The notes beneath the pieces were generated by a model. The model had not been told where the DNA came from, ran no database searches, and was given only the letters and a program-made list of their open reading frames with translations. Positions 1 through 64,000 of a stretch of DNA of 64,000 nucleotides are shown piece after piece. Position 1 is the first letter of the stretch, and each line of letters opens with the position of its first letter. The DNA lies in assembly GCF_026210795.1 (NCBI RefSeq), contig NC_089456.1, forward strand, positions 126,501-190,500. The letters are read 5' to 3'. A program made the translations under genes and the position numbers. The stretch comes from Rhizophagus irregularis (Eukaryota > Glomeromycota > Glomeromycetes > Glomerales > Glomeraceae).

Positions 1-260
1 TGGTGGTAATTTTATATTTCTAGGATTAATGGATAAAAAGATATTTCAATTTGAAAAATTTAGCTACTATTTGTTATAATTTGTCAATCATTTACTTTTG
101 AAAAATCATTAATCAAATTGAATTTTTTTTCGATTTTTACTTAGAAAATACTATAGAATTTATTACAAAAATATCTGTTTATGTAATAAAATATTTTAAG
201 ATATTTAAAAGTGTCTTTAATTAAAAAACAAAATTGCAGGCAGATTTGGCTGCAAAACAG

Positions 261-345
261 TTTAAGGCAGTGTTGGCACTTGGCCGTTTGGCCGGGATTG
301 GCCATTTGGCCATTTGGCCGCGGCCAAATGCCAATACAGCCTTAA
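261..345. repeat. Small fold-back repeat rich in GGCC
   Basis: The ends read TTAAGGCAGTGTTGGCAC and, on the other strand, TTAAGGCTGTATTGGCAT, so the segment is a near-perfect inverted repeat of about 25 bases per arm. The interior is built of short GGCCAAATGGCC-type palindromes. A third copy of the arm lies near 447-463. No coding content. It looks like a tiny non-autonomous fold-back element; no target duplication could be fixed. Confidence 0.5.
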
Positions 346-1126
346 TAAAATATTAGTATTTTGTTATTTGACCAAATTTGGCCGGGGTTAGCCATTAGCC
401 GTTTTGCCATTTTGGCCGGCCAAATCGGCCAAAAAAATTCTTGACCACGGCCAAATGCCAACGGGATAGTATCAATTTTAAGTATAACTTTTTAATTTTT
501 CATTTATCTTTAAATATAATTAAAAATAATAAATTTAATAAAATTACATATTGATGTTATTTATATTATATAATTGTTATATATATTATTTATGTTATAT
601 AACTGTTATATATCCATCTTTAATATCAGCTAATACTACTATATCTTGTGAATCGCAACTACAAGCAATAGAAATCTTCTTCAAGAATAACACAGATTGG
701 TTATTAATTAAATACGAGCGTAAAATGATTTTAACTTTTACTATGAAAATAAACGAACATATATTATATAATTGCTCTGCTCCTATTATTCAAAGAATAT
801 TCTTAAGTAGCTTCGACAATATCTCTCTAACTTTGAAGTTAAGTATTGTATTAACTTTAAGATAAGTGGGTTCAAGGACTAGAATACGTTTCTGTTCTAA
901 GACAATTACATGACATATTGACAAACCATCAAGTAGTTAGCTACTTATTACATATATATTAGCTAGTAATAGTAAAGTATGCCTTTCCTTATTAATTATT
1001 CTTGAATAGACATATATTATTGCTATAACACAACTGAATGCTTATATACCAACTGTTTGTCAAACTACATATTATGTTATGGTTCATCTTTGTTTTTTTA
1101 TAGTTAATGGGTGTAGAATAGTTTAA
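346..1126. other. AT-rich gap, no gene supported
   Basis: After the GGCC repeats there is AT-rich DNA. An open frame of about 100 codons at 551-865 has no recognisable domain and a composition expected by chance in such DNA, so no gene is called. Confidence 0.5.
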
Positions 1127-1673
1127 CACAGGTCGAAAAGTGAAAAATCAGGTATCAATCAGTCACCAATCAGTCACCAATCAGGTAGCTGATTGGTGAC
1201 TGATTGGTGACTGATTGGTGACAGATTGGCATTTTTGCCAAATACTGTCACCAATCAGGCAGTTTGCTAACTTTGATCCAGTAATCAGAAAAGAATGAAA
1301 TATAGCTCATTGGAATCATCTCAACAAGATGAATCTAATGGTAGTAAAATCGCATTTCTAGGATTAATACTTAAAGAGATATTAAGTAAAATATAAAAAT
1401 AAAAATGTATCATTTATATTTTATTTAATTTTTTATTAACTATTAATCCTAGAAATGCGATTTTGCTACCATTAGATTCATCTTGTTGAGACGATTCCAA
1501 TGAGTCATATTTCATTTTTTTCTGATCACTGGATCAAAAGTTAGCAAACTACCTGATTGGTAATGGTATTTGGCAAAAATGCCAATCTGTTACCAATTAG
1601 TCACCAATCAGTTATCTGATTGGTGACCAATTGGTGACTGATTGATGCCTGATTTTTCACTTTTCGACCTGTA
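1127..1673. mobile_element. PIF/Harbinger-like MITE with long terminal inverted repeats
   Basis: The element starts CACAGGTCGAAAAGTGAAAA and ends with the inverse, CTTTTCGACCTGTA. The two arms are about 240 bases each, nearly the whole element, and are flanked by TAA on both sides. A 3-bp TAA/TTA target duplication is the hallmark of the PIF/Harbinger superfamily. Near each end are direct repeats of CACCAATCAGT-type units, about 10 bases each. No transposase frame, so it is non-autonomous. It shares its terminal bases with the element at 5367-5556. Confidence 0.8.
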
Positions 1674-2267
1674 TAAGTAATGTTAATTTTATACTAATGT
1701 CTATTTTTTTTCTAAAGAATAAGAAGTTTTCCAAAAATTTCTGAATATTGATCAATAAAAACTTGACAATGAAAAAATTCAATATAAGATATTGGTGAAC
1801 CATCCATATTAACTGATATTTTGATCAAACCACTAAATTTCTGGTTTATTATTATGAATAAATTAACTATGATCTAATTGTGGCTGATGAGATATTCCAG
1901 TAAATGAAATTATATGTAAGATTAACTACTACCAAAGTTATCAAAAGATTTTTGAACAGCTGTGAAATAAGCTTGCTAAAATAGTTAACAAGAATCAGTA
2001 ATGCTATTAATCTTGAAACTGACTGATTGCTATATTTAATTCCAATGATTTTTTAATTTAGACAAATTGGAACATCAAAAGTAATGACGTAATCACAAAT
2101 ATCAGAAATAATATCTGTTTATAGTAACTGAATACATTAAGAAGAATGAAGTATGGTATTTACATAATGTTATGTTTTTTTAAAAAAATTGGATTATATT
2201 GTAATCTAAACTAAATTTGGTCTGATTCTTCAATTCCACTATTTAGGCCACTAACACATCTGTAAAT
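1674..2267. other. AT-rich gap, nothing recognised
   Basis: No open frame of note, no repeat structure and no recognisable RNA gene were seen between the MITE and the Ser/Thr repeat region. Confidence 0.5.
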
Positions 2268-2839
2268 ATGATGAATGTTTCAAATATTTTAAATAATCTG
2301 AAAAGTAATGAAATAGAGTCTTACACATCTTATACAACATCTACAATTCTAACAACTTCTCTATTTCACAACTATGAAATTTCAAGTATCTCAAACAATT
2401 TAAGTAATGAAGTTGAGCTTTACTTAACATCAAAAACTCCTACAACTTCTTCATTCCACAGCTATGAAATTTCAAGTATACATGCCATCCAAATTATTTT
2501 GGACTGCCGTAATTATAAGTAAAATCCCAAATTCAATTATAACATCCCAAATTATTTTGGCACTTTACATAGTAAATTATATATAAACTAAATGAATTAT
2601 AACATCCCAAATTATAATTATGACATCCCAAAATAATTTGGGCAGCATGTATAATTTCAAGTATCTTAAACAATTCAAATAATAAAGTTAAGTTTCACTC
2701 AATACTAAAAACTCTGACTCTTATATTCACAGCTATAAAGTTTCAAGTATTTTAAACAATTCAAGTAATGAAGTTGAACTTCACTCAATACCAAAAACTT
2801 CTATAACTCCTTCTTCTCCTTCATCTCACAATTATAAAT
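2268..2839 (+). repeat. Ser/Thr-rich tandem coding repeat, interrupted
   Basis: Four to five imperfect copies of a unit of about 110 bases are seen, each with the words TCACAACTATGAAATTTCAAG and AATGAAGTTGAGCTT. Read on the plus strand they give Ser/Thr/Asn-rich peptide of the type SYEISSISNNLSNEVE. The array is interrupted by a small hAT-like MITE, which ends the open frame at 2522. It may be the disordered 5' part of a gene continuing into the exon-like frame at 2896-3156, but no continuous model could be made. Function unknown. Confidence 0.45.
2477..2653. mobile_element. hAT-like MITE with 8-bp target duplication
   Basis: The ends are TATACATGCCATCC and, inverted, TATACATGCTGCCC, and both are followed inside by CAAATTATTTTGG. 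The flanks carry the same 8 bases, ATTTCAAG, at 2469-2476 and 2654-2661. An 8-bp duplication fits the hAT superfamily. The element is 177 bases long with no coding capacity and sits in a tandem coding repeat, which it disrupts. Confidence 0.7.
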
Positions 2840-2895
2840 AATCACAATTCATGGTAACTAATAATAAATACATAGATATGATTTGGTCTTTCTAG

Positions 2896-3156
2896 AAGTT
2901 TGATGCAATTATTTGCAAAATAGATATCAAAGAAAAATTAATAGGCTTATGCGAGAAAGAAAAGAAAGCAAAGGTGAAATTATCATTAAGTTATGGTATT
3001 GTCAATTTGAATAATAGTAGAATCATGGATGTCTTGGGACAATCTGTAAAGTTTTATTTTGAAGCAAAAATGAAGAAATATAAATCACAAATAACCATGT
3101 CAAAAGAAGCTTTAGAAACTTTGAAGTATTTAAATGTAATAGTATATATTAATTAA
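2896..3156 (+). CDS. Putative exon of an unknown protein
   Basis: An 86-codon frame opens directly after a splice-acceptor-like TTTCTAG and ends in TAA. The peptide is Lys-rich and helical in character (KFDAIICKIDIKEKLIGLCE at its start, later QITMSKEALETLKYLN). No family was recognised. It lies about 55 bases after the Ser/Thr repeat array and could be its 3' exon. Low confidence: no start codon or donor pair could be tied to it. Confidence 0.3.
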   Translation, partial: KFDAIICKIDIKEKLIGLCEKEKKAKVKLSLSYGIVNLNNSRIMDVLGQSVKFYFEAKMKKYKSQITMSKEALETLKYLNVIVYIN

Positions 3157-3945
3157 AACATAAAAAATAGCTTAATATTGTTGCTTATAATTAATATATT
3201 TAGATATCCTTTGCTAAAAATAGCTATTTTTTTGATATGCTTTTGACATAGCTATAATATTATTTTTACATAGTTTTAATGCATTATGTCAACCATTAAA
3301 ACCATGTTATCTAGGCTTATAATTTCATGTCAAAATAATATCAAAAAATTACAATGATTTTGTAATTGATTTGTAATTATTTTGTAATAGTTTTATAATA
3401 GCTTTATAATTTATTTTTAATAAATTTATAATACAATTTATTGATTTGCAATTGTTTGCATAATAGTTTTATAATGAATCTGTAATAGTTTTTTAATTAA
3501 TAGTTACGCATACTGTTATTAGTCAAAAAACTACATAATTCTTCACAAAGTATATTTAACGTCCGTAGACGTCCTACCCAACACGTAAAAGTCCAATGTA
3601 CCTTAACAGCATTTCAGGGGTTCCTATATTTCAGTATAATAAAGATATTTTATTCTTCTATAATTTCTAGCAAATAGAATTCTAAAGCCAGTTCTACAAA
3701 AAAAAATTGAAACCCGATTAATAGTAGCTATCTAAAAAAAAAGTAAAAATGAACTGTTAGAACCTTTTGTTGAAATGCGTAAATTAAGAATTAAAAGACG
3801 AAGTTTCATAGGAGGTAGTCCTGTCTTTTGGTTCTTCTGCGTATCAGATTGGAAATGCATAACCTTGATTTCTATTTAAGGGTATTTTATAGTTTGGAAT
3901 ATTTTTTTCTTCATTCAGAAGCGCAAGAAGCCGTCAATGAAACTA
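3157..3945. other. AT-rich gap with short TTATAAT-type repeats
   Basis: Around 3350-3500 there are runs of the type TTTGTAAT/TTTATAAT repeated at short intervals. No gene or RNA was recognised. Confidence 0.4.
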
Positions 3946-3949
3946 AAAA

Positions 3950-4343
3950 GGAAATTCTGAAAGGTTTCGGCCAATCAAATCAAATGCCGAAAATGCCGAA
4001 AATAGGCCGAAACTCGGTCTTAATTTTGGCCAAAATTAAAATTCGGCCAAAATTATGATATTGTGTCACGTGACATTACACAAATTTCAAAAAAAGGAAA
4101 TTTTGTTTTCCAGTAAAATCGGAGAAATGTGTCGCACAAATGTTACACAGATTTCTACAAAAGGAAATTTACATGTCGATCATTATTCCAGCCAGAATTA
4201 TAGTATTAATGTTGGCCAATAATTTCGGCCAAATTTCGGCCTTTCGGTAAAAGTTTTGGCATTGTATAATTTCGGCAAATTTACTTTTAATTGCCTAAAC
4301 TTTCAGTTTTAAAAAGTTTCGGCCTTGGCCTAAACTACTTGAT
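3950..4343. mobile_element. Probable MITE, GGCCGAAA-rich, shared core with 44.7 kb
   Basis: The left end AAGGTTTCGGCC and the inverted right end AAGGTTGCTTGCC look like weak terminal repeats, and the flanks are rich in CGGCCAAA/CCGAAA words. The central part (about 4060-4180: TCACGTGA, then AAAAAGGAAATTTT, then TTCCAGTAAAAT) closely resembles the core of the element at 44518-44975. No clear target duplication was found, so the ends are approximate. Confidence 0.45.
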
Positions 4344-4554
4344 TTTGGCAAGCAACCTTAGTAAGATGGATTGGAAGAGTATAGGTAAGAGAGTATGTGC
4401 TATAGAAAGTATATGATTAGTAATACTATTACGAAGATGATTGCATGCTGAAAAAAGATGAAATTAGTTTGCTTACGCAGTCCAGTAATAGAGCGCAAGT
4501 GGGGTAATGCTAAAGTAGTATTGGAGATATCAGTTCTCCCAATTACCTGCGGGC

Positions 4555-5260
4555 TCAAAAGACCAGGACTGGTTTTTTTTTCAAAACTGGCTGTTGTTTT
4601 TTTATACGAGTATTGGCCTCATGAAAAAGGGAATCTTTCTCTGATAATGCCTTTTCTAGGCGAGCATTGGCATCTTGAAGGTGGTGGTCTTTTTCTGATA
4701 TTACTTTTTGCAACACCTCTATTATATCTTCCTTAGCAAGTTTTTTATCAAGTTCCATTACTTTATCTTTGATCTCAGTTCACAGACAATACTTCTTAAA
4801 TTATCATGCGGCCCTCAATCTCGTAACTTTGGCATTTCTACTGGCTTTTCTATCACTCCTCCCATTACATCCAAATCATGATATGTACGCTCTAGATCTA
4901 TGTCCTCCAACTTACCTTCCAATTTACGTATTTTAGTTTCAAGAAAGAATCTGGACCTTATCAGGCGGACGAAGTTTCGGTTTTCACAAAGTTAGCTCTC
5001 TCTCAGTATTTTAATATTGGATTTGAGCGATTTGATTTTAGCAGAATATTTGGCTTTGAGCTCAGTATTAGCTGTATTCAGCCGACTAAACTTATTGTTA
5101 AAGCCTGAACAGATTCCTTCACTCGCTCTAAATATATATCCTGCAGGTCTTTATAATCATTAGCAATATCAGAAGCAGTTTTGATGTTACCGCGCAATGC
5201 TTTCTCAAGTTCTGATTTGCGGATGCTATCAAGCCGATTACCCGAGGGTAGTGTTGTCAC
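4555..5260 (-). pseudogene. Coiled-coil protein remnants
   Basis: Two minus-strand frames, 4555-4758 and 5078-5260, encode Lys/Glu-rich heptad-like peptide (for example EDIIEVLQKVISEKDHHLQD and later YKDLQDIYLERVKESVQA). Between them the minus strand keeps coiled-coil-like composition. They resemble in style the coiled-coil leader of the Gag-like module at 9.1-9.9 kb, so they may be a worn copy of a related gene. No intact gene is present. Confidence 0.35.
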
Positions 5261-5366
5261 GGGACAATGTCTGGGACATGTTACACAAAAAAGAAATGAT
5301 AACCCCTCGAAATTTTTCTATGATAGCCTTGTTCGATACTTAGCAAAAATGTTTAGCATCCAATTA

Positions 5367-5556
5367 CACACGTCAAATGATCAAAAATAGGCAAAAAAAA
5401 TGGCGCAAATCGCATAAACTATTCGCAAATTTGTATAAACTATTTACAAATAGTATAGGTTAATTCGTAAATAGCCAAAAACAGCCAAGAATAGCCAAGA
5501 ATAGCCACTGCTTTTCGCGCCATTTTTTTTGCCAATTTTTAGCATTTCGACCTGTG
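5367..5556. mobile_element. PIF/Harbinger-like MITE, short
   Basis: Left end CACACGTCAAATGATCAAAA, inverted right end CACAGGTCGAAATGCTAAAA; both arms continue into GGCAAAAAAAATGGCGC, giving arms of about 40 bases. TTA flanks both sides (5364-5366 and 5557-5559), the 3-bp duplication typical of PIF/Harbinger. The interior has AAGAATAGCC-type short direct repeats. Terminal bases match the larger element at 1127-1673, so one transposase probably moved both. Confidence 0.75.
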
Positions 5557-5839
5557 TTATGCATAAATATATATAATTTTTGTAGAGAATTTTAAGTTAC
5601 AGAAGAGTACGGACAGAGTGCGGACATGTCCAGGACAACCAAAAAAAGCTGCAGACATCAAAAATGTACAACACTGCCCGAGGGGGTGTGTTTACTTAGT
5701 GGACCCTCAACCACCTCTCTATTTTCGATATCTCTTAAAGTATGTACATTGGGCATATTTTTTTTTCAGCTTAATCATTAGTATACTAAAAAAAATATGA
5801 GCAAAATTTTGAGACTGCGCAGTAAGCACTTTATTTTTT

Positions 5840-6056
5840 ATGGATACTATGATAGCATATTACCAATATTAGCATAATACTGATACTACCATATAACTGA
5901 TACTAATACTACCAATACTATTGATACTACTATATTATCGACACTAGCATAGTACTGATACTACCATATAACTGATACTAATACTATCGATACTACCGAT
6001 ATTAGTATAGTACTGATACTATTGTATTACTGATATTACCATAGTATCAATATTTT
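5840..6056. repeat. Minisatellite of GATACTACCATA-type units
   Basis: A block of degenerate tandem repeats built on GATACTAC/GATACTAAT words. A larger unit of 55-75 bases beginning AGCATAGTACTGATACTACC recurs three times. Non-coding. Confidence 0.7.
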
Positions 6057-6185
6057 TTGTGGATTTTTTATTTATAGTGAAAAAAAAAATCTTTAGAGAT
6101 TAGCTACTAATATGATTACACCCCGCTTAAAACACATATTAGTTCCAGGGCTAGATACTTATCCTCCGCAGATTACAAAGATATC

Positions 6186-6656
6186 ATGCAATATCGTGAT
6201 ATGAAGTCTAAACCTTTAGCTCAGCTAAGTAAAAAATATAATATATCGAATAGTCGCTTATATCAAATTTGGAGAGGACAAGAGTTTAATAGGATTCAAT
6301 GGAATGATTTAGCAGTCACATCAAGTATGAATGTTATAGATAAACAGAATAAGGAGCACCAAACTGAAAGAGATTTTCAAAATAAATTTAATACTGCCTT
6401 TACAGCACTGGAAAACAAGATACACGATGCTGAAATTAGCAAATCTACTGATCCAGTTTCGGAAGAAAGTGCAAGTAGTAAGGCAAAAAAGACTGAAGGA
6501 AAGAAACAATTCCAAGGGGGTCAATCAATACCTGGAACAAAAAAAGAAATTATTTCACCTACTGACCCCTCTGAAGATGTCTTGGATTTGTATAAGAGAA
6601 CCAATAATACTTTAGAAAAAATTAAAGCATCAGGTCATCCTCTTATTTCCAAATAG
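6186..6656 (+). CDS. HTH-like small protein beside the Gag-like module
   Basis: A 156-residue frame whose N-terminal 35 residues (PLAQLSKKYNISNSRLYQIW) look like a helix-turn-helix of the homeodomain/resolvase type, followed by a Lys/Ser/Glu-rich, probably disordered tail. It lies about 165 bases from the protease-like frame of the Gag-like module and runs towards it (convergent). It might be a DNA-binding accessory protein of that element. Whether it is complete at its 5' end is uncertain. Not assigned to a known family. Confidence 0.4.
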   Translation: MQYRDMKSKPLAQLSKKYNISNSRLYQIWRGQEFNRIQWNDLAVTSSMNVIDKQNKEHQTERDFQNKFNTAFTALENKIHDAEISKSTDPVSEESASSKAKKTEGKKQFQGGQSIPGTKKEIISPTDPSEDVLDLYKRTNNTLEKIKASGHPLISK

Positions 6657-6821
6657 TTATTCGTCCTATTCAATCTGACTGCGTAAACTATTATAGTATC
6701 CTATGATTTCCAAATTCGATTGAATGCTAGAAAATAATGCCTTTTTGAGCTCTTTCATACGAATTGCTATATCCTCATAACTCATACAATTTATGCATTT
6801 TTTTTAAGTCCTTCTCACCAG

Positions 6822-7271
6822 TTAGACTAGAAGAATCGTAGATACTTGGTCCTGCTCCTCTTTTGGCAGATCCTTGACTACCGGAGCCTTGCTAAAGGTT
6901 AGGATAATATATGCTTTTCTATGTAACTTTATGTGGAACTGGTTTTTATTTGGCTCGAGAATACCTTGAACCTTTTGAATGTTTGACATACCAAAAAATA
7001 GCATTGGTTCTGTTTCACCATTATCAATACGAACAAAATTTCCAATGACTGTGACTGTCTTATCTTCTTTATCCTTCAAGGTAACTGGCACGTCTGTATA
7101 CCATCCTAATGAATCGGTAATATGCTTGGAATTGCCCTTTATGGCAAAATTAGATGGTTTATCAGCCTTCCATCCAAGCGCTTTGATTGCTGGATCATTT
7201 ATACCACCAAACTCACTGCCAAAATCTAAAAAAGATTCAGAAATAGTTAAGTCATTTATATTAGCATCCAA
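6822..7271 (-). pseudogene. Retroviral-type aspartic protease-like domain (fossil)
   Basis: The 149-residue frame starts with a Leu-Asp-x-Gly region followed by a compact beta-rich stretch (SKHITDSLGWYTDVPVTLKD, then GNFVRIDNGE) that ends in a hydrophobic strand before GILEPNKNQF. The layout, with an N-terminal catalytic loop, a hydrophobic core and a final Leu-Gly-like strand, is that of a retropepsin monomer. It lies downstream of the zinc knuckle, as expected for a Gag-Pro order. Family call by pattern only. Confidence 0.5.
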
Positions 7272-7602
7272 ATATTGTAAAGATGATAATCACTCATCTG
7301 ATTCTTTCGTTTCCTCTTCTTGAGCCTTTCGAGACAAGCACATTTTTCGTATTGGTGGTGAGAGTTTAGACAATAGCTGATCGTACGTTTCAGGTTGGCT
7401 AGATTCTAGAGGTGAGATTGCATTAGTATCACCGGTTAACTTATATGAAGCGCCTCTCGGTTCATTTACCTGTTTTTTTTTACCAGTGGGTCATATCCAA
7501 TTCATCTATTATCATTCTCATCATAACCACCCCACCATTTTCCTCACCATCTGAATCGGAGGAACTATAAGTGTAAGAGGCGTAAAATATGACCGAGTGA
7601 AT

Positions 7603-8289
7603 TTAGATTGATTGAGCTATTGGTCTTTTTGGACAACTTCCTTTGCTATGGCCCGTTTCTTCACAAATTTCACATTTTTGTATAAATACTTTTTTCTGAA
7701 ATAGATCAGCTAACTGATTTACATTATTCTGAGTTTCTTCAAGTCCTTCTTCAATCCTATCAAATCTAGCAGAATTATTGTTTCGCTGTGGACGAGGTCT
7801 TTGAAAAGGTTTTACAGGATAATCTGAGTCTAAATCTTCCTTACTTAATAAACCTATTTCTTTTAAGTATTCTGATACATAATAATTCTTGAGACCTTCC
7901 TCTGTTTTCAATGAAGATGGTGGACCTTTTGGCTGTCTAACTGGTTCAACAGTTTGTGGGGTAGATACTTGCTGAGCCATTTGCGATTGTAATTCTGTAA
8001 CTTTCTTTACTAATGCCTGGTTTTCAGTTTTTTGTTGTGCCAATGCATTTTGAATTGCTTTTTGCATATCTTCTAAAGAAATTCCTTGCTGTTGCGGGGC
8101 TGAAACAGGTGAGGGTTCATATATTTCTTGAGATGCTCGATTAGATACTAGAGGGTCAGGTAATCTATCTTTTTTATGTCTTGCTATTCGGCGTAATTCT
8201 ATCTCATAAAGCTTTTTAGCTAATTTATCCAATCGGCAAATGTTCACCAATATCCTCAGCTTTTTCAAGCCATGAGAGTGGAAGCGCAT
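7603..8289 (-). pseudogene. Gag C-terminal part with CCHC zinc knuckle (fossil)
   Basis: A 228-residue frame, rich in Gln and Pro, with a predicted coiled coil in the middle (SLEDMQKAIQNALAQQKTEN) and at residues about 205-218 the perfect knuckle CEICEETGHSKGSC (C-x2-C-x4-H-x4-C), the nucleic-acid-binding signature of Gag nucleocapsids. It lies just downstream of the capsid-like frame. Confidence 0.65.
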
Positions 8290-8373
8290 CTAAGAACTTT
8301 CACGTAATTCTTCAGGTCTATAGTTGGTCATCTTCCCCTATTCGTAATAATTTTCTATACAATTCATCTATAG

Positions 8374-8940
8374 TCATATTCCCTTTCTAATTGTTCTATA
8401 CATCAAATCCCGAAGCTCCTCCTCCACTGTAGGAAAATGTGTTTTTAGCCACCATATGGCTTGACCAAAACGAATACCAGCTACAACTACCGTAGTACCA
8501 TTATTAGCATTTAGTGCATTAACAGCAATATTAGCAGGACGACCATCTGCTATACGCCAATCTTCATTCCAGGGACTTTCTACAGCTTTCAACTTGACTA
8601 TTGCAGTTCCTGGTTGGCCAAAAGCTTCATTCAATGCTTGATTTCCTATTTGACCTGCATTTCGCCCATTTACTACTACTAAGTTAGCCTGCCCTGTATT
8701 ATCAAGTAAGTTTGCTAATTCCCAATTCTGCTTTGTAGTAATCTCTTCGTCAAACCATTCTAAGGCTCTTCCTCTCATATAGCCTTTTAAATATCCTATA
8801 GCTACTTCTCTTCCTGTGGGTGGACCTCCTGCATTATCTGCTGGATCTACCCCTTGATTTTGCAGATATAATCTTAGTTTCGCTAAAAAATCTGGAATAC
8901 TATCATCCCAGTCAAAAAATGGTTGTGGGATTCCTGCCAT
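8374..8940 (-). pseudogene. Capsid-like (retrotransposon Gag) domain (fossil)
   Basis: The 188-residue frame opens MAGIPQPFFDWDDSIPDFLA and carries the helical pattern of retrotransposon Gag domains: a first helix FLAKLRLYLQ, later AIGYLKGYMRGRALEWFDEE with the conserved Gly-x-Ala-x-x-Trp, and near the end FGQAIWWLKTHFPTVEEEL. This matches Ty3/Gypsy-type capsid domains. Continues in style into the zinc-knuckle frame. Confidence 0.6.
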
Positions 8941-9120
8941 GTTTATTTAATTTGGTGGATTATTCTGTAACGCTAAAATTTGTCCCTGCAAATTAAAATT
9001 ATTCTGGCACTCTGCTTGGGTCTTATTTTTCCATTTCTCATATCGCTCATAGAGCTTGTCACGATTAAATTCTAACAGACCTATATCCCCTCTATTTTGC
9101 TGTAAGTGATGGGCATTTCG

Positions 9121-9867
9121 CTAATACAGCAATTGTAAGGCAAATTTTTCCTGTAGCAATATACCAATACAGGTTCGCTTTCCTGTTATATTGTCTAACA
9201 TTCTATTTACTTGATTTCGAGCATTGGTCCGCAACTGATAAAGGTCAGCAATAACCATTTGTTTCACTCCTTCAGCATTTTGCTTTCGTATAATTTCATT
9301 ATTATGTTCAGCCTCTGCATCATATTGCCTTCGTTGCTCACGGACTAAATCCTGATGCAAATTATTCTCTTTTCGGTGAATCTGCCTTGTCGCCCTTTTT
9401 ATTTGATCAGCTAAGATTTCTCTACTTATTGTTGTATTATTCAGATAACCATCTATTGCATTTGCTAGCTCTGTGATGGTAGCCATTTCTATGTTAATAT
9501 TAGGATTATACAAGTCTGAAGAATTCCCTCGTTCTGGTGAATTTTTTTGTGATGAGATGGTTCTGATCCGGCATCGCAATTTCTCTACCTGCTCCTCAGA
9601 ATCTACTAACAGTACTCTCATACTAGAAATATGTTTTTCATTATCACGAATATCCTTCTTAGCTTGATATAGTTGCTTTTTTAGGCTGGAAATTTCAGAT
9701 TTTAGCTCTATTATTTCCTTTTTCGAAGTATTCTCAAGACGTTCTATCTCACCATTAAGAGTTTGGATTTCTTGTTCACAACGGACACATTCATGTTCCA
9801 GCTCCCTGATCTGCTTTTCATTTTGGCAGTTACTATCAACTTCTGCTTGCAATTCACTACGGAGCAT
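9121..9867 (-). pseudogene. Coiled-coil leader of the Gag-like module (fossil)
   Basis: A 248-residue frame. Residues 1-95 are a strong coiled coil (QIRELEHECVRCEQEIQTLN and on). After a Ser/Asn-rich hinge a second helical part begins MATITELANAIDGYLNNTTI and continues with charged helices. It lies upstream of the capsid-like domain on the same strand and probably forms its N-terminal assembly region. Confidence 0.5.
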
Positions 9868-9980
9868 GGTAGTTCTCCTCCTTCAGCTCAGCTTTATATT
9901 TTCAATACGTTCTTTCCGCTGCCAATGCAATGGTTCCCTTCCGAAATGCCATTCTTTTGCGATTATAAAAGAGAATCAGA

Positions 9981-10142
9981 ATGAGCCAACCACAAATCTT
10001 GATAGACCCTATTGAGATAAGAGAATTGAAAAAATATCATATTGCGTGGAATATATTATCGCCCAAACTGGCTATCATTCTAATCCCAAATCACAAGAAG
10101 ATGCGTGTAAAAAAAGAGGGGCACCAATTCTCCTTTAAGTGA
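9981..10142 (+). CDS. Small ORF of 53 residues, function unknown
   Basis: Opens MSQPQILIDPIEIRELKKYH and ends in TGA after a Lys-rich tail (NHKKMRVKKEGHQFSFK). It starts 113 bases from the start of the coiled-coil frame and is divergent from it. Composition is protein-like, not that of random AT-rich DNA, but no family was recognised. It may belong to the virus-like element. Confidence 0.35.
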   Translation: MSQPQILIDPIEIRELKKYHIAWNILSPKLAIILIPNHKKMRVKKEGHQFSFK

Positions 10143-10154
10143 ATGTAAAGATTT

Positions 10155-10397
10155 TTAGAAAATCAGAGTCGTACAAAATAATTTAAGCTGGCTCTCAGAT
10201 AATGGGTTACGCTTCCGTGATGTGAGACGAATCCATGCCTCATTTATTATGGAAGCTGGTAACTTGGCTAGCAATTCAGAATATGCTTGGTTAAATGCCA
10301 TTATATATTTATACATTGGCGCAAAAAAAATGGAATTCCATGAAATTTCAAAAAATAGACCACCAGGATCAGTTTTATTATAATACAAATAATACAT
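10155..10397 (-). CDS. Small ORF, function unknown
   Basis: An 80-codon frame whose second half (AFNQAYSELLAKLPASIINE, then AWIRLTSRKRNPLSESQLK) looks like a real helical, basic peptide; an internal Met at codon 33 is a plausible start. It lies between the 53-residue ORF and the 224-residue ORF in a compact cluster. No family recognised. Confidence 0.3.
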   Translation of the reverse strand: MYYLYYNKTDPGGLFFEISWNSIFFAPMYKYIMAFNQAYSELLAKLPASIINEAWIRLTSRKRNPLSESQLKLFCTTLIF

Positions 10398-10638
10398 TTA
10401 TGGCCTTTTTATAAATAAGAAGAGACACGCTAGATGGATCAAAAATTTATGTCACACATGCCTAGGCCATAAGGTGTGGACAATATATTATTTTATTAAG
10501 GCAATATTCAGGATCTGGGTTAAGGACTAATCTGGAAAATTCATTCACAATTATTATTCATATCTAGTCACATTATACAACTGGATAAGAGCTGGGAATT
10601 TTGTCAGAGAGTCACATGAGATGTATTCCCTTATACTG

Positions 10639-11313
10639 TTATACACATACATTCATTCCAATATAATTATCCAGTCCAAAATGCGAATATGCTAACCGGA
10701 TAATTTCATCACGTAGTTTATTCGGATAAGCAGTTACCTGTCTATGATAATATTCAGAAATTTCAATCATTTTTACTGATACTTTGTGGAATCTTACAAA
10801 TAATTGAATTTTCTTATCTTTTACCCAATCGCCACCTAAAAACTTCTCCTCATCAGTAGTACCATCATTTCTCAGCACATTCCAAATTTGAGATGCGAAT
10901 GATGCAGGTCTCTTCTTGTAACTCCTCCAAGCCTGTTGGATAACTCTTACATTATTAATTAAGCGATTTACAATCCTTTTCTTAATTTCATTTGAATGTT
11001 CATAAGTATAATTATTCAAGCCTTTTCTGAATATAAAACAATATGTTAGATAAATCTCATCAACTCTATCAGAACTGAGCGATGATACACTCTTTCGGCT
11101 TAGCGCTCCTCCTTTTTTCACATTCTTTCGTATAGGATTAGAATATGCAAGATACTTTTTAGTGGATTTAGTAATACATTCATTCAGATGCTTATTAGCA
11201 CATTCGATGGTATTTTCGTGAATAATTACCAAGGAGTCGCATACAGTGCAATAAATATGAAATGAGCGTCTCCCAGCTTTAAATTCCCCATCTTTATATG
11301 ATCTTTCAATCAT
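10639..11313 (-). CDS. Unknown protein with Cys/His cluster and IQ-like motif
   Basis: 224 residues. Residues 20-46 carry C-x2-C and later a C..H..C cluster (YCTVCDSLVIIHENTIECAN, then HLNEC), a likely zinc site. Around residues 120-136 is VRVIQQAWRSYKKRP, which resembles a calmodulin-binding IQ motif. The rest is helical and basic. Its start overlaps the stop of the 59-residue ORF upstream by four bases. Uninterrupted by introns, unlike neighbouring host genes. No function is claimed. Confidence 0.5.
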   Translation of the reverse strand: MIERSYKDGEFKAGRRSFHIYCTVCDSLVIIHENTIECANKHLNECITKSTKKYLAYSNPIRKNVKKGGALSRKSVSSLSSDRVDEIYLTYCFIFRKGLNNYTYEHSNEIKKRIVNRLINNVRVIQQAWRSYKKRPASFASQIWNVLRNDGTTDEEKFLGGDWVKDKKIQLFVRFHKVSVKMIEISEYYHRQVTAYPNKLRDEIIRLAYSHFGLDNYIGMNVCV

Positions 11314-11489
11314 CTGGATAAATCAATCTTAGAAAAGTATTTTGGGTTATTTTCAAGAAGTGTCTTAAATGGATAACGAACACGGGAACACCATATTTCT
11401 GGTGTTTCACCACTATACCTATATTGCAGATTGTTTAACGCCTGCACTACTACAGGATTCAAACCATTATAGTCGCTAGATTTAGCCAT
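11310..11489 (-). CDS. Small ORF of 59 residues upstream of the IQ-like ORF
   Basis: Opens MAKSSDYNGLNPVVVQALNN and continues with LQYRYSGETPEIWCSRVRYP. Protein-like composition. Its TGA overlaps the next ORF's ATG (ATGA). No family recognised. The tight spacing recalls compact viral or mobile-element genomes. Confidence 0.4.
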   Translation of the reverse strand: MAKSSDYNGLNPVVVQALNNLQYRYSGETPEIWCSRVRYPFKTLLENNPKYFSKIDLSR

Positions 11490-11499
11490 TTTACGGATA

Positions 11500-11590
11500 T
11501 ATGGAGTTTATAGCAATTTATAGCTGTTTTAGTGATTTTATTGATTTATAGCTGTTTTAAAGACTTATAGTGATTTATAGCAAGTATATT
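11500..11590. repeat. Short tandem repeat of TTTATAGCTGTTTTA type
   Basis: About four imperfect copies of an 18-24 base unit around TTTATAGC(A/T)(A/G)TTT lie just upstream of the small ORF at 11489. Possibly promoter-proximal low-complexity DNA. Confidence 0.5.
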
Positions 11591-11949
11591 ATAATAAAAT
11601 ATCATATTCATTTTTATTCGATTGTTTGGGTGAAAACAGATTCATATTTTTTCTCATGATTAACAGGCGACATCACTCCGGCCAATTTGGCTAAATTAGA
11701 TCTGAGACAATATAACGGCTAAATTAAAAAATTCGTATCACACGAGATCTCCCTAGCTCCTCGAAACTTAAATCACGAGGAGTTACAGATCAGCCAATCA
11801 GATCTCGCCTTTGATCTGCAGGAGAATAGAAGCGGGTAGCAGTTCATCATTTATAGGATTTAAAAATAATTGATAAGTGTATACATTGATTTTATTTGTA
11901 GAAACGATAAGCATACATGACTAGATAATGTTAAAACATGGAAAAAACT

Positions 11950-12062
11950 TCGGCAAGTGTGACCAAGGTGGTCACAGTTGAGTAAAAATTTGATATTCAT
12001 CAAAATCGGAAAATTTTCGGTAGCTGTGACCATGGCGGTCATATTTGAGTGAATTTTGGCAC
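11950..12062. repeat. Duplicated hairpin unit GTGACC-n-GGTCA
   Basis: Two copies of a unit of roughly 70 bases. The first contains the perfect hairpin GTGACCAAGGTGGTCAC and the second GTGACCATGGCGGTCAT; each is followed by a GTTGAGTAAAAATTT-like tail (ATTTGAGTGAATTTT in the second). Non-coding. Origin unknown. Confidence 0.55.
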
Positions 12063-12237
12063 AGTAGCCTTAATTGTTTCGATTTCAAACCCCGTCTTCT
12101 CACATATACACTCAAGCACATGCATGTTAAAAAATAATGAAACTTTATTAAATGCTTTTATTAGTTATAAACCTTGAAATCGTGATATTGATACTCATTA
12201 CATCATGGATACTTAAATTTCGATTTCGTATAACCAA

Positions 12238-14325
12238 CTAATTTTTCCTTAATTTTTTTTTTTTCGGAGTTTTTTGTGTATCAGGGAGGTTATCCGCCTC
12301 TGATTTAATTTCTTTTCGGTTCTTCAACCGCCTCTTTAACCCTTCATTACTAGAAGAATCTATGTTATTTATAGATTCAAAACATCTTCTGATACGTAAC
12401 TAAATAAAAATAAATTATATTAGATATAAGTTATTAATTGATGAATCAAAATTGAATTGGGAATACCTTCGCAACTAGCATATCGTTCACCATGGTAATT
12501 AGTTCATCTATCTCATCCAATTTTGCCGGAATTTTTGTAGAAGGATATCTGCGTAGTCGACAAATAGATCCACATGGAATGTCCATGACTAACTGCTGGA
12601 GATATTGACCTGGAATAATAATAAATAAAAGAATATTTATTAGAAGAGAAAAGATAAAACTCTTAAAAGATACTATTCAAATAAGAGGTACAGTATTTTA
12701 CCGGAGTGAAGGAAGCCTACAATTTCTAGTTGGAGAGATATTACGGAACTAAGTTTGAACTTTTTACTTTTTGGGCTAGCGTATCTCGCATCGTTTTTGG
12801 TAGTTTCCTTAATCCATCACTCAAGTACTTCGTTCCGTCTTCTCCATCCCATAATCTACCTTCTTCGCTTATTGCAAACTCATCTGGTGTCCCTAATTCC
12901 CGTACCATCACACTTACGGCCAAGAATCTTTCTAACTTCCGAACTTTTTCTTCCCTTATTTTTTCGTTGCCCTGAAGCGCGAGAGCAACCTTCACCGCTA
13001 AAAGAAATGGAAATTTCATTAAAAAATTTTATATCTCTATATCCAATAAGCACACTTACCGTATGAATTCTGAATTCACCACATCTAAAAGACAACAGTC
13101 TACTATTACGCTCCAGATATTTGTCTTGAACCAGCCCTCTAAGTGTGAATTAGTATAGTCATTAGGCCTAAGTTCATATCGTGGAAGCCTGTAATAACAA
13201 ATTTTGGTTAGATAATGTAAAGATACTCGCAAAATGCTATCAATTACTCACAAATGAGAGAAAACTTCGTGTATGTAGTGATAGTCGAAATCTCTCTGCG
13301 AGTCATAAGAAGGTAAATCGATACCAGCATTGATTAACTTACGTAGACCTTGAGGGGTTTTCTAGAGGACACGATTGTAACATAATGATTAATATCGCTA
13401 CGCAGATAGTAATAGTAATTGATAATACTCACTTCTCGGTAGCGTAAAAGAAAGTCTAGTAATTTATCATCCACTTGTGGTTCCGGAAGGATATTATATG
13501 TATTAATGTGATGCCTGTCAAGATCATTGAAAAGATTCATAATCGTCTCATCGCTTGTATCAATTATAAAGCTGTGCAAGTAGCTGATAGCAAAACTTTA
13601 TAGATTAGTTGTGATTACAGTATAATAAACTCTGTACATTACTTTAGCTTAAATTATTTACCTTTCGTATTCTAAATTTAGTGTGTACTCGTAGAGAATA
13701 TCCTCTGCAAACTTTCCAGAAGGTAACTTCCATTTGTTCTCTGGACGTATCTTATGGTATCTTTCTGAGTATTCTGCTTTCATCTTATTTATTTCTTCGA
13801 TAATTAACCTGCTTCCCTGCTTGTCCCGTTCAGCTTCCACATTGACCTCATCATCATTGTAATCAGGAGTCTCTTCATCGTCACCACCATCTACACGCAC
13901 AGCGTCACCATCCACGTACTCATCAAACGTAAGATTCTTAAGATCTCGCTTATCACTGTCAGTCCCATCACTGTCTGTGTCTGTTTCTTCGTCACTTTCG
14001 TTTCTTATGGTTAAGGGAACAGAGGAACTTGAAGATAACATTTGATATTCGGGTGTTCGCGGGGCTTGAACATTACGGGCCTGTTTTTTCTGCAACATAA
14101 AATAATTAGTTTTGCCATTTTCCAACTTTCCGACTAAACGTAACCCATCTGTACCGTTTCATTAACAGAGCTTCTAGCAATGGAACCAATTCCTAAAGAG
14201 TTTCCCGACAACGAGTTCCCTGATAGTGTCGAATTGTGGATGATGATTGAGGAACCACCACCTGTTACGCTTGATTTGCGTTTCTGTTCCCAATCTTTGG
14301 CACGTTTTTGGTCAGGTTTAGAACC
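12238..14325 (-). pseudogene. Spliced lineage-specific family gene, frame disturbed
   Basis: Eight exons can be placed by splice signals: about 14157-14325, 13662-14094, 13433-13583, 13252-13361, 13060-13188, 12702-12997, 12467-12609, 12238-12399. The protein begins Lys/Ser-rich, has a very acidic stretch (ESDEETDTDSDGTDSDKRD), then a conserved-looking part (KLPSGKFAEDILYEYTLN; DLPSYDSQRDFDYHYIHEVF; LEGWFKTNIWSVIVDCCLLD; GTKYLSDGLRKLPKTMRDTL; IVGFLHSG) and ends in a basic tail. The splice phases fit, except that the reading frame changes twice inside exon 12702-12997 (near 12905 and near 12755), so the gene is either decayed or has a missed intron. I read the style as one of the large expanded Glomeromycete families of unknown function. 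No first exon was found; the SINE-like triplet lies just upstream. Confidence 0.5.
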
Positions 14326-14390
14326 CTAGCAAAGAAGACTCGAGTTAGTGATATTCTTAACTAGCAATGTCACTCCCATCTGATTCTATC

Positions 14391-14640
14391 CCACTAGGTC
14401 AGCGAGGTGCTTATAAGCACTTGGCCTTGAACATAAGATAACCGAATTGGGCTGTCTATGCCCTGGTGGGACCACTGCTAGGTTAGCGAGGTGCTTACAA
14501 GCACTTGGCCTTGAACATCAAATAGCCGGATTGGGTTAGCAACTGGGCTATTAGTGCCCCGCATTGGTTTTGTGGCTCAGCGAATATACATATATATCGG
14601 CCTTGAATGACAAGAGCCGAGCAATCCTGGACCCCTGCCA
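14391..14640 (-). repeat. Three SINE-like units in tandem
   Basis: The phrase AGCGAGGTGCTTATAAGCAC, followed by TTGGCCTTGAACAT, occurs at 14401 and again, with one change, 84 bases on; a worn third copy starts near 14576. On the minus strand each has GTTCAAGGCC, which fits a pol III B box, and copy two has TAGCCCAGTTG about 30 bases upstream, which fits an A box. This suggests a tRNA-derived SINE. The 150-residue frame at 14495-14947 overlaps it and is not called as a gene. Confidence 0.4.
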
Positions 14641-15422
14641 CGCCACTTATTTTTCGTTCCCATTTCTTAAAAAAAATCCTTACGTTCCTATATCTCTTAA
14701 GAAGAGCATCAGCCTTTCTCCTTCTGCATACTTGCTCGTCTTTGTCACCAGCTATAAAGTCGAGGCACCTGATATATTGATTTACTTTCTTATCGAACGG
14801 TTCAAGATCGCATTTTTCTAAAAAATCAATAACATCCCAGGATAAATGTTTTTTCGTGAAATAATTCATAATTAACTTCAGACATTTATTTCGCGTGAAA
14901 ATATAAAAAGAATGACCAATTGGATTACGATGTACTTTCAAAGTCACATGACTGATCGTATCGCCTAATTTTTGGAGATATCCTAATTTTTGGAGATATT
15001 GACTACATTTTTAAGATTAATATTATAATGTGTAACTACTTCGAAAATATTTGAAAACGAAACCTTTTATACCATTCAAATGCTTTAACATTATCTTTAT
15101 TGACACCTATTCCGTATTCAAAGCATTCTCCTAAATTATAAAATGCAAGAAATGTATGATGCTATCAAAGAGGGAGGGAGTACGCGGATCCTAGGCCATT
15201 TAATGCGAGTCCCAGCATCAAGTTATTTCTTCGCTCTCTCACACTTTCTAAAAATATCTACAGCTAATTTATTTCTATATCAATTGCTAATTACGAGATT
15301 CTCATAACAATGCTCTCTTTCTACACTAGATTTCTGAAATAAATTATCCCACCAATGTCTACAGGATTTTTGTCACGCAGATTATGTAAAATAATATTCC
15401 CCGTAATGAAACTTCTCGGGGA

Positions 15423-15886
15423 TTAAGTAATTTCGAATCTATGGATAATTCGGGAGATTAACACTGAGGTAAAATAATAAGAAATGCAATATTTAATATT
15501 TCCAATTCATACTTACCATGATTCATTTTCACAACATTCCATTCTTCCTCATATACAAGAAATTTATTGCTTAATTTTTTCTGAGTTATCGCCGTTACGA
15601 TACTGCGCAAAGTTTCAAGAATTTGGCACGTGAAGATGGTTATTATTTTATTGCCAGAAATTTTATTTGTTATACTGCGCCAAATTCCTGGGGCACATAA
15701 TATAGTTTTACCAATATAAGTAAGATTTTTCGGCAGGGGCGCCCCGGCTGAAATTATGGTCATGTGATTTATTTCTCTGTAGTATTTTACTGCGCTGTCT
15801 TGCCACGTGCCGGCAATCGTGATTTTCTCGGCGAGGATCAAAGTGCCGATATAAAACAAGAAAAGAAATATGCCCGCTTTGTACAT
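15423..15886 (-). CDS. Small secreted protein, unknown
   Basis: Two exons, 15517-15886 and 15423-15463, joined across a 53-base intron (GTAAGT to ACCTCAG), give 136 residues in frame. The first 19 residues (MYKAGIFLFLFYIGTLILAE) form a typical signal peptide, cleaved probably after Leu-Ala. The mature part is basic and of mixed character with a few Cys (Cys at TILCAPGIW and TIFTCQIL). No domain recognised. Such small secreted proteins are candidate effectors in mycorrhizal fungi, but that is an inference. Confidence 0.6.
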
Positions 15887-16435
15887 CTAAAGGGTCGGGA
15901 AAATGGTTAGTATCATGATGTTATGTTTCATGAAGTTAGCCGAGCAATAAACCAACTTACTTTATTTTTACTTTGCGGAAAAAATAGAATTAGTTTGATC
16001 AGAAATATTAACGGTGATTATTGGTTAGTTTGATTATGTTTTATAGTTCCGCTTAATTATTTGCTTATATTTGCGCAAGCAGTTAAAAGGGTTCACTATC
16101 TGGGCCAGCTCCTTTTATATAAATCGCAAGATCGATTTGGAAGTGTCCTTTTGGGGGAAATTACGTAATAATTTTGAGAATATGCGAGAAAGTTTGAGAA
16201 TAAATTATTTTGTGCAATTACTTGTTCCCGTGATATATGTATAACATTACCGCGCATTTATTTATCAAGCTACAATTTTAAAACTTGATCGAAAAAATAA
16301 TAGCACACACATTGCTTCACACAATCTCATCATTCACTCCATGCAAAAAAATTATAAAACGTCTGGTAAATTTGCATCATTGCTTTATTGATCAAATTAC
16401 TTGAGAACATTCACATCGCTTATAAATTCCTTCTG
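15887..16435. other. Intergenic, nothing recognised
   Basis: AT-rich spacer upstream of the secreted-protein gene, containing its presumed promoter. TTTTATATAAATCG at 16112-16125 is a TATA-like box but lies some 230 bases from the start codon. No other feature seen. Confidence 0.4.
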
Positions 16436-17604
16436 CTACTTCTTACACCTTTTGCAATACAGATGTGAGTGATGATTGCATTCTTCACAAACCTTACAAC
16501 CATGCTTCCATCCCCTAAATATATGCCATTTTTCAAAGTAGTTTTGCCTTAGCAAAGCGCCTTCCAGCTCCTTATAAGCTGTACTATCCTGATTGTTTGG
16601 TAAGAAATTCGGCATGATATATTGTATTAATATAGTCAAAAAATTCTTGTGTGACCAAAATTTCATTAATTCAGCCTTATGTTGCACAGTCCTATTATTT
16701 TGGTTCTGGATACTGCGCATTTCAGGTGATCGGTCTCACATGACTGGCATATGCTACGATCGCGAATTTGAATTTATTGCTTGAAGTGAAGCAAGTAAGA
16801 CAATATTCTGTTCCATTTTTATACCATTCGCCATGTAATCCATAATTTCCATGTTTTCCATCGCAAATAGGACATGGTGAGCTCCACGGCTGAGGTGATG
16901 CAAAATTATAATTATCAATCCCTCTAAAACTATTTCGGAATTTCAAGTATGGGAAGTGCTCTAAGACGGATTTGATAATTAATTCTGGATCGGGTCTGGC
17001 TTCGAAGGTGATGGGCCCTTTTTCTGGCTTTGAATTTATAACTTCCGATTCATGTACTTCTGATAGTTGCCATGGCTCATTTCCAGTTTCTTTTTTATAT
17101 CTTTTGTATAATTTGGAATGAATCTTATCTGTCAAAATACTTGGTAACCCAGTTAATTTGGCATGCCAATCCAGATAATTGGCGGTTAGTATTTTAACAG
17201 ACTCAGTCATTTTCCTTTTTATATAACTGCAAACAATTTAAATCCCTTTTTTCTCATATAGACCTATTCATTCGAAAAAAAGATTAAAATTCCCAGACTA
17301 TTGTAAAGCAATGAGACTACACAACTATCTCAATTTCACGCTGTTCACATTTAATAAAGTAAGATCCTGCTTTATACCTACCTTCTATTTCTTCATCATC
17401 ATGACCTAATTTGCATAATGGGCAGATATAGTCCTCTGATGTCTCATCAGTAATCCTATAATAATCGAAATTTTCACTACTACATTCTCTATATAGATTA
17501 GGATATTGATCCAATATCTTGTTGCAAAAATAGGAATGATCATAAGCTGGCTTAGGTTGGGATGCAAATGATACACTTGCTTGAAACATGTCTGATGAAA
17601 TCAT
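16436..17604 (-). pseudogene. Zinc-ribbon tail of the replication module (fossil)
   Basis: Three minus-strand frames (17604-17317, 17210-16722, 16720-16436) share the same style: a helix around YPNLYRE or FPYLKFRNSFRG, then a C-x2-C with a following His (YICPLCKLGHDDEE; PCPICDGKHGNYG) and a C-terminal Cys pair (YCLTC; CKVCEECNHHSHLYCKRCKK). Such C-x2-C..H..C modules follow the catalytic part in UL52-type primases. They are probably the C-terminal nucleic-acid-binding part of the replication protein. Confidence 0.45.
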
Positions 17605-17855
17605 TTCTGGTGAAGCATTTGGCTGAGAGAATGCTGGTACTTCAGCTGGTATGGTTTGAGATGCATTTACGATTTTTTCGCTAGTTATATGACCATGCTC
17701 AACAGTGGGATCAGAGCAGTTGTGTCACTAGTGATCACGTTTAAGTGCCATAGTATTTGGGATAGAGCGTTCTTGGTCAAACTTAAGATTTTCAGCTTCT
17801 TCAAGATCAAGATTCCGGGAAGTAGCAACCACATCAAAATCTGTTTCCTTGATAA

Positions 17856-18737
17856 CTAATGCTTCAATCCTAACCTCATTGCGGACTTTTTACGGTTTCC
17901 TATAACACCTCGGCTCTCATCCATTTTTATTAGCTGAAGAGAAGCGCTGGTACTGGCTATAAGACTACAAAGCTTTTCAATAAAGTATCTCGCAGAAAGG
18001 CGTTTCTGATGCTCAACTTCAATGAATGTTATTACAGCAGGAGATTTGTCGATTTTATAAGAAACGACATTGCTATCCCATTCACGATGACCCTTTATTG
18101 CTATAGGTAAGTTATTAGGCCGAGCACTAGCAAGTTCTGCCCGAATATTTTCACGACCTGATGGGCGAAAAAGTTCATTAGAATTTTTTTGATAAAACAC
18201 AGAAACAATATGACGAGGACAGTCACGAATTCGATAAAGCATTTGCGCAAGAGCCTCAACATGAACTGGAGTGGTGATGTTTGTAATAGCTATAACTATA
18301 TCAAAATGGCCTGTAACCTCAAATGATATTTCCGCCTCCACTGTATTTGTGTAAGCTACACAGTCAAGCTCACCCCAAGCAACATCAATATTAGAGAAGT
18401 CTTTTTGTCTCTGCTTCCCATCCATATTCCCATAATATGCACGGGCTTTAACAGGAGAATTGTCAGATTTAAATAACTTAGATGCTTTTTCTACTAGCGC
18501 TCTAACCATCACTGCTCCAGTAGATACGAATGTTACACATTTGCCCTGCCTTAAAAGATCATATCCTATTCGCATAGCTTCAGCTCTGCTATTTGGATCA
18601 TAAATAAATTCAACTGTCTCGCCTATACGAGGCTGATACTTATTATCAACTATGCGAATATTTTCACCATGATAAGTCTGGAGAAAGATTAGTGTTGATG
18701 TATTTGCAAAAGTATCCATGGCCAAAACATATCTCAC
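17856..18737 (-). pseudogene. UL9-like helicase, C-terminal half (fossil)
   Basis: 293 residues. It carries features of the second RecA-like lobe of origin-binding-protein helicases (Herpes_ori_bp family): FVSTGAVMVRALVEKA, then the YYGNMDGKQRQKDF and WGELDCVAYTNTVEAEISFE region, and ALAQMLYRIRDC near motif VI with its Arg. It follows the Walker-A-bearing frame at 18771-19295. Confidence 0.6.
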
Positions 18738-18770
18738 AGATCTTAGTACATCACGTATTGCGTTCTCAGA

Positions 18771-19295
18771 TTATCGTGCATTTGTATCGCTAGACATTTG
18801 ACGCATAATGGTATTAGCTTCATCAAGAATAGCTACAAATGGACGGGCTGTAAACTTGATACAGAAAAGACTCTCAACCTGTACTATGATAATATCCCAT
18901 TCATTTATAGATAAGTCTCCTTGTATATTTTGATAATTGCAAATTTGAAAATCAGATGCTTTTAGCTCATCAAGTTTCGTTTTTGATTCATTACTAAAAG
19001 ACTTTCGGTAAGAAACCCAGATATAACATGGCAAAGAAGAGAGATCATATACCTTATTTTTCAATGCCATAATAATCTCTCTTAATGTAGTGGTTTTCCA
19101 TGTTCCTGGAGGAGAACGAATAAGTGTTATCATTTTCTCAATACCCAAGAAATCGGGATATACTTCTGGAGCATCCTTTAATTTTTCTACATTAATCATT
19201 GTCTCTGATAATTCTACAAGGGGGCGTGGATTTGATATAGCATCACCTATTCTTTCAACTATTCCTCTCTTAGGTTTTGCAGAAATTTCGATCAC
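18771..19295 (-). pseudogene. UL9-like helicase, N-terminal half (fossil)
   Basis: 174 residues with a P-loop-like motif around residue 60 (Ser-Pro-Pro-Gly-Thr region followed by TTLREIIMALKN), a strand-turn YIWVSYRKSFSNESKTKLDE (motif Ia-like) and FVAILDEANTIMRQM, a DEAx-type Walker B. This is the first RecA lobe of a superfamily 2 helicase of the origin-binding type. Confidence 0.6.
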
Positions 19296-19650
19296 TTTTC
19301 CAAATGCTAATCACTTATGATCTGGTTTATAATTTTTCTGCCGATAGCATTTGAGTACAAAAGCAAACACATTCAAGAAAGCCATATAACTGATCCTTCT
19401 CGTGTTTGATTTCACAAATAGGACATGCTTCATATAATTGGGCTTGAAAGTAGACAAATCCATTCCCAATTTTTCCGATCTCAAGCCATCCATATTTTGC
19501 GATAACTAAGCTGGCTCCGTTACTTAAGGTGGTTTCATCTTCGATAGGCTGAAATTTCTTCTCTTCTTTCTCAGGAGAAAAGGTCCATGGCCAGATTTCA
19601 GAATAATTAGATTTAGGTTGAACTAAATAATCTTCTAGTTTGCGATATCC

Positions 19651-20385
19651 TTATTTAACTGAAGAAATCGCAGGCCTTTTAACTCTATCTTCCTTTGCCG
19701 ATCCAAGGAGCCGGAGACTAAAGCGAGATTTATAAAGTCCAATATCGATAAACTTTGAGTATGGTTTTCCAACCTTATCAGCGACTTTTTCTACAAAACC
19801 CTTAAGATCTCTATAGTCAATGAAACGGGCATAAGGATAGATAATATGCCAACTGCATTTATTATCATTTGACGAACTGACTAACACAAAAGCACCTAAT
19901 ATTGCAAAATGCTTTAAATCAGTATTTATAATATTGACGCAGGCAATTAAAATTCTGGATAATAAATCTTCGCGAGAAATTTTATATCTATCTAAGGAAG
20001 AGAGTTCAGGGTTCATAAGATCGGGCTTTTGCCTCGCATCAATGTTCAGAACCAGATGAAGAGGCAGACTCCCATCAATACATTCATGAGTATCGGGTAA
20101 CCCATAAACTTCGGATGGGTGGTTGACAACTGTAAAACCCTTCTCTGCCACTCGAACTATATATTTTAAATAAATCTCTTCAGGATGATAGGCGCCTAGA
20201 AGAGAGATATCATTTTTATTATTGGATAGATATTGAAAGTATATATGATTATTATAACCAGGCTCAAAATCGAGGTCCGCTAAACCAGAGAAAAGCCTGG
20301 TTGCTTTATTTATTATTTTAGGGCTAGACCCTAGGAATTTCTTTTTTTGCGCAAGCATGACAGTATATGGGGACGCCCATAGCAA
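19651..20385 (-). pseudogene. Archaeo-eukaryotic primase-like protein (fossil)
   Basis: 244 residues. Motifs of the AEP superfamily in order: a hydrophobic strand leading to LHLVLNIDARQ (metal-binding Asp region, about residue 110), SSNDNKCSWHIIYPYARFID (the Ser-x-His signature, about residue 180), and FSLRLLGSAKEDRVKRP near the C-terminus with the nucleotide-binding Arg. The pattern is nearer to UL52/NCLDV-type primases than to cellular PriS. The first nine or so codons come from the MITE that lies across its start. Confidence 0.6.
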
Positions 20386-20758
20386 AAGGGGGGAATGGGA
20401 TAATTCCGTAATTTTAAAAAAATCGCAATTTAAATCACGTGATAAATTTGGCAGATCATCACTTAATTGTGAAATAAATTGACTTTCGGACCTTTTTTTT
20501 TTATCTAAAGCTAAATTTTACAGGCAATTTACTAAGAGTATTGATTTTCTTTTAATAAGTTTATGTTGCTTGTTAATTCTATAAAAGTAAAATGCAAATA
20601 ATAAGAAAATTTCAAAATTAAACTTTTTTACTAATATATTATTAATAAAAACCCATATTTTCTTAATAATTAGACTAATAGACATATAATTATAATAAAA
20701 TCTCAAATTTGAATTTTTTGGCCTATCCCCCCTTTTTGCTACGGGCGTCCCCATATAC
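20363..20758. mobile_element. MITE with about 38-base inverted repeats, TA-type target
   Basis: Left end GTATATGGGGACGCCCATAG, inverted right end GTATATGGGGACGCCCGTAG, followed on both sides by CAAAA and a G run. Length about 396 bases, AT-rich interior, no coding. Target is likely TA, but the palindromic GTATAT end makes the duplication ambiguous. Sits on the 5' edge of the primase-like frame, so it inserted after the replication module. Confidence 0.7.
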
Positions 20759-21140
20759 AAGAAACTAGTATAAAATAACAGAGAAACTAGCAAAGTTCAA
20801 AATAAAAAATGTAATATGTATGACTCAAAAACGAAATAAAAAAGTATATGCCATTTTGACCTCTAATCAGATTACTAGCATAAACATGCAATAAATATAC
20901 TAAATAATACACCAAAGCAATCGATGCAAAGATATCCTGAAGTAAAAACTATACAGGAACAGGGTCTAGAAGCCAAAAGCATGGCAAATTTAGGTGACCC
21001 AGATGTGCAAAATTATATATAGGAAAGAGAGAGATAAGTTTGGCGCATCCGGGTCACTATATGATAGGTAGGAAAGAGGGTGGGAAGGCAGAAAGGTTCA
21101 GGAGAATACACAAAAAAAGGGCATGAAAGTAATATAGCCT
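20759..21140. other. AT-rich spacer
   Basis: No gene. Contains short A-rich stretches and one AAAAAAGGG run. Nothing recognised. Confidence 0.4.
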
Positions 21141-21144
21141 GAAC

Positions 21145-21480
21145 CAATTCGACACTCCGCATGTGCCTCACTCAGCAATCAGAAAGGACATATAAGAGGC
21201 GGGATTGCAAGAATGGGCATAAATTTGGCATTTCGTGCCTCATCCTCGGCAATCAAAATGGTCAGCTTAACTGGGATGTTAATGGCACAACATCGGCACT
21301 TTGCGCCTGACCGGCAATCAAAAAGTGAGTGAATGGATTGCAGTACATCTTTAGCAAATAGATGGATTGCAAATTCGGCACTTCGTGCCTCATCTGGCAA
21401 TCAAATAGGCTGGCCATAATAATGCCTATCACACCAGGCCCTTGAAAGTTACTCAAAAGTTACTTGAAAGTGACAGAAAA
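21145..21480. repeat. Four spaced hairpin repeats (GGCACTTCGTGCC)
   Basis: Units of about 30 bases, of the type CGGCACTTCGTGCCTCAT and then GGCAATCAAA, occur at about 21151, 21227, 21294 and 21376 with different spacers of 35-55 bases. Each has an inner stem GGCAC/GTGCC; two also have an outer stem GATTGC/GCAATC. The last is followed by AAAGTTACT-type direct repeats. Non-coding. It has the look of a spaced array, but the units diverge too much for a CRISPR. Confidence 0.6.
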
Positions 21481-21879
21481 GTGCCTGGAACTGGCAAGGA
21501 ACTGAAACACATGACCGGCGCAGTAAGACACAGTAAATTTCGTTAATTTCAGCCAGCACTATTTCATATTTTTTTTCAAATATTTGGGACGCAATATCTT
21601 GGCATACAGGTATCCGATCCATGCGATCTTGACATCATTGGAAAGCTCTCAGCGTCCTCTTTCAAACGACTATAAAACCGCATAAAACCAATCACAGGAA
21701 GCCAAGATATTCCACCTAAGGATTAGCCAGAAATTATGCCATAGTGCTGGCCAAAATCTGATTAGCAAATTAACTGCGCTACCCGATCATAACATGATTT
21801 TTAGCAATCAATGCTGGCCTAAGATCTTGGCTTACAAAAAGATCCACAGAAGAATGAAAACAAGCGATAGCTGTGGTAA

Positions 21880-22020
21880 TAAAAAAAGGATAAAGCAATA
21901 AAATCAAGCAAATATCTACAAAGCAATAAAAAGGCTACAGAGTAATAAAATCAAGTGGATAGCAATAAAGTAATAAAAAGGCTACAGAATACTGAAAACA
22001 GTAACTAGGTAACAGTTTAC
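21880..22020. repeat. Degenerate tandem repeat around AATAAAAAGGCTACAGA
   Basis: AATAAAAAGGCTACAGA occurs twice and AGCAATAAA / TAATAAAATCAAG words recur at short spacing. Non-coding. Confidence 0.5.
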
Positions 22021-24500
22021 TTGAATAACATGAGTAACGTATACTCATAACTAGATAACAATATAGGCTGAACTGGTTATCACTCTTATAAGAGAGATAA
22101 CCAGTAAATATTATTACATTTTTTGAACTTTTGTAACCACTCATTAGAAAAAGCAAATTTATTTTTTTATATATTAAGTGCACTAACAAAAATTCTTGCT
22201 TTTTCTTTTATTAATAAATCTATTAAAATAATACCACCAGCTATTATATTTTCCATCCATAAAATCATAACATGGTCAAATAACAGAAACTTAACTAGCT
22301 TATACTTATATGTTTTATTAGATATTTTATTATCCAAAACAACTTTCTATTTGTCATGTTATGACAAAATCTTTGAAATGATAGAATAGTTAATTTTTAG
22401 GTGGAAGTATTTTTCATTAAAGTATTTAGCAATTTCTGTATGCTTTGCATTTTTATTAGCTTCTGCCTATTCACAAATTTGTCATTTTATAATATCACTA
22501 ATAGCTGAATAGCTTCATTTACTCTCAAATTTTTCTGGTAGCATAATATAGATGATACATAAAAAATAGTAGTATTAGACAAATATCTGCAGATACTGCA
22601 AATATTTATATACTTTGTGTATTACAATCAATTAAATCTATAACCAATAGGAAAATCATATGATTGCAAAAAGGTTTTATTATTAATAAAAATGATATGT
22701 ACGTTTATGAAAATGATATAATAGTGATTATAATTATTTTGAAATTATAAAGAGACTTTTTAATTAATTACAAGTTGGTTTCATAAAAATAAATACTTAT
22801 AAAAATAGCATTTAATTATATGGAATGTAATTACATAAAGGTCCTGACTATATTATTATAATTTTATTAAATTTTACTTTCTTGTATGTAATAGTGCATT
22901 TTTATGAAAATTTCATATTTTACTTTTATTGTAATATCATTATAATAAGATTTTATAATATTATTAAAGAGCTTACAGATATTATATAATTATTAAAGGA
23001 AAAGAAAAATAACTAAAATTTTACGTTACATTTATATAATTTATAAATATTATAATTTAATTGGTTATTAAATCTGACAGGAGAAAAAAAGGAGTAAGCT
23101 TATATTAAACTGAATGTTACATAATATACTGTATATAACTCACCTTAAAATATTGCTAATTAAAAAAATTGTTACAATTTACTTTCAATATAATATTATT
23201 GTAATTAAAATCAAATTTTACCAATTTTTTGGCATAAAATATGATATTTTTTTTTGCAAAATATAATATTTGTTAACATTTATTAGAAAGATGTAATATT
23301 TTGCAAAAATTAGATCATTTACTAAAAAAAAATGTACTATTATTAAACATTATTTACTAAACATTAAATAAATTTTATAATAATCAAATAATTTTACAAA
23401 AAAAAAGTATAGTAAATTTAAATATAAAATATTCTATTTAATGGTAAAATAATTAATAAATATTCAGTTCATTTGTATTTAAATTTTGCTGAAACAAATT
23501 TACCTAATATATAATGAACTGGAATTATATTATTAATTAAGAAATTAAAAAACTCCTTTTTTTAAAATTTTTGAAATTGAAATATATTTAGCCAGAATAT
23601 ATGTCTATATTATTTTCATATTATTTTATTCTATAAAATATGCTAAAATATAAAAGCTTCTAATATATCTTTTGGATAATATTAACTCAAAATATTCTGC
23701 ACTAATATGCAAAATAATTATTTTTTTTTATTATTATTGCAAATATTGTAAAATATAAAATTTGAAAAACTTATAAAAATATATGTGAAAAATTAAAATA
23801 CTGCAAAGTGAAATATAATTATTATATTAATATAATTAGTTTAGCTAATCTACTAATAACTAGTATAGAATAAAAAGGTAAAGTAATAAATAAAAAATAC
23901 ATAAATATATAACCAGGGCACTATGGCATGTTTTATTAAATCAAGCAAATTATGCTTAAATAAAAGCTCTATTTGATAATAATAATATTTTTACAACAAT
24001 TGGTTAAAATTAGTTATTTATTTTTAAAAATTATTAATGAGTTGAATTCAAAAAAGTTTTCCATTCTATCAAAATATAAACAGAAATTAAAATTTTTAGT
24101 AATTAATTGAATAATTTATTAATAATTGCTGCATTTGCAGGCCGGTTGGGTGGCCTTAACGAAATCTAATTAATAAATAGCACGTGTGCATTAAAAAAAT
24201 GGTTGCATGATTATTTCAATTTCAATTTTTGCACAGCTTAAACCATTATTACTGAAAAGTACCAATACTTTTGCAAAAAACCTTTACTGAAAAAACCTTA
24301 TAAATAAATAAATCAATAAATCTTTACTCCTAATATCTTGAAATGTGTGCCATTTTAGATACCATGAAATTATGGTCGGTCGACCATCTGATGACAAATA
24401 ATTTTATAACAAATGTGATAACAGGCGTGATAAATAGTGTATAACTTACCCCAAATTACTAATATTAATATAAGATTAGGATTTATTACTTAACTGCAAA
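22021..24500. other. Gene desert, very AT-rich
   Basis: About 2.5 kb in which all long-looking frames are Ile/Phe/Tyr/Asn-rich translations of AT-rich DNA. A small GC-richer island (GCAGGCCGGTTGGGTGGCC at 24136-24154) stands out but has no recognised function. Confidence 0.5.
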
Positions 24501-24519
24501 GAAAAGACAAAATTTCGAT

Positions 24520-24824
24520 CTTTATTTCTTTCTTTTTGAGATTTTTCGGCGTTGAATTCCTGTTTCTGATTTAAACAGTTCACCATATACTTTTGCTTTT
24601 TCTAATTCATCTATTTCTTGCTTCATCTAATACTCGATAATTGGTTGCAGCCTTGCAGGAACTAAATTTAAATAATTTGGCCGTGAAATTTTGGTTAACA
24701 AATTATTTGTTAATATATAATTACACAACCTTGGGAAATCCCGAGAATTTAAAAAGATGAAGTCATTGTTTATATTATGATCGTCTGAATAAAATTCTAA
24801 ATTTAGTGAAATAAGAAAGGTCAC
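24520..24824 (-). pseudogene. Fragment of an unknown gene
   Basis: The frame at 24627-24824 ends with a peptide (FPRLCNYILTNNLLTKISRP, then YLNLVPARLQPIIEY) more protein-like than its surroundings. Just downstream in the same frame, after a TAG, come 34 more codons (MKQEIDELEKAKVYGELFKS) ending in a Lys-rich tail. A decayed or rearranged gene is the best reading. Family unknown. Confidence 0.35.
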
Positions 24825-24844
24825 CCTAATTTATTATAACAATA

Positions 24845-25563
24845 CAACTTACGCTTTGAATTGTTCTTGTCAGGGGGCACTATTATGAATGGTACAATTA
24901 AAAAATTTTAAGAAAGGATAGATTTCCAAATACAGATTTATATGTGAAACCCGAAACTTTTTTTTTTTTTTTTTAAAAAAAACAAATGAAACTAGATAAT
25001 GATCTGGTTATTATCAAGATTAGTTTATGTTATTGTACAATTAATGAAAATAAATAAATACTATTTTGGAATAATTTTTTTTTTTTCGGTTGAACATTTT
25101 TTATTAATAAGGTTTTATGTTGAGCAAGGGATCAACGTAAACAAAAAAAAACTTTATTTTTTTGTGTCAAAGATTTTTTTAAACTTACGCCCCAAAACAT
25201 TATATAAATTGGCCAGAATTAGAGTTCAAATGAGAACTGCAACTCATATAAATTTCTAAATTTCTAAATTATTTTGTATTCGCGATTTTTGTTTTTCCTA
25301 AAATATTAATAGTACACCCAATAAAAACTCAATTAAGGTTAGATTGTATCATTTTTTTTTATTTACTCCTTGATTTTTCCGGGAACCAAATAGTTATTTT
25401 ATTTGTAAATGGTGTAGATTACAAGTCACGCGATAATGAACTTCATGAATATGAATTATTAGTAATCAATCTCACGTTGTCACTGCATTTTTGAAAGTAT
25501 AAAATGTCAAAGTTTTTATTTTCTTCTTCGAATTAAAAGAATAACCCCAAAAATAAACAAAAA
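24845..25563. other. Intergenic, promoter side of the SDR gene
   Basis: AT-rich with poly-T runs. Near 25495 is AAAGTATAAAATG, a plausible TATA box about 65 bases before the SDR start codon. Nothing else seen. Confidence 0.4.
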
Positions 25564-26926
25564 ATGGAACCTTGTGTAACAAAAATAGCACTTGTCACTG
25601 GTGCAGTAAGTAAATTACCCGATCCTTTTTTTTTTTTCATTGCTATTTATAAAGTTCCTAAAGTTGCACAAAATGTTTTTAGAACAAAGGAATTGGTTAT
25701 GCAATTGTACGCAATCTTGCTTTAAGATATGCTCAACGTTCCTCAGATAATCCTCCACTAACTATCTTCTTGACAGCTCGTGATCCAAATCGTGGTCAAG
25801 AATCTTTGAGGAAAATCAAACAAGAATTAAAATCTAAACAAATTTTAAAAGATGAAAATGGAAATGTGGACATTAAGTTTTTGAGAATGGATTTGATTGA
25901 TGAACAAAGCATCAAGGACGTTAAACAAATTCTTGCAAATGAAAATGGTACAATATTAAAGAAAAATTGAGAAGCTTAAAAAAATATCGAGTTACTCACA
26001 TGATCTCAATTTTTTCCTCATCAGGACTTGACATATTAATTAATAATGCTGCAATAGGTAAATAAATGATGTTTTCATTAATTCACTTTTGAGTAAATCA
26101 TAAAGTTAAATTATTATTTTAATAGCATCCGGAATTGGAGAATTTGATATTAATGTTGTTCGTTCAACTTTGGCAACAAATTTTTATGGTACACTCAATT
26201 TATGCAATCAACTTTATCCTCTGATTCGTCCAAATGGAAGATTAATTAATATATCAAGTTCAGTTGGGATGTTAAAGACATTGAGTTCTCCGGAACTTCA
26301 AAAAGAATTTAGCCGAGAAGATCTTGATATTGACGAATTGATAGGATTGATGAAGAAATTCGAAAATGATGTCGAAAACAATCAGTGGATAAAAGAAGGA
26401 TGGCCTTCCAAGGGTAAATAATTAGGAGGACGATTTAAAAAAATAAATAACGTGGAATTGGTTTAATTATTTTTCTTTTTTGCAGCTTACAGTGTATCTA
26501 AGGTTGGGCTTAATGCCATGACAAAAATTTTTGCACGTCGTGCAGACAGTGAAGGCAAAAATATTTTGGTTCATGCATGCTGTCCAGGTTGGGTAAGTAG
26601 TAATATAAATAATCATGTACTATAATTATTAATTTTTCCGAGGTACAAGTGCGTAAACTTGTTTTTTTATTTGTGTAGGTCGCAACTGATATGGGTGGTC
26701 CTAATGCACCAAGAAATATTGGTACGTTAATCCCTATTTAGTTTTTTTTTTAATTATGCACGGATGTTGATATATTAAATGTTTTGGATTCGTAATCACG
26801 TTTATTCGATGTTTATAAATAGATCAAGGTGCCGAGACTCCTATTTATCTTGCACTTGATGAAAATGTTGTTCCTGAAACTAAAAATGGTGAATTTTGGC
26901 GGAACAAGCAAGTTGTTCCTTGGTAA
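25564..26926 (+). CDS. Short-chain dehydrogenase, carbonyl-reductase-like
   Basis: Seven exons (25564-25605, 25683-25947, 26025-26057, 26126-26413, 26486-26592, 26679-26721, 26823-26926) splice in frame to 293 residues; the human CBR1 type is 277. Rossmann signature LVTGANKGIG is split by intron 1; FLTARDPNRG follows beta-2, as in NADPH-preferring enzymes; LDILINNAAI is the NNAG-type motif; the catalytic set is INISSSVG (Ser) and YSVSK (Tyr, Lys); CCPGWVATDMGG is the Pro-Gly loop. It probably reduces carbonyl compounds in the cytosol with NADPH. Substrate unknown. All introns are GT-AG, 68-101 bases. Confidence 0.92.
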
Positions 26927-27266
26927 AAAGTGTATATTTAATATACAGTATATATATTATAATAATGTTATTAAAAAAAAAAAAGATTTTTTTTTCTTAT
27001 AATATTTATAATATTTAGATAAAAAAAATTTTTTTTTTTTTTTAAAAAAAAAAAGAAGAAAAAAAAGATCGAAAATTTTTGTTTATATTGTTTTGATTGC
27101 AGAAATCTCATGTTTACCTTTGTTTTTTCCGTAATTCACATGAAATTAAATAAAGGAATTAAAATTTATTATTGTTCCGGAACAACCTTACATACATCAT
27201 TAAAAAGTTGACATGATAATCAAGAAGACGTCAAATCTTTTTTTTTTAATGTTTGACAAAAAAAAA

Positions 27267-27299
<33 letters not shown>

Positions 27300-29067
27300 A
27301 GTCACCATTTGATCTATTAATCTGATTTTTTAATACCTAATTCAGGCCAGAATTAACGACATCTGTATATTACGCCATTAATTACGCCGGTCTGCATCTG
27401 AAACTAATTATATATTTTATCGCATAACCATATAACCATTATATTCGGTTAACGGGTAAATATAACTTCAATCTGATGGTTTACTGCGGTAAGATTGTCT
27501 TTTACGAAATCTAATATTTATTTGGAAAAATCATAAATATGTAATACGCGTTTATTTCATTAATTATATAAACGTCATCAGAAAATTCCAAAAGAGTTTT
27601 AGTGTTTTACAAATATTTGTAGAAGGATTATCGTAGCATTTACGCATATAATAGTACATTATTCTATTGTGGATCCTAAACACCTCAAACACGCATTTAA
27701 GCGATAATTTATAGCTAGTGACGTTAGCATGAAGTTGTATCACATGACTAAAGAAAAAATAGATATGACTATAATATCAATAAACTTTATGCTATGTGCA
27801 CGAGCATCCGATTCTCGTTTGTACAACTTCCTTTTTTTTTTTTTAAAAAAAAAATACAGCTTATCATATTTCTATTTAACAAAGAAGGTTTTTTTTTTTT
27901 CATATATAATTATAGCCCATTATTGTCGATCATTTTCACATTATGCAAAAAAAAATTTTTTTTTCCTCGTTTTACGCCATAATTTTCTTTTAAGCTATTA
28001 ATAAGTTCTTCTTTGTTTTATAAGTCAGCCGGTGCAGATCAGGTTTATAGTTTATATCTATTTTTTTTTTATTTTTTTTTTTTTTTTTTTTTTTAATTGT
28101 TACACGCGTTCTTTCATGTGACATGGTAACATGGTAAAAGTAAACAATTGAGAGATATAAATAGGTTTATCATGTCACAAATCTTTTTTTTTTTTTTTAC
28201 TTTTGTCAAAAAAAAAGGAGCTTTTTTTTCGTTCCTGTTACTTCTAAATTTTTTTCGTGTTTTTAAAACACACCTTTTTTGATTCAACCTAAATTTTTAC
28301 GGGAAAGAAGAAACCTTTTTAACGAATACAAAGAGAAACTTTCCCTGATTTTTACATATTATTTAAATACTTTTTAAAGAAAATATCGAGCAGCGAATAC
28401 CTTCTTACGAATATTTTCTTTTTTACAAATTCAGTTGACACAAACATAAAGAATTCTTTTTTTCTTTCCTTATTTTTACTACACTGTATAATTCCAGAGA
28501 AATTTACGCGTTCACACGTTGCTAACGACTGAAAACTTGTCCACATTGAAGTTGGGATTCATATAATTTTTTGTTCTACTACAGCACCAAAAGACGTTAA
28601 AAGCCCCCTGAAAAAAACCAAATAATTGGTTTAAAGACTCTTGTTCTCCGAGTCCTTTTTGCCTTTCTTCAAGTAAAAGTGCAAGAGGTTTTTAACGTTT
28701 TTTAGTGCAATAAAGGTATTGTAAAAATTTTAATTTCAAAATCCTATTATATGTAAAAAAGTTTTTAACCATTTTAACGTGACAAATGTTTACCACCATA
28801 TTATTTAATCTTATAATAGTAGTCGTACAAGTTTTTGTACGTATTCAGGTTTTTTATTAAACCGAAATTCGAAAGCGCACAAAGGTTAAGAAAAAAAAAA
28901 GTAACCGTATAATAATTTAAAACTTATGAATTAATTAATACACTAATATAATGGAAAAGCAAAAGTAAGCAACAGTACCGATTTTCATTAGCATATATAT
29001 TTTACTTTAATATTAACACAATTAATTCTCTCTACTTTAATAAAAGATATTTATATAAAAACTCAAA
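26927..29067. other. Intergenic with many poly-A/poly-T runs
   Basis: Over 2 kb rich in homopolymer tracts of 8-23 bases. Frames such as 27729-28001 and 28352-28546 are Phe/Lys-rich translations of these tracts. An AATAAAGG near 27151 may be the SDR poly(A) signal. No gene supported. Confidence 0.5.
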
Positions 29068-29151
29068 ATGCGTCGGAGGAACTTCATCAACAATATCACT
29101 GATCAATGCATGGATATCAATAACGGGGCAACGAAATATACAAAAATATCG
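29068..29151 (+). promoter_or_regulatory. Possible upstream ORF / leader exon
   Basis: An ATG at 29068 opens a 28-codon frame that runs into a perfect GTAAGT donor; a CACAG acceptor lies at 29223-29227. If spliced, the frame stops soon after and does not join the main protein. So this is either an untranslated leader with an upstream ORF or a chance signal. If the intron is used, the main ATG at 29217 would be removed, which would need an alternative isoform. Confidence 0.3.
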
Positions 29152-29216
29152 GTAAGTACGTTAATCACTTCCATTTTATGCGAAACACTAAATAATTCTA
29201 ACAAACTTTTTTTTTT

Positions 29217-31077
29217 ATGTCTCACAGTTCTATTGCATATTTAGGAGGGTTTACAATAGTTGCACTTGCAACGATATGGTTTTTGTCACAATCACCGACA
29301 TATACAGTCGAATATGATCCAAAAAACAAGTCCAGAAAGTCTGATAAATCCAAATTTAACAATAAGGAGGATGACACGGGTAAGTTGGATAAGCGCAGTA
29401 ATAACACAAATAAAAGTTCGGTTGGTTGGTGGTCTTCTATTCGTGAAAAAGTATCAAATAAATTAGGATTTGGTAAAAAATCAAAATCACAGAAACCACC
29501 AAAGATTGGAAAACCTGGAAAATTAAATAGCAAGAAACGAACCTCTAGAGAAAATGGCATTACATTATCATCATCAAAGACATCCGATGCCATAACAAAT
29601 GACTCGACTGGTTCGAGTAATATGAAAAATAGTTCTCATGATACCAAACCTACACATATAAGCAAGAAAGTTCAAGGACCCAGATGTGGTGACAGTAGTA
29701 ATGATAACTCGCGACAAAAGGATCAAAAAACTCAAGATAAACTAATTGGATCCTATGATGACAATGGTTCTTCAAGCCACAATAACTGCCAACAAAAGGA
29801 TCAAGTAACTCAAAAAATTCGAGTTGGATCCTATGGCAACAGTAGTTCTATCAATAGCAATAATTCGCATCAAAAAGATGCGATGATTCAAGAAATTCGA
29901 GTTGGAACTTGTGGAGGTAGTTTTGTTCCTAACAATAATGGAGTCAAACAACAAGAGCTACGAAAGTTAAAATTAAAGGCTCCAGATGCTCGTTTTTCTA
30001 AACGGACCAATCGAGAAAACAAACATCGGCTAGGTGAATGTTCAATATCCAAACATTCCAAACATCCCGAGAAAGTTGTTAACTCAACATCGCATATCCG
30101 AAATGTTGAATGTTTCACAAAACCTATATACCAGGATGCATATAATAAGGAATTGCTTGCTGATTTAGAAACAAGAATCACAGAAACTGTTAAAAAAATA
30201 AATTTTATTGATCTCCAAGGTATGCACATATTTCATATTTCATACCAGTACTTTATGACATAATTATTGATAAAAATTTTTTATAGATAGAGAAAAATAT
30301 CGAGAATTTTACATTCCTTATACACCACTAACCTTGCATGAAACTTTTGACAAAATTGGACAAGAGCGTGTTGAGCGTTACAAGACACTTTTAATAAAAC
30401 TCGAGAGACAAAAACAAGAAGATTCAAATCTTGAATATTCTCTTAAAATGGTTCAAGAGTTTTTTCATGAAAAAAAATACTATGATTCTGAAGAAGATGA
30501 CGATTTCCATGAAAAACCTGTTGATCGTTCTGATGATTTCCTTGATTATATACAAAATGAAACAAAAACAAAAGTCACAGGAAACGATAACTTTGATCAC
30601 AACAAGTCAAAAGTCACAGGAAACGATAACTTTGATCACAACAAGTCAAAAGTCACAGGAAACGATAACTTTGATCACAACAAGTGTCTAAAATTTGCCG
30701 ATGTGCTTGCACAAGATGAACAAGCATCTAAAAAGAGAATTGAAAGAAATTTCGAAATTCTAAGTATGATTGATTCATATCAACAGCAAGGCAAAAAGAC
30801 TGAATCAAACATCAAAAAGTCGATTAAGATGTTTGATGAGCAGAGAGCCAAATGTAAGGGGGCAACACGACATTTAAAGCGTCCCTCGAGATTTCTTGAT
30901 GAGTTCAACCGATTAGAAGATCGACTGATGGATATCGAGCGGCAAACAAAATATCTAGCCGAAGGTCTAGATGATATGGAAGCGTATATTACAGAAACAC
31001 TTGAACTTTTTAATGATGAAAGTAAAATGGACAATGCAGCGGCCAAATATGGTCCTATATTGATTGATGATGATTAA
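29217..31077 (+). CDS. Membrane-anchored low-complexity protein, unknown
   Basis: Two exons, 29217-30219 and 30287-31077, join in frame (67-base intron) to 597 residues. Residues 5-25 (SIAYLGGFTIVALATIWFLS) form a single membrane anchor. Then comes a basic Lys/Ser/Asn-rich region with three imperfect repeats ending IRVGSYG-like. Exon 2 has an acidic part, three exact copies of a 13-residue unit (SKVTGNDNFDHNK) and a C-terminal coiled coil (FDEFNRLEDRLMDIERQ-like). No family recognised. Start chosen at 29217 because a spliced leader from the ATG at 29068 would put the body out of frame. Confidence 0.7.
30571..30687 (+). repeat. Three exact 39-base coding repeats
   Basis: AAAGTCACAGGAAACGATAA and the following 19 bases occur three times with no change, encoding SKVTGNDNFDHNK each time. 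Exact identity points to recent slippage or unequal exchange. Confidence 0.9.
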
Positions 31078-31662
31078 AATAACTTATAACTTGCATGTAG
31101 ATGGCAGCTGAGGGGATGTGTAATATATATTTATAAATAATTGTAATAATCATAATAATTGGGCAAATTGTAATTTTGGGTAGAAATCATGTAATATTTT
31201 TTTTCAAACAAAAAAAAAAAATTTGTAAATAAAATTGTATATAATAGGGTTATTTGCTAGAAGCAAATATTTGTGAAAAAAAATTTTTTTTTTACTTATT
31301 TATAAATGTGGAGATAATAACTACCGTTCTTTCATTGCCGATATAAAAAAATGCGTGCCAAAATAGAAAACGATTTATGACAAATTATTATAATTTTTAT
31401 TAAAACTTGACTCGGTAAAGTTCATATAAAGAAATTTATAAATCAATTCTTAAAGAGAAAAACATAATGTATTTTATAATAAGGGAAGAACAGGGATATG
31501 TAAAACTTCAAATGAGTAAAACTTTATATTATTAAAATTGAGTTTACAAATCTTGGTGTGACAAATGATCTGGGGCAGCAAAATGTTGTTAAAATTAAGC
31601 TGATAAAAAAAAAGTACATAATATACAACACGGCATGCACATTACGTGGTTGTAAATAAAAT
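31078..31662. other. Intergenic between convergent genes
   Basis: AT-rich 3' regions of the two convergent genes. AATAAA words occur near 31133 and 31225. No other feature. Confidence 0.4.
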
Positions 31663-32208
31663 TTATTTATTATCACCATTAACAATTGTAAAGACAGAAG
31701 ATGCCTCGGATTCATCTTTTAATTCTAAATCTTCAATATTAATTGTAATGTATTTTTCGTCTTTATTATTTTCGGTGTTAATAGCTCGTAACACGTACTA
31801 CAAACAAAAGAATTTTTTAATTAATATTAATAATATTTTAAAATTCTAGTATAATTTAATTTAGTAATAACATACTCCATTTTCTAATTGTTCAAGTTTG
31901 ATCCAATATTTTTTCTCTTCATTATTAGATTTCCACATAACTTTCCTCTCTTCACAATATAATTCTCCATCCTGATCAACTCGAAAGATGGTTTGTTTTA
32001 GTTTTTCATTTAATGGATCATCTTTATTCCAATGAAATTTTAGCAAAGGATTCTCTGTATCATTAGTGACAGTTAGGAAATGTCCATCATGAGCTCGAAT
32101 TGCTCCGCAAGTTGGTAATTCTTGCCGCTTCTCTATAATGATATTAGAAAAATGAGATCATTCAAAAAATTTATGAAAAAGATTGTGATTAAACTTACTT
32201 TCTGTCAT
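31663..32208 (-). CDS. Small protein, possibly beta-trefoil-like, unknown
   Basis: Three exons (32199-32208, 31876-32132, 31663-31797) join in frame to 133 residues. The first exon codes for only three residues and one base. The protein reads CGAIRAHDGHFLTVTNDTEN near its start, then alternating hydrophobic strands (QTIFRVDQDGELYCE; YWIKLEQLENGYVLRAINTE; KYITINIEDLEL). The pattern of short strands with Gly turns suggests an all-beta, perhaps trefoil or lipocalin-like fold, but no family is assigned. No signal peptide, so it is likely cytosolic. Confidence 0.7.
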
Positions 32209-35120
32209 GTTAACTTTTGGGTAAAATAAAACCTAGCGACATTTTATAACGATTATAAAAGTGATGTAATATACAAATTACATGACATCAACATGATGTA
32301 CATATATGATGTTTTATAAAACTTTTCGCATTATCGTAGTCGATCTTGTCACACATCACACTTGCACGCTCTGCCTTAACTTTTCTTGGAATACTTTAAC
32401 TCCACATTATGCTTAAATTTGTAAGTTAAAATCGACCACAACCAAAAAAGGGGGAAGGTTGCTAAAAAAAATTTTTAAAGATATTTAAAAATAAAAAAAT
32501 TATAAAGAATTATGAAAAAACCAGTAAAAAATGTATTACAACATTGCATTATATATTTTGTTTCTAGATTTATATATAATTTTTACAAGATCCTAAATGA
32601 AAGATTTTTCTAACTTTACTAAATCACACCACTGATGCTCAACACCATAGTATGTGTATTTATGAAAACTATAGCCTAAACTAATAAAGTCACTCTAATT
32701 ACAATTGAAGTTTGTTTAGTACTATTTTTTTTTATACTGCAAATATATATTGCAAAATAAAAATATTGAAAAACTAAGAAAAATATATGTGAAGTATAGT
32801 ATATACTACAGCATTCATAGCATAAAAATTATATAATAAAAGTAATACATATAACTAAATATAACTGTATTGCTAAACACTAAAATACTAGTGATGTGAT
32901 TTATAATTTTTGTTATTTAATCATATTAATTAATTCTAAATAATTTATAAAAATGACAGAATTAATAACTAGATTTGACAAATAAATTTTAAATTATTTT
33001 TAATTTAAATAATAACTTAATTTTTACTAAACTTTCTTAAAGTTAAATTTTTTATTTAATATATAAAAGCAGTAGTTTATTAAGAAATTATAATTTTATG
33101 TAAATATAAAATACCCTTATCTAAACCAGCAGATGTATCAGAAAGCATATTAGCTTTATAAATTAAATATTTATATAAATAATAGTTATTAGGTAAAAGA
33201 TTGAAATATCATTAAACTGTAAAGTAATTCAAATGATATTTTAACTACCATTTTAAATTAGTTATATTTTATTAACTACCATAATACTCAATAACTGTAT
33301 TATTATATAAATATTCAAAATCATGTTTTATATAAAAAAAATAATAAATAAATTCTATATTTATTTATTAATATAAAAATAATAGGTATTTTATGATATT
33401 TATAAAGATTAATATGTAATATTTAATTTATATAATAATAATTAATCTAAAAAATATCAGTATATTAAAATGACATAATTCTATTTGGCTGCATAATAAA
33501 TAATAGATATATATTTTTTTGCTTTATATTTTACAAATTTATTTATAGCATTAAATATTATTTTTAATTTATTTGACAATACTTTTTTTAGTTTTTTTCA
33601 TGATATATTTAATTATAATTAAAATTAAATAATTGGTATAATAAATTTCTTTTTTTAATAATTAAATGGATTTTTACAGATTTATTAAAATGCAAAGTAA
33701 AAGAAAAATTCCAAGTATTTATTATTAACTTATTTAAACTTTTAACTATTATAAATCTGTTTAAAAATTTTATCATTCATATATTTTAATTGAAACTGAT
33801 CAAATTATAAATAAAATACTAAAAACACTTATATCACATGTTGATTAAATATATAATAATTTACTAAATAAAAAATTATTTTTTGCATTTAAACTTCAAT
33901 TGTTTAAAAATTCAAAAAAAAAAAAATTTATTATTATATCTTTTACTACTAAAATTTTACCAACTATTTAAAAAATAATAACTATTTTAAATAAAACTTA
34001 TTTACAGATAATTGAAATATTACAAAGTTTATATATTGTAATTATGACAATTTTTTTTTAAAAAAAAGTCAAAATCTTAAATATTCTGTAATTTAAATAA
34101 TTCTTTAATTTTGAAAAAAAAAATAAATCTTTTTTTAATTTTAATCCAAAAATTGCTCTAATACAAATACCTAATGCATTTATTTATAGTTATAAACATT
34201 TAAAAATACATGGTTTCTGATTGTATATAAAAAAAGTTTTATTATTATTATTATTTTTTTACTGCAGTACATTTAATACTTTATTAATAAAATTTTATGT
34301 TAACAGTTTAATACAATATACTTGATTAAATATAAAATTAAGCTAATTCATTAAGTATTAAAATACTTGTTATTTTAAAAAGGATTCTACATATGTACTG
34401 TCAAATGGATTTTCAGATTATAAAAATAAGTTCTATGTGAAATATAATCTTTCTTAAAGAAGAACCTCTCCTCTCAATTTAAGTCTATTTCAGTAATTCA
34501 ATAAGACCAACTATATATAGTAAAACTGATTACAAGAAAAAAAAAAGGATTTAATTAAAAAAAAATCAGGGTAAAAAAAGGGTTAATAATATATGAGCAA
34601 GATAGTAAAAACTCTAATATTTCAAATTGCTATTTGGTTCAGATATCCCATCAGTTAACCAGTAATCTTAACAGTACCGAATTTTAGCAAGAATAATAAA
34701 TTTGTTACTACTAGTATTGAAGCTTTTTTTATTCTTTAAAGTTGCTTTTTTTTCCTAAAAACTTCCCCTCCTGTTTCTGTTTATTAATATTCTTATGCAA
34801 AATATTCAAAAGTAATAATTAATATGATTTTATAAATACATCAAGCAGAATATTGGCAGTTGCAAATATATCACAGTTTTATATTCAAATGATCAAATAA
34901 TAATCACCAAATAAGTATAATAAAAAATTTAAATTCTTTATTTATATAAAATATTCATAAATATAAAATCCAATAATCTATATATACTATATAATATACT
35001 ATGTAAATAAAAAAACTAAGATAAAAATTTATAAAGTATAAAAAATAGAAGTGAAATTAACTTTAACATGCAAACTAGTAATTTAAACTATTTGACTCTA
35101 ATTTTCATATAAAATAAACT
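32209..35120. other. Gene desert, very AT-rich
   Basis: About 2.9 kb without credible frame or repeat. Contains ordinary TAT/AAT low-complexity. Nothing recognised. Confidence 0.5.
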
Positions 35121-37020
35121 TCATTCAATATTATGTTCACTATCTTGACAAATTTCATTTAGTTCTATAAAAAAAAATAGATTAGATAAATTAGAAAGGA
35201 AATATTAGTAAAATTACAAATAAATAATAACTTACCTAATTCACTTAATTGAAGATCTAAGCATTCTGAAACTGTAAATTATATATTCACAGTATTTAAA
35301 TGTTAACAAATGTAAAAATAAAATAATTATATTATAATAATAATTAAGAAAATACTTACTTGGAATTGCAGCAGTATAATTAGTATCTATTAAAAAAATA
35401 AAATAACATTAATAATGTAAAATAGATTATATAATAAAGCAAAAAAAAATTTAATTACCTGAACTGAATTGAAAAGATGATAAATCTAAAGAATTTTCTG
35501 ATTTTGGAAGATCTTTAAAATTTAAAAGTCTACTAGTATAAATTGCTTGTGGATGTGTTTTGAAGCTTTTGGGTTTATTTTCATTTGACCTGTTCTTGAA
35601 TTTTTCTTCTCTAATTTTATCACATTCTTTTATTTGAAAATATATTTCACTATTTTGACTATTGATACCTTCTTCACTATTTTCAATATATTTAATTTCA
35701 TCATCCCATTTCTTTAATAGTTGATGTAATTCTTTAGCAGTTGGTCTATTTTTTATTTCAGCATCCCAACATTTTATTATCAAATCTACGAGTAACTTTG
35801 GTATGTTTTTAGAAATTGTTGGTCTAAATCCTTTACAAATTTTAATAGCTAAAAAACCATCATGAGGAATATCATCAAAAGGAATTTCTTCAGAAAGAAA
35901 TTCGTTCATTATTATTCCAAATGAGTAAATATCTGCTGCTTTTGTATATTGATATCCACGTAAAACTTCTGGTGCCACATATGGTAATACTCCATAAATT
36001 CCTTCTTCTTTATTTGTTTGCTTTAAATTTGCTGGTTGACACATTCCTAAATCACTTATAAATGGAGTAAGTATATTAAATAATATATTACCTGAATGAA
36101 AATCTTTGTGAACTTTATCAGCATAATGAATATCTAAAAGTCCTTTTGCAATTTTTTGTAATTGATTAATTTTTGATTTATAATTAATATAATTATTTGA
36201 TTCATTTAAATAATTTCTCAAATTTCCATTTTTACAATAAAATAAAACCATCATATACTCTTTACTATTTGGATCTTGAGTAATTCCATAACATTGAATA
36301 ATATCATTAATATGAATAATAGAATTAATCTAATTATCATCAAAAAGGAAAAATTTTATTAATAAATAAATGCAAAGAACAATCTTTATTTAAAAGACAA
36401 AATAAGTTTAAGTTACCTCATTTAAAAAATCTGAACATATATCAGAAGAATTATTCAAACTTTTTAATGCATATTTATTACTAGACATTCTATACCATTC
36501 TTGACTACTAATACTCCAATAGTAAATATATCCATCAGACCATTCTGCTGAATAAACCTTACCAAAACCACCTTCTGCAATAAAAGTGATATTTTGAAAT
36601 TTTTCAAAAGGTATCCATTCAAGACAATTATCATGATGTAAAGCATTAAGTTGTGATTGTTGTATAAATTCATCAATAACTTTATTTCCACTAGTCCAAT
36701 TTTTAAAGTTATCCTTAAATCTTTTAGCATTACAAGGTTGACACCAAAAGACTCCTGTGCCAGGTTCTTTACATTCTGCACATATTCCATATGCTTGTTT
36801 TCTTTTTTCTAAATCATCTATATAAACTACTCTTTCATCTACATCAATAGTTGAATCATTAGTAGAAATTGTAACATAATCCTTTTAATAGACAAAAAAT
36901 TATTAATATTTTAACTACAAAAATTCAATAAAATAATTATAATTATTAAAAATATTAAATTGCTATTACCCGATATTTATCAGTAGCATAATTCCATAAA
37001 TGTGTTGGCTTTTCATCCAT
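35121..37020 (-). CDS. TKL-type protein kinase with Cys-rich leader
   Basis: Six exons (36970-37020, 36417-36881, 35459-36329, 35360-35386, 35236-35271, 35121-35164) splice in frame to 497 residues. Residues about 45-65 carry C-x2-C..C-x2-C (ICAECKEPGTGVFWCQPC), a likely zinc site. Kinase domain: Gly loop IAEGGFGKVYSAEW, catalytic Lys in YALKSL, catalytic loop VHKDFHSGNILF, metal-binding DLG in place of DFG, VAPEVL, ADIYSFGIIMNEF and CWDAEIKNRPTA. His-Lys-Asp and DLG are common in Rhizophagus-type TKL kinases and do not by themselves argue for loss of activity. The C-terminal tail is short and acidic, split over three micro-exons of 27-44 bases. Probably a cytosolic Ser/Thr kinase; substrates unknown. 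Confidence 0.9.
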
Positions 37021-40000
37021 ATTAATTAATTTGAGTTGTGGATTATAATTTTAATTTTAGTTATATAAACAAATAACTACGTTACTCGCTAGAATTATTA
37101 TAAGCAAAAGAAAAAAATTATTAATTGAACGAAGTTCAATAAATTGCGTACTTTTATTTGTATTACTGTTTGTACTACTATTGTATAGAAAAATTACGAC
37201 AAAGAAAATTCGTAGATCATCATAAAAAGACAGACATAAGAGATCTACATTTTGTAAATAATTAAAATGCGAAAATCTAACTTATTTTTTCGGTAAAGAA
37301 CGAATAAAGTGTAAAAATTATATTCAAATAATAAATGGCTCTTATATTAACAAATCCATTCTATAATACAAAATATTAACAAATGTTTTTTTTTTAAAAA
37401 AAAGAAAATCTAATATTCTGAAATTATAAATCATATAATTTGTATTAATTGAATCAAACATTATCTGGAATATTTTTTTAGTTAAAAATTCTCCTTTTAT
37501 ATGTCATTTGTTTACGGTTTTACCAAGATCGAATGTACGTCCAAGTCATCTGGAAATTGTAAGAGAATAAGCGTATTACCAATTAATTAATATTTTGTAT
37601 GATAGACGTGACAGTTACAAGATTATTATACACAGCTTTAAATTTTAAGTATCAGTTTGAATTTTATAAAGCTTTTATCTTATAAATAACGTACATACAT
37701 GGATTTATTAACATTTTTTGTTTAAAGATGAAACTTCTATTTACTAACCATTAAATTTTCAACTTTCAAAGTAAAGGAAACATATAATTAAATTACATGT
37801 ATTCGAAACTAATAATAATTAAGAGAAATATTCTAATGTTGTAAAATTACACATGCATCTTTTTGTATTTAAGTTCCCTGTGCATTTTCTGAATTAACAA
37901 AATAATCCTTTATTATCGTCAAATCTAAATAGTAAAGAAAATATAATTAAATTATGGCAAATGTTAGTCGCCGCAAGCCACAATATTCCTGGAGGACGAG
38001 GTCATGGAAAGTTCGATCAGAAGACAAATTAAGGAGCTAAAAACTAACATTTGAACCCAAATAATTAAAGGGAATAGTAAGATGCATATTTATCATGAAA
38101 CTTAATTAGGCGATATTAAATTCCACTTATGTTGTGTGAACGTTATTATGAAATTACACGTGAAAAATGATTTTAAATGAACGCGACAAATGACCTTTAT
38201 TAAATTCTCAGATCAAATTTATAACAAAAATGATTAATATTTTCCTTAATCGTGATTTTTTCCTTTAACCAATTTAATAAGTTTACTCTATTTTTTATTA
38301 TTAGTGTATAACAATAAATTTTCAACTTTATTGATCTAGCCTATTCATCTTGCGTTCATATAATAAAACACTATCGATTCATCTTATTTATAACTTGTAA
38401 ATTGCATCACATATTATAAATTATAATATAATTTATTAGAAATTTCGAGAGTCGAATAATTTATCCCTTTTTGAAATTCCATCGTAAAAATATCTGCCAC
38501 AAATTCATAAATGGTAAAGTATTCATGTTAATAAATACTGGTAAAGTATATAAATCAGCCGCGTTATACTAATAATTTTGATAGACATCTAAATTGTAAC
38601 GAGTAAAATACGTGAAGTACGGAATGGTAAGATTTATTTTCTTTAAAATTTATAGACATTTCATATTATTTACACCAAATCTTGATAAAATAATTAAATC
38701 AAATCAAATTATACCAATAGTTTATAGTTTATAAAGATGAAAAATTATATAATGGTAATAAAATTAAAGTAGGATTTCATAATAATGAAGTAAATATACT
38801 AGTCCAGAATATTTGTTATTAGATTTTGGGCAAATAATAACTGATAATATTATTATTATAAGAAATTTGCTATTTACCACCCACTGGTTAGGGTGGATTT
38901 TTTTTATGGGATCTGCGGAATAATAATTTTGGTTCTAATTATATAGTAAAATTAAGAATTTTTAAATCCTTATTTTTGTATGGTAAAGGTTTTTTATTGG
39001 TCAATAAATTAAAATTGATTGCTATTAAACATATACAATAAACTAATAGAAAGATTTTTCAATTTTATCTTTTAAATATGAAATTAATTAGCACAATTAA
39101 TTAGCACAATTAGCACAATAATAAATACATAATTAAAAATAAGCTATACCATTTGTAAAGATAACAAGATTAATTGAAATTTTAATCAGAAACAGTGAAA
39201 GTTAAAAATAGAGAAAAAACACAATTATAAATTAGTTAAAAAGAGTTAAACTGAAATAATTTTTTTTGCTATAATATATTACAAATCTGTTTAATACATG
39301 ATACCATTGTTGTAAATTTACTCTTTTATATATAGTTAATTATAAAAAGATAATTATATTCTGCATGCATTACTGATAAATATTATTTAAAAGGCAATTT
39401 CTATTTAAACATGGGGTGTTTGAATCCAGACCATGTGATTATTGCCATTTTAACTAATAGTATATATAAACTTCAAAATTAGTAAATAAATGGATTTTTG
39501 CCTGCTCTACAAGTTTACCTAAGACATCAAAGGTGCTTTTAAATATCAGTTTTGACTTTAAGCTACACAAATCTGATATATTATTTAACATAATAAGATT
39601 AGACTTAATTAGAGGGATTAGAGAAGAAGCGCAATTTAACAATATACAAAAATATATTAAGTTACATGATAATTACAATCAATTATAAAATAATAGAAAA
39701 ATGCTGTATAATCATATAGTAATAATTTAAGTAATTTATCAACTTTATTTATTATTTATTTAATCATTAATCTTGTATCTTTTGGCAGCTCTTGTATTAG
39801 TTTTTATTTCATTATATACAAATATATCTTTTCCTATATTTCAACATAAATTGCAACATAGGTATAAAGATTTGTATTTTGATTTAAAGCTTTCTGAAGA
39901 TACTGCCAATTTATTATCATATCTATACTAAACAAATATCACAATTAATATCATGAATAATATACTAATTCCATTGGTATTTCACAATTAATTTTTTTCT

Positions 40001-40069
40001 GTACAATAATTTTGTTATATAAAATATAATTCTCTGCCTATATTATGCAGGCATTGCAAAACTAATCCT
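37021..40069. other. AT-rich gap with a tiny fold-back repeat
   Basis: No credible gene. At about 37963-38055 CAAATGTTAGT and its inverse ACTAACATTTG bound about 93 bases of GC-richer sequence, a possible miniature fold-back element. Around 38878-38925 there is a CACCCACTGG...GGGTGG short inverted repeat. Confidence 0.4.
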
Positions 40070-41570
40070 TGAGAATGTAAAGCAAATTGCATTATCTAAG
40101 GAAGAGAAATGTCTTTTAACTGAGTATAAAATAAAAACATAGATAAACTGCTTATACAGCATTGCTAATTTAACCATCAATGGCAAAACACACTTTACCA
40201 CATTAAAAATAGAGAGCAATAGTATTCATTTTATATTGATCATTATCAAAAAATTGAAAATATACATAAACTTGCACAAAAAAAAAATGGAGATTGCCTT
40301 TCAGATCAATACTATAATTTACATACCGAGCTAGAATGGATTTGTAAAAATAATCATAGATGGAAAGCCATTCCCAATAGTATTCAATAAGGAAACAGTT
40401 GGTGTTCATATTATGTAGGTAGCATGAAATTAACTCTTAGGAATGCAAAGTAAATTGCATTAACTAGGCATGGATAATGCCTTTCAACTATACATGAAAC
40501 TGAAATTGGTTAATTTTGACCTCCAAAATGGTTGAAATGGTCGAAATGATTTCGACTTGAGCCCCTCCAAAAGTCAAAATGGTCGAAATTACGTCATAGT
40601 CATATGATTTTATAGTAAACAATAATATTAAAATTCAAAGTTAACGAACTTCGCATTCAGTGATTCGATCTTTATGATCTTTACACGGTTGGATTCAGCT
40701 CATCGAGAGGATTCCTATGATATGTATTTCATATTTGTAACATCAATATTGACGGAGTTATTCACGTTTAAAATTTGGTATTAATAGTCTTATAATTTTT
40801 ATAGTAAATAATAATTTTAAAATTCAAAGTTAACGAACTCCGCATCCAGTGATTCGATTTTTATGATCTTTACGCGGTTGGATTCAGCTCATCGAGAGGA
40901 TACCAATGATATGTATTTCATATCTGTAGCATCAATATTGACGGAGTTATTCACATTTAAAATTTTATATTAAATTATAATTATAAAAATCATATGACTA
41001 TGATGTAATTTCGACTATTTCGACTTTAATTTCGACTTTTGACCTTCCCAAGTTAAAATATTTCTACTTTTGGGCTTTAATTTCGACTTCATATATACTT
41101 TCAACCAAATATAAAAATAATCAACAGCCATTATTATGATATTGCAAAGAAGGCCATTTATAGAAAGCATCTTTTGGTAATATGAAAAGTGGTATTTGGT
41201 GTCCATTTTGTTATAAATATAAATATAAACTATTATGTTGAGAAATTGTAATAAAGTATTTTGGTTCACCATCTGAAAATCGCAAACCAGATTTCTTGAA
41301 AATTCCTGAACGCCCTAAAGGATTAGAATTTGATATATATTATTCAGAATATAGTTTTGTAATTGAAATGCAAGGTGAACAACATGAAAAATTTAATAAG
41401 TTTTTTCATAGAGGCAATTCTAATAACTTTATTAAACAGCAAGTACAAGATTAACTCAAGAAAGAATTATTATATGAAGAGAATCAAATTGTTTTAAAAT
41501 ACGTTTGGTATTATGAAGACAGAATCCCGAACAATATATATAAATGTAAAAATTTTTCCTATGTAAAATT
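40070..41570 (+). pseudogene. Endonuclease-like (PD-D/ExK) gene with zinc repeats, decayed
   Basis: The stretch 41245-41560 encodes a recognisable core on the plus strand: YFGSPSENRKPDFLKIPERP, GLEFDIYYSEYSFVIEMQGE and LLYEENQIVLKYVWYYED. The Asp in LEFDIYY and the Glu-x-Gln in VIEMQGEQH fit the D..ExQ/K catalytic pattern of Vsr/DUF559-like restriction-type nucleases. Upstream, peptide scraps such as NHRWKAIPNSIQ and GNSWCSYY fit the repeated Trp/Cys zinc-ribbon modules that often precede such domains. The frame is interrupted and a terminal-repeat element (about 40515-41098) has landed inside it. Confidence 0.55.
40515..41098. mobile_element. Terminal-inverted-repeat element with internal direct duplication
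   Basis: Arms of about 105 bases (40515-40620 and about 40985-41098) hold TCGAAATTACGTCATAGTCA / TCGAAATTACATCATAGTCA and several GGTCGAAA / AGTCGAAA words. Between them a unit of about 175-190 bases occurs twice in direct order, at about 40629 and 40818 (AAAATTCAAAGTTAACGAAC start; GACGGAGTTATTCAC near end). Non-coding, so non-autonomous. Target duplication unclear. It splits the nuclease-like pseudogene. Confidence 0.65.
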
Positions 41571-41809
41571 TATTATTGCTTATTTAATAACATATTTTTA
41601 AAATAGTCAGATATAATTATACATAGCAGAGTATTAAATTATTAATCAGATATATATTTGCGTAGCAGGATAGATTTTTTTAATATATATATAATATAAT
41701 ATATATTTTACATTTTTTACATTAAAAAAATCTAATAAAATATGTAAACAAAGTTATAAACATGTTTATATAAAAAAAAATTTACTATTTTTAATATAAA
41801 GATTAAGTT

Positions 41810-42341
41810 ATACTTGTAGCCGAAACCCCTTCAGTTTCAGCTAAGTTTTAATTTTAGACTTTCAGCCAATCTCAATTTATAAACCTTGTTTCTGAAACTG
41901 AAACCCTAGCCGAAATCCAAAATCATGTCTGAAACCTTTTATATAGCTAAAACTATGATTAAAAGTGCTTAAAACTATGCGTCTGAAAATCTGAAGTCTG
42001 AACCCTTTTATTTCAAAATTTCTTCAATTTTCATATGTCATACCACAATAATTCTGGCCACTAATTTTCATAATCTATATATATAAGTACGTATGAATAC
42101 GTATATAGCAATCCCAAATATTCCTAATAATTTAGTTCATTAATAATATAATAATTATAAAAATTAAATAAATAAATAATAAAATTAATAAAAAAGATTT
42201 CAGACCTTAAGCCTATAATAAAAAATAGTTTTAGCCTATATAAAGTTTTGGTCAAAGTTTCAGATTTCAGCCAAGGTTTTGGATTAGTGTTTTAGACTTT
42301 CAGTTTCAGCCATACCTTTAGAAGGTTTCAGCTACAAGTAT
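41810..42341. mobile_element. MULE-like MITE with 10-bp target duplication
   Basis: Ends ATACTTGTAGCCGAAACC and, inverted, ATACTTGTAGCTGAAACC. Flanks carry the same 10 bases, AGATTAAGTT, at 41800-41809 and 42342-42351. The arms are full of GTTTCAG / CTGAAAC words. A 9-11 bp duplication fits the Mutator-like superfamily. 532 bases, no coding. Confidence 0.8.
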
Positions 42342-42351
42342 AGATTAAGTT

Positions 42352-44507
42352 AATTGTATATGTAATATAGAAAATATTTTTAGATGTGATTGTGTAATGA
42401 ATTTTTAATAAAACAAATACGCGTCCATATAATATTTAAAATATAAATAATATATGCGTTTGTGTAATATTTAAAAAATATATAATTAAAATAATAGCAA
42501 TGGGTGGATGTGAAGGGAGAAATAAGTAGTTTTCTATTTTTTTATAATTTTACACTATAATTTTTGTAATAATCAATAAAAGTTATTTCATTTTTACTTA
42601 GAAAATTTTTTAAAAATATTTTTTTGATAAATTTTACAGTAAATTTTAAAAATAAAAATTCCATGTATTGGTGATGTTACAAAAAACATGAATAAATCCA
42701 TAAATATCTATTCAATTATGATAAAAATATATATATAAATAGATTCGAACCTGATGAATAATATTACTTAAGAAGATTTTAAATATTTCCTTTAACTAAA
42801 TAGTCTAAATTATGCTCTGAAGTCACAGAACAGATATACGAAAATATTAATAAGAAACATTTATAAGTTGTAATATTACAAAAAAATAATAATAGCTTTA
42901 TTTATATATTATTTTATTTTTTTAGTTTTTTTTTATATACATATTTTATAAAAAAAATTATATATAAATATATATATGTCATAAAATAAGTTGTTTAACA
43001 ATGTAAAAAATTTATAGGTTAGATAAAAGTTTGTTTAGCGAGCATGAAAAATATTTGCTTATTGACATTAGTAAATTTTGAATTTTTTAAATCTGATATA
43101 TATATATATTATTCGGGATCCTAGTATGTAACCTCTATTTCTTGTTAGATCCAAAAAACTATATGCAGTAAAAGATCTGATATAAAGAATATTATCTTCT
43201 CCTATTATGCTAAAAATATGTCCCAAATAGTTAGTTATTATACTGATGATATAAAAATGCATCAATGGTCATTAATAGCTATCTTCAAAAAGGTGAATTC
43301 ATTGTATTTGATTTAAATAAATCTAAAGATAATTTTCTTGCAATTCGGCTAAGGTTTGACACTTCATTAAATCTGCAAAAGGAGATAGAAGCTAGGTAGA
43401 AATGTAAAGAAAAAAATACTTTAGTTAAAAAGTAAGATTTAACTTTATAGATGCCAGCTCTTTTTCTACCTTCTGCACCTGCATCTTCAGATCTTTGATC
43501 TTATAGTATATTTTTTTATTTGCATTAACCTGTTCATTATATTCTTGATTTATATCTCGCATGAACTTTTCAAAAGTTTTTCTATTATAATCAAGAAGAT
43601 GTTAAAATAGTACTTTAACTTTTTAAGCTTATTCATAATCTGGCAATTATTTTATTCTTTATGATTATGCTTTATTAGCACTTTTGGCCAAGTGATATAA
43701 TTAGTTCTGCAATATATATAACCAGTAATGCTGGAAATATATTATATTCTGGCTAGCTTCGAGAATGCAATAATTTTTTCTGAAATATAGTTTTACATTT
43801 TTAATTTAATGAGTTTGAATAAACCTTTAATGTATGTCTTAAATAGAATTCAATTTATTCAGATTTCTCAGAAATAGATTCTAATGGAATAGGATTTTTA
43901 AAATTATGTAAGAGTCTCTGATAAGTTCTCTTAATAAGACTTTTAGATAATCTATTAATAATATATTTATAATTAGAATGAAATATTTTATTAGGTATAA
44001 TTTTGTGCAAAAAAGTTTGCATACAAGAATTCACCCATAGGCCATTAAAATAAATTTACATATCAATGTCTGCTAAAAAACTCTGAACATGACACCTGGC
44101 CAATAATTAATAAGAAAAAAATCACATGGTTTTGACAGAGACTTCTGACTGAAATTTTGCCAAATTAATACATGATTTTTTACAAAATACAGATAATATT
44201 ATTTTATTTTATAATTGCTTATCTTCTAATTTTACAATTCTAACCTTAAGTTTAATATTTCAACCTTAATTTTATTATTCTTGACTTTAAGTTTATTAAT
44301 GTATTATTTTAATATATTAATTTTACTGGAACTATCTATTTCAGATTGCATACTTGTATAATATAGTAATATTTATATTTAATATGTTATTATTCAAAAA
44401 TAAAAAAAATATGTATGCGTTACAATTTGTAATGCTAATTACTTTTACAAGAAATATGAATATATGTAAAATTATCTATCAGGGTTACTTTATTAATATA
44501 AAATTAA
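42352..44507. other. AT-rich gap with one coiled-coil scrap
   Basis: No gene. At 43428-43562, minus strand, a 45-codon frame (MRDINQEYNEQVNANKKIYY, then KIKDLKMQVQKVEKELASIK) looks like a coiled-coil fragment similar in style to those at 4.6-5.3 kb. The rest is plain AT-rich DNA. Confidence 0.4.
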
Positions 44508-44517
44508 AGTATAGGAT

Positions 44518-44975
44518 AGGGATTGGAAAAGATTCGATTAAAATTAAAACTATTGAAAATTGATAAGAATCGATTTTAAATCAAATCTTGAATAAAAATC
44601 GAATCTACTTATTGTGGCGCAGTTTCGTTAATTAATGACCGTAAATTATTATTTGTTTATAATAGTTTACAAGGGCGGATCCTTTAATTTTAGCCAAATT
44701 CATAATTCTGGTTGCAAATCACGTGATGGAATACAAACTTTCTAAAAAGGAAATTTTATCTTCCAATAAAATTCAAGTTGCTATCACATAAGGTTGTACA
44801 AGTTTCCAAAAAAGGATATTTATTTGTCAATCACAGTTAATTTTGTAATCATGTGATATGTATTTAAATATCCTTATTATAAATAGTATAAAAAAAATCG
44901 GTATTTACGAAACGATTAATCATGTTTAATCGATTTTAAAATTGATTCTAATAATGGGAATCGATTCCAATCCCT
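44518..44975. mobile_element. MITE with 10-bp target duplication, MULE-like
   Basis: Ends AGGGATTGGAAAAGATTC and, inverted, AGGGATTGGAATCGATTC. Flanks AGTATAGGAT (44508-44517) and AGTACAGGAT (44976-44985) match in nine of ten bases. 458 bases, no coding. Its core (about 44720-44830: TCACGTGA, AAAAAGGAAATTTT, CTTCCAATAAAAT) resembles that of the 3950-4343 repeat although the ends differ. Confidence 0.75.
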
Positions 44976-44985
44976 AGTACAGGAT

Positions 44986-46121
44986 AAAAAAATCTCAATT
45001 ATATAAAGGAAAAAATATTGTTAAACTACTCTTATCACTTTTATAAGCTTTAGAATTAAATAGCAAAGATAAATCTACAATCAAAATTCTTTACATATTA
45101 AAAAAAAGGTTAATGAATAAATATCACGAAATAAATGTATTTGTGAATATATAATATAAATACATACTTGTAATAACAATAAACTTTATTATTAAGCTCA
45201 ATTTTTTTGACATTATTTTACAACTTGATGTGAATATAAATATGCATATTATCATATATATTAACATGAATTTTATAGGATTAGAATTGCAACATCAATA
45301 TAATATATATTACAAAAGGATAATTGTCAAGCATTATACAATTACTTTTTTTACTCTTTCATATTAACATGTAAATTAATATAAATCAAATATATTGTAT
45401 AAATATTATGCTAATTTCAAGGTCTACTAGGATATTTAATATTTTATAATGGCGATTTAAATTATATTATAGTAAAATTGCAGTAACTAATAGAATATGA
45501 AAAAATAAAATAAACTATAGAGTTAAATATTAGCTTATGAAAGTATTCTTGCAAAATTTAATAAAAAAGTTTGTATATCTAACTATACTTTAGATAATTA
45601 TTAGAAAAACAGGAAAAATCTAAAGGTATAAAAATGAAAATCATTGTCAAAGATATTTTGAAAATGAAATGTAAAATAGTAGTAGATATTTTAAACAGTA
45701 TAAACTAACAGTATTTTATCATAATAATCATGTATAAACAGGAGATATACCTGAAATGCTTAAGTATCTTTGATCTGTGATATGTATGAATATGAAAGAG
45801 TACTTGATTTTTAACAATGTAAGGTAAATAAGAATTTACATATAGTTAAATTTATATAATAAATAAAATAAATTGAATCAGTTTATAATAAATAAATTAC
45901 ATAAAACTTGGTTTTTATAATTATTTAAATTATTATATATCAAATATTGAAATAAATCTTATTTTTAAAATTTTTTTTTATACTGCAATGATGAAGTAAA
46001 TATTGTTAAGTAAATTGATTTTAAATATCTTTATCTAATAATGATTTTAATAATCTTATACAGCTAAAATTAGTTTGCAGTTATTATTTTTTAGTAATAT
46101 TAAAATAAATATTTTTTATAG
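44986..46121. other. AT-rich gap
   Basis: Nothing recognised. It includes the 3' flank of the surface-protein gene. Confidence 0.5.
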
Positions 46122-46983
46122 CTAATTATTGCTTATGATAAATATAGTTGATAATAGAACAACAACAATAATTAACAATAATCTAATAATATTAATATTT
46201 GACATAACATTTGAAAATCCATTATTTGTAGCATAAAAGAAAGGAGGATTTTCAGGTATATCATTAGTTGGAGTAGATTTACTTGTAGAAGGAATACTGC
46301 TAGTAGTATTAGTTTGTTTAGGAGATACAGTAGGAAGTGGAAGAGGCAATACTCCATAAACAAAAGAAATTGATAAAGTAAATTTTTGTTCAGTATTCTG
46401 AGGATTTGATATACCTAAGCAAATAATTGTTTTAGCTTCGAAAGGAGGATCTTTTACTCTATTACACTCCAATGCAGGAAAATCAAAACACGATAAATCT
46501 GACCAATATATTGAAAATTTTGCTTGCGGATCTATAAATAATTGTATACCTGTGAAGTTTGTTGCATATGTCAGCAAACCTAATATACCCGGATATTGTA
46601 ATGGATGATTTCCTTGTACATTTATACCAAAATTTTGTGTTGGTGTTTGATCTGTTTCCACCACCTTCATTTTATAATCTAATAAAAAAAGGAGGACGAT
46701 TAAAGCCATGATTTATGATTTATTTGATATTGCAAACAATTGTTAATTGTTGCGTACTTATATAGTTTGTTTCTTGTTTACTACAAATATACCATGTTTG
46801 TGCTGATGGTATAGCTCCTAAACCACTGTATACGTCGTCTTGTTGTGCTTTTAATGTTGGTATATTCTACAATAAATTAAATTAATTAATCATTTTTTTA
46901 TGTATATTGATTCAGCTTAAACTTACTTGCAACGTTAAGAAAAAAGCCAAAACGAATATAATCACTAAATTATTATTTATCAT
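46122..46983 (-). CDS. Secreted, membrane-anchored surface protein, paralog A
   Basis: Three exons (46927-46983, 46758-46866, 46122-46678) splice in frame to 240 residues. Residues 1-19 (MINNNLVIIFVLAFFLTLQ) are a signal peptide; the body has TWYICSKQETNYI, VVETDQTPTQNFGINVQGNH, LSCFDFPALECN and ICLGISNPQ; then a Ser/Thr/Pro-rich linker, probably O-glycosylated, and a C-terminal membrane segment (RLLLIIVVVLLSTIFII). The layout is that of a wall or plasma-membrane anchored, possibly GPI-linked, protein. It is a clear paralog of the gene at 49839-50793, which has the same exon layout and the same Cys pattern. Function unknown. Confidence 0.85.
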
Positions 46984-47179
46984 ATTGTAATATTAATTAT
47001 TAAGGAGAAAAATTTTTCGTTCTGAAACAAAAAAACATATGATCGTACTTTTATATATAGCTTACTTCGTAACACGAATTTTAGGTCTGATATGGTCTAA
47101 ATTTAGAGAACAGATGTTTGCAAATCAAAAAGTTCACATTCATCATTTTACAATAAGATTATTTTGTCGTGAAAAAAAA
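46984..47179. promoter_or_regulatory. Shared divergent promoter region
   Basis: At most 196 bases separate the start of surface-protein gene A (minus) from the chosen start of the thioredoxin-like gene (plus), so both promoters must overlap here. If the upstream in-frame ATG at 47039 is used, only 55 bases remain. Confidence 0.5.
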
Positions 47180-48124
47180 ATGAGTCTCGCACCTCAATTC
47201 GCAGGACATCGTTGGGGTTCTAATAACGCACCACACATTTTAGAAGTTTATTTAGACTATGTGGTTCGTGTTCATTGCCATTTGTTTAATTATTAGAATT
47301 ATTTTATGTGAATTTCAATTTTAATGAGAATTATTTTGTGATTTCTATATAGTGCCCATTTTCTGCTAAACTTTACAAGAGACTTCGAAATGTGAGTACC
47401 TCGATAAATCCATTCTTTTGATAAATTTGCAAATTTATATTTGTTAATATATCACTATTTCTTAGGAGGTTCTACCTTTTATTGATCAAAATTATTCTGG
47501 AAAAGTGCAATTCATCTTTAGACAACAAGTGCAGCCCTGGCATCCCTTTTCAACTGTAGTTCATGAGGTTACTTGATTACTTAAGTGATTTAAATTTTAT
47601 ATTTTGTATAATTCTTTTTTTTAAAAAAAAAATCGTACATTTTGTCAAGTAGGCCGCAATTGCTGTCGAGAAGCTTGATCCTTCAAAATTTTTTGTTTTC
47701 TCTGACAAATTATTTGACGTTCAAAAACAGTATGCATAGTTCATATAAAAAAACTTTTCCAAATCATAATAATATGGTAATATTATTTATTTTTTATTGA
47801 TGTTTTAGGTACTATGATGAATCTGTACAGAATTTGACTCGAGCACAAATTTATGAATCATTGGCTAGTCATGTTAGTGAGATTGGATTATCATCAAGTG
47901 ATTTTCTTCTATTACTTCATATACCAGTATCAATCAAATCGGAAGAAGCTCGTAATGCAGGTAATAAAATTACGAATGAATTAAAATGGCATATTAAATT
48001 AGGAAGACAAATAGGAATTCATGTTAGTCCAACTTCTTTATTTGACGGAATTATTGATAATGATATTAGTTCTGGGTGGACTCTTGATCAATGGAAAGAA
48101 TGGTTAGCTAAAAAAGTTATTTGA
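47180..48124 (+). CDS. DsbA-like thioredoxin-fold protein
   Basis: Five exons (47180-47263, 47353-47391, 47466-47567, 47653-47729, 47809-48124) splice in frame to 205 residues. The redox-site region LDYVCPFSAKLYKRL has the CxxS form (Cys-Pro-Phe-Ser), and FIFRQQVQPWHPFSTVVHEA with its His-Pro follows the second strand, as in DsbA-like family members. A helical insert (ESLASHVSEIGLSSSDFLLL) precedes the cis-Pro-type GIHVSPTSLFDG, and WTLDQWKEWLAK ends it. Probable thiol oxidoreductase or glutathione-S-transferase-kappa-like role. An in-frame ATG at 47039 would add 47 residues starting with a hydrophobic stretch; the internal start is preferred because MSLAPQFAGHRWG is the family-like N-terminus. 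Confidence 0.85.
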
Positions 48125-48899
48125 TTGATATTTGCAATATTTTTATTACAAGACCAAATACAACGTGTAAAAAAATAAATATCATATTATTTTCATGTGA
48201 ATAAGTGCAATTTAAAAAAATAAATTACAGGCGGATTAAGACTATATGGAATGATCATCCATGAGACGATTAATCAGACACTAAAACAATGAAATACAAA
48301 GAATGCTTATATGTATTGGATATAGAAATGAAAACAATTAAGCTTTCGTTCATTGAGCTTTTAATTTGATTCATTACATTACATGCAAAGCTATTGATAA
48401 GACTAATAAAGGCTAAGAAGTTCTAGTTCTCTAATGGTGAATTCAATTAATCATACTGAAATTGTGCGAGAGTAGAATTGAAAAGTCATAACTCAATTTG
48501 GTCTGCGCGTCATCATCTAATTTATCACTAGCTTCGATTAGAACGTCAGGTTATAATAGGAAGATTTCAATTTCAATGATAGCGAATGAATTGAAATATA
48601 GAAAGGTAACATTAAACGAAAAAAACAAATTATCAATGCGGTATTTTATAAAAATAGGTCAGACTAACTAGAACAGTCAAAAATAGTTGTTCTATATACT
48701 AAGGTCAAAATAGATGGATTGCTACTCTTTATATTCTTACTTTTAGTAGAATTAAAGAAAATTTGCTAAAAAATATCATACAACCTATAGGGGAAGTTAA
48801 AGAAATATCAACATTGGAAGAGTTTCTAATTATGATTACGAAATAAATTATGAGGACTTGGCTCGTTCATGGACCAATGTTTCGTGCTTCTACTGAAAG
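48125..48899. other. Intergenic, nothing recognised
   Basis: 3' flank of the thioredoxin-like gene, then moderately AT-rich DNA with no credible frame. Confidence 0.4.
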
Positions 48900-49151
48900 T
48901 GCGAACGACCTTTAAGAATACCTTGTTTAGGAGTTAACTGTAGTAGTACCGATACTATTAATTGGGCTTATACAAATTGTGGCGGTAATTTTCTGATATC
49001 TAATCAGACTCGCATTAAATGTAGAGGTTCGCTAGTTGGAAAGATAAAAGACTTTTCTTTCAATTGTTTTAGCCATAGCAGAAATTATACATCGACAAGT
49101 CAAATAGACGTTAATTCTTTTTTAAAGGCTTTGTTTGTTGTACTGAGATGA
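48900..49151 (+). pseudogene. Cys/His-rich zinc-domain fragment
   Basis: An 84-codon frame without start codon: CERPLRIPCLGVNCSSTDTI, WAYTNCGGNFLISNQTRIKC, then FSFNCFSHSRNYTSTSQI and a hydrophobic end. The spaced Cys residues (about eight) and the CGG turn suggest paired zinc ribbons. It reads as a real, once-coding sequence, the 3' part of a gene whose 5' part is not visible. Family not named. Confidence 0.45.
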
Positions 49152-49838
49152 ATGGAGTAGTATTTTATTTATAATTTTATTTACCACATATTCTTTCACA
49201 ATTAATCATAAGAATTGAAAAATATATACCTCTATTAGATTTAATACAAATTACAAATCTCTGTTATGGCTAACTGCGGGTAGTATTAAATTTATCAACT
49301 AAAATGACTCACTAGATTTAACCAATCAAATTTTGGTCAAGTGACGTAGTATTGTGAGTACGTCATTGGAAATCCCATATTTTATGAAATGTTTATAAAA
49401 TGGACCCAAATTTCAAATTATAAAACCTTATCTTCTTCCCACGAGATACCTGCAGATCGTATAAACCTTTCGCCTTTTACTAAAGGTTTCCGTGTGGGTG
49501 TCTCGGTGCAGTGGGATATGTAAATTTTTTGAAAAAAAAAAATTTCTTCGGAAATTTTTTTATTTAGAATTATTAGCGGGTTGGGAAATTGGGAAGGCTG
49601 TGAAAAAAAGGGAAACAAAGGAATCTCATTGTAATTTTTCCAAGATCGATAAGATTTCATTATTTCATTGCCACAACTGCTTTTTCGGAAATATTTAAAT
49701 AATTATAAAAGTGTAACAAAATACTATTGTTTGCCAAGCCCCTTTTTCCGTTAATAAAAACTATATAAAGTGGTCTTTTTTTTAAATGCAATATAAATAT
49801 TCTCTCGTCTGTGTAAATAAAGTGGCGCAGCTAAGACA
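49152..49838. promoter_or_regulatory. Upstream region of surface-protein gene B
   Basis: Mostly non-coding. AAAACTATATAAAG at 49757-49770 is a good TATA box about 70 bases before the start codon. Frames at 49418-49698 on both strands overlap each other and are not supported. Confidence 0.45.
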
Positions 49839-50793
49839 ATGTTTAAATTTACGATGTTACTTTTAATTTTCAGTTTAATGATAATAGAGGTATGTTTTTT
49901 TTGAGCGCACGCACTTTAAAAAAATTTTCTCGACAAATTATTACGCTTCGAATTTCTTAAAAAAAAATAAAAAAAATAAAATAAAATAAAATATTTTCTT
50001 AGAGAGTTTCGATGGTGTATTCTCAAGATACGAGTAGTGGTATTGGATCGATTCCTGAGGGACAGACTTGGTATATTTGTAGTAAAGGTGCTACAAATTT
50101 TATCGGTAAGCAAAAATTTTTTTTTTGAATGAGAAAAAAAATTGTTGTAAGTGATAAAATCGAGTAACCAAACTGGGAACATAAAATTTCAAAGTCCTCA
50201 AATATCACCAAAAAAACTAAAATTTTCTACTTTTATTTGCACGATAATTTAACATAGATTATTCGATGAGAATGGTAGAAACATCACAAGATCCAACACC
50301 AGGATTTGGTACAAATGTAATTGGAAATCATCCAAAACAATTTAATACAGTTGGATTACTTACAATGGTAGCAAATTATACAAATATACGAGCGTTAGTT
50401 GATCCAAGTAGACCCATCGTATTATTTAGAGAGGAATTATCTTGTAATGTTGAGCCTGTAAAAGAATGTAGTAAATCAACTAATCCTCCTCTTTCTATAC
50501 AAGATATTCTATGTTTAGCAATTATGAATCCAAATTCAAATATTACAAAATTTACTGCTAGTATTTCATTCGATCAAAATGCTAGTAAACCTATTCTTAC
50601 CATTCCCCCTCCTATAGATGATAACCCTAGTAATACAAATAATTCACCTTCTTCTAGTCCAACCAAATCTACTCCATATATTGATCCAACTGAAACACAT
50701 TCATTTTTTGTTAATATTGCAAATAGATCAAAAATTATCGATCCGGGATATTTATTACTTCTAGGTAGTTTTATATCAATAATCTTAACGTGA
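49839..50793 (+). CDS. Secreted, membrane-anchored surface protein, paralog B
   Basis: Three exons (49839-49889, 50003-50105, 50258-50793) splice in frame to 229 residues. Signal peptide MFKFTMLLLIFSLMIIE; then TWYICSKGATNFI, MVETSQDPTPGFGTNVIGNH, LSCNVEPVKECSK and LCLAIMNPN, matching paralog A position for position; a Pro/Ser/Asn/Thr-rich linker; and a C-terminal hydrophobic tail (GYLLLLGSFISIILT) that ends the protein, as in GPI-anchored precursors. Intron positions and phases match paralog A, so the two arose by gene duplication with inversion. Unlike A, the tail has almost nothing after the hydrophobic stretch. Confidence 0.85.
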
Positions 50794-50997
50794 ATTATCA
50801 AATGAATAATTTTTAGAATGTAAATATTATAAATATTATTCATATTTATATTAAAAATCTTATGGAAGTTTAGTCTAGAAAAATAGCTCATTACAAAATA
50901 AAATAATGTAATTAATAAGATAAAAAAAAAAAAGTTTTTTAAAGTTTATTTTTTTGTTTAAAATGTAGAAAAAAAAGTTTTCAAATTTTTTATCCTA

Positions 50998-51041
50998 TTT
51001 TGCTTTTTCTATCTTGCTTTTTCTATCTTGCTTTTTCTATC
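50998..51041. repeat. Three 14-base tandem repeats in the DUF262 5' flank
   Basis: TGCTTTTTCTATCT occurs three times in a row (last copy slightly changed), some 20 bases before the DUF262 start codon, so it lies in the promoter or leader. Confidence 0.75.
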
Positions 51042-51061
51042 TACCGTATAAATCATCAAAG

Positions 51062-52367
51062 ATGAGTGAAACTTTATCAAAACCAAGAAACGTTAACCAT
51101 ACTCTGAAAAAATTGTACGATTGGATGGAGAAAGGGTTAATCGATATTAACCCAGAATTTCAACGTGGTATATAATATTATAAATAATTAATTGACTCTT
51201 TCAATTTTTTCACGCTAATATTATATTTTCTTTTTTTTTAGATGTTGTATGGAATTCTACTAAACAATGCCTTTTAATTGATTCGATATTCAAAAATTAT
51301 TACATTCCACCTATTTTATTCTCTTGTAAGAAACTAGATGAAAATAGATGGTTACGTATTTGTATTGATGGAAAACAAAGATTGACTTCAATTCAAAGGT
51401 AATAATAACCAACCAATTCGTTATGATGGTTGCAAATTAATTTTCACAATCTTTCATTTAGATTTATGAACAACGAAATTCCATACTCCCGTAAAATTGA
51501 GGGAAGAATGAAAAAGATCTACTATAAGAAAGTTGGAGGTCAATATTTTCCAAATACATTGTCAATTGGAGAAAAAGATGAGTTTGATAATTTTGAGATA
51601 GTTTGTAGTATGTATCAGACAAGTATAGTATTATATTATGGTATTTGTCAAATTAACATAATTTTATTTCATTTTAGTTGAATACTATAATCTGAATATT
51701 CAACGGGAACAGGAAATCTTTAGTCGCGTGCAGCTTGGAATGCCATTGACGGTGGCAGGTATGAAATAATAGACGTATATATATATATTACTATCATACT
51801 ATGTTTCCTAATTTTTTATTCTCTTTCTAAGAAAAATTACATGCGGTCACGTCCCCAATTGCTGAATTTGCTAAAAGTATTCTTGAAAAATATCCATCTA
51901 TAAACAAGATTATAGATAGTAAACGTGCCAAACCATTTCAACTGATTGTACAAGCTCTTCACATGATTGAACTTAATCCAACAAAGTATAACGCGACTTC
52001 TGGTGTTATTACCAAATATTTACAAGACGAACGTTCCGTACCTCGAGAACTTAAACAAGAAGCCGACCAAGTCTTTGCATCATTGGACATTTTAATTCAG
52101 GTTGAAGAAGAAATCTTTACTAGAGACCATCGAGTTTCTCCAATCGAATTTGTATTTTTTTGCTATATTCTCGACAAATTTTCTAATTTGGAACTAGCTT
52201 GGTATCAAGACACTCTTTTGCAAATGAAAGAGTATGTTAGGAATCATCATGCTGATATTAGATTCAATCAGACGGTTTATAAAACTCTCTGGAATTTTGT
52301 TGACGACGTTGAAAATAATTTGGCTGATAATGACGGCCATAAATCAAAGAAAAACAGAAAAAAATAA
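51062..52367 (+). CDS. DUF262 (GmrSD N-terminal-like) protein
   Basis: Five exons (51062-51167, 51242-51398, 51462-51607, 51678-51758, 51832-52367) splice in frame to 341 residues. The family hallmarks are visible: DINPEFQRDVVW (QR..VW motif), then LIDSIFKNYYIPPILF, and ICIDGKQRLTSI, the DGxQR motif, which in the ParB/Srx-like fold binds and hydrolyses nucleotides. A helical C-terminal half ends in a Lys-rich, possibly nuclear-targeting tail (GHKSKKNRKK). In bacteria DUF262 proteins are modification-dependent restriction enzymes and DNA-nicking defence proteins; the fungal role is not known. No HNH nuclease domain (DUF1524) follows. Confidence 0.85.
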
Positions 52368-52795
52368 TAATAAGTCGAAGTGAATTTTTCATTTTAAGGT
52401 ATATTAAATCAAAAAAAAAAGAAAAAAAAAATTTTTTTACTGATTACAATTTGTTACTAGAACCAGACTTAAAGGATACGTGACGCGGAAATCATATAAA
52501 TTTTGGCAAAATATAGTTGCTTCTTTTTGTTCCCTTTATTTTATTTACTGCTTATTTTGCTTGTTTTTATTCTTGATAATTTTATTACATGTAGACGTAG
52601 TTTTTTTTCATGTAGTATATAAATAAAGAACATCAATAAAAATATAATAAAATTGTTAAAATTGTAAAAATTTGTCCCGCAGCATTCTTTGACCGCAGTA
52701 AATCATTCTCCGGGTCTGAAGAATATAAATATATAAATAAACCCTTTACTTTATAACTTACTTTATAACTATAAAAAAGAAAAAACTTTATAAAG
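52368..52795. other. Intergenic, SBDS promoter side
   Basis: AT-rich with no gene. TTATAAAG near 52787 lies only about ten bases before the SBDS start codon; other TATA-like words lie at 52750-52770. Confidence 0.4.
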
Positions 52796-53867
52796 ATGCC
52801 TATTAACCAACCTAGCAATCAAATAAAGTATATATATATTTTTCCCTTATTAATTTATTTTATCTTTTGCATTCTTGGTCTAACCTTGTATTAAAAAATC
52901 TGTTATAAAGACTTACAAACGTATCTATAGTTCGTTTAAGAAAAGGAGGCAAGCGTTTTGAAATTGCTTGTTATAAAAATAAAGTACTAGAATATAGGAA
53001 CGGAGTGTAAGTTTCATAAGTAATTTAATTTTTTAATTTTATATTATATTTTTTTTTCCTTTATCTTAGTATTATTATAATTTGATAGGGAAACAGATTT
53101 AGATAATGTTATTCAGATCAATAACGTATTTACGAATGTGTCTAAAGGAGAAGTAGCTCCAAAGGATAATCTACAGAAATGTTTCAAAACGGACGATTTG
53201 GATCAAATTATTAAGGAGGTAAAGATAATAATTAAATAATTTGTATTTTATTCATATTCTCATTTCCCCCCTTTTTACAATAAAATTTATTGAATAGATT
53301 TTAAAGAAAGGAGAATTACAAGTTAGCGAGAAAGAAAGAACACATCAAATTGATAATATTTATCGTGAAATTGCTACTATGGTTGCAGAAAAATGTGTTA
53401 ATCCTGAAACCAAGAGACCATACACTGTTACGATGATTGAAAAAGCAATGACCGAATTGCATCTTTCGGTAAATGTAAATCGTAATACGAAATCACAAGT
53501 GTTAGAAGTTATTAAGCAGCTTCAAGAAAAGAAAATTATTCCTATTGCTCGTGCACAAATGCGCTTAAGAATTACTGCTCCAATTAAAGAAAAGAAAGTT
53601 AAAGAAAAATTGGTTCCTATGATTTCTAATATTGAAGATGAAAGTTATAATGACGAATATGAATTGGCAAGTATAACGATTTTGATATTGAATTATTTTT
53701 AATAATGTATGTATTATTAATATTTATATATTTCTTATTAGATATGCACGATTGATCCTGGACAGTTTAGAAAAATCAATGATATATTACAATCAAATAC
53801 GAATGGAAAAGGTCAATTAGAATTGTTATCTTTAAATGACACTAGCGAAGGAGATATTAAATTTTAA
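52796..53867 (+). CDS. SDO1: Ribosome maturation protein SBDS/Sdo1
   Basis: Five exons (52796-52827, 52911-53006, 53089-53218, 53298-53666, 53742-53867) give 250 residues, the same length as human SBDS. N-terminal domain: [20 protein letters not shown] and [13 protein letters not shown]; middle helical domain: [21 protein letters not shown]-terminal ferredoxin-like domain: [11 protein letters not shown], then [14 protein letters not shown] and [10 protein letters not shown]. With the GTPase Efl1 it releases eIF6/Tif6 from the 60S subunit in the cytoplasm. Intron 4 starts GCAAGT instead of GT (53667) and ends TTATTAG; only this GC-AG splice restores the conserved frame. Confidence 0.95.
53667..53741 (+). 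other. GC-AG intron in SBDS/SDO1
   Basis: The donor reads TTG then GCAAGT, the known consensus of GC-AG introns. No GT in the neighbourhood gives a frame that continues into the conserved ICTIDPGQF part; retention would end the protein at TAA 53700-53702. Confidence 0.85.
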
Positions 53868-54064
53868 TAAAATTAAATACATAATAAAAAAATCAATAAA
53901 TTTATTATTAAATTAATGTTTTATTAATTACAAATTATAAATTACAAATCATAAATATTGTTTTTTGTGTTATTTTGTATATAATAATGCGATGAAATTA
54001 ATGAAGATTGCAACAAATGAATATGATGAATAAAATGTTTTCTACATAAATGCAAATGTTGAAA

Positions 54065-56552
54065 TTACTTATTTCTATTGTGAAATATATTATTAATGGT
54101 CGATAGATAATTCTTTTTTTTTCCTTTACGCAAGCTAATATTTTGCATATTATGAAATGCTTCTCGAACATCTTTCATTAATTCGGGTTTCTGTTTCTCT
54201 AAATCTTTAATAACTATTTCGCTAAATACAGTCCTTTCGCCATTATATTCACCAGCTTCGGCAGCTTTATCTTTAAGTATTTTATTGATTTTCATCATCG
54301 TTATAGGGTCGAAATCATTTCTTTTTGATAAAATATATTTTAAATATTTTCTCGGAACATCACCGTAAGATTTCCGAATTGAATAATAACCCAAATGAAC
54401 TGATTCTTTTGAAGTACCCAGAAAATCATGTAATTTATTAATTACATCTAATCGGGAAGTTAATTCTTGTGCACCAATATATTGACCAAAGAATTGTGAA
54501 ATTGAATGAATATCTTTTCTCATCTTATCAATACAATGCGGCATTCTAAATGTAACAGCTTTATTACGCATTGATTCTAAATATGCTATTACAAACCGAT
54601 TGAGCATATTGATCATTAATTTATAAAAATTGTAAGATTTCAAATGTAAATTACACTCATCTGTATAATCTTTAAGAGTTAAAACAATAACTTCCATTGT
54701 ATCCACTTTGTACCATTTTGCAGTATGCAGTTCCTTAAATGGACTTTTTAGATCATTAAAGATAATATCTAAGATAGTATTGATAGAATTTGTTGCAACA
54801 TTAAAAAAACCATTCGTTAAATTATTAAATAAATTATTAATATTCTTAATATGTTCCTCAGGTAATGATGATGTAAATTGATTTAAAAGTCCACCAATAA
54901 AATCAGTATAACCAAGTTGATCGTTGGCTAATGCAACAATATATATAATAATTTCATCAGCACATTCTTCTTGATTATTCAAATATCTTTGTAATTCAGA
55001 CTCTAATAAGTTAATCCAAGTTTGCTGAATTTCAGACATCATAATACAACATTCATTTACTACATCAATTAATAACTGATAACTTGCAGGTTTCATTGCC
55101 ACATCTATTTGTTGTCTTACCATACTAATCAAAATAGGAGCTCCAGGTAATTTTGCAAAATTATCAGAATCAAATTCCGGACTATTTTGACGTTGTGTAA
55201 ATTCTTTAATATCACTTTCTATTAAATTTGTTTTCCATTCATGAAATTTAATACGTACTAAATTAAGATAATCATCAATCAATGATTGTTCTTTTCCATT
55301 CAACAAATTTGGTTCCATTAAATCTTCATAAAAATACAAATTTTTTTCCATAAATGTATAATAGTGTCGTACCCATCCAATTAGCCTTAAAATTGTTTCT
55401 GTATCAGGATCATTTTGTAAAATTGATTCAATACATTTATAAACATTCCGATGATACGCCAATACATAGAATGTAAGTATATTATAATTTGAAGGAAATA
55501 CCGGATCAATTTCATCTTTTACTAATATTAAATCATCAAATACGAAATCCAAATTATCTAATAATTGTAATAAAGAATTTCCATGATTTTTAAATTTTTC
55601 ATTAAATAAATTAATAATAGAATTATCAAGTTGATAAAAAAAATTAATTCTATAAGATTTTATAACACGAAAACTTTTTTTTGAATCGAGTTGATTTTGA
55701 TTAATAGCTCTTTCATCAGCAGCTTCTTCTATCTCAATAATTTTGGCTATAGAAGAGATTATAGTTGATGCTTGACCATTTTTAGCTAAAGGCATTAAAA
55801 TTTTTGATAAATTCCAAAGATAATTTGTGAAATAATTAGAAAATTTGTCCAATCGGATGAAATAACTCCGTAAAATATTAATAATATCTTGAGATGCAGT
55901 ACAAGCTTCTTGCATAGTGTTGTCTCTTGATAATTCTAATTGTAATAAATAATTATGAACGAACAATAGGTTATTAGTATTAGTAGGACTAAAAGAGTCT
56001 TCAATATCTTGTTCCAAAATTCCTTGTAATCGATTAATGAATTGATGCATCTCTTGTACTTGTTCAAGTGTTTCGTTTGTGCCAACATTATTATGATTTA
56101 TTTGTGGAACCTAATTAAAAATAAATATGTATTATTATAAAATAGAAAAAAAAAGGAATTTTATTTAATAATGTCCATTGTTTGCTTTATAGAGATAATA
56201 CAGAATAAAGAAAGTATTGTTAAAAAAAATTTTTTTGGCCTACGGCAGCCACAAAATTAACCTTATTAAATTTGGGTAATAGATTAATGGTGGGCTGTTG
56301 TTCTTCTAAACATGAATTATTGATTTGCTGCATGTTTTCCTTAATCGTTATTTTTTGTTTATTGTGTTTAGTTGAAGTTCCAGATAATTTCTCTAAACCT
56401 ACTTCTAAATAAGCTTTCAAGTTAGGTTTTGTAACATTTTTCTCCTTTTTTTTGTTTCCTCCACCAACTTTTAATAAAGCATAAGTTTCTTTAAAAACTT
56501 TTTTAATTTTTACTTTTTTACCATTTTTTGAATTTTCGTTTAGTGACTCCAT
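54065..56552 (-). CDS. SEC6: Exocyst subunit Sec6 (EXOC3)
   Basis: Two exons, 56244-56552 and 54065-56110, give 784 residues, close to the usual 740-800. The N-terminus has a Lys-rich start and then LKAYLEVGLEKLSG and INLLPKFNKVNFVAA, which fit the Sec6 leader; the second exon holds the conserved helical body with NILTFYVLAYHRNVYKCIES, LRLIGWVRHYYTFMEKNL and AYLESMRNKAVTFRMPHCID, and a C-terminal domain ending in a basic tail. Sec6 is a core subunit of the exocyst, which tethers secretory vesicles at growing hyphal tips. The donor (GTAGGC) is weak; an alternative GTTAAT 21 bases upstream also keeps the frame but drops NFVAA-like residues. Confidence 0.88.
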
Positions 56553-57791
56553 AATAATATAAAATTTTTTTTTTATTATGAAAAAAAAAAAAGATATATA
56601 TATAAATAAATATTATATATAATAGGTTTTTCTATTAAAATTCCCAACTATTGTTAAATATGTAAGGGGGGAAGCCGTAGCAAAATAATTTATGTGGTAG
56701 AAATGGTAGAAGAAAAAAAAACCGTACCGTAATAGGTATTGGCATGACAGTTCAAGGTGATATTTATACTAAAATTAATACCGACGGCCACATGATCACA
56801 TACCGAAGAGGATTTGGGCTTTTTCGGTGTCTGATTGGTAACCGAATAATTGGGATTAATAATCTATTGTTTGATAGGTTATTCCACAACATTAAAAAAC
56901 GTATCTCCACGTGCAACAACAAAATTTTTTTGAAAACAATGAACTTTTATTGATAAAAATACTGCGGAATACAAATCGGGCAATAAAACACGATTAACTT
57001 TAATCCTTATAACCGGAAGAGACGAGAATAATACCAAATAAGTTCACAATCATAATACATTCATAATATACTCATAACAAACTCATACCACCTGGTTATA
57101 TAATATGTACTTTAAATTTTTTTTTTGTATTAGATAATTTATCAAAAATGTCAACTGCATAAAAATTAGATACCGTATAACTTTAATACCGTAATACCGT
57201 TCGTGATGATGATGACTACGCCACCAGCCAAAGTTTACATATTTAAAAAAAAAAATTTTCTTGCAAAAAAAAACCTTCTTGATAAAAAAAAAACCTTTTT
57301 CAAAGTTTTAAGAACTGCAGGCGCAACAGGAGGCTTTGCATTGTCATACAAATTCTTCTTCCTCTCTGTTTATTTTTCATTCTTCATTGCAAAAACTTCG
57401 CATAGCGTTGTTTTTCATTCTAACTGTCGCGTTTCCTTTTTTTTTCCTGTATAACGAAACGACCATTCCTATTATTCCAAACTTTTATATAAACCCCGTA
57501 TAAAAGCTCTTGTAAAGAATACCTTTAAAAACTTCTTAACTTTTTGTTGAAGTTTATATCATTTCTCATATCCTCTTCCATTTATTATGACATTGTATCG
57601 TGCTCTCTGCACGTGCTGTTAAATTTACATTAAACGAACAAACAAAATTTTTTTTTAAAAAAAATAAATAAATCTTTAATTTTTGCCATTATATTGGTTT
57701 AAAAATTTTATTTATATTTTTTTTTTAAAAAAAAAAAAATTGAAAAACAGGAAAAAAAACATACAAAAATTTCTTTTTTTAACGATTCATA
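56553..57791. other. Intergenic, promoters of SEC6 and the tail-anchored gene
   Basis: No gene supported; the frame at 56744-56953 has no homology I can see. ATATAAACC and GTATAAAAGC at 57486-57505 are TATA-like and lie about 290 bases before the next start codon. Poly-A/T tracts at 57640-57780. Confidence 0.4.
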
Positions 57792-58790
57792 ATGACTACC
57801 ACAATGAGCTCCCATTCCTTTGAGAAAACTGCCTCGATGTTCGCTCCTGATATGAAGGGATTGCATGTCATAGAGTTTATTACTAATGACCAACCTTATC
57901 CTGCTGAAAAAGTAAAGAAATTTATTATTATTATTTTTTTCTTTTTTCTTTCTTTCTTTTCTACGTCAGTCAATGCAATAATTAAACACCTTATTTATTC
58001 ATTCATTTTAAGCTAATTGAAAAGCTGCAAGAATTTCAAGCAACATTTCAAGAAGAATATGAAGATTTCAGGTAATTATTATAAAATTACACCATTTATT
58101 GTATGACAACATAATATATTTAAAGAATCCCTATTTCAATTTAGTGTTGGATCGTCCAAGATGCACCATCAATTTTCTGTTCCGTTTTTTGAACAGCAAC
58201 GCTTATTTAATTCCACATCTGAAAATGATTTAGAAGCAGGTGATGATAATGAAGTTGAAGCTCTCATTAAAAAGGTAAATTTAAACTATGACTTCATTTT
58301 GAAGTTCGTTAGTATCATCACTTTACGTATTTTGCGCAGTTTTTACGCAGTTTAATATTTATATTAAATTATCTAAATTCACTGCGCATTGATCTGCATT
58401 TAGTAATAAAATTTCCTATATTTTAGAACGCAATGATCAAGTCCGCGATCGAAAAAATTAAAAAAGCAACCGAAGAACAAGAAAAGCAATTGCGCGATAA
58501 AGAGGAAGAATTACAAGAATTATATGAAACTTTTGCCGAATTGGAAGAAGAATTACAAGTGACAACATATGAACCACCTCGAGTAATGACCAAATTTGAA
58601 CGAGCTAGGTAATCAGATTTATTTATTATTCTTCTTCTTTTAACTTGTGCTGAAAAATTATTTCTAATTATTGTTTTCTTTTAATAAAAGACGTCTCGGT
58701 TGCTTTTTCCTTATCATGCTTCTCCCAATCTTACTTGTAGTATTATTGGATGCGTACATCCAAGCCAACTACATGCCTTTCATCAATTAA
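57792..58790 (+). CDS. Tail-anchored coiled-coil protein, unknown
   Basis: Five exons (57792-57911, 58013-58071, 58145-58274, 58427-58608, 58691-58790) splice in frame to 196 residues. A short N-terminal part (HVIEFITNDQPYPAEKLIEK) is followed by a helix (FQATFQEEYEDF), an acidic stretch, a strong coiled coil (AIEKIKKATEEQEKQLRDKE and on) and one membrane segment at the very C-terminus (LGCFFLIMLLPILLVVLLDA) with about ten residues after it. This is the build of a tail-anchored ER, Golgi or mitochondrial outer-membrane protein. No family was recognised. Confidence 0.8.
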
Positions 58791-59619
58791 TACCGATAAA
58801 TTTAAAAATATCAAAATATTCACAAAAATTTAACATAAAAATCAAAAAAAAAAAATACAAAAAAGCTTTGAAGAAAAAAACAAAAAAAAAACAAAAAACA
58901 ATTTTATATATTGTATTTATTATACATATATTACCTTTATTTCAATTTCCTTTTCTTTTTTATTACAACTTGAAGAAATATTATCTTTTTTTTTTGGTTT
59001 CTTATGATACTGCAGTATTCTATAGACTTTTAAAAAAACTTTTTATGCGCATATTATATGATTTGAATTTTAAGCTTCCGGAAGTTAAGATTTATAGATT
59101 TATATTGCCCTATAAAGATTTCAATTTATATATGTATTAAGATTTCTTTGTAAAAAAAATTATAGACACTTTTTAGTAGACACTTTTAGTAGTAGGTTTT
59201 TATGCACTCTCTCTAAGTACCCATTATAGTAGTAGTTTAATTTTAAAATTGCCCCCTCCCTTTAAGATGATGATTTTTTTTTTCTTGAATTTTTCTTGAA
59301 TATAATATGTAAAAGATTATTTAAGATTTATTATGGTTTTCATGGTTTTAAATAAATTTATTTAATATATTTTTTGCCCGGTAATTTAATAATTTGACCC
59401 GTGAAAATTTCTATTACATCATAAATTTTTAACTGTCACCTGTTAAGCGATAAGATTGTCACATATCACGGACTAATACGTAAGCATGTTTAAATAACAT
59501 CCGATCCACAACCTTTTCTGTTAAAACTTTTGTCAAAGCCTTCCTTTTTTTTCTGGCCTTTATTAGTAAAGCAGAGATAAAATTATTTTATTTAATTATT
59601 TTTATTATTGTTGTTCATT
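58791..59619. other. Intergenic
   Basis: A frame at 58700-59140 is read across the 3' end of the tail-anchored gene in another frame and is Lys/Phe-rich by base composition. No gene. The DSK2 promoter must lie at the right end; no clear TATA box. Confidence 0.4.
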
Positions 59620-62001
59620 ATGGAAGAATCAACAAGCGTGAAATCAATCAATGTCAAATTTCGCCCTTCTAATGGTGACGGTTTTGATTATAGTTTTGAT
59701 CCCGGACAGTTAACGGTTCGACAGTTAAAGGAAGAGCTTGTTTTACATACTACTATACCCGCTGATAATATGCGTTTAGTTTACTCTGGAAGAGTTCTGA
59801 AGGATGAAGACATGGTAGACTTATATGGTGAGCTGTGTATTTAGACTCTAGATTTCATTGCTGAAATTATATATATATTTATATATTTCTTTCTCTCCTT
59901 CTTTCTTTTATATTTAATTAATAATTAATAATACCTTTATTCAGGTGTTAAAGAAGGTCATACAATACATGTAGTTAAAAGGGCGGATAATCGTGCTTCG
60001 GAACAAGCTTCTAATGTGACACCTACATCGACGGGTCAAAGAAATATTAGTTCAACGACAGCGAGTAGTCCTTTTGGTATGAATCCTTTTGGTAATTTCG
60101 ATCCAGATTTAATGAGAAACATGATGAATTCACCAATGATTAGGGTATGTGTTTGTAGAGTTCAAGCTATAAAATAAATATTAAAAATTCTAATATGGAA
60201 TGTACTATTTTAATTTATATCGCAACTAGTTTCGTTTATGAATTGTACTTCATATTCACATCTTGGATTGGAGCTCAATTTAATATGAAATTGTTTCAAC
60301 TTATTGATTCTAACAAACGCTTCATTTTTTTTCTTTATATTTAGCATATCCTCTCTAATCCGGAAATAGTGAGAACCATGGTGATGCAAAATCCTACTAT
60401 GAGGCAAATGATAGAACGAAATCCCGAGATTGGTCATATCATTGTGAGTATAAATTTTATTCAAGATTTTTTATATATTAATTATGCCCTTTATATTTAA
60501 CATATATATACATATTAATTTATACAGAACGATCCATCCTTTATTCGTCAGGTTCGTTAGGTTCAAATTTATCTATGTATTAATGTTTTATTTATTCTCA
60601 CTTATGGGATAATTCCTTTCAATTTCAGACAATGGATATGGCACGTAATCCGGAATTAATGAGAGAAATGATGCGCAATAATGGTTATTATTACCCCCAT
60701 TTTTTGACTTTTATTGCATAAATGTTATATTACAATCAAAACTTATCCTTATTATTCTTATTAGATCGAGCTCTTGCAAACCTTGAGACTATACCAGGTG
60801 GTTTTAATCATTTACGGCGGATGTACCATACCTTACAAGAACCACTTGAATCTGCTGGTAGAAATGTATGTTTGATAAATGTGTTTTAACGTTACGAAAT
60901 ATCAGTGAATTGAAAGCGAATCTAAATAGAACTCATTAATACATGATAAAGAATGATCAATCTTCAGAAGCGGCAAATCGACGGTTGGCCGAGATGTTAA
61001 ATGTTGAAAGGCCTCCACGTAAGTTTACATGTTCATATTTAATTAATTCATATTTTCTGTTATTTTCATTATTTATATATTGTATATGATTTCATCTCAG
61101 AGGGACGCATAAATAACACACCATTACCAAATCCATGGGCACCACGTAATAACACCAATTCGTCAACATCATCATCATCAAATACAACCAATTTATTTGG
61201 AGGTAATATCAAAAACTTTTTTTTTTTAAAGGGAGGGATTTATAACCTTCCTTAATTTTTTTTATTTATTTATTTAGGAATACCATCTTTCGGTCTCATG
61301 GGATTTCCACCAGCACAAATGGTATATATAACATATTTGATTCTTTATTAAAAAATGAAAACATATTATATATAATTGTTAATTAAATATGTAATTATTT
61401 CTTGTTAGTCTTTTCCATCACCATCATCAAATTCCAGAATTTCAAATTCTACGCAAGGGCCCAATCAATCATCAACTCCAAATTCCCAAACGAACGGAAT
61501 ATCTAGCGCAACATCTCCCACGAATGCATCTGGAAATGCACCAAATTTTCCTAACGTTAACCTACCTCAGAATTCACCAACATCGATTGACCCTGAGTCT
61601 ATTAGGCGGCTTCAGCAAGTTATGCAAAGGCATTTGACTTCATCACAATTTCCATCTCGCCAACAAATGCCTCAATCTTATTACCCATCTCTTTTCGGAT
61701 TACCAAATCCATTTTTCGCAAATATGCAACAATCCCTTGGGTAAATTTTTTTTTTATGGGTGAACTAGTCAAGTTTATATATTAATATTATATACTTTTT
61801 TAAAATTTTTGAAATTTTAATAGAACGTCACAAACATCATCTCAACCATCTGAACCACCTGAAATACGGTTTAGAGTACAACTTCAAAGACTTGAAGAAA
61901 TGGGTTTTATGGATCAAGCTGCTAACATAAGAGCTTTACTAGCGGCTGGTGGTGATGTCAATGTAGCCATTGAATGGCTTCTACGAAATTTAAATTCATA
62001 A
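59620..62001 (+). CDS. DSK2: Ubiquilin / Dsk2 ubiquitin shuttle
   Basis: Eleven exons (59620-59827, 59945-60144, 60345-60443, 60528-60551, 60629-60683, 60765-60865, 60952-61018, 61101-61202, 61278-61321, 61409-61740, 61824-62001) splice in frame to 469 residues. Ubiquitin-like domain at residues 8-82 ([36 protein letters not shown]); STI1 repeats ([54 protein letters not shown]); an Asn/Ser/Pro-rich middle; and a C-terminal UBA domain ([20 protein letters not shown] to AIEWLLRNL) with the MGF loop. It brings ubiquitinated proteins to the proteasome and helps in ER-associated degradation. Exon 4 has only 24 bases. A second STI1 pair present in animal ubiquilins is not seen; the length fits fungal Dsk2 (373 in yeast) plus a longer middle. 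Confidence 0.95.
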
Positions 62002-63650
62002 ATTGTTAATTTAATTTTATTTTGAAAGACTTTTTTTTTGATTCAGGTAAGAATTATATAGATTATCATCTTTTTATCGGATCTTCTATCATACCCAGGA
62101 TCTTTCTGGATTTTCCTCACTGGACACCCTATATTATATTTTTTTTCAAGAACAGAACTAAACGTGGTTATCGGGACATTTATTATATCTCTCCCGCCAA
62201 AACTTTTTAAATTACAATTTATTGATTTATTACTCATTCTTGTCATTTTAGTTTTTTCCCTGGATTATATATATCTTACCTACACTTCGTCTTCACTAAC
62301 TTCAATATGATATGATAGTGACATTACTGATCCCTTATTCTGGTTACATTTGTTATACAGAATTTTTTTTTTTTTTTTAAACCAAAAAGTTAGTTATAAT
62401 ATTTTTAATATAGTTTTTATTTATTAGCTCTCATGACTTTTGAGCTTATCAAATTAGATATATTTGTAGTGGGGAAAGAGCTTGATTATTAGGATTTTTG
62501 ATTGGAATGCAAACAAAATTTTTAAAGCAATTTATATGTATTATATTTATATTTGTCAGTCTATTATCAGATTTATTGATGTTATAATTCTAATAATTTC
62601 TAAAAATGATAAATAGAAATATAGTTAATGAAATTTTCAAAAAATTTGGGTATTGTATAATCAAATAATATTTCATTTGTATTGATAATAACATAATATT
62701 AATAATATTATATTTACAGCAAATAGTAATAATTTAATTAATCATTATATCAAAAGTAATCCTTATCTTTATTTATAAAGTTACATTAAGCAGTAATAAT
62801 AGCAACAATTAAAAGTATTTAATATTACTCTTTTTTTCTAATTTTTTAAAATTATAAACAAATTACAATTATTAAATTGTTGTAAATTTATTATTATAAT
62901 TTTATTTAGTTTAGTTTATAATAGTTAAATAATATTATTTTAATAAATGTAAATTTCTTTAAAAAAATCTATATTAATGGATGATAACAAATACAAATTA
63001 TATGATTATTTATAATTATATAATTTGTATTTATTTATTAATTATTAATAAATTCAAATTTTATATATTTTTTATATTAGTTAAAAATTAATTAAATTAT
63101 ATATTTTAAAAAATGGTTTAGGATTGTTTATTAATACTAGAAAAAATGAAACCCATTTAAATTGTATAATTCACAATTCATTTATTTATTTGGCATATTT
63201 TAGAGATCAAATAGGTAGTATTACATAAATCATAATACATATTCAAAAAAAAAAAAATTATTGATTGTGACAGAAATAAAAATGGTGGTTAAACCAAATT
63301 TTGCTAGTTCAGTACAGTAAAAAATCCTTTACTAATACTTTGAATAATAAAATATTTTAATTATATATATAGTTGATTATATAATTTAATACTTAATATT
63401 AATGATTATATTAAAGTTAAAAAACATTTGAAGTTAAATATAATATTAAAATTTTTTACTATAATTTAATAAATAAATTATTTTTAATTCTATTATGATG
63501 ATTATTACCTAGTCTGAAATTTAATTTTTATTTTTATAAATATGATCTTATTATATTATAATGTTACTAACTTATATACATTTTTTTTAAAAAAAATTAT
63601 TTTTAAAGGAATTAAACCACTTTATTAAAATTACCAGATATAAATATATG
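62002..63650. other. AT-rich gap at the window end
   Basis: 3' flank of DSK2 and then very AT-rich DNA. Frames at 62022-62246 on both strands overlap each other and are not supported. Confidence 0.5.
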
Positions 63651-63803
63651 GGGTCTTTGCAATAGAAAGGTACAAAATTCAAAAAATATCAAAAATTGAA
63701 TTAATATTAAATTTGCATTTATTTCAGTAAAAAAAAAATATAATTAGCATATAAAGTAAAATTGAAATTTTTTGAATTTCGTATCTTTTTATTGTAAAGA
63801 CCC
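63651..63803. mobile_element. Small MITE, 153 bases
   Basis: Left end GGGTCTTTGCAATAGAAAGG, inverted right end GGGTCTTTACAATAAAAAGA; both go on to TAC(A/G)AAATTCAAAAAAT. Arms about 40 bases. No coding. Target duplication not clear, so superfamily not assigned. Confidence 0.65.
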
Positions 63804-64000
63804 AATTATAACAAATTGGTCCCCTATCTGCCTAAGTGTAATAGTAAATATACTTTATAAACACATATAAGATTTCACTTATTATTAAAATAAGTTACTA
63901 ATAGAAATTTCACTTTTATATAAAACTTTATCTTATGATTTTCTTAAATTCTATTTTTTAATTAATTAAAAAAAAATTATAATAATATAACATTGGTACG

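Follow-up and report, generated by a model that had tools for sequence, protein, structure and literature searches.

The window, the whole 64,000-nucleotide stretch that was analysed, contains at about 3.8-22.0 kb a degraded copy of a large, virus-like DNA transposon belonging to Rhizophagus irregularis, an arbuscular mycorrhizal fungus. The original prediction had noticed here a Gag-like module near a primase and helicase set without reverse transcriptase, and our analysis confirms this: the copy has a retrovirus-type capsid gene and no recognisable reverse transcriptase. The gag gene lies on the minus strand in three parts: an N-terminal coiled coil (9121-9882; 86% identity to locus L028), the capsid domain with an insertion of about 100 residues (8374-8946; matched in 20 of 24 fetched loci, and assigned from the predicted fold of the relative P0002), and a C-terminal part with the end of the capsid domain, a linker and a CCHC knuckle (7603-8289; matched by tblastn in 11 of the 24 loci). 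Beside it, on the same strand, is a retropepsin-like protease gene (6798-7424) with 77% DNA identity to its counterpart on C5, aligned by hhalign to the gypsy protease (probability 57, E 1e-4). A gene on the opposite strand (6111-6656, plus) has a stretch that by eye is helix-turn-helix-like; tblastn matches it in 3/24 loci, among them L025 (50% over 54 aa), and similar ORFs, also on the opposite strand, occur in L022, L023 and L028.

The replication genes, all on the minus strand, begin with coiled-coil and zinc-ribbon genes (15149-17559), whose DNA blocks are 71-79% identical to C5:2008457-2010920 and whose proteins are 74% identical to L042 (tblastn). They are followed by a UL9-like origin-binding helicase, a feature of both the window copy and its relatives, here split in two frames (17856-19310; Herpes_ori_bp E 8.9e-10; C5 copy 92% identical) and 9.5 kb from gag, and by an AEP-like primase gene with its tail (19327-20517), recognised via its C5 relative. 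The 5' end of the primase gene (about 20360-20517) is likely to be a dispersed repeat in its own right, judging from the separate matches of query positions 1-54. Between the two modules lie remnants of a putative gene upstream of gag (10639-11507, minus; matched by tblastn in L028, 56% over 43 aa, and in L027, 60% over 25 aa).

At the right, the copy ends in a terminal inverted repeat (TIR; 20753-22009), 75% identical to both TIRs of the C5 unit and matched at C28:147727-148509, that lacks about 95 bp of its outer end, palindrome included. At the left is the remnant of a coiled-coil gene with a C-terminal membrane segment (3801-4779, minus; counterpart C5:2020425-2021312), made up of DNA matches to C5 at 3801-3915 (97%) and 4409-4467 (92%) and an ORF at 4555-4779; beyond it, neither ATPase nor integrase was detected in the window. 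Positions 3801-3915 were rejected as an ATPase remnant, since they match the end of the coiled-coil gene. Elsewhere in the window, an ORF of 158 aa with a reverse transcriptase motif (36411-36884) has no Pfam match and was taken as chance.

Better-preserved units elsewhere in the genome

The gag-bearing relatives of the window copy are about 30-43 kb long. The unit on C5 measures 30,692 bp, with TIRs of 1,414 bp that are 99.4% identical, ends of the form AGTAG...CTACT and a 5-bp target duplication; it has no direct long terminal repeats (LTRs), the sole direct copies at its ends being, in a DNA comparison at E 1e-20 or better, the palindromes themselves. These occupy the outer 60 bp of the terminal repeats and are conserved and able to fold back. 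With TIR pairs matched by eye (as also in the 12-kb family described below), six of nine picked TIR-bounded units hold both gag and UL9, and the other three have no gag match; in this large family the 5-bp target duplication is exact in 6/7 end pairs read. Since the duplications surround whole units, the entire unit was inserted: the better copies represent single insertions, with long inverted repeats at their ends and 5-bp duplications around them.

The spacing of the modules is likewise regular. At six sites, one each on C5 and C6 and two each on C2 and C9, gag follows UL9 downstream on the same strand at a distance of 18.8-21.4 kb; elsewhere in the genome the distance is 31 kb (C30), and 29 kb with a weak gag match (C11). 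We compared the matches listed with shuffles to uniform random positions, the sizes of contigs being partly estimated, and chance spacing is ruled out. Within 10 kb of gag were 85 of the 148 ATPase matches listed (shuffled mean 3.0, maximum 8) and 51 of the 97 integrase matches listed (mean 2.2, maximum 7), while 114 of the 141 gag matches listed had an ATPase or integrase within 10 kb (mean 4.7, maximum 13). For UL9, 24 of the 29 matches listed were within 5 kb of primase (mean 0.05), and 23/29 had gag, ATPase or integrase within 50 kb (mean 4.5, maximum 11). The rows used were 141/150 for gag, 148/150 for ATPase, 97/103 for integrase, 29/33 for UL9 and 34/65 for primase; the rest were second fragments of a locus already counted, or primase rows that cover the 5' repeat only or are short fragments.

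The original prediction had proposed one capsid-bearing DNA element copied by its own primase and helicase, with two independent fossils side by side as its alternative. The window copy by itself would allow such an accident, a piece of an LTR retrotransposon next to one of a DNA virus or transposon: it is broken, without detectable integrase, ATPase or left TIR, and its 11.6-15.1 kb part has no match in any fetched copy by DNA or tblastn comparison. Against this stand the recurrence of both modules 18.8-21.4 kb apart, in the same order and on the same strand, in six other places, their joint presence inside six TIR-bounded units and the exact target duplications that flank entire units. Accidental adjacency, to which we give virtually no credence, is refuted by the TIRs and target duplications that the modules share, and the single element is supported. 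The original prediction had missed the integrase, the packaging ATPase and the TIRs, of which little or nothing is left in the window copy, and so the link to Polintons was overlooked with them.

Genes of the large family and its relatives

On its replication side the C5 unit has an AEP-like primase and a UL9-type helicase; it also codes for Gag, for a retropepsin-like protease, for an A32-like packaging ATPase and for an integrase of the rve type. Neither a reverse transcriptase nor a PolB motif was found in it, and its ORFs of at least 450 aa are those of Gag and the helicase, one with a kinase domain and one with a coiled coil. One PolB query had 0 matches inside the nine TIR-bounded units, and a motif scan of 938 ORFs, from the window plus 24 loci, found no PolB. 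The C5 relative of the primase matches the poxvirus D5 primase domain marginally (E 0.007). Three ATPase proteins, from the large and a third family, score above the Pox_A32 cut-off (E 3e-8, 3.8e-6 and 9.7e-6). In three families the integrase matches rve, twice above cut-off (E 4e-9 and 7.6e-9) and in C5 just below it (7.9e-7), and it matches solved integrases with E 6.5e-6. Read by eye, its third catalytic acid position is D in the C5 and C2 copies, which may therefore be impaired, and E in the other three compared. Among the C5 proteins scanned, Pfam gave no match to an adenovirus-like cysteine protease or to herpesvirus capsid and terminase; the capsid profile PF04451 had no match on the genome, and neither had its controls.

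The C5 Gag consists of coiled coil, capsid and CCHC. The predicted structure of the relative P0002 (mean pLDDT 61) has Gag capsids as its best matches. Retrotrans_gag matches occur in 3/8 Gag relatives (E 0.014-0.043) and, in the Pfam scan, not in the C5 Gag; hhalign to gypsy gag gives 36.6%, in the N-terminal part only, and a profile search against solved sequences found coiled coils as best matches and no capsid. The assignment as Gag is thus suggested by the predicted fold of one member, with weak support from sequence. For the protease, other families provide Asp_protease_2 matches (E 1.1e-8 in L038, and 0.001) and profile matches to the gypsy protease (probability 96-98%); the window subfamily has no Pfam protease match, the profile search against solved sequences gave nothing useful, and the structure prediction (pLDDT 41) was not used as evidence. 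IMG/VR gave pattern matches for relatives of Gag, integrase or ATPase, none of them confirmed.

Retrotrans_gag matches are abundant in the genome (150 scored of 306 candidates), as would suit a gag-pro passenger from a retrotransposon that was inserted once into an ancestral Polinton and copied along. Against such an origin, of 20 gag loci read over 10 kb each, from about 2 kb upstream of gag to about 8 kb downstream, 19 hold no reverse transcriptase motif or relative of the L032 enzyme; in L032 itself, a gypsy-like reverse transcriptase is encoded on the strand opposite to gag, at a distance of about 5 kb. Gag is thus not always accompanied by reverse transcriptase, which according to the original prediction would have spoken for separate elements. 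Gag-pro has, moreover, kept long open frames in diverged families, as a useless passenger would not be expected to, and we consider this explanation very unlikely.

In a second family of the same genome, 12 kb in size, Gag and protease of this kind lie next to PolB (DNA_pol_B_2 E 4.3e-6, 26.3 bits against a cut-off of 25.8) and a related rve integrase. Its TIR pairs span 11.95-12.3 kb in 11 of 15 cases, and target duplications of 5-7 bp flank 9 of 10 pairs, five of them 6 bp. PolB lies within 10 kb in 27 of the 30 gag rows used, 20 of these 3.1-3.4 kb upstream. With PolB, rve integrase and these duplications, the 12-kb family is Polinton-like in its replication and integration genes. For the family counts, 100 of 150 gag rows were split by identity into 28, 30 (the 12-kb family) and 42. 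Not counted were gag rows that were short, fragments or outliers, PolB rows that were duplicates or short, and the 12 weakest ATPase rows; among the gag rows left out, C28:902869, C9:5211609, C11:1422988 and C10:2200024 fall in the 12-kb range, each about 3 kb from a PolB row.

These families bear on a reading in which there is one transposon, but its Gag and protease serve in nucleic-acid binding, complex assembly or retrotransposon suppression rather than as a capsid, and it never leaves the cell. Among the matches listed, an ATPase is within 15 kb in only 1/30 gag rows of the 12-kb family, so that DNA packaging is not universal as proposed, and weakly F-box-like ORFs suggest an intracellular life. 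The other two families argue the opposite, with an A32-like ATPase within 15 kb of gag in 19/28 and 38/42 rows among the matches listed, as do the retention of Gag in families that are about 40% identical and in several genera, and the 1056-aa protein P0174, where capsid, CCHC and protease matches follow in Gag-Pro order, each below Pfam cut-off. A role other than capsid is possible, though we hold it to be rather unlikely.

A probable Polinton relative with a proposed Gag capsid

We find it likely that the large family is a Polinton/Maverick relative with Gag capsid, protease, primase and helicase, inserted as a unit. Polinton ends are AGT...ACT and their target duplication is 6 bp; the present elements resemble them in their TIRs, AGT...ACT ends and 5-7 bp duplications, in the rve integrase, in the A32/FtsK-type ATPase of the large and third families and in the PolB of the 12-kb family. 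They differ from Polintons in having Gag and a retropepsin-like protease, with no adenovirus-like protease and no double-jelly-roll capsid recognised. In the large family an AEP-like primase and the UL9 helicase stand in for PolB, and its size of about 30-43 kb contrasts with the 15-20 kb given for Polintons (PMC4028283). With Ty3/gypsy LTR retrotransposons they share the Gag capsid fold, CCHC, retropepsin-like protease and retroviral-type integrase, but they have TIRs rather than LTRs, DNA-type replication genes and no reverse transcriptase recognised in the unit. Teratorn, like them a mobile element with a UL9-like helicase of herpesvirus kind, is given as 180 kb (PMC10175614) and has a piggyBac-like transposase instead of an rve integrase, and no herpesvirus capsid gene was recognised in the present elements. 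Replacement of PolB by other replication modules, including AEP, is described for Polinton-like viruses (PMC11071308), but these have double-jelly-roll capsids.

The element would be copied as DNA by its primase and helicase, the UL9 protein melting the repeat ends with their fold-back palindromes and the primase starting DNA synthesis. Gag would assemble a shell, matured by the protease, into which the ATPase would pump the element's DNA, and the integrase would insert the linear DNA; a gag-pro set of retrotransposon origin would thereby replace the double-jelly-roll capsid set of Polintons. We see about even chances for the fullest form of this proposal: integrated double-stranded DNA viruses with self-folding palindromic ends and a particle made of a retrovirus-type Gag shell, into which an A32-like motor loads the DNA and which a retropepsin matures, the main capsid having been swapped between two unrelated virus lineages and PolB for a herpes-like helicase and primase.

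What is new is that relatives in the genome tie a retrovirus-type capsid gene to Polinton-type transposons. No capsid gene was reported for the Polintons of R. irregularis in a 2021 paper; Gag is a strong candidate for it, and together with its own protease offers a testable answer. If the proposal is true, capsids are exchangeable between reverse-transcribing and double-stranded DNA elements, and Gag may package DNA. Part of the uncharacterised repeats of R. irregularis, put at 24% of its genome in PMC8647823, may then be virus-like.

Boundaries and termini of the large family

The window occupies C28:126501–190500 in a genome of 146.7 Mb and 32 contigs, and in searches of this genome run separately for gag, UL9 (the herpes-type origin-binding helicase), primase, ATPase and integrase, the matches co-occur far above shuffled positions. 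In the best copy of the large family, on contig C5, the unit is bounded by inverted repeats of 1,414 bp that are 99.4% identical and whose outer edges, at 1995404 and 2026095, are both abutted by GGATT; this identity points to a recent insertion, unless the similarity of the two arms is maintained by conversion. Used as a query, the repeat is found as inverted copies in pairs around further UL9 loci, giving, by our own reading of the matches, nine pairs of terminal inverted repeats (TIRs) spanning 19.9 to 52.4 kb, where the lengths of the C6 and C1 pairs are minima as their outermost ends did not match. UL9 is present in all nine, an integrase match in eight, and gag and ATPase in six each; the 19.9-kb unit on C22 has, among the searched genes, UL9 and primase only. 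Identical 5 bp occur on both flanks in six of the seven pairs read, C5 and six others (GGATT, TATGT, AGTAT, AATTA, AGAGA and TATAC), the seventh, on C23, having no matching flank and one damaged end. The element integrates as a unit and has inserted repeatedly in the past, an insertion that would be mediated by the integrase. The paired TIRs around UL9 loci, the gag that six of them enclose and the matching flanks support the original prediction that the Gag-like module and the primase and helicase genes belong to a single element.

Between its TIRs, the C5 unit reads: primase, UL9 helicase, two ORFs lacking any significant match in Pfam, a 262-aa ORF, an ORF with a protein-kinase domain (L042:128–1498 in the fetched locus; Pkinase E 6e-16), coiled-coil and zinc-ribbon ORFs, short ORFs with no assignment, a 306-aa ORF, Gag, protease, an ORF on the opposite strand, a protein with a coiled coil and, by eye, a membrane segment at its C terminus, an A32-like ATPase on the opposite strand, integrase, and finally a zinc-ribbon ORF (by eye) and a weakly F-box-like ORF, both on the opposite strand. 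A motif scan of the unit found neither PolB nor RT motifs. A second C5-unit ORF (L041:6571–7356) resembles the C-terminal lobe of a Gag capsid by eye, with no match in the Pfam scan.

In the large family, the outermost 60 bp are a near-perfect palindrome, with a calculated DNA fold of −26.8 kcal/mol (z −14.4) in C5. Of 12 further ends, five pair perfectly over 30 positions, four by our own reading miss about one pair, and three (L048, L053 and L054) are clearly damaged or shifted. Nine ends aligned with damaged ones excluded (7 distinct rows, all related copies) are 98.5% paired, versus 21–43% when slid, and two pairs covary; since the rows are related copies, the covariation lends modest support to the pairing. 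Folding back at the ends in this way might let copying be primed from the hairpin, with no need of a terminal protein; DNA replication would start at the element ends.

At the position that we take to be that of the third catalytic acid, the integrases of the C5 and C2 copies (L023:6973–8208 and L028:7079–8215) have IDRY or VDRY, and others VERF, VERY or AERA. The ATPases L023:6083–6985 and L028:6235–6783 are on opposite strands and 39% identical, versus 89% for gag and 93% for integrase in the same copies, which looks like an exchange of the ATPase in these otherwise close copies.

Further Gag families and their replication genes

Gag relatives 40–45% identical to the window Gag sit within units about 12 kb long (30 rows used, among the matches listed). 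One such gag has the C-terminal portion of a family-B polymerase (PolB) upstream of it, and PolB lies within 10 kb of gag in 27 of the 30 rows, 20 of these having it 3.1–3.4 kb upstream; among the matches listed, PolB comes within 10 kb of gag in 1 of 28 window-type rows and 1 of 42 rows of a third family. Fifteen TIR pairs bound the 12-kb units, 11 spanning 11.95–12.3 kb and the others 5.6, 9.6, 9.8 and 25.9 kb, with the termini AGTAGTATG...ATACTACT and matching flanks of 5–7 bp in nine of the ten pairs read; the flanks of the tenth, on C18, do not match. The Gag and protease of the 12-kb family appear in NCBI records as a single 1056-aa protein (P0174), along which matches to capsid, CCHC and protease follow in this sequence, all of them under the respective Pfam cut-off; two of four relatives scanned alongside have CCHC and protease, and two have neither. 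In the third family, an ATPase lies within 15 kb of gag in 38 of 42 rows (among the matches listed), and a retroviral-type (rve) integrase was found in the single locus scanned, L038, with a similar ORF in two others. One kind of Gag–protease module thus travels with at least two replication modules.

F-box-like ORFs on the opposite strand occur in the 12-kb family (L035:4469–4984, E 1.6e-4) and the large family (L028:8940–9443, E 0.097), both under the Pfam cut-off; these are possibly aimed at host protein turnover.

Classification and spread

The element is a real unit, best filed as Polinton-related with a Gag-type structural module, in which Gag would form the shell and the ATPase would package. 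The 12-kb family has the Polinton replication and integration features tested here, PolB included, whereas the window-type family falls short on PolB and is therefore Polinton-like, and no Polinton in the strict sense. Named Gag relatives come from Rhizophagus, Cetraspora, Acaulospora, Gigaspora, Diversispora, Paraglomus and Glomus in a set of 52 proteins, a second set of 36 adding Entrophospora; we take all of these genera to belong to Glomeromycotina. The integrase family is far broader than Gag, at 2313 proteins (the best 120 of 2313 listed), and the protein P0103 carries a DTG aspartic protease and an integrase of the element's type fused in one chain. According to the Discussion of PMC7805220, the Glomus Polinton had as yet no known capsid gene, and no description of Gag in Polintons was found in the titles, abstract beginnings or passages covered of the open-licence papers listed (with passages of PMC6431247, PMC10328495, PMC8647823, PMC11075540, PMC4028283, PMC11071308 and PMC8547959).

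The copy in the window and its surroundings

The window copy is a fossil. In DNA comparison it aligns blockwise to C5, without a stretch equivalent to C5:1999393–2008457. Neither an ATPase nor an integrase nor a left TIR could be detected in it, about 95 bp are missing from its right outer end, and its Gag and UL9 are split across several frames. Because block 17737–20296 is 92% identical to C5, versus 71–83% for the remaining long blocks, the copy may be a mosaic. At the 5′ end of the primase ORF (about 20360–20517), the first ~54 residues alone match many scattered places, so that a small dispersed repeat probably lies there.

The region of about 4–22 kb is G+C-richer than its flanks. A palindromic 0.55-kb repeat at 1124–1676, like a foldback MITE, has a second copy at C5:1993794–1994341, about 1.1 kb beyond the C5 unit. 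Farther along the window are host-like genes for a protein kinase (35451–36329) and exocyst Sec6 (54065–56110), and a U5 spliceosomal RNA gene (49437–49558, 81 bits).
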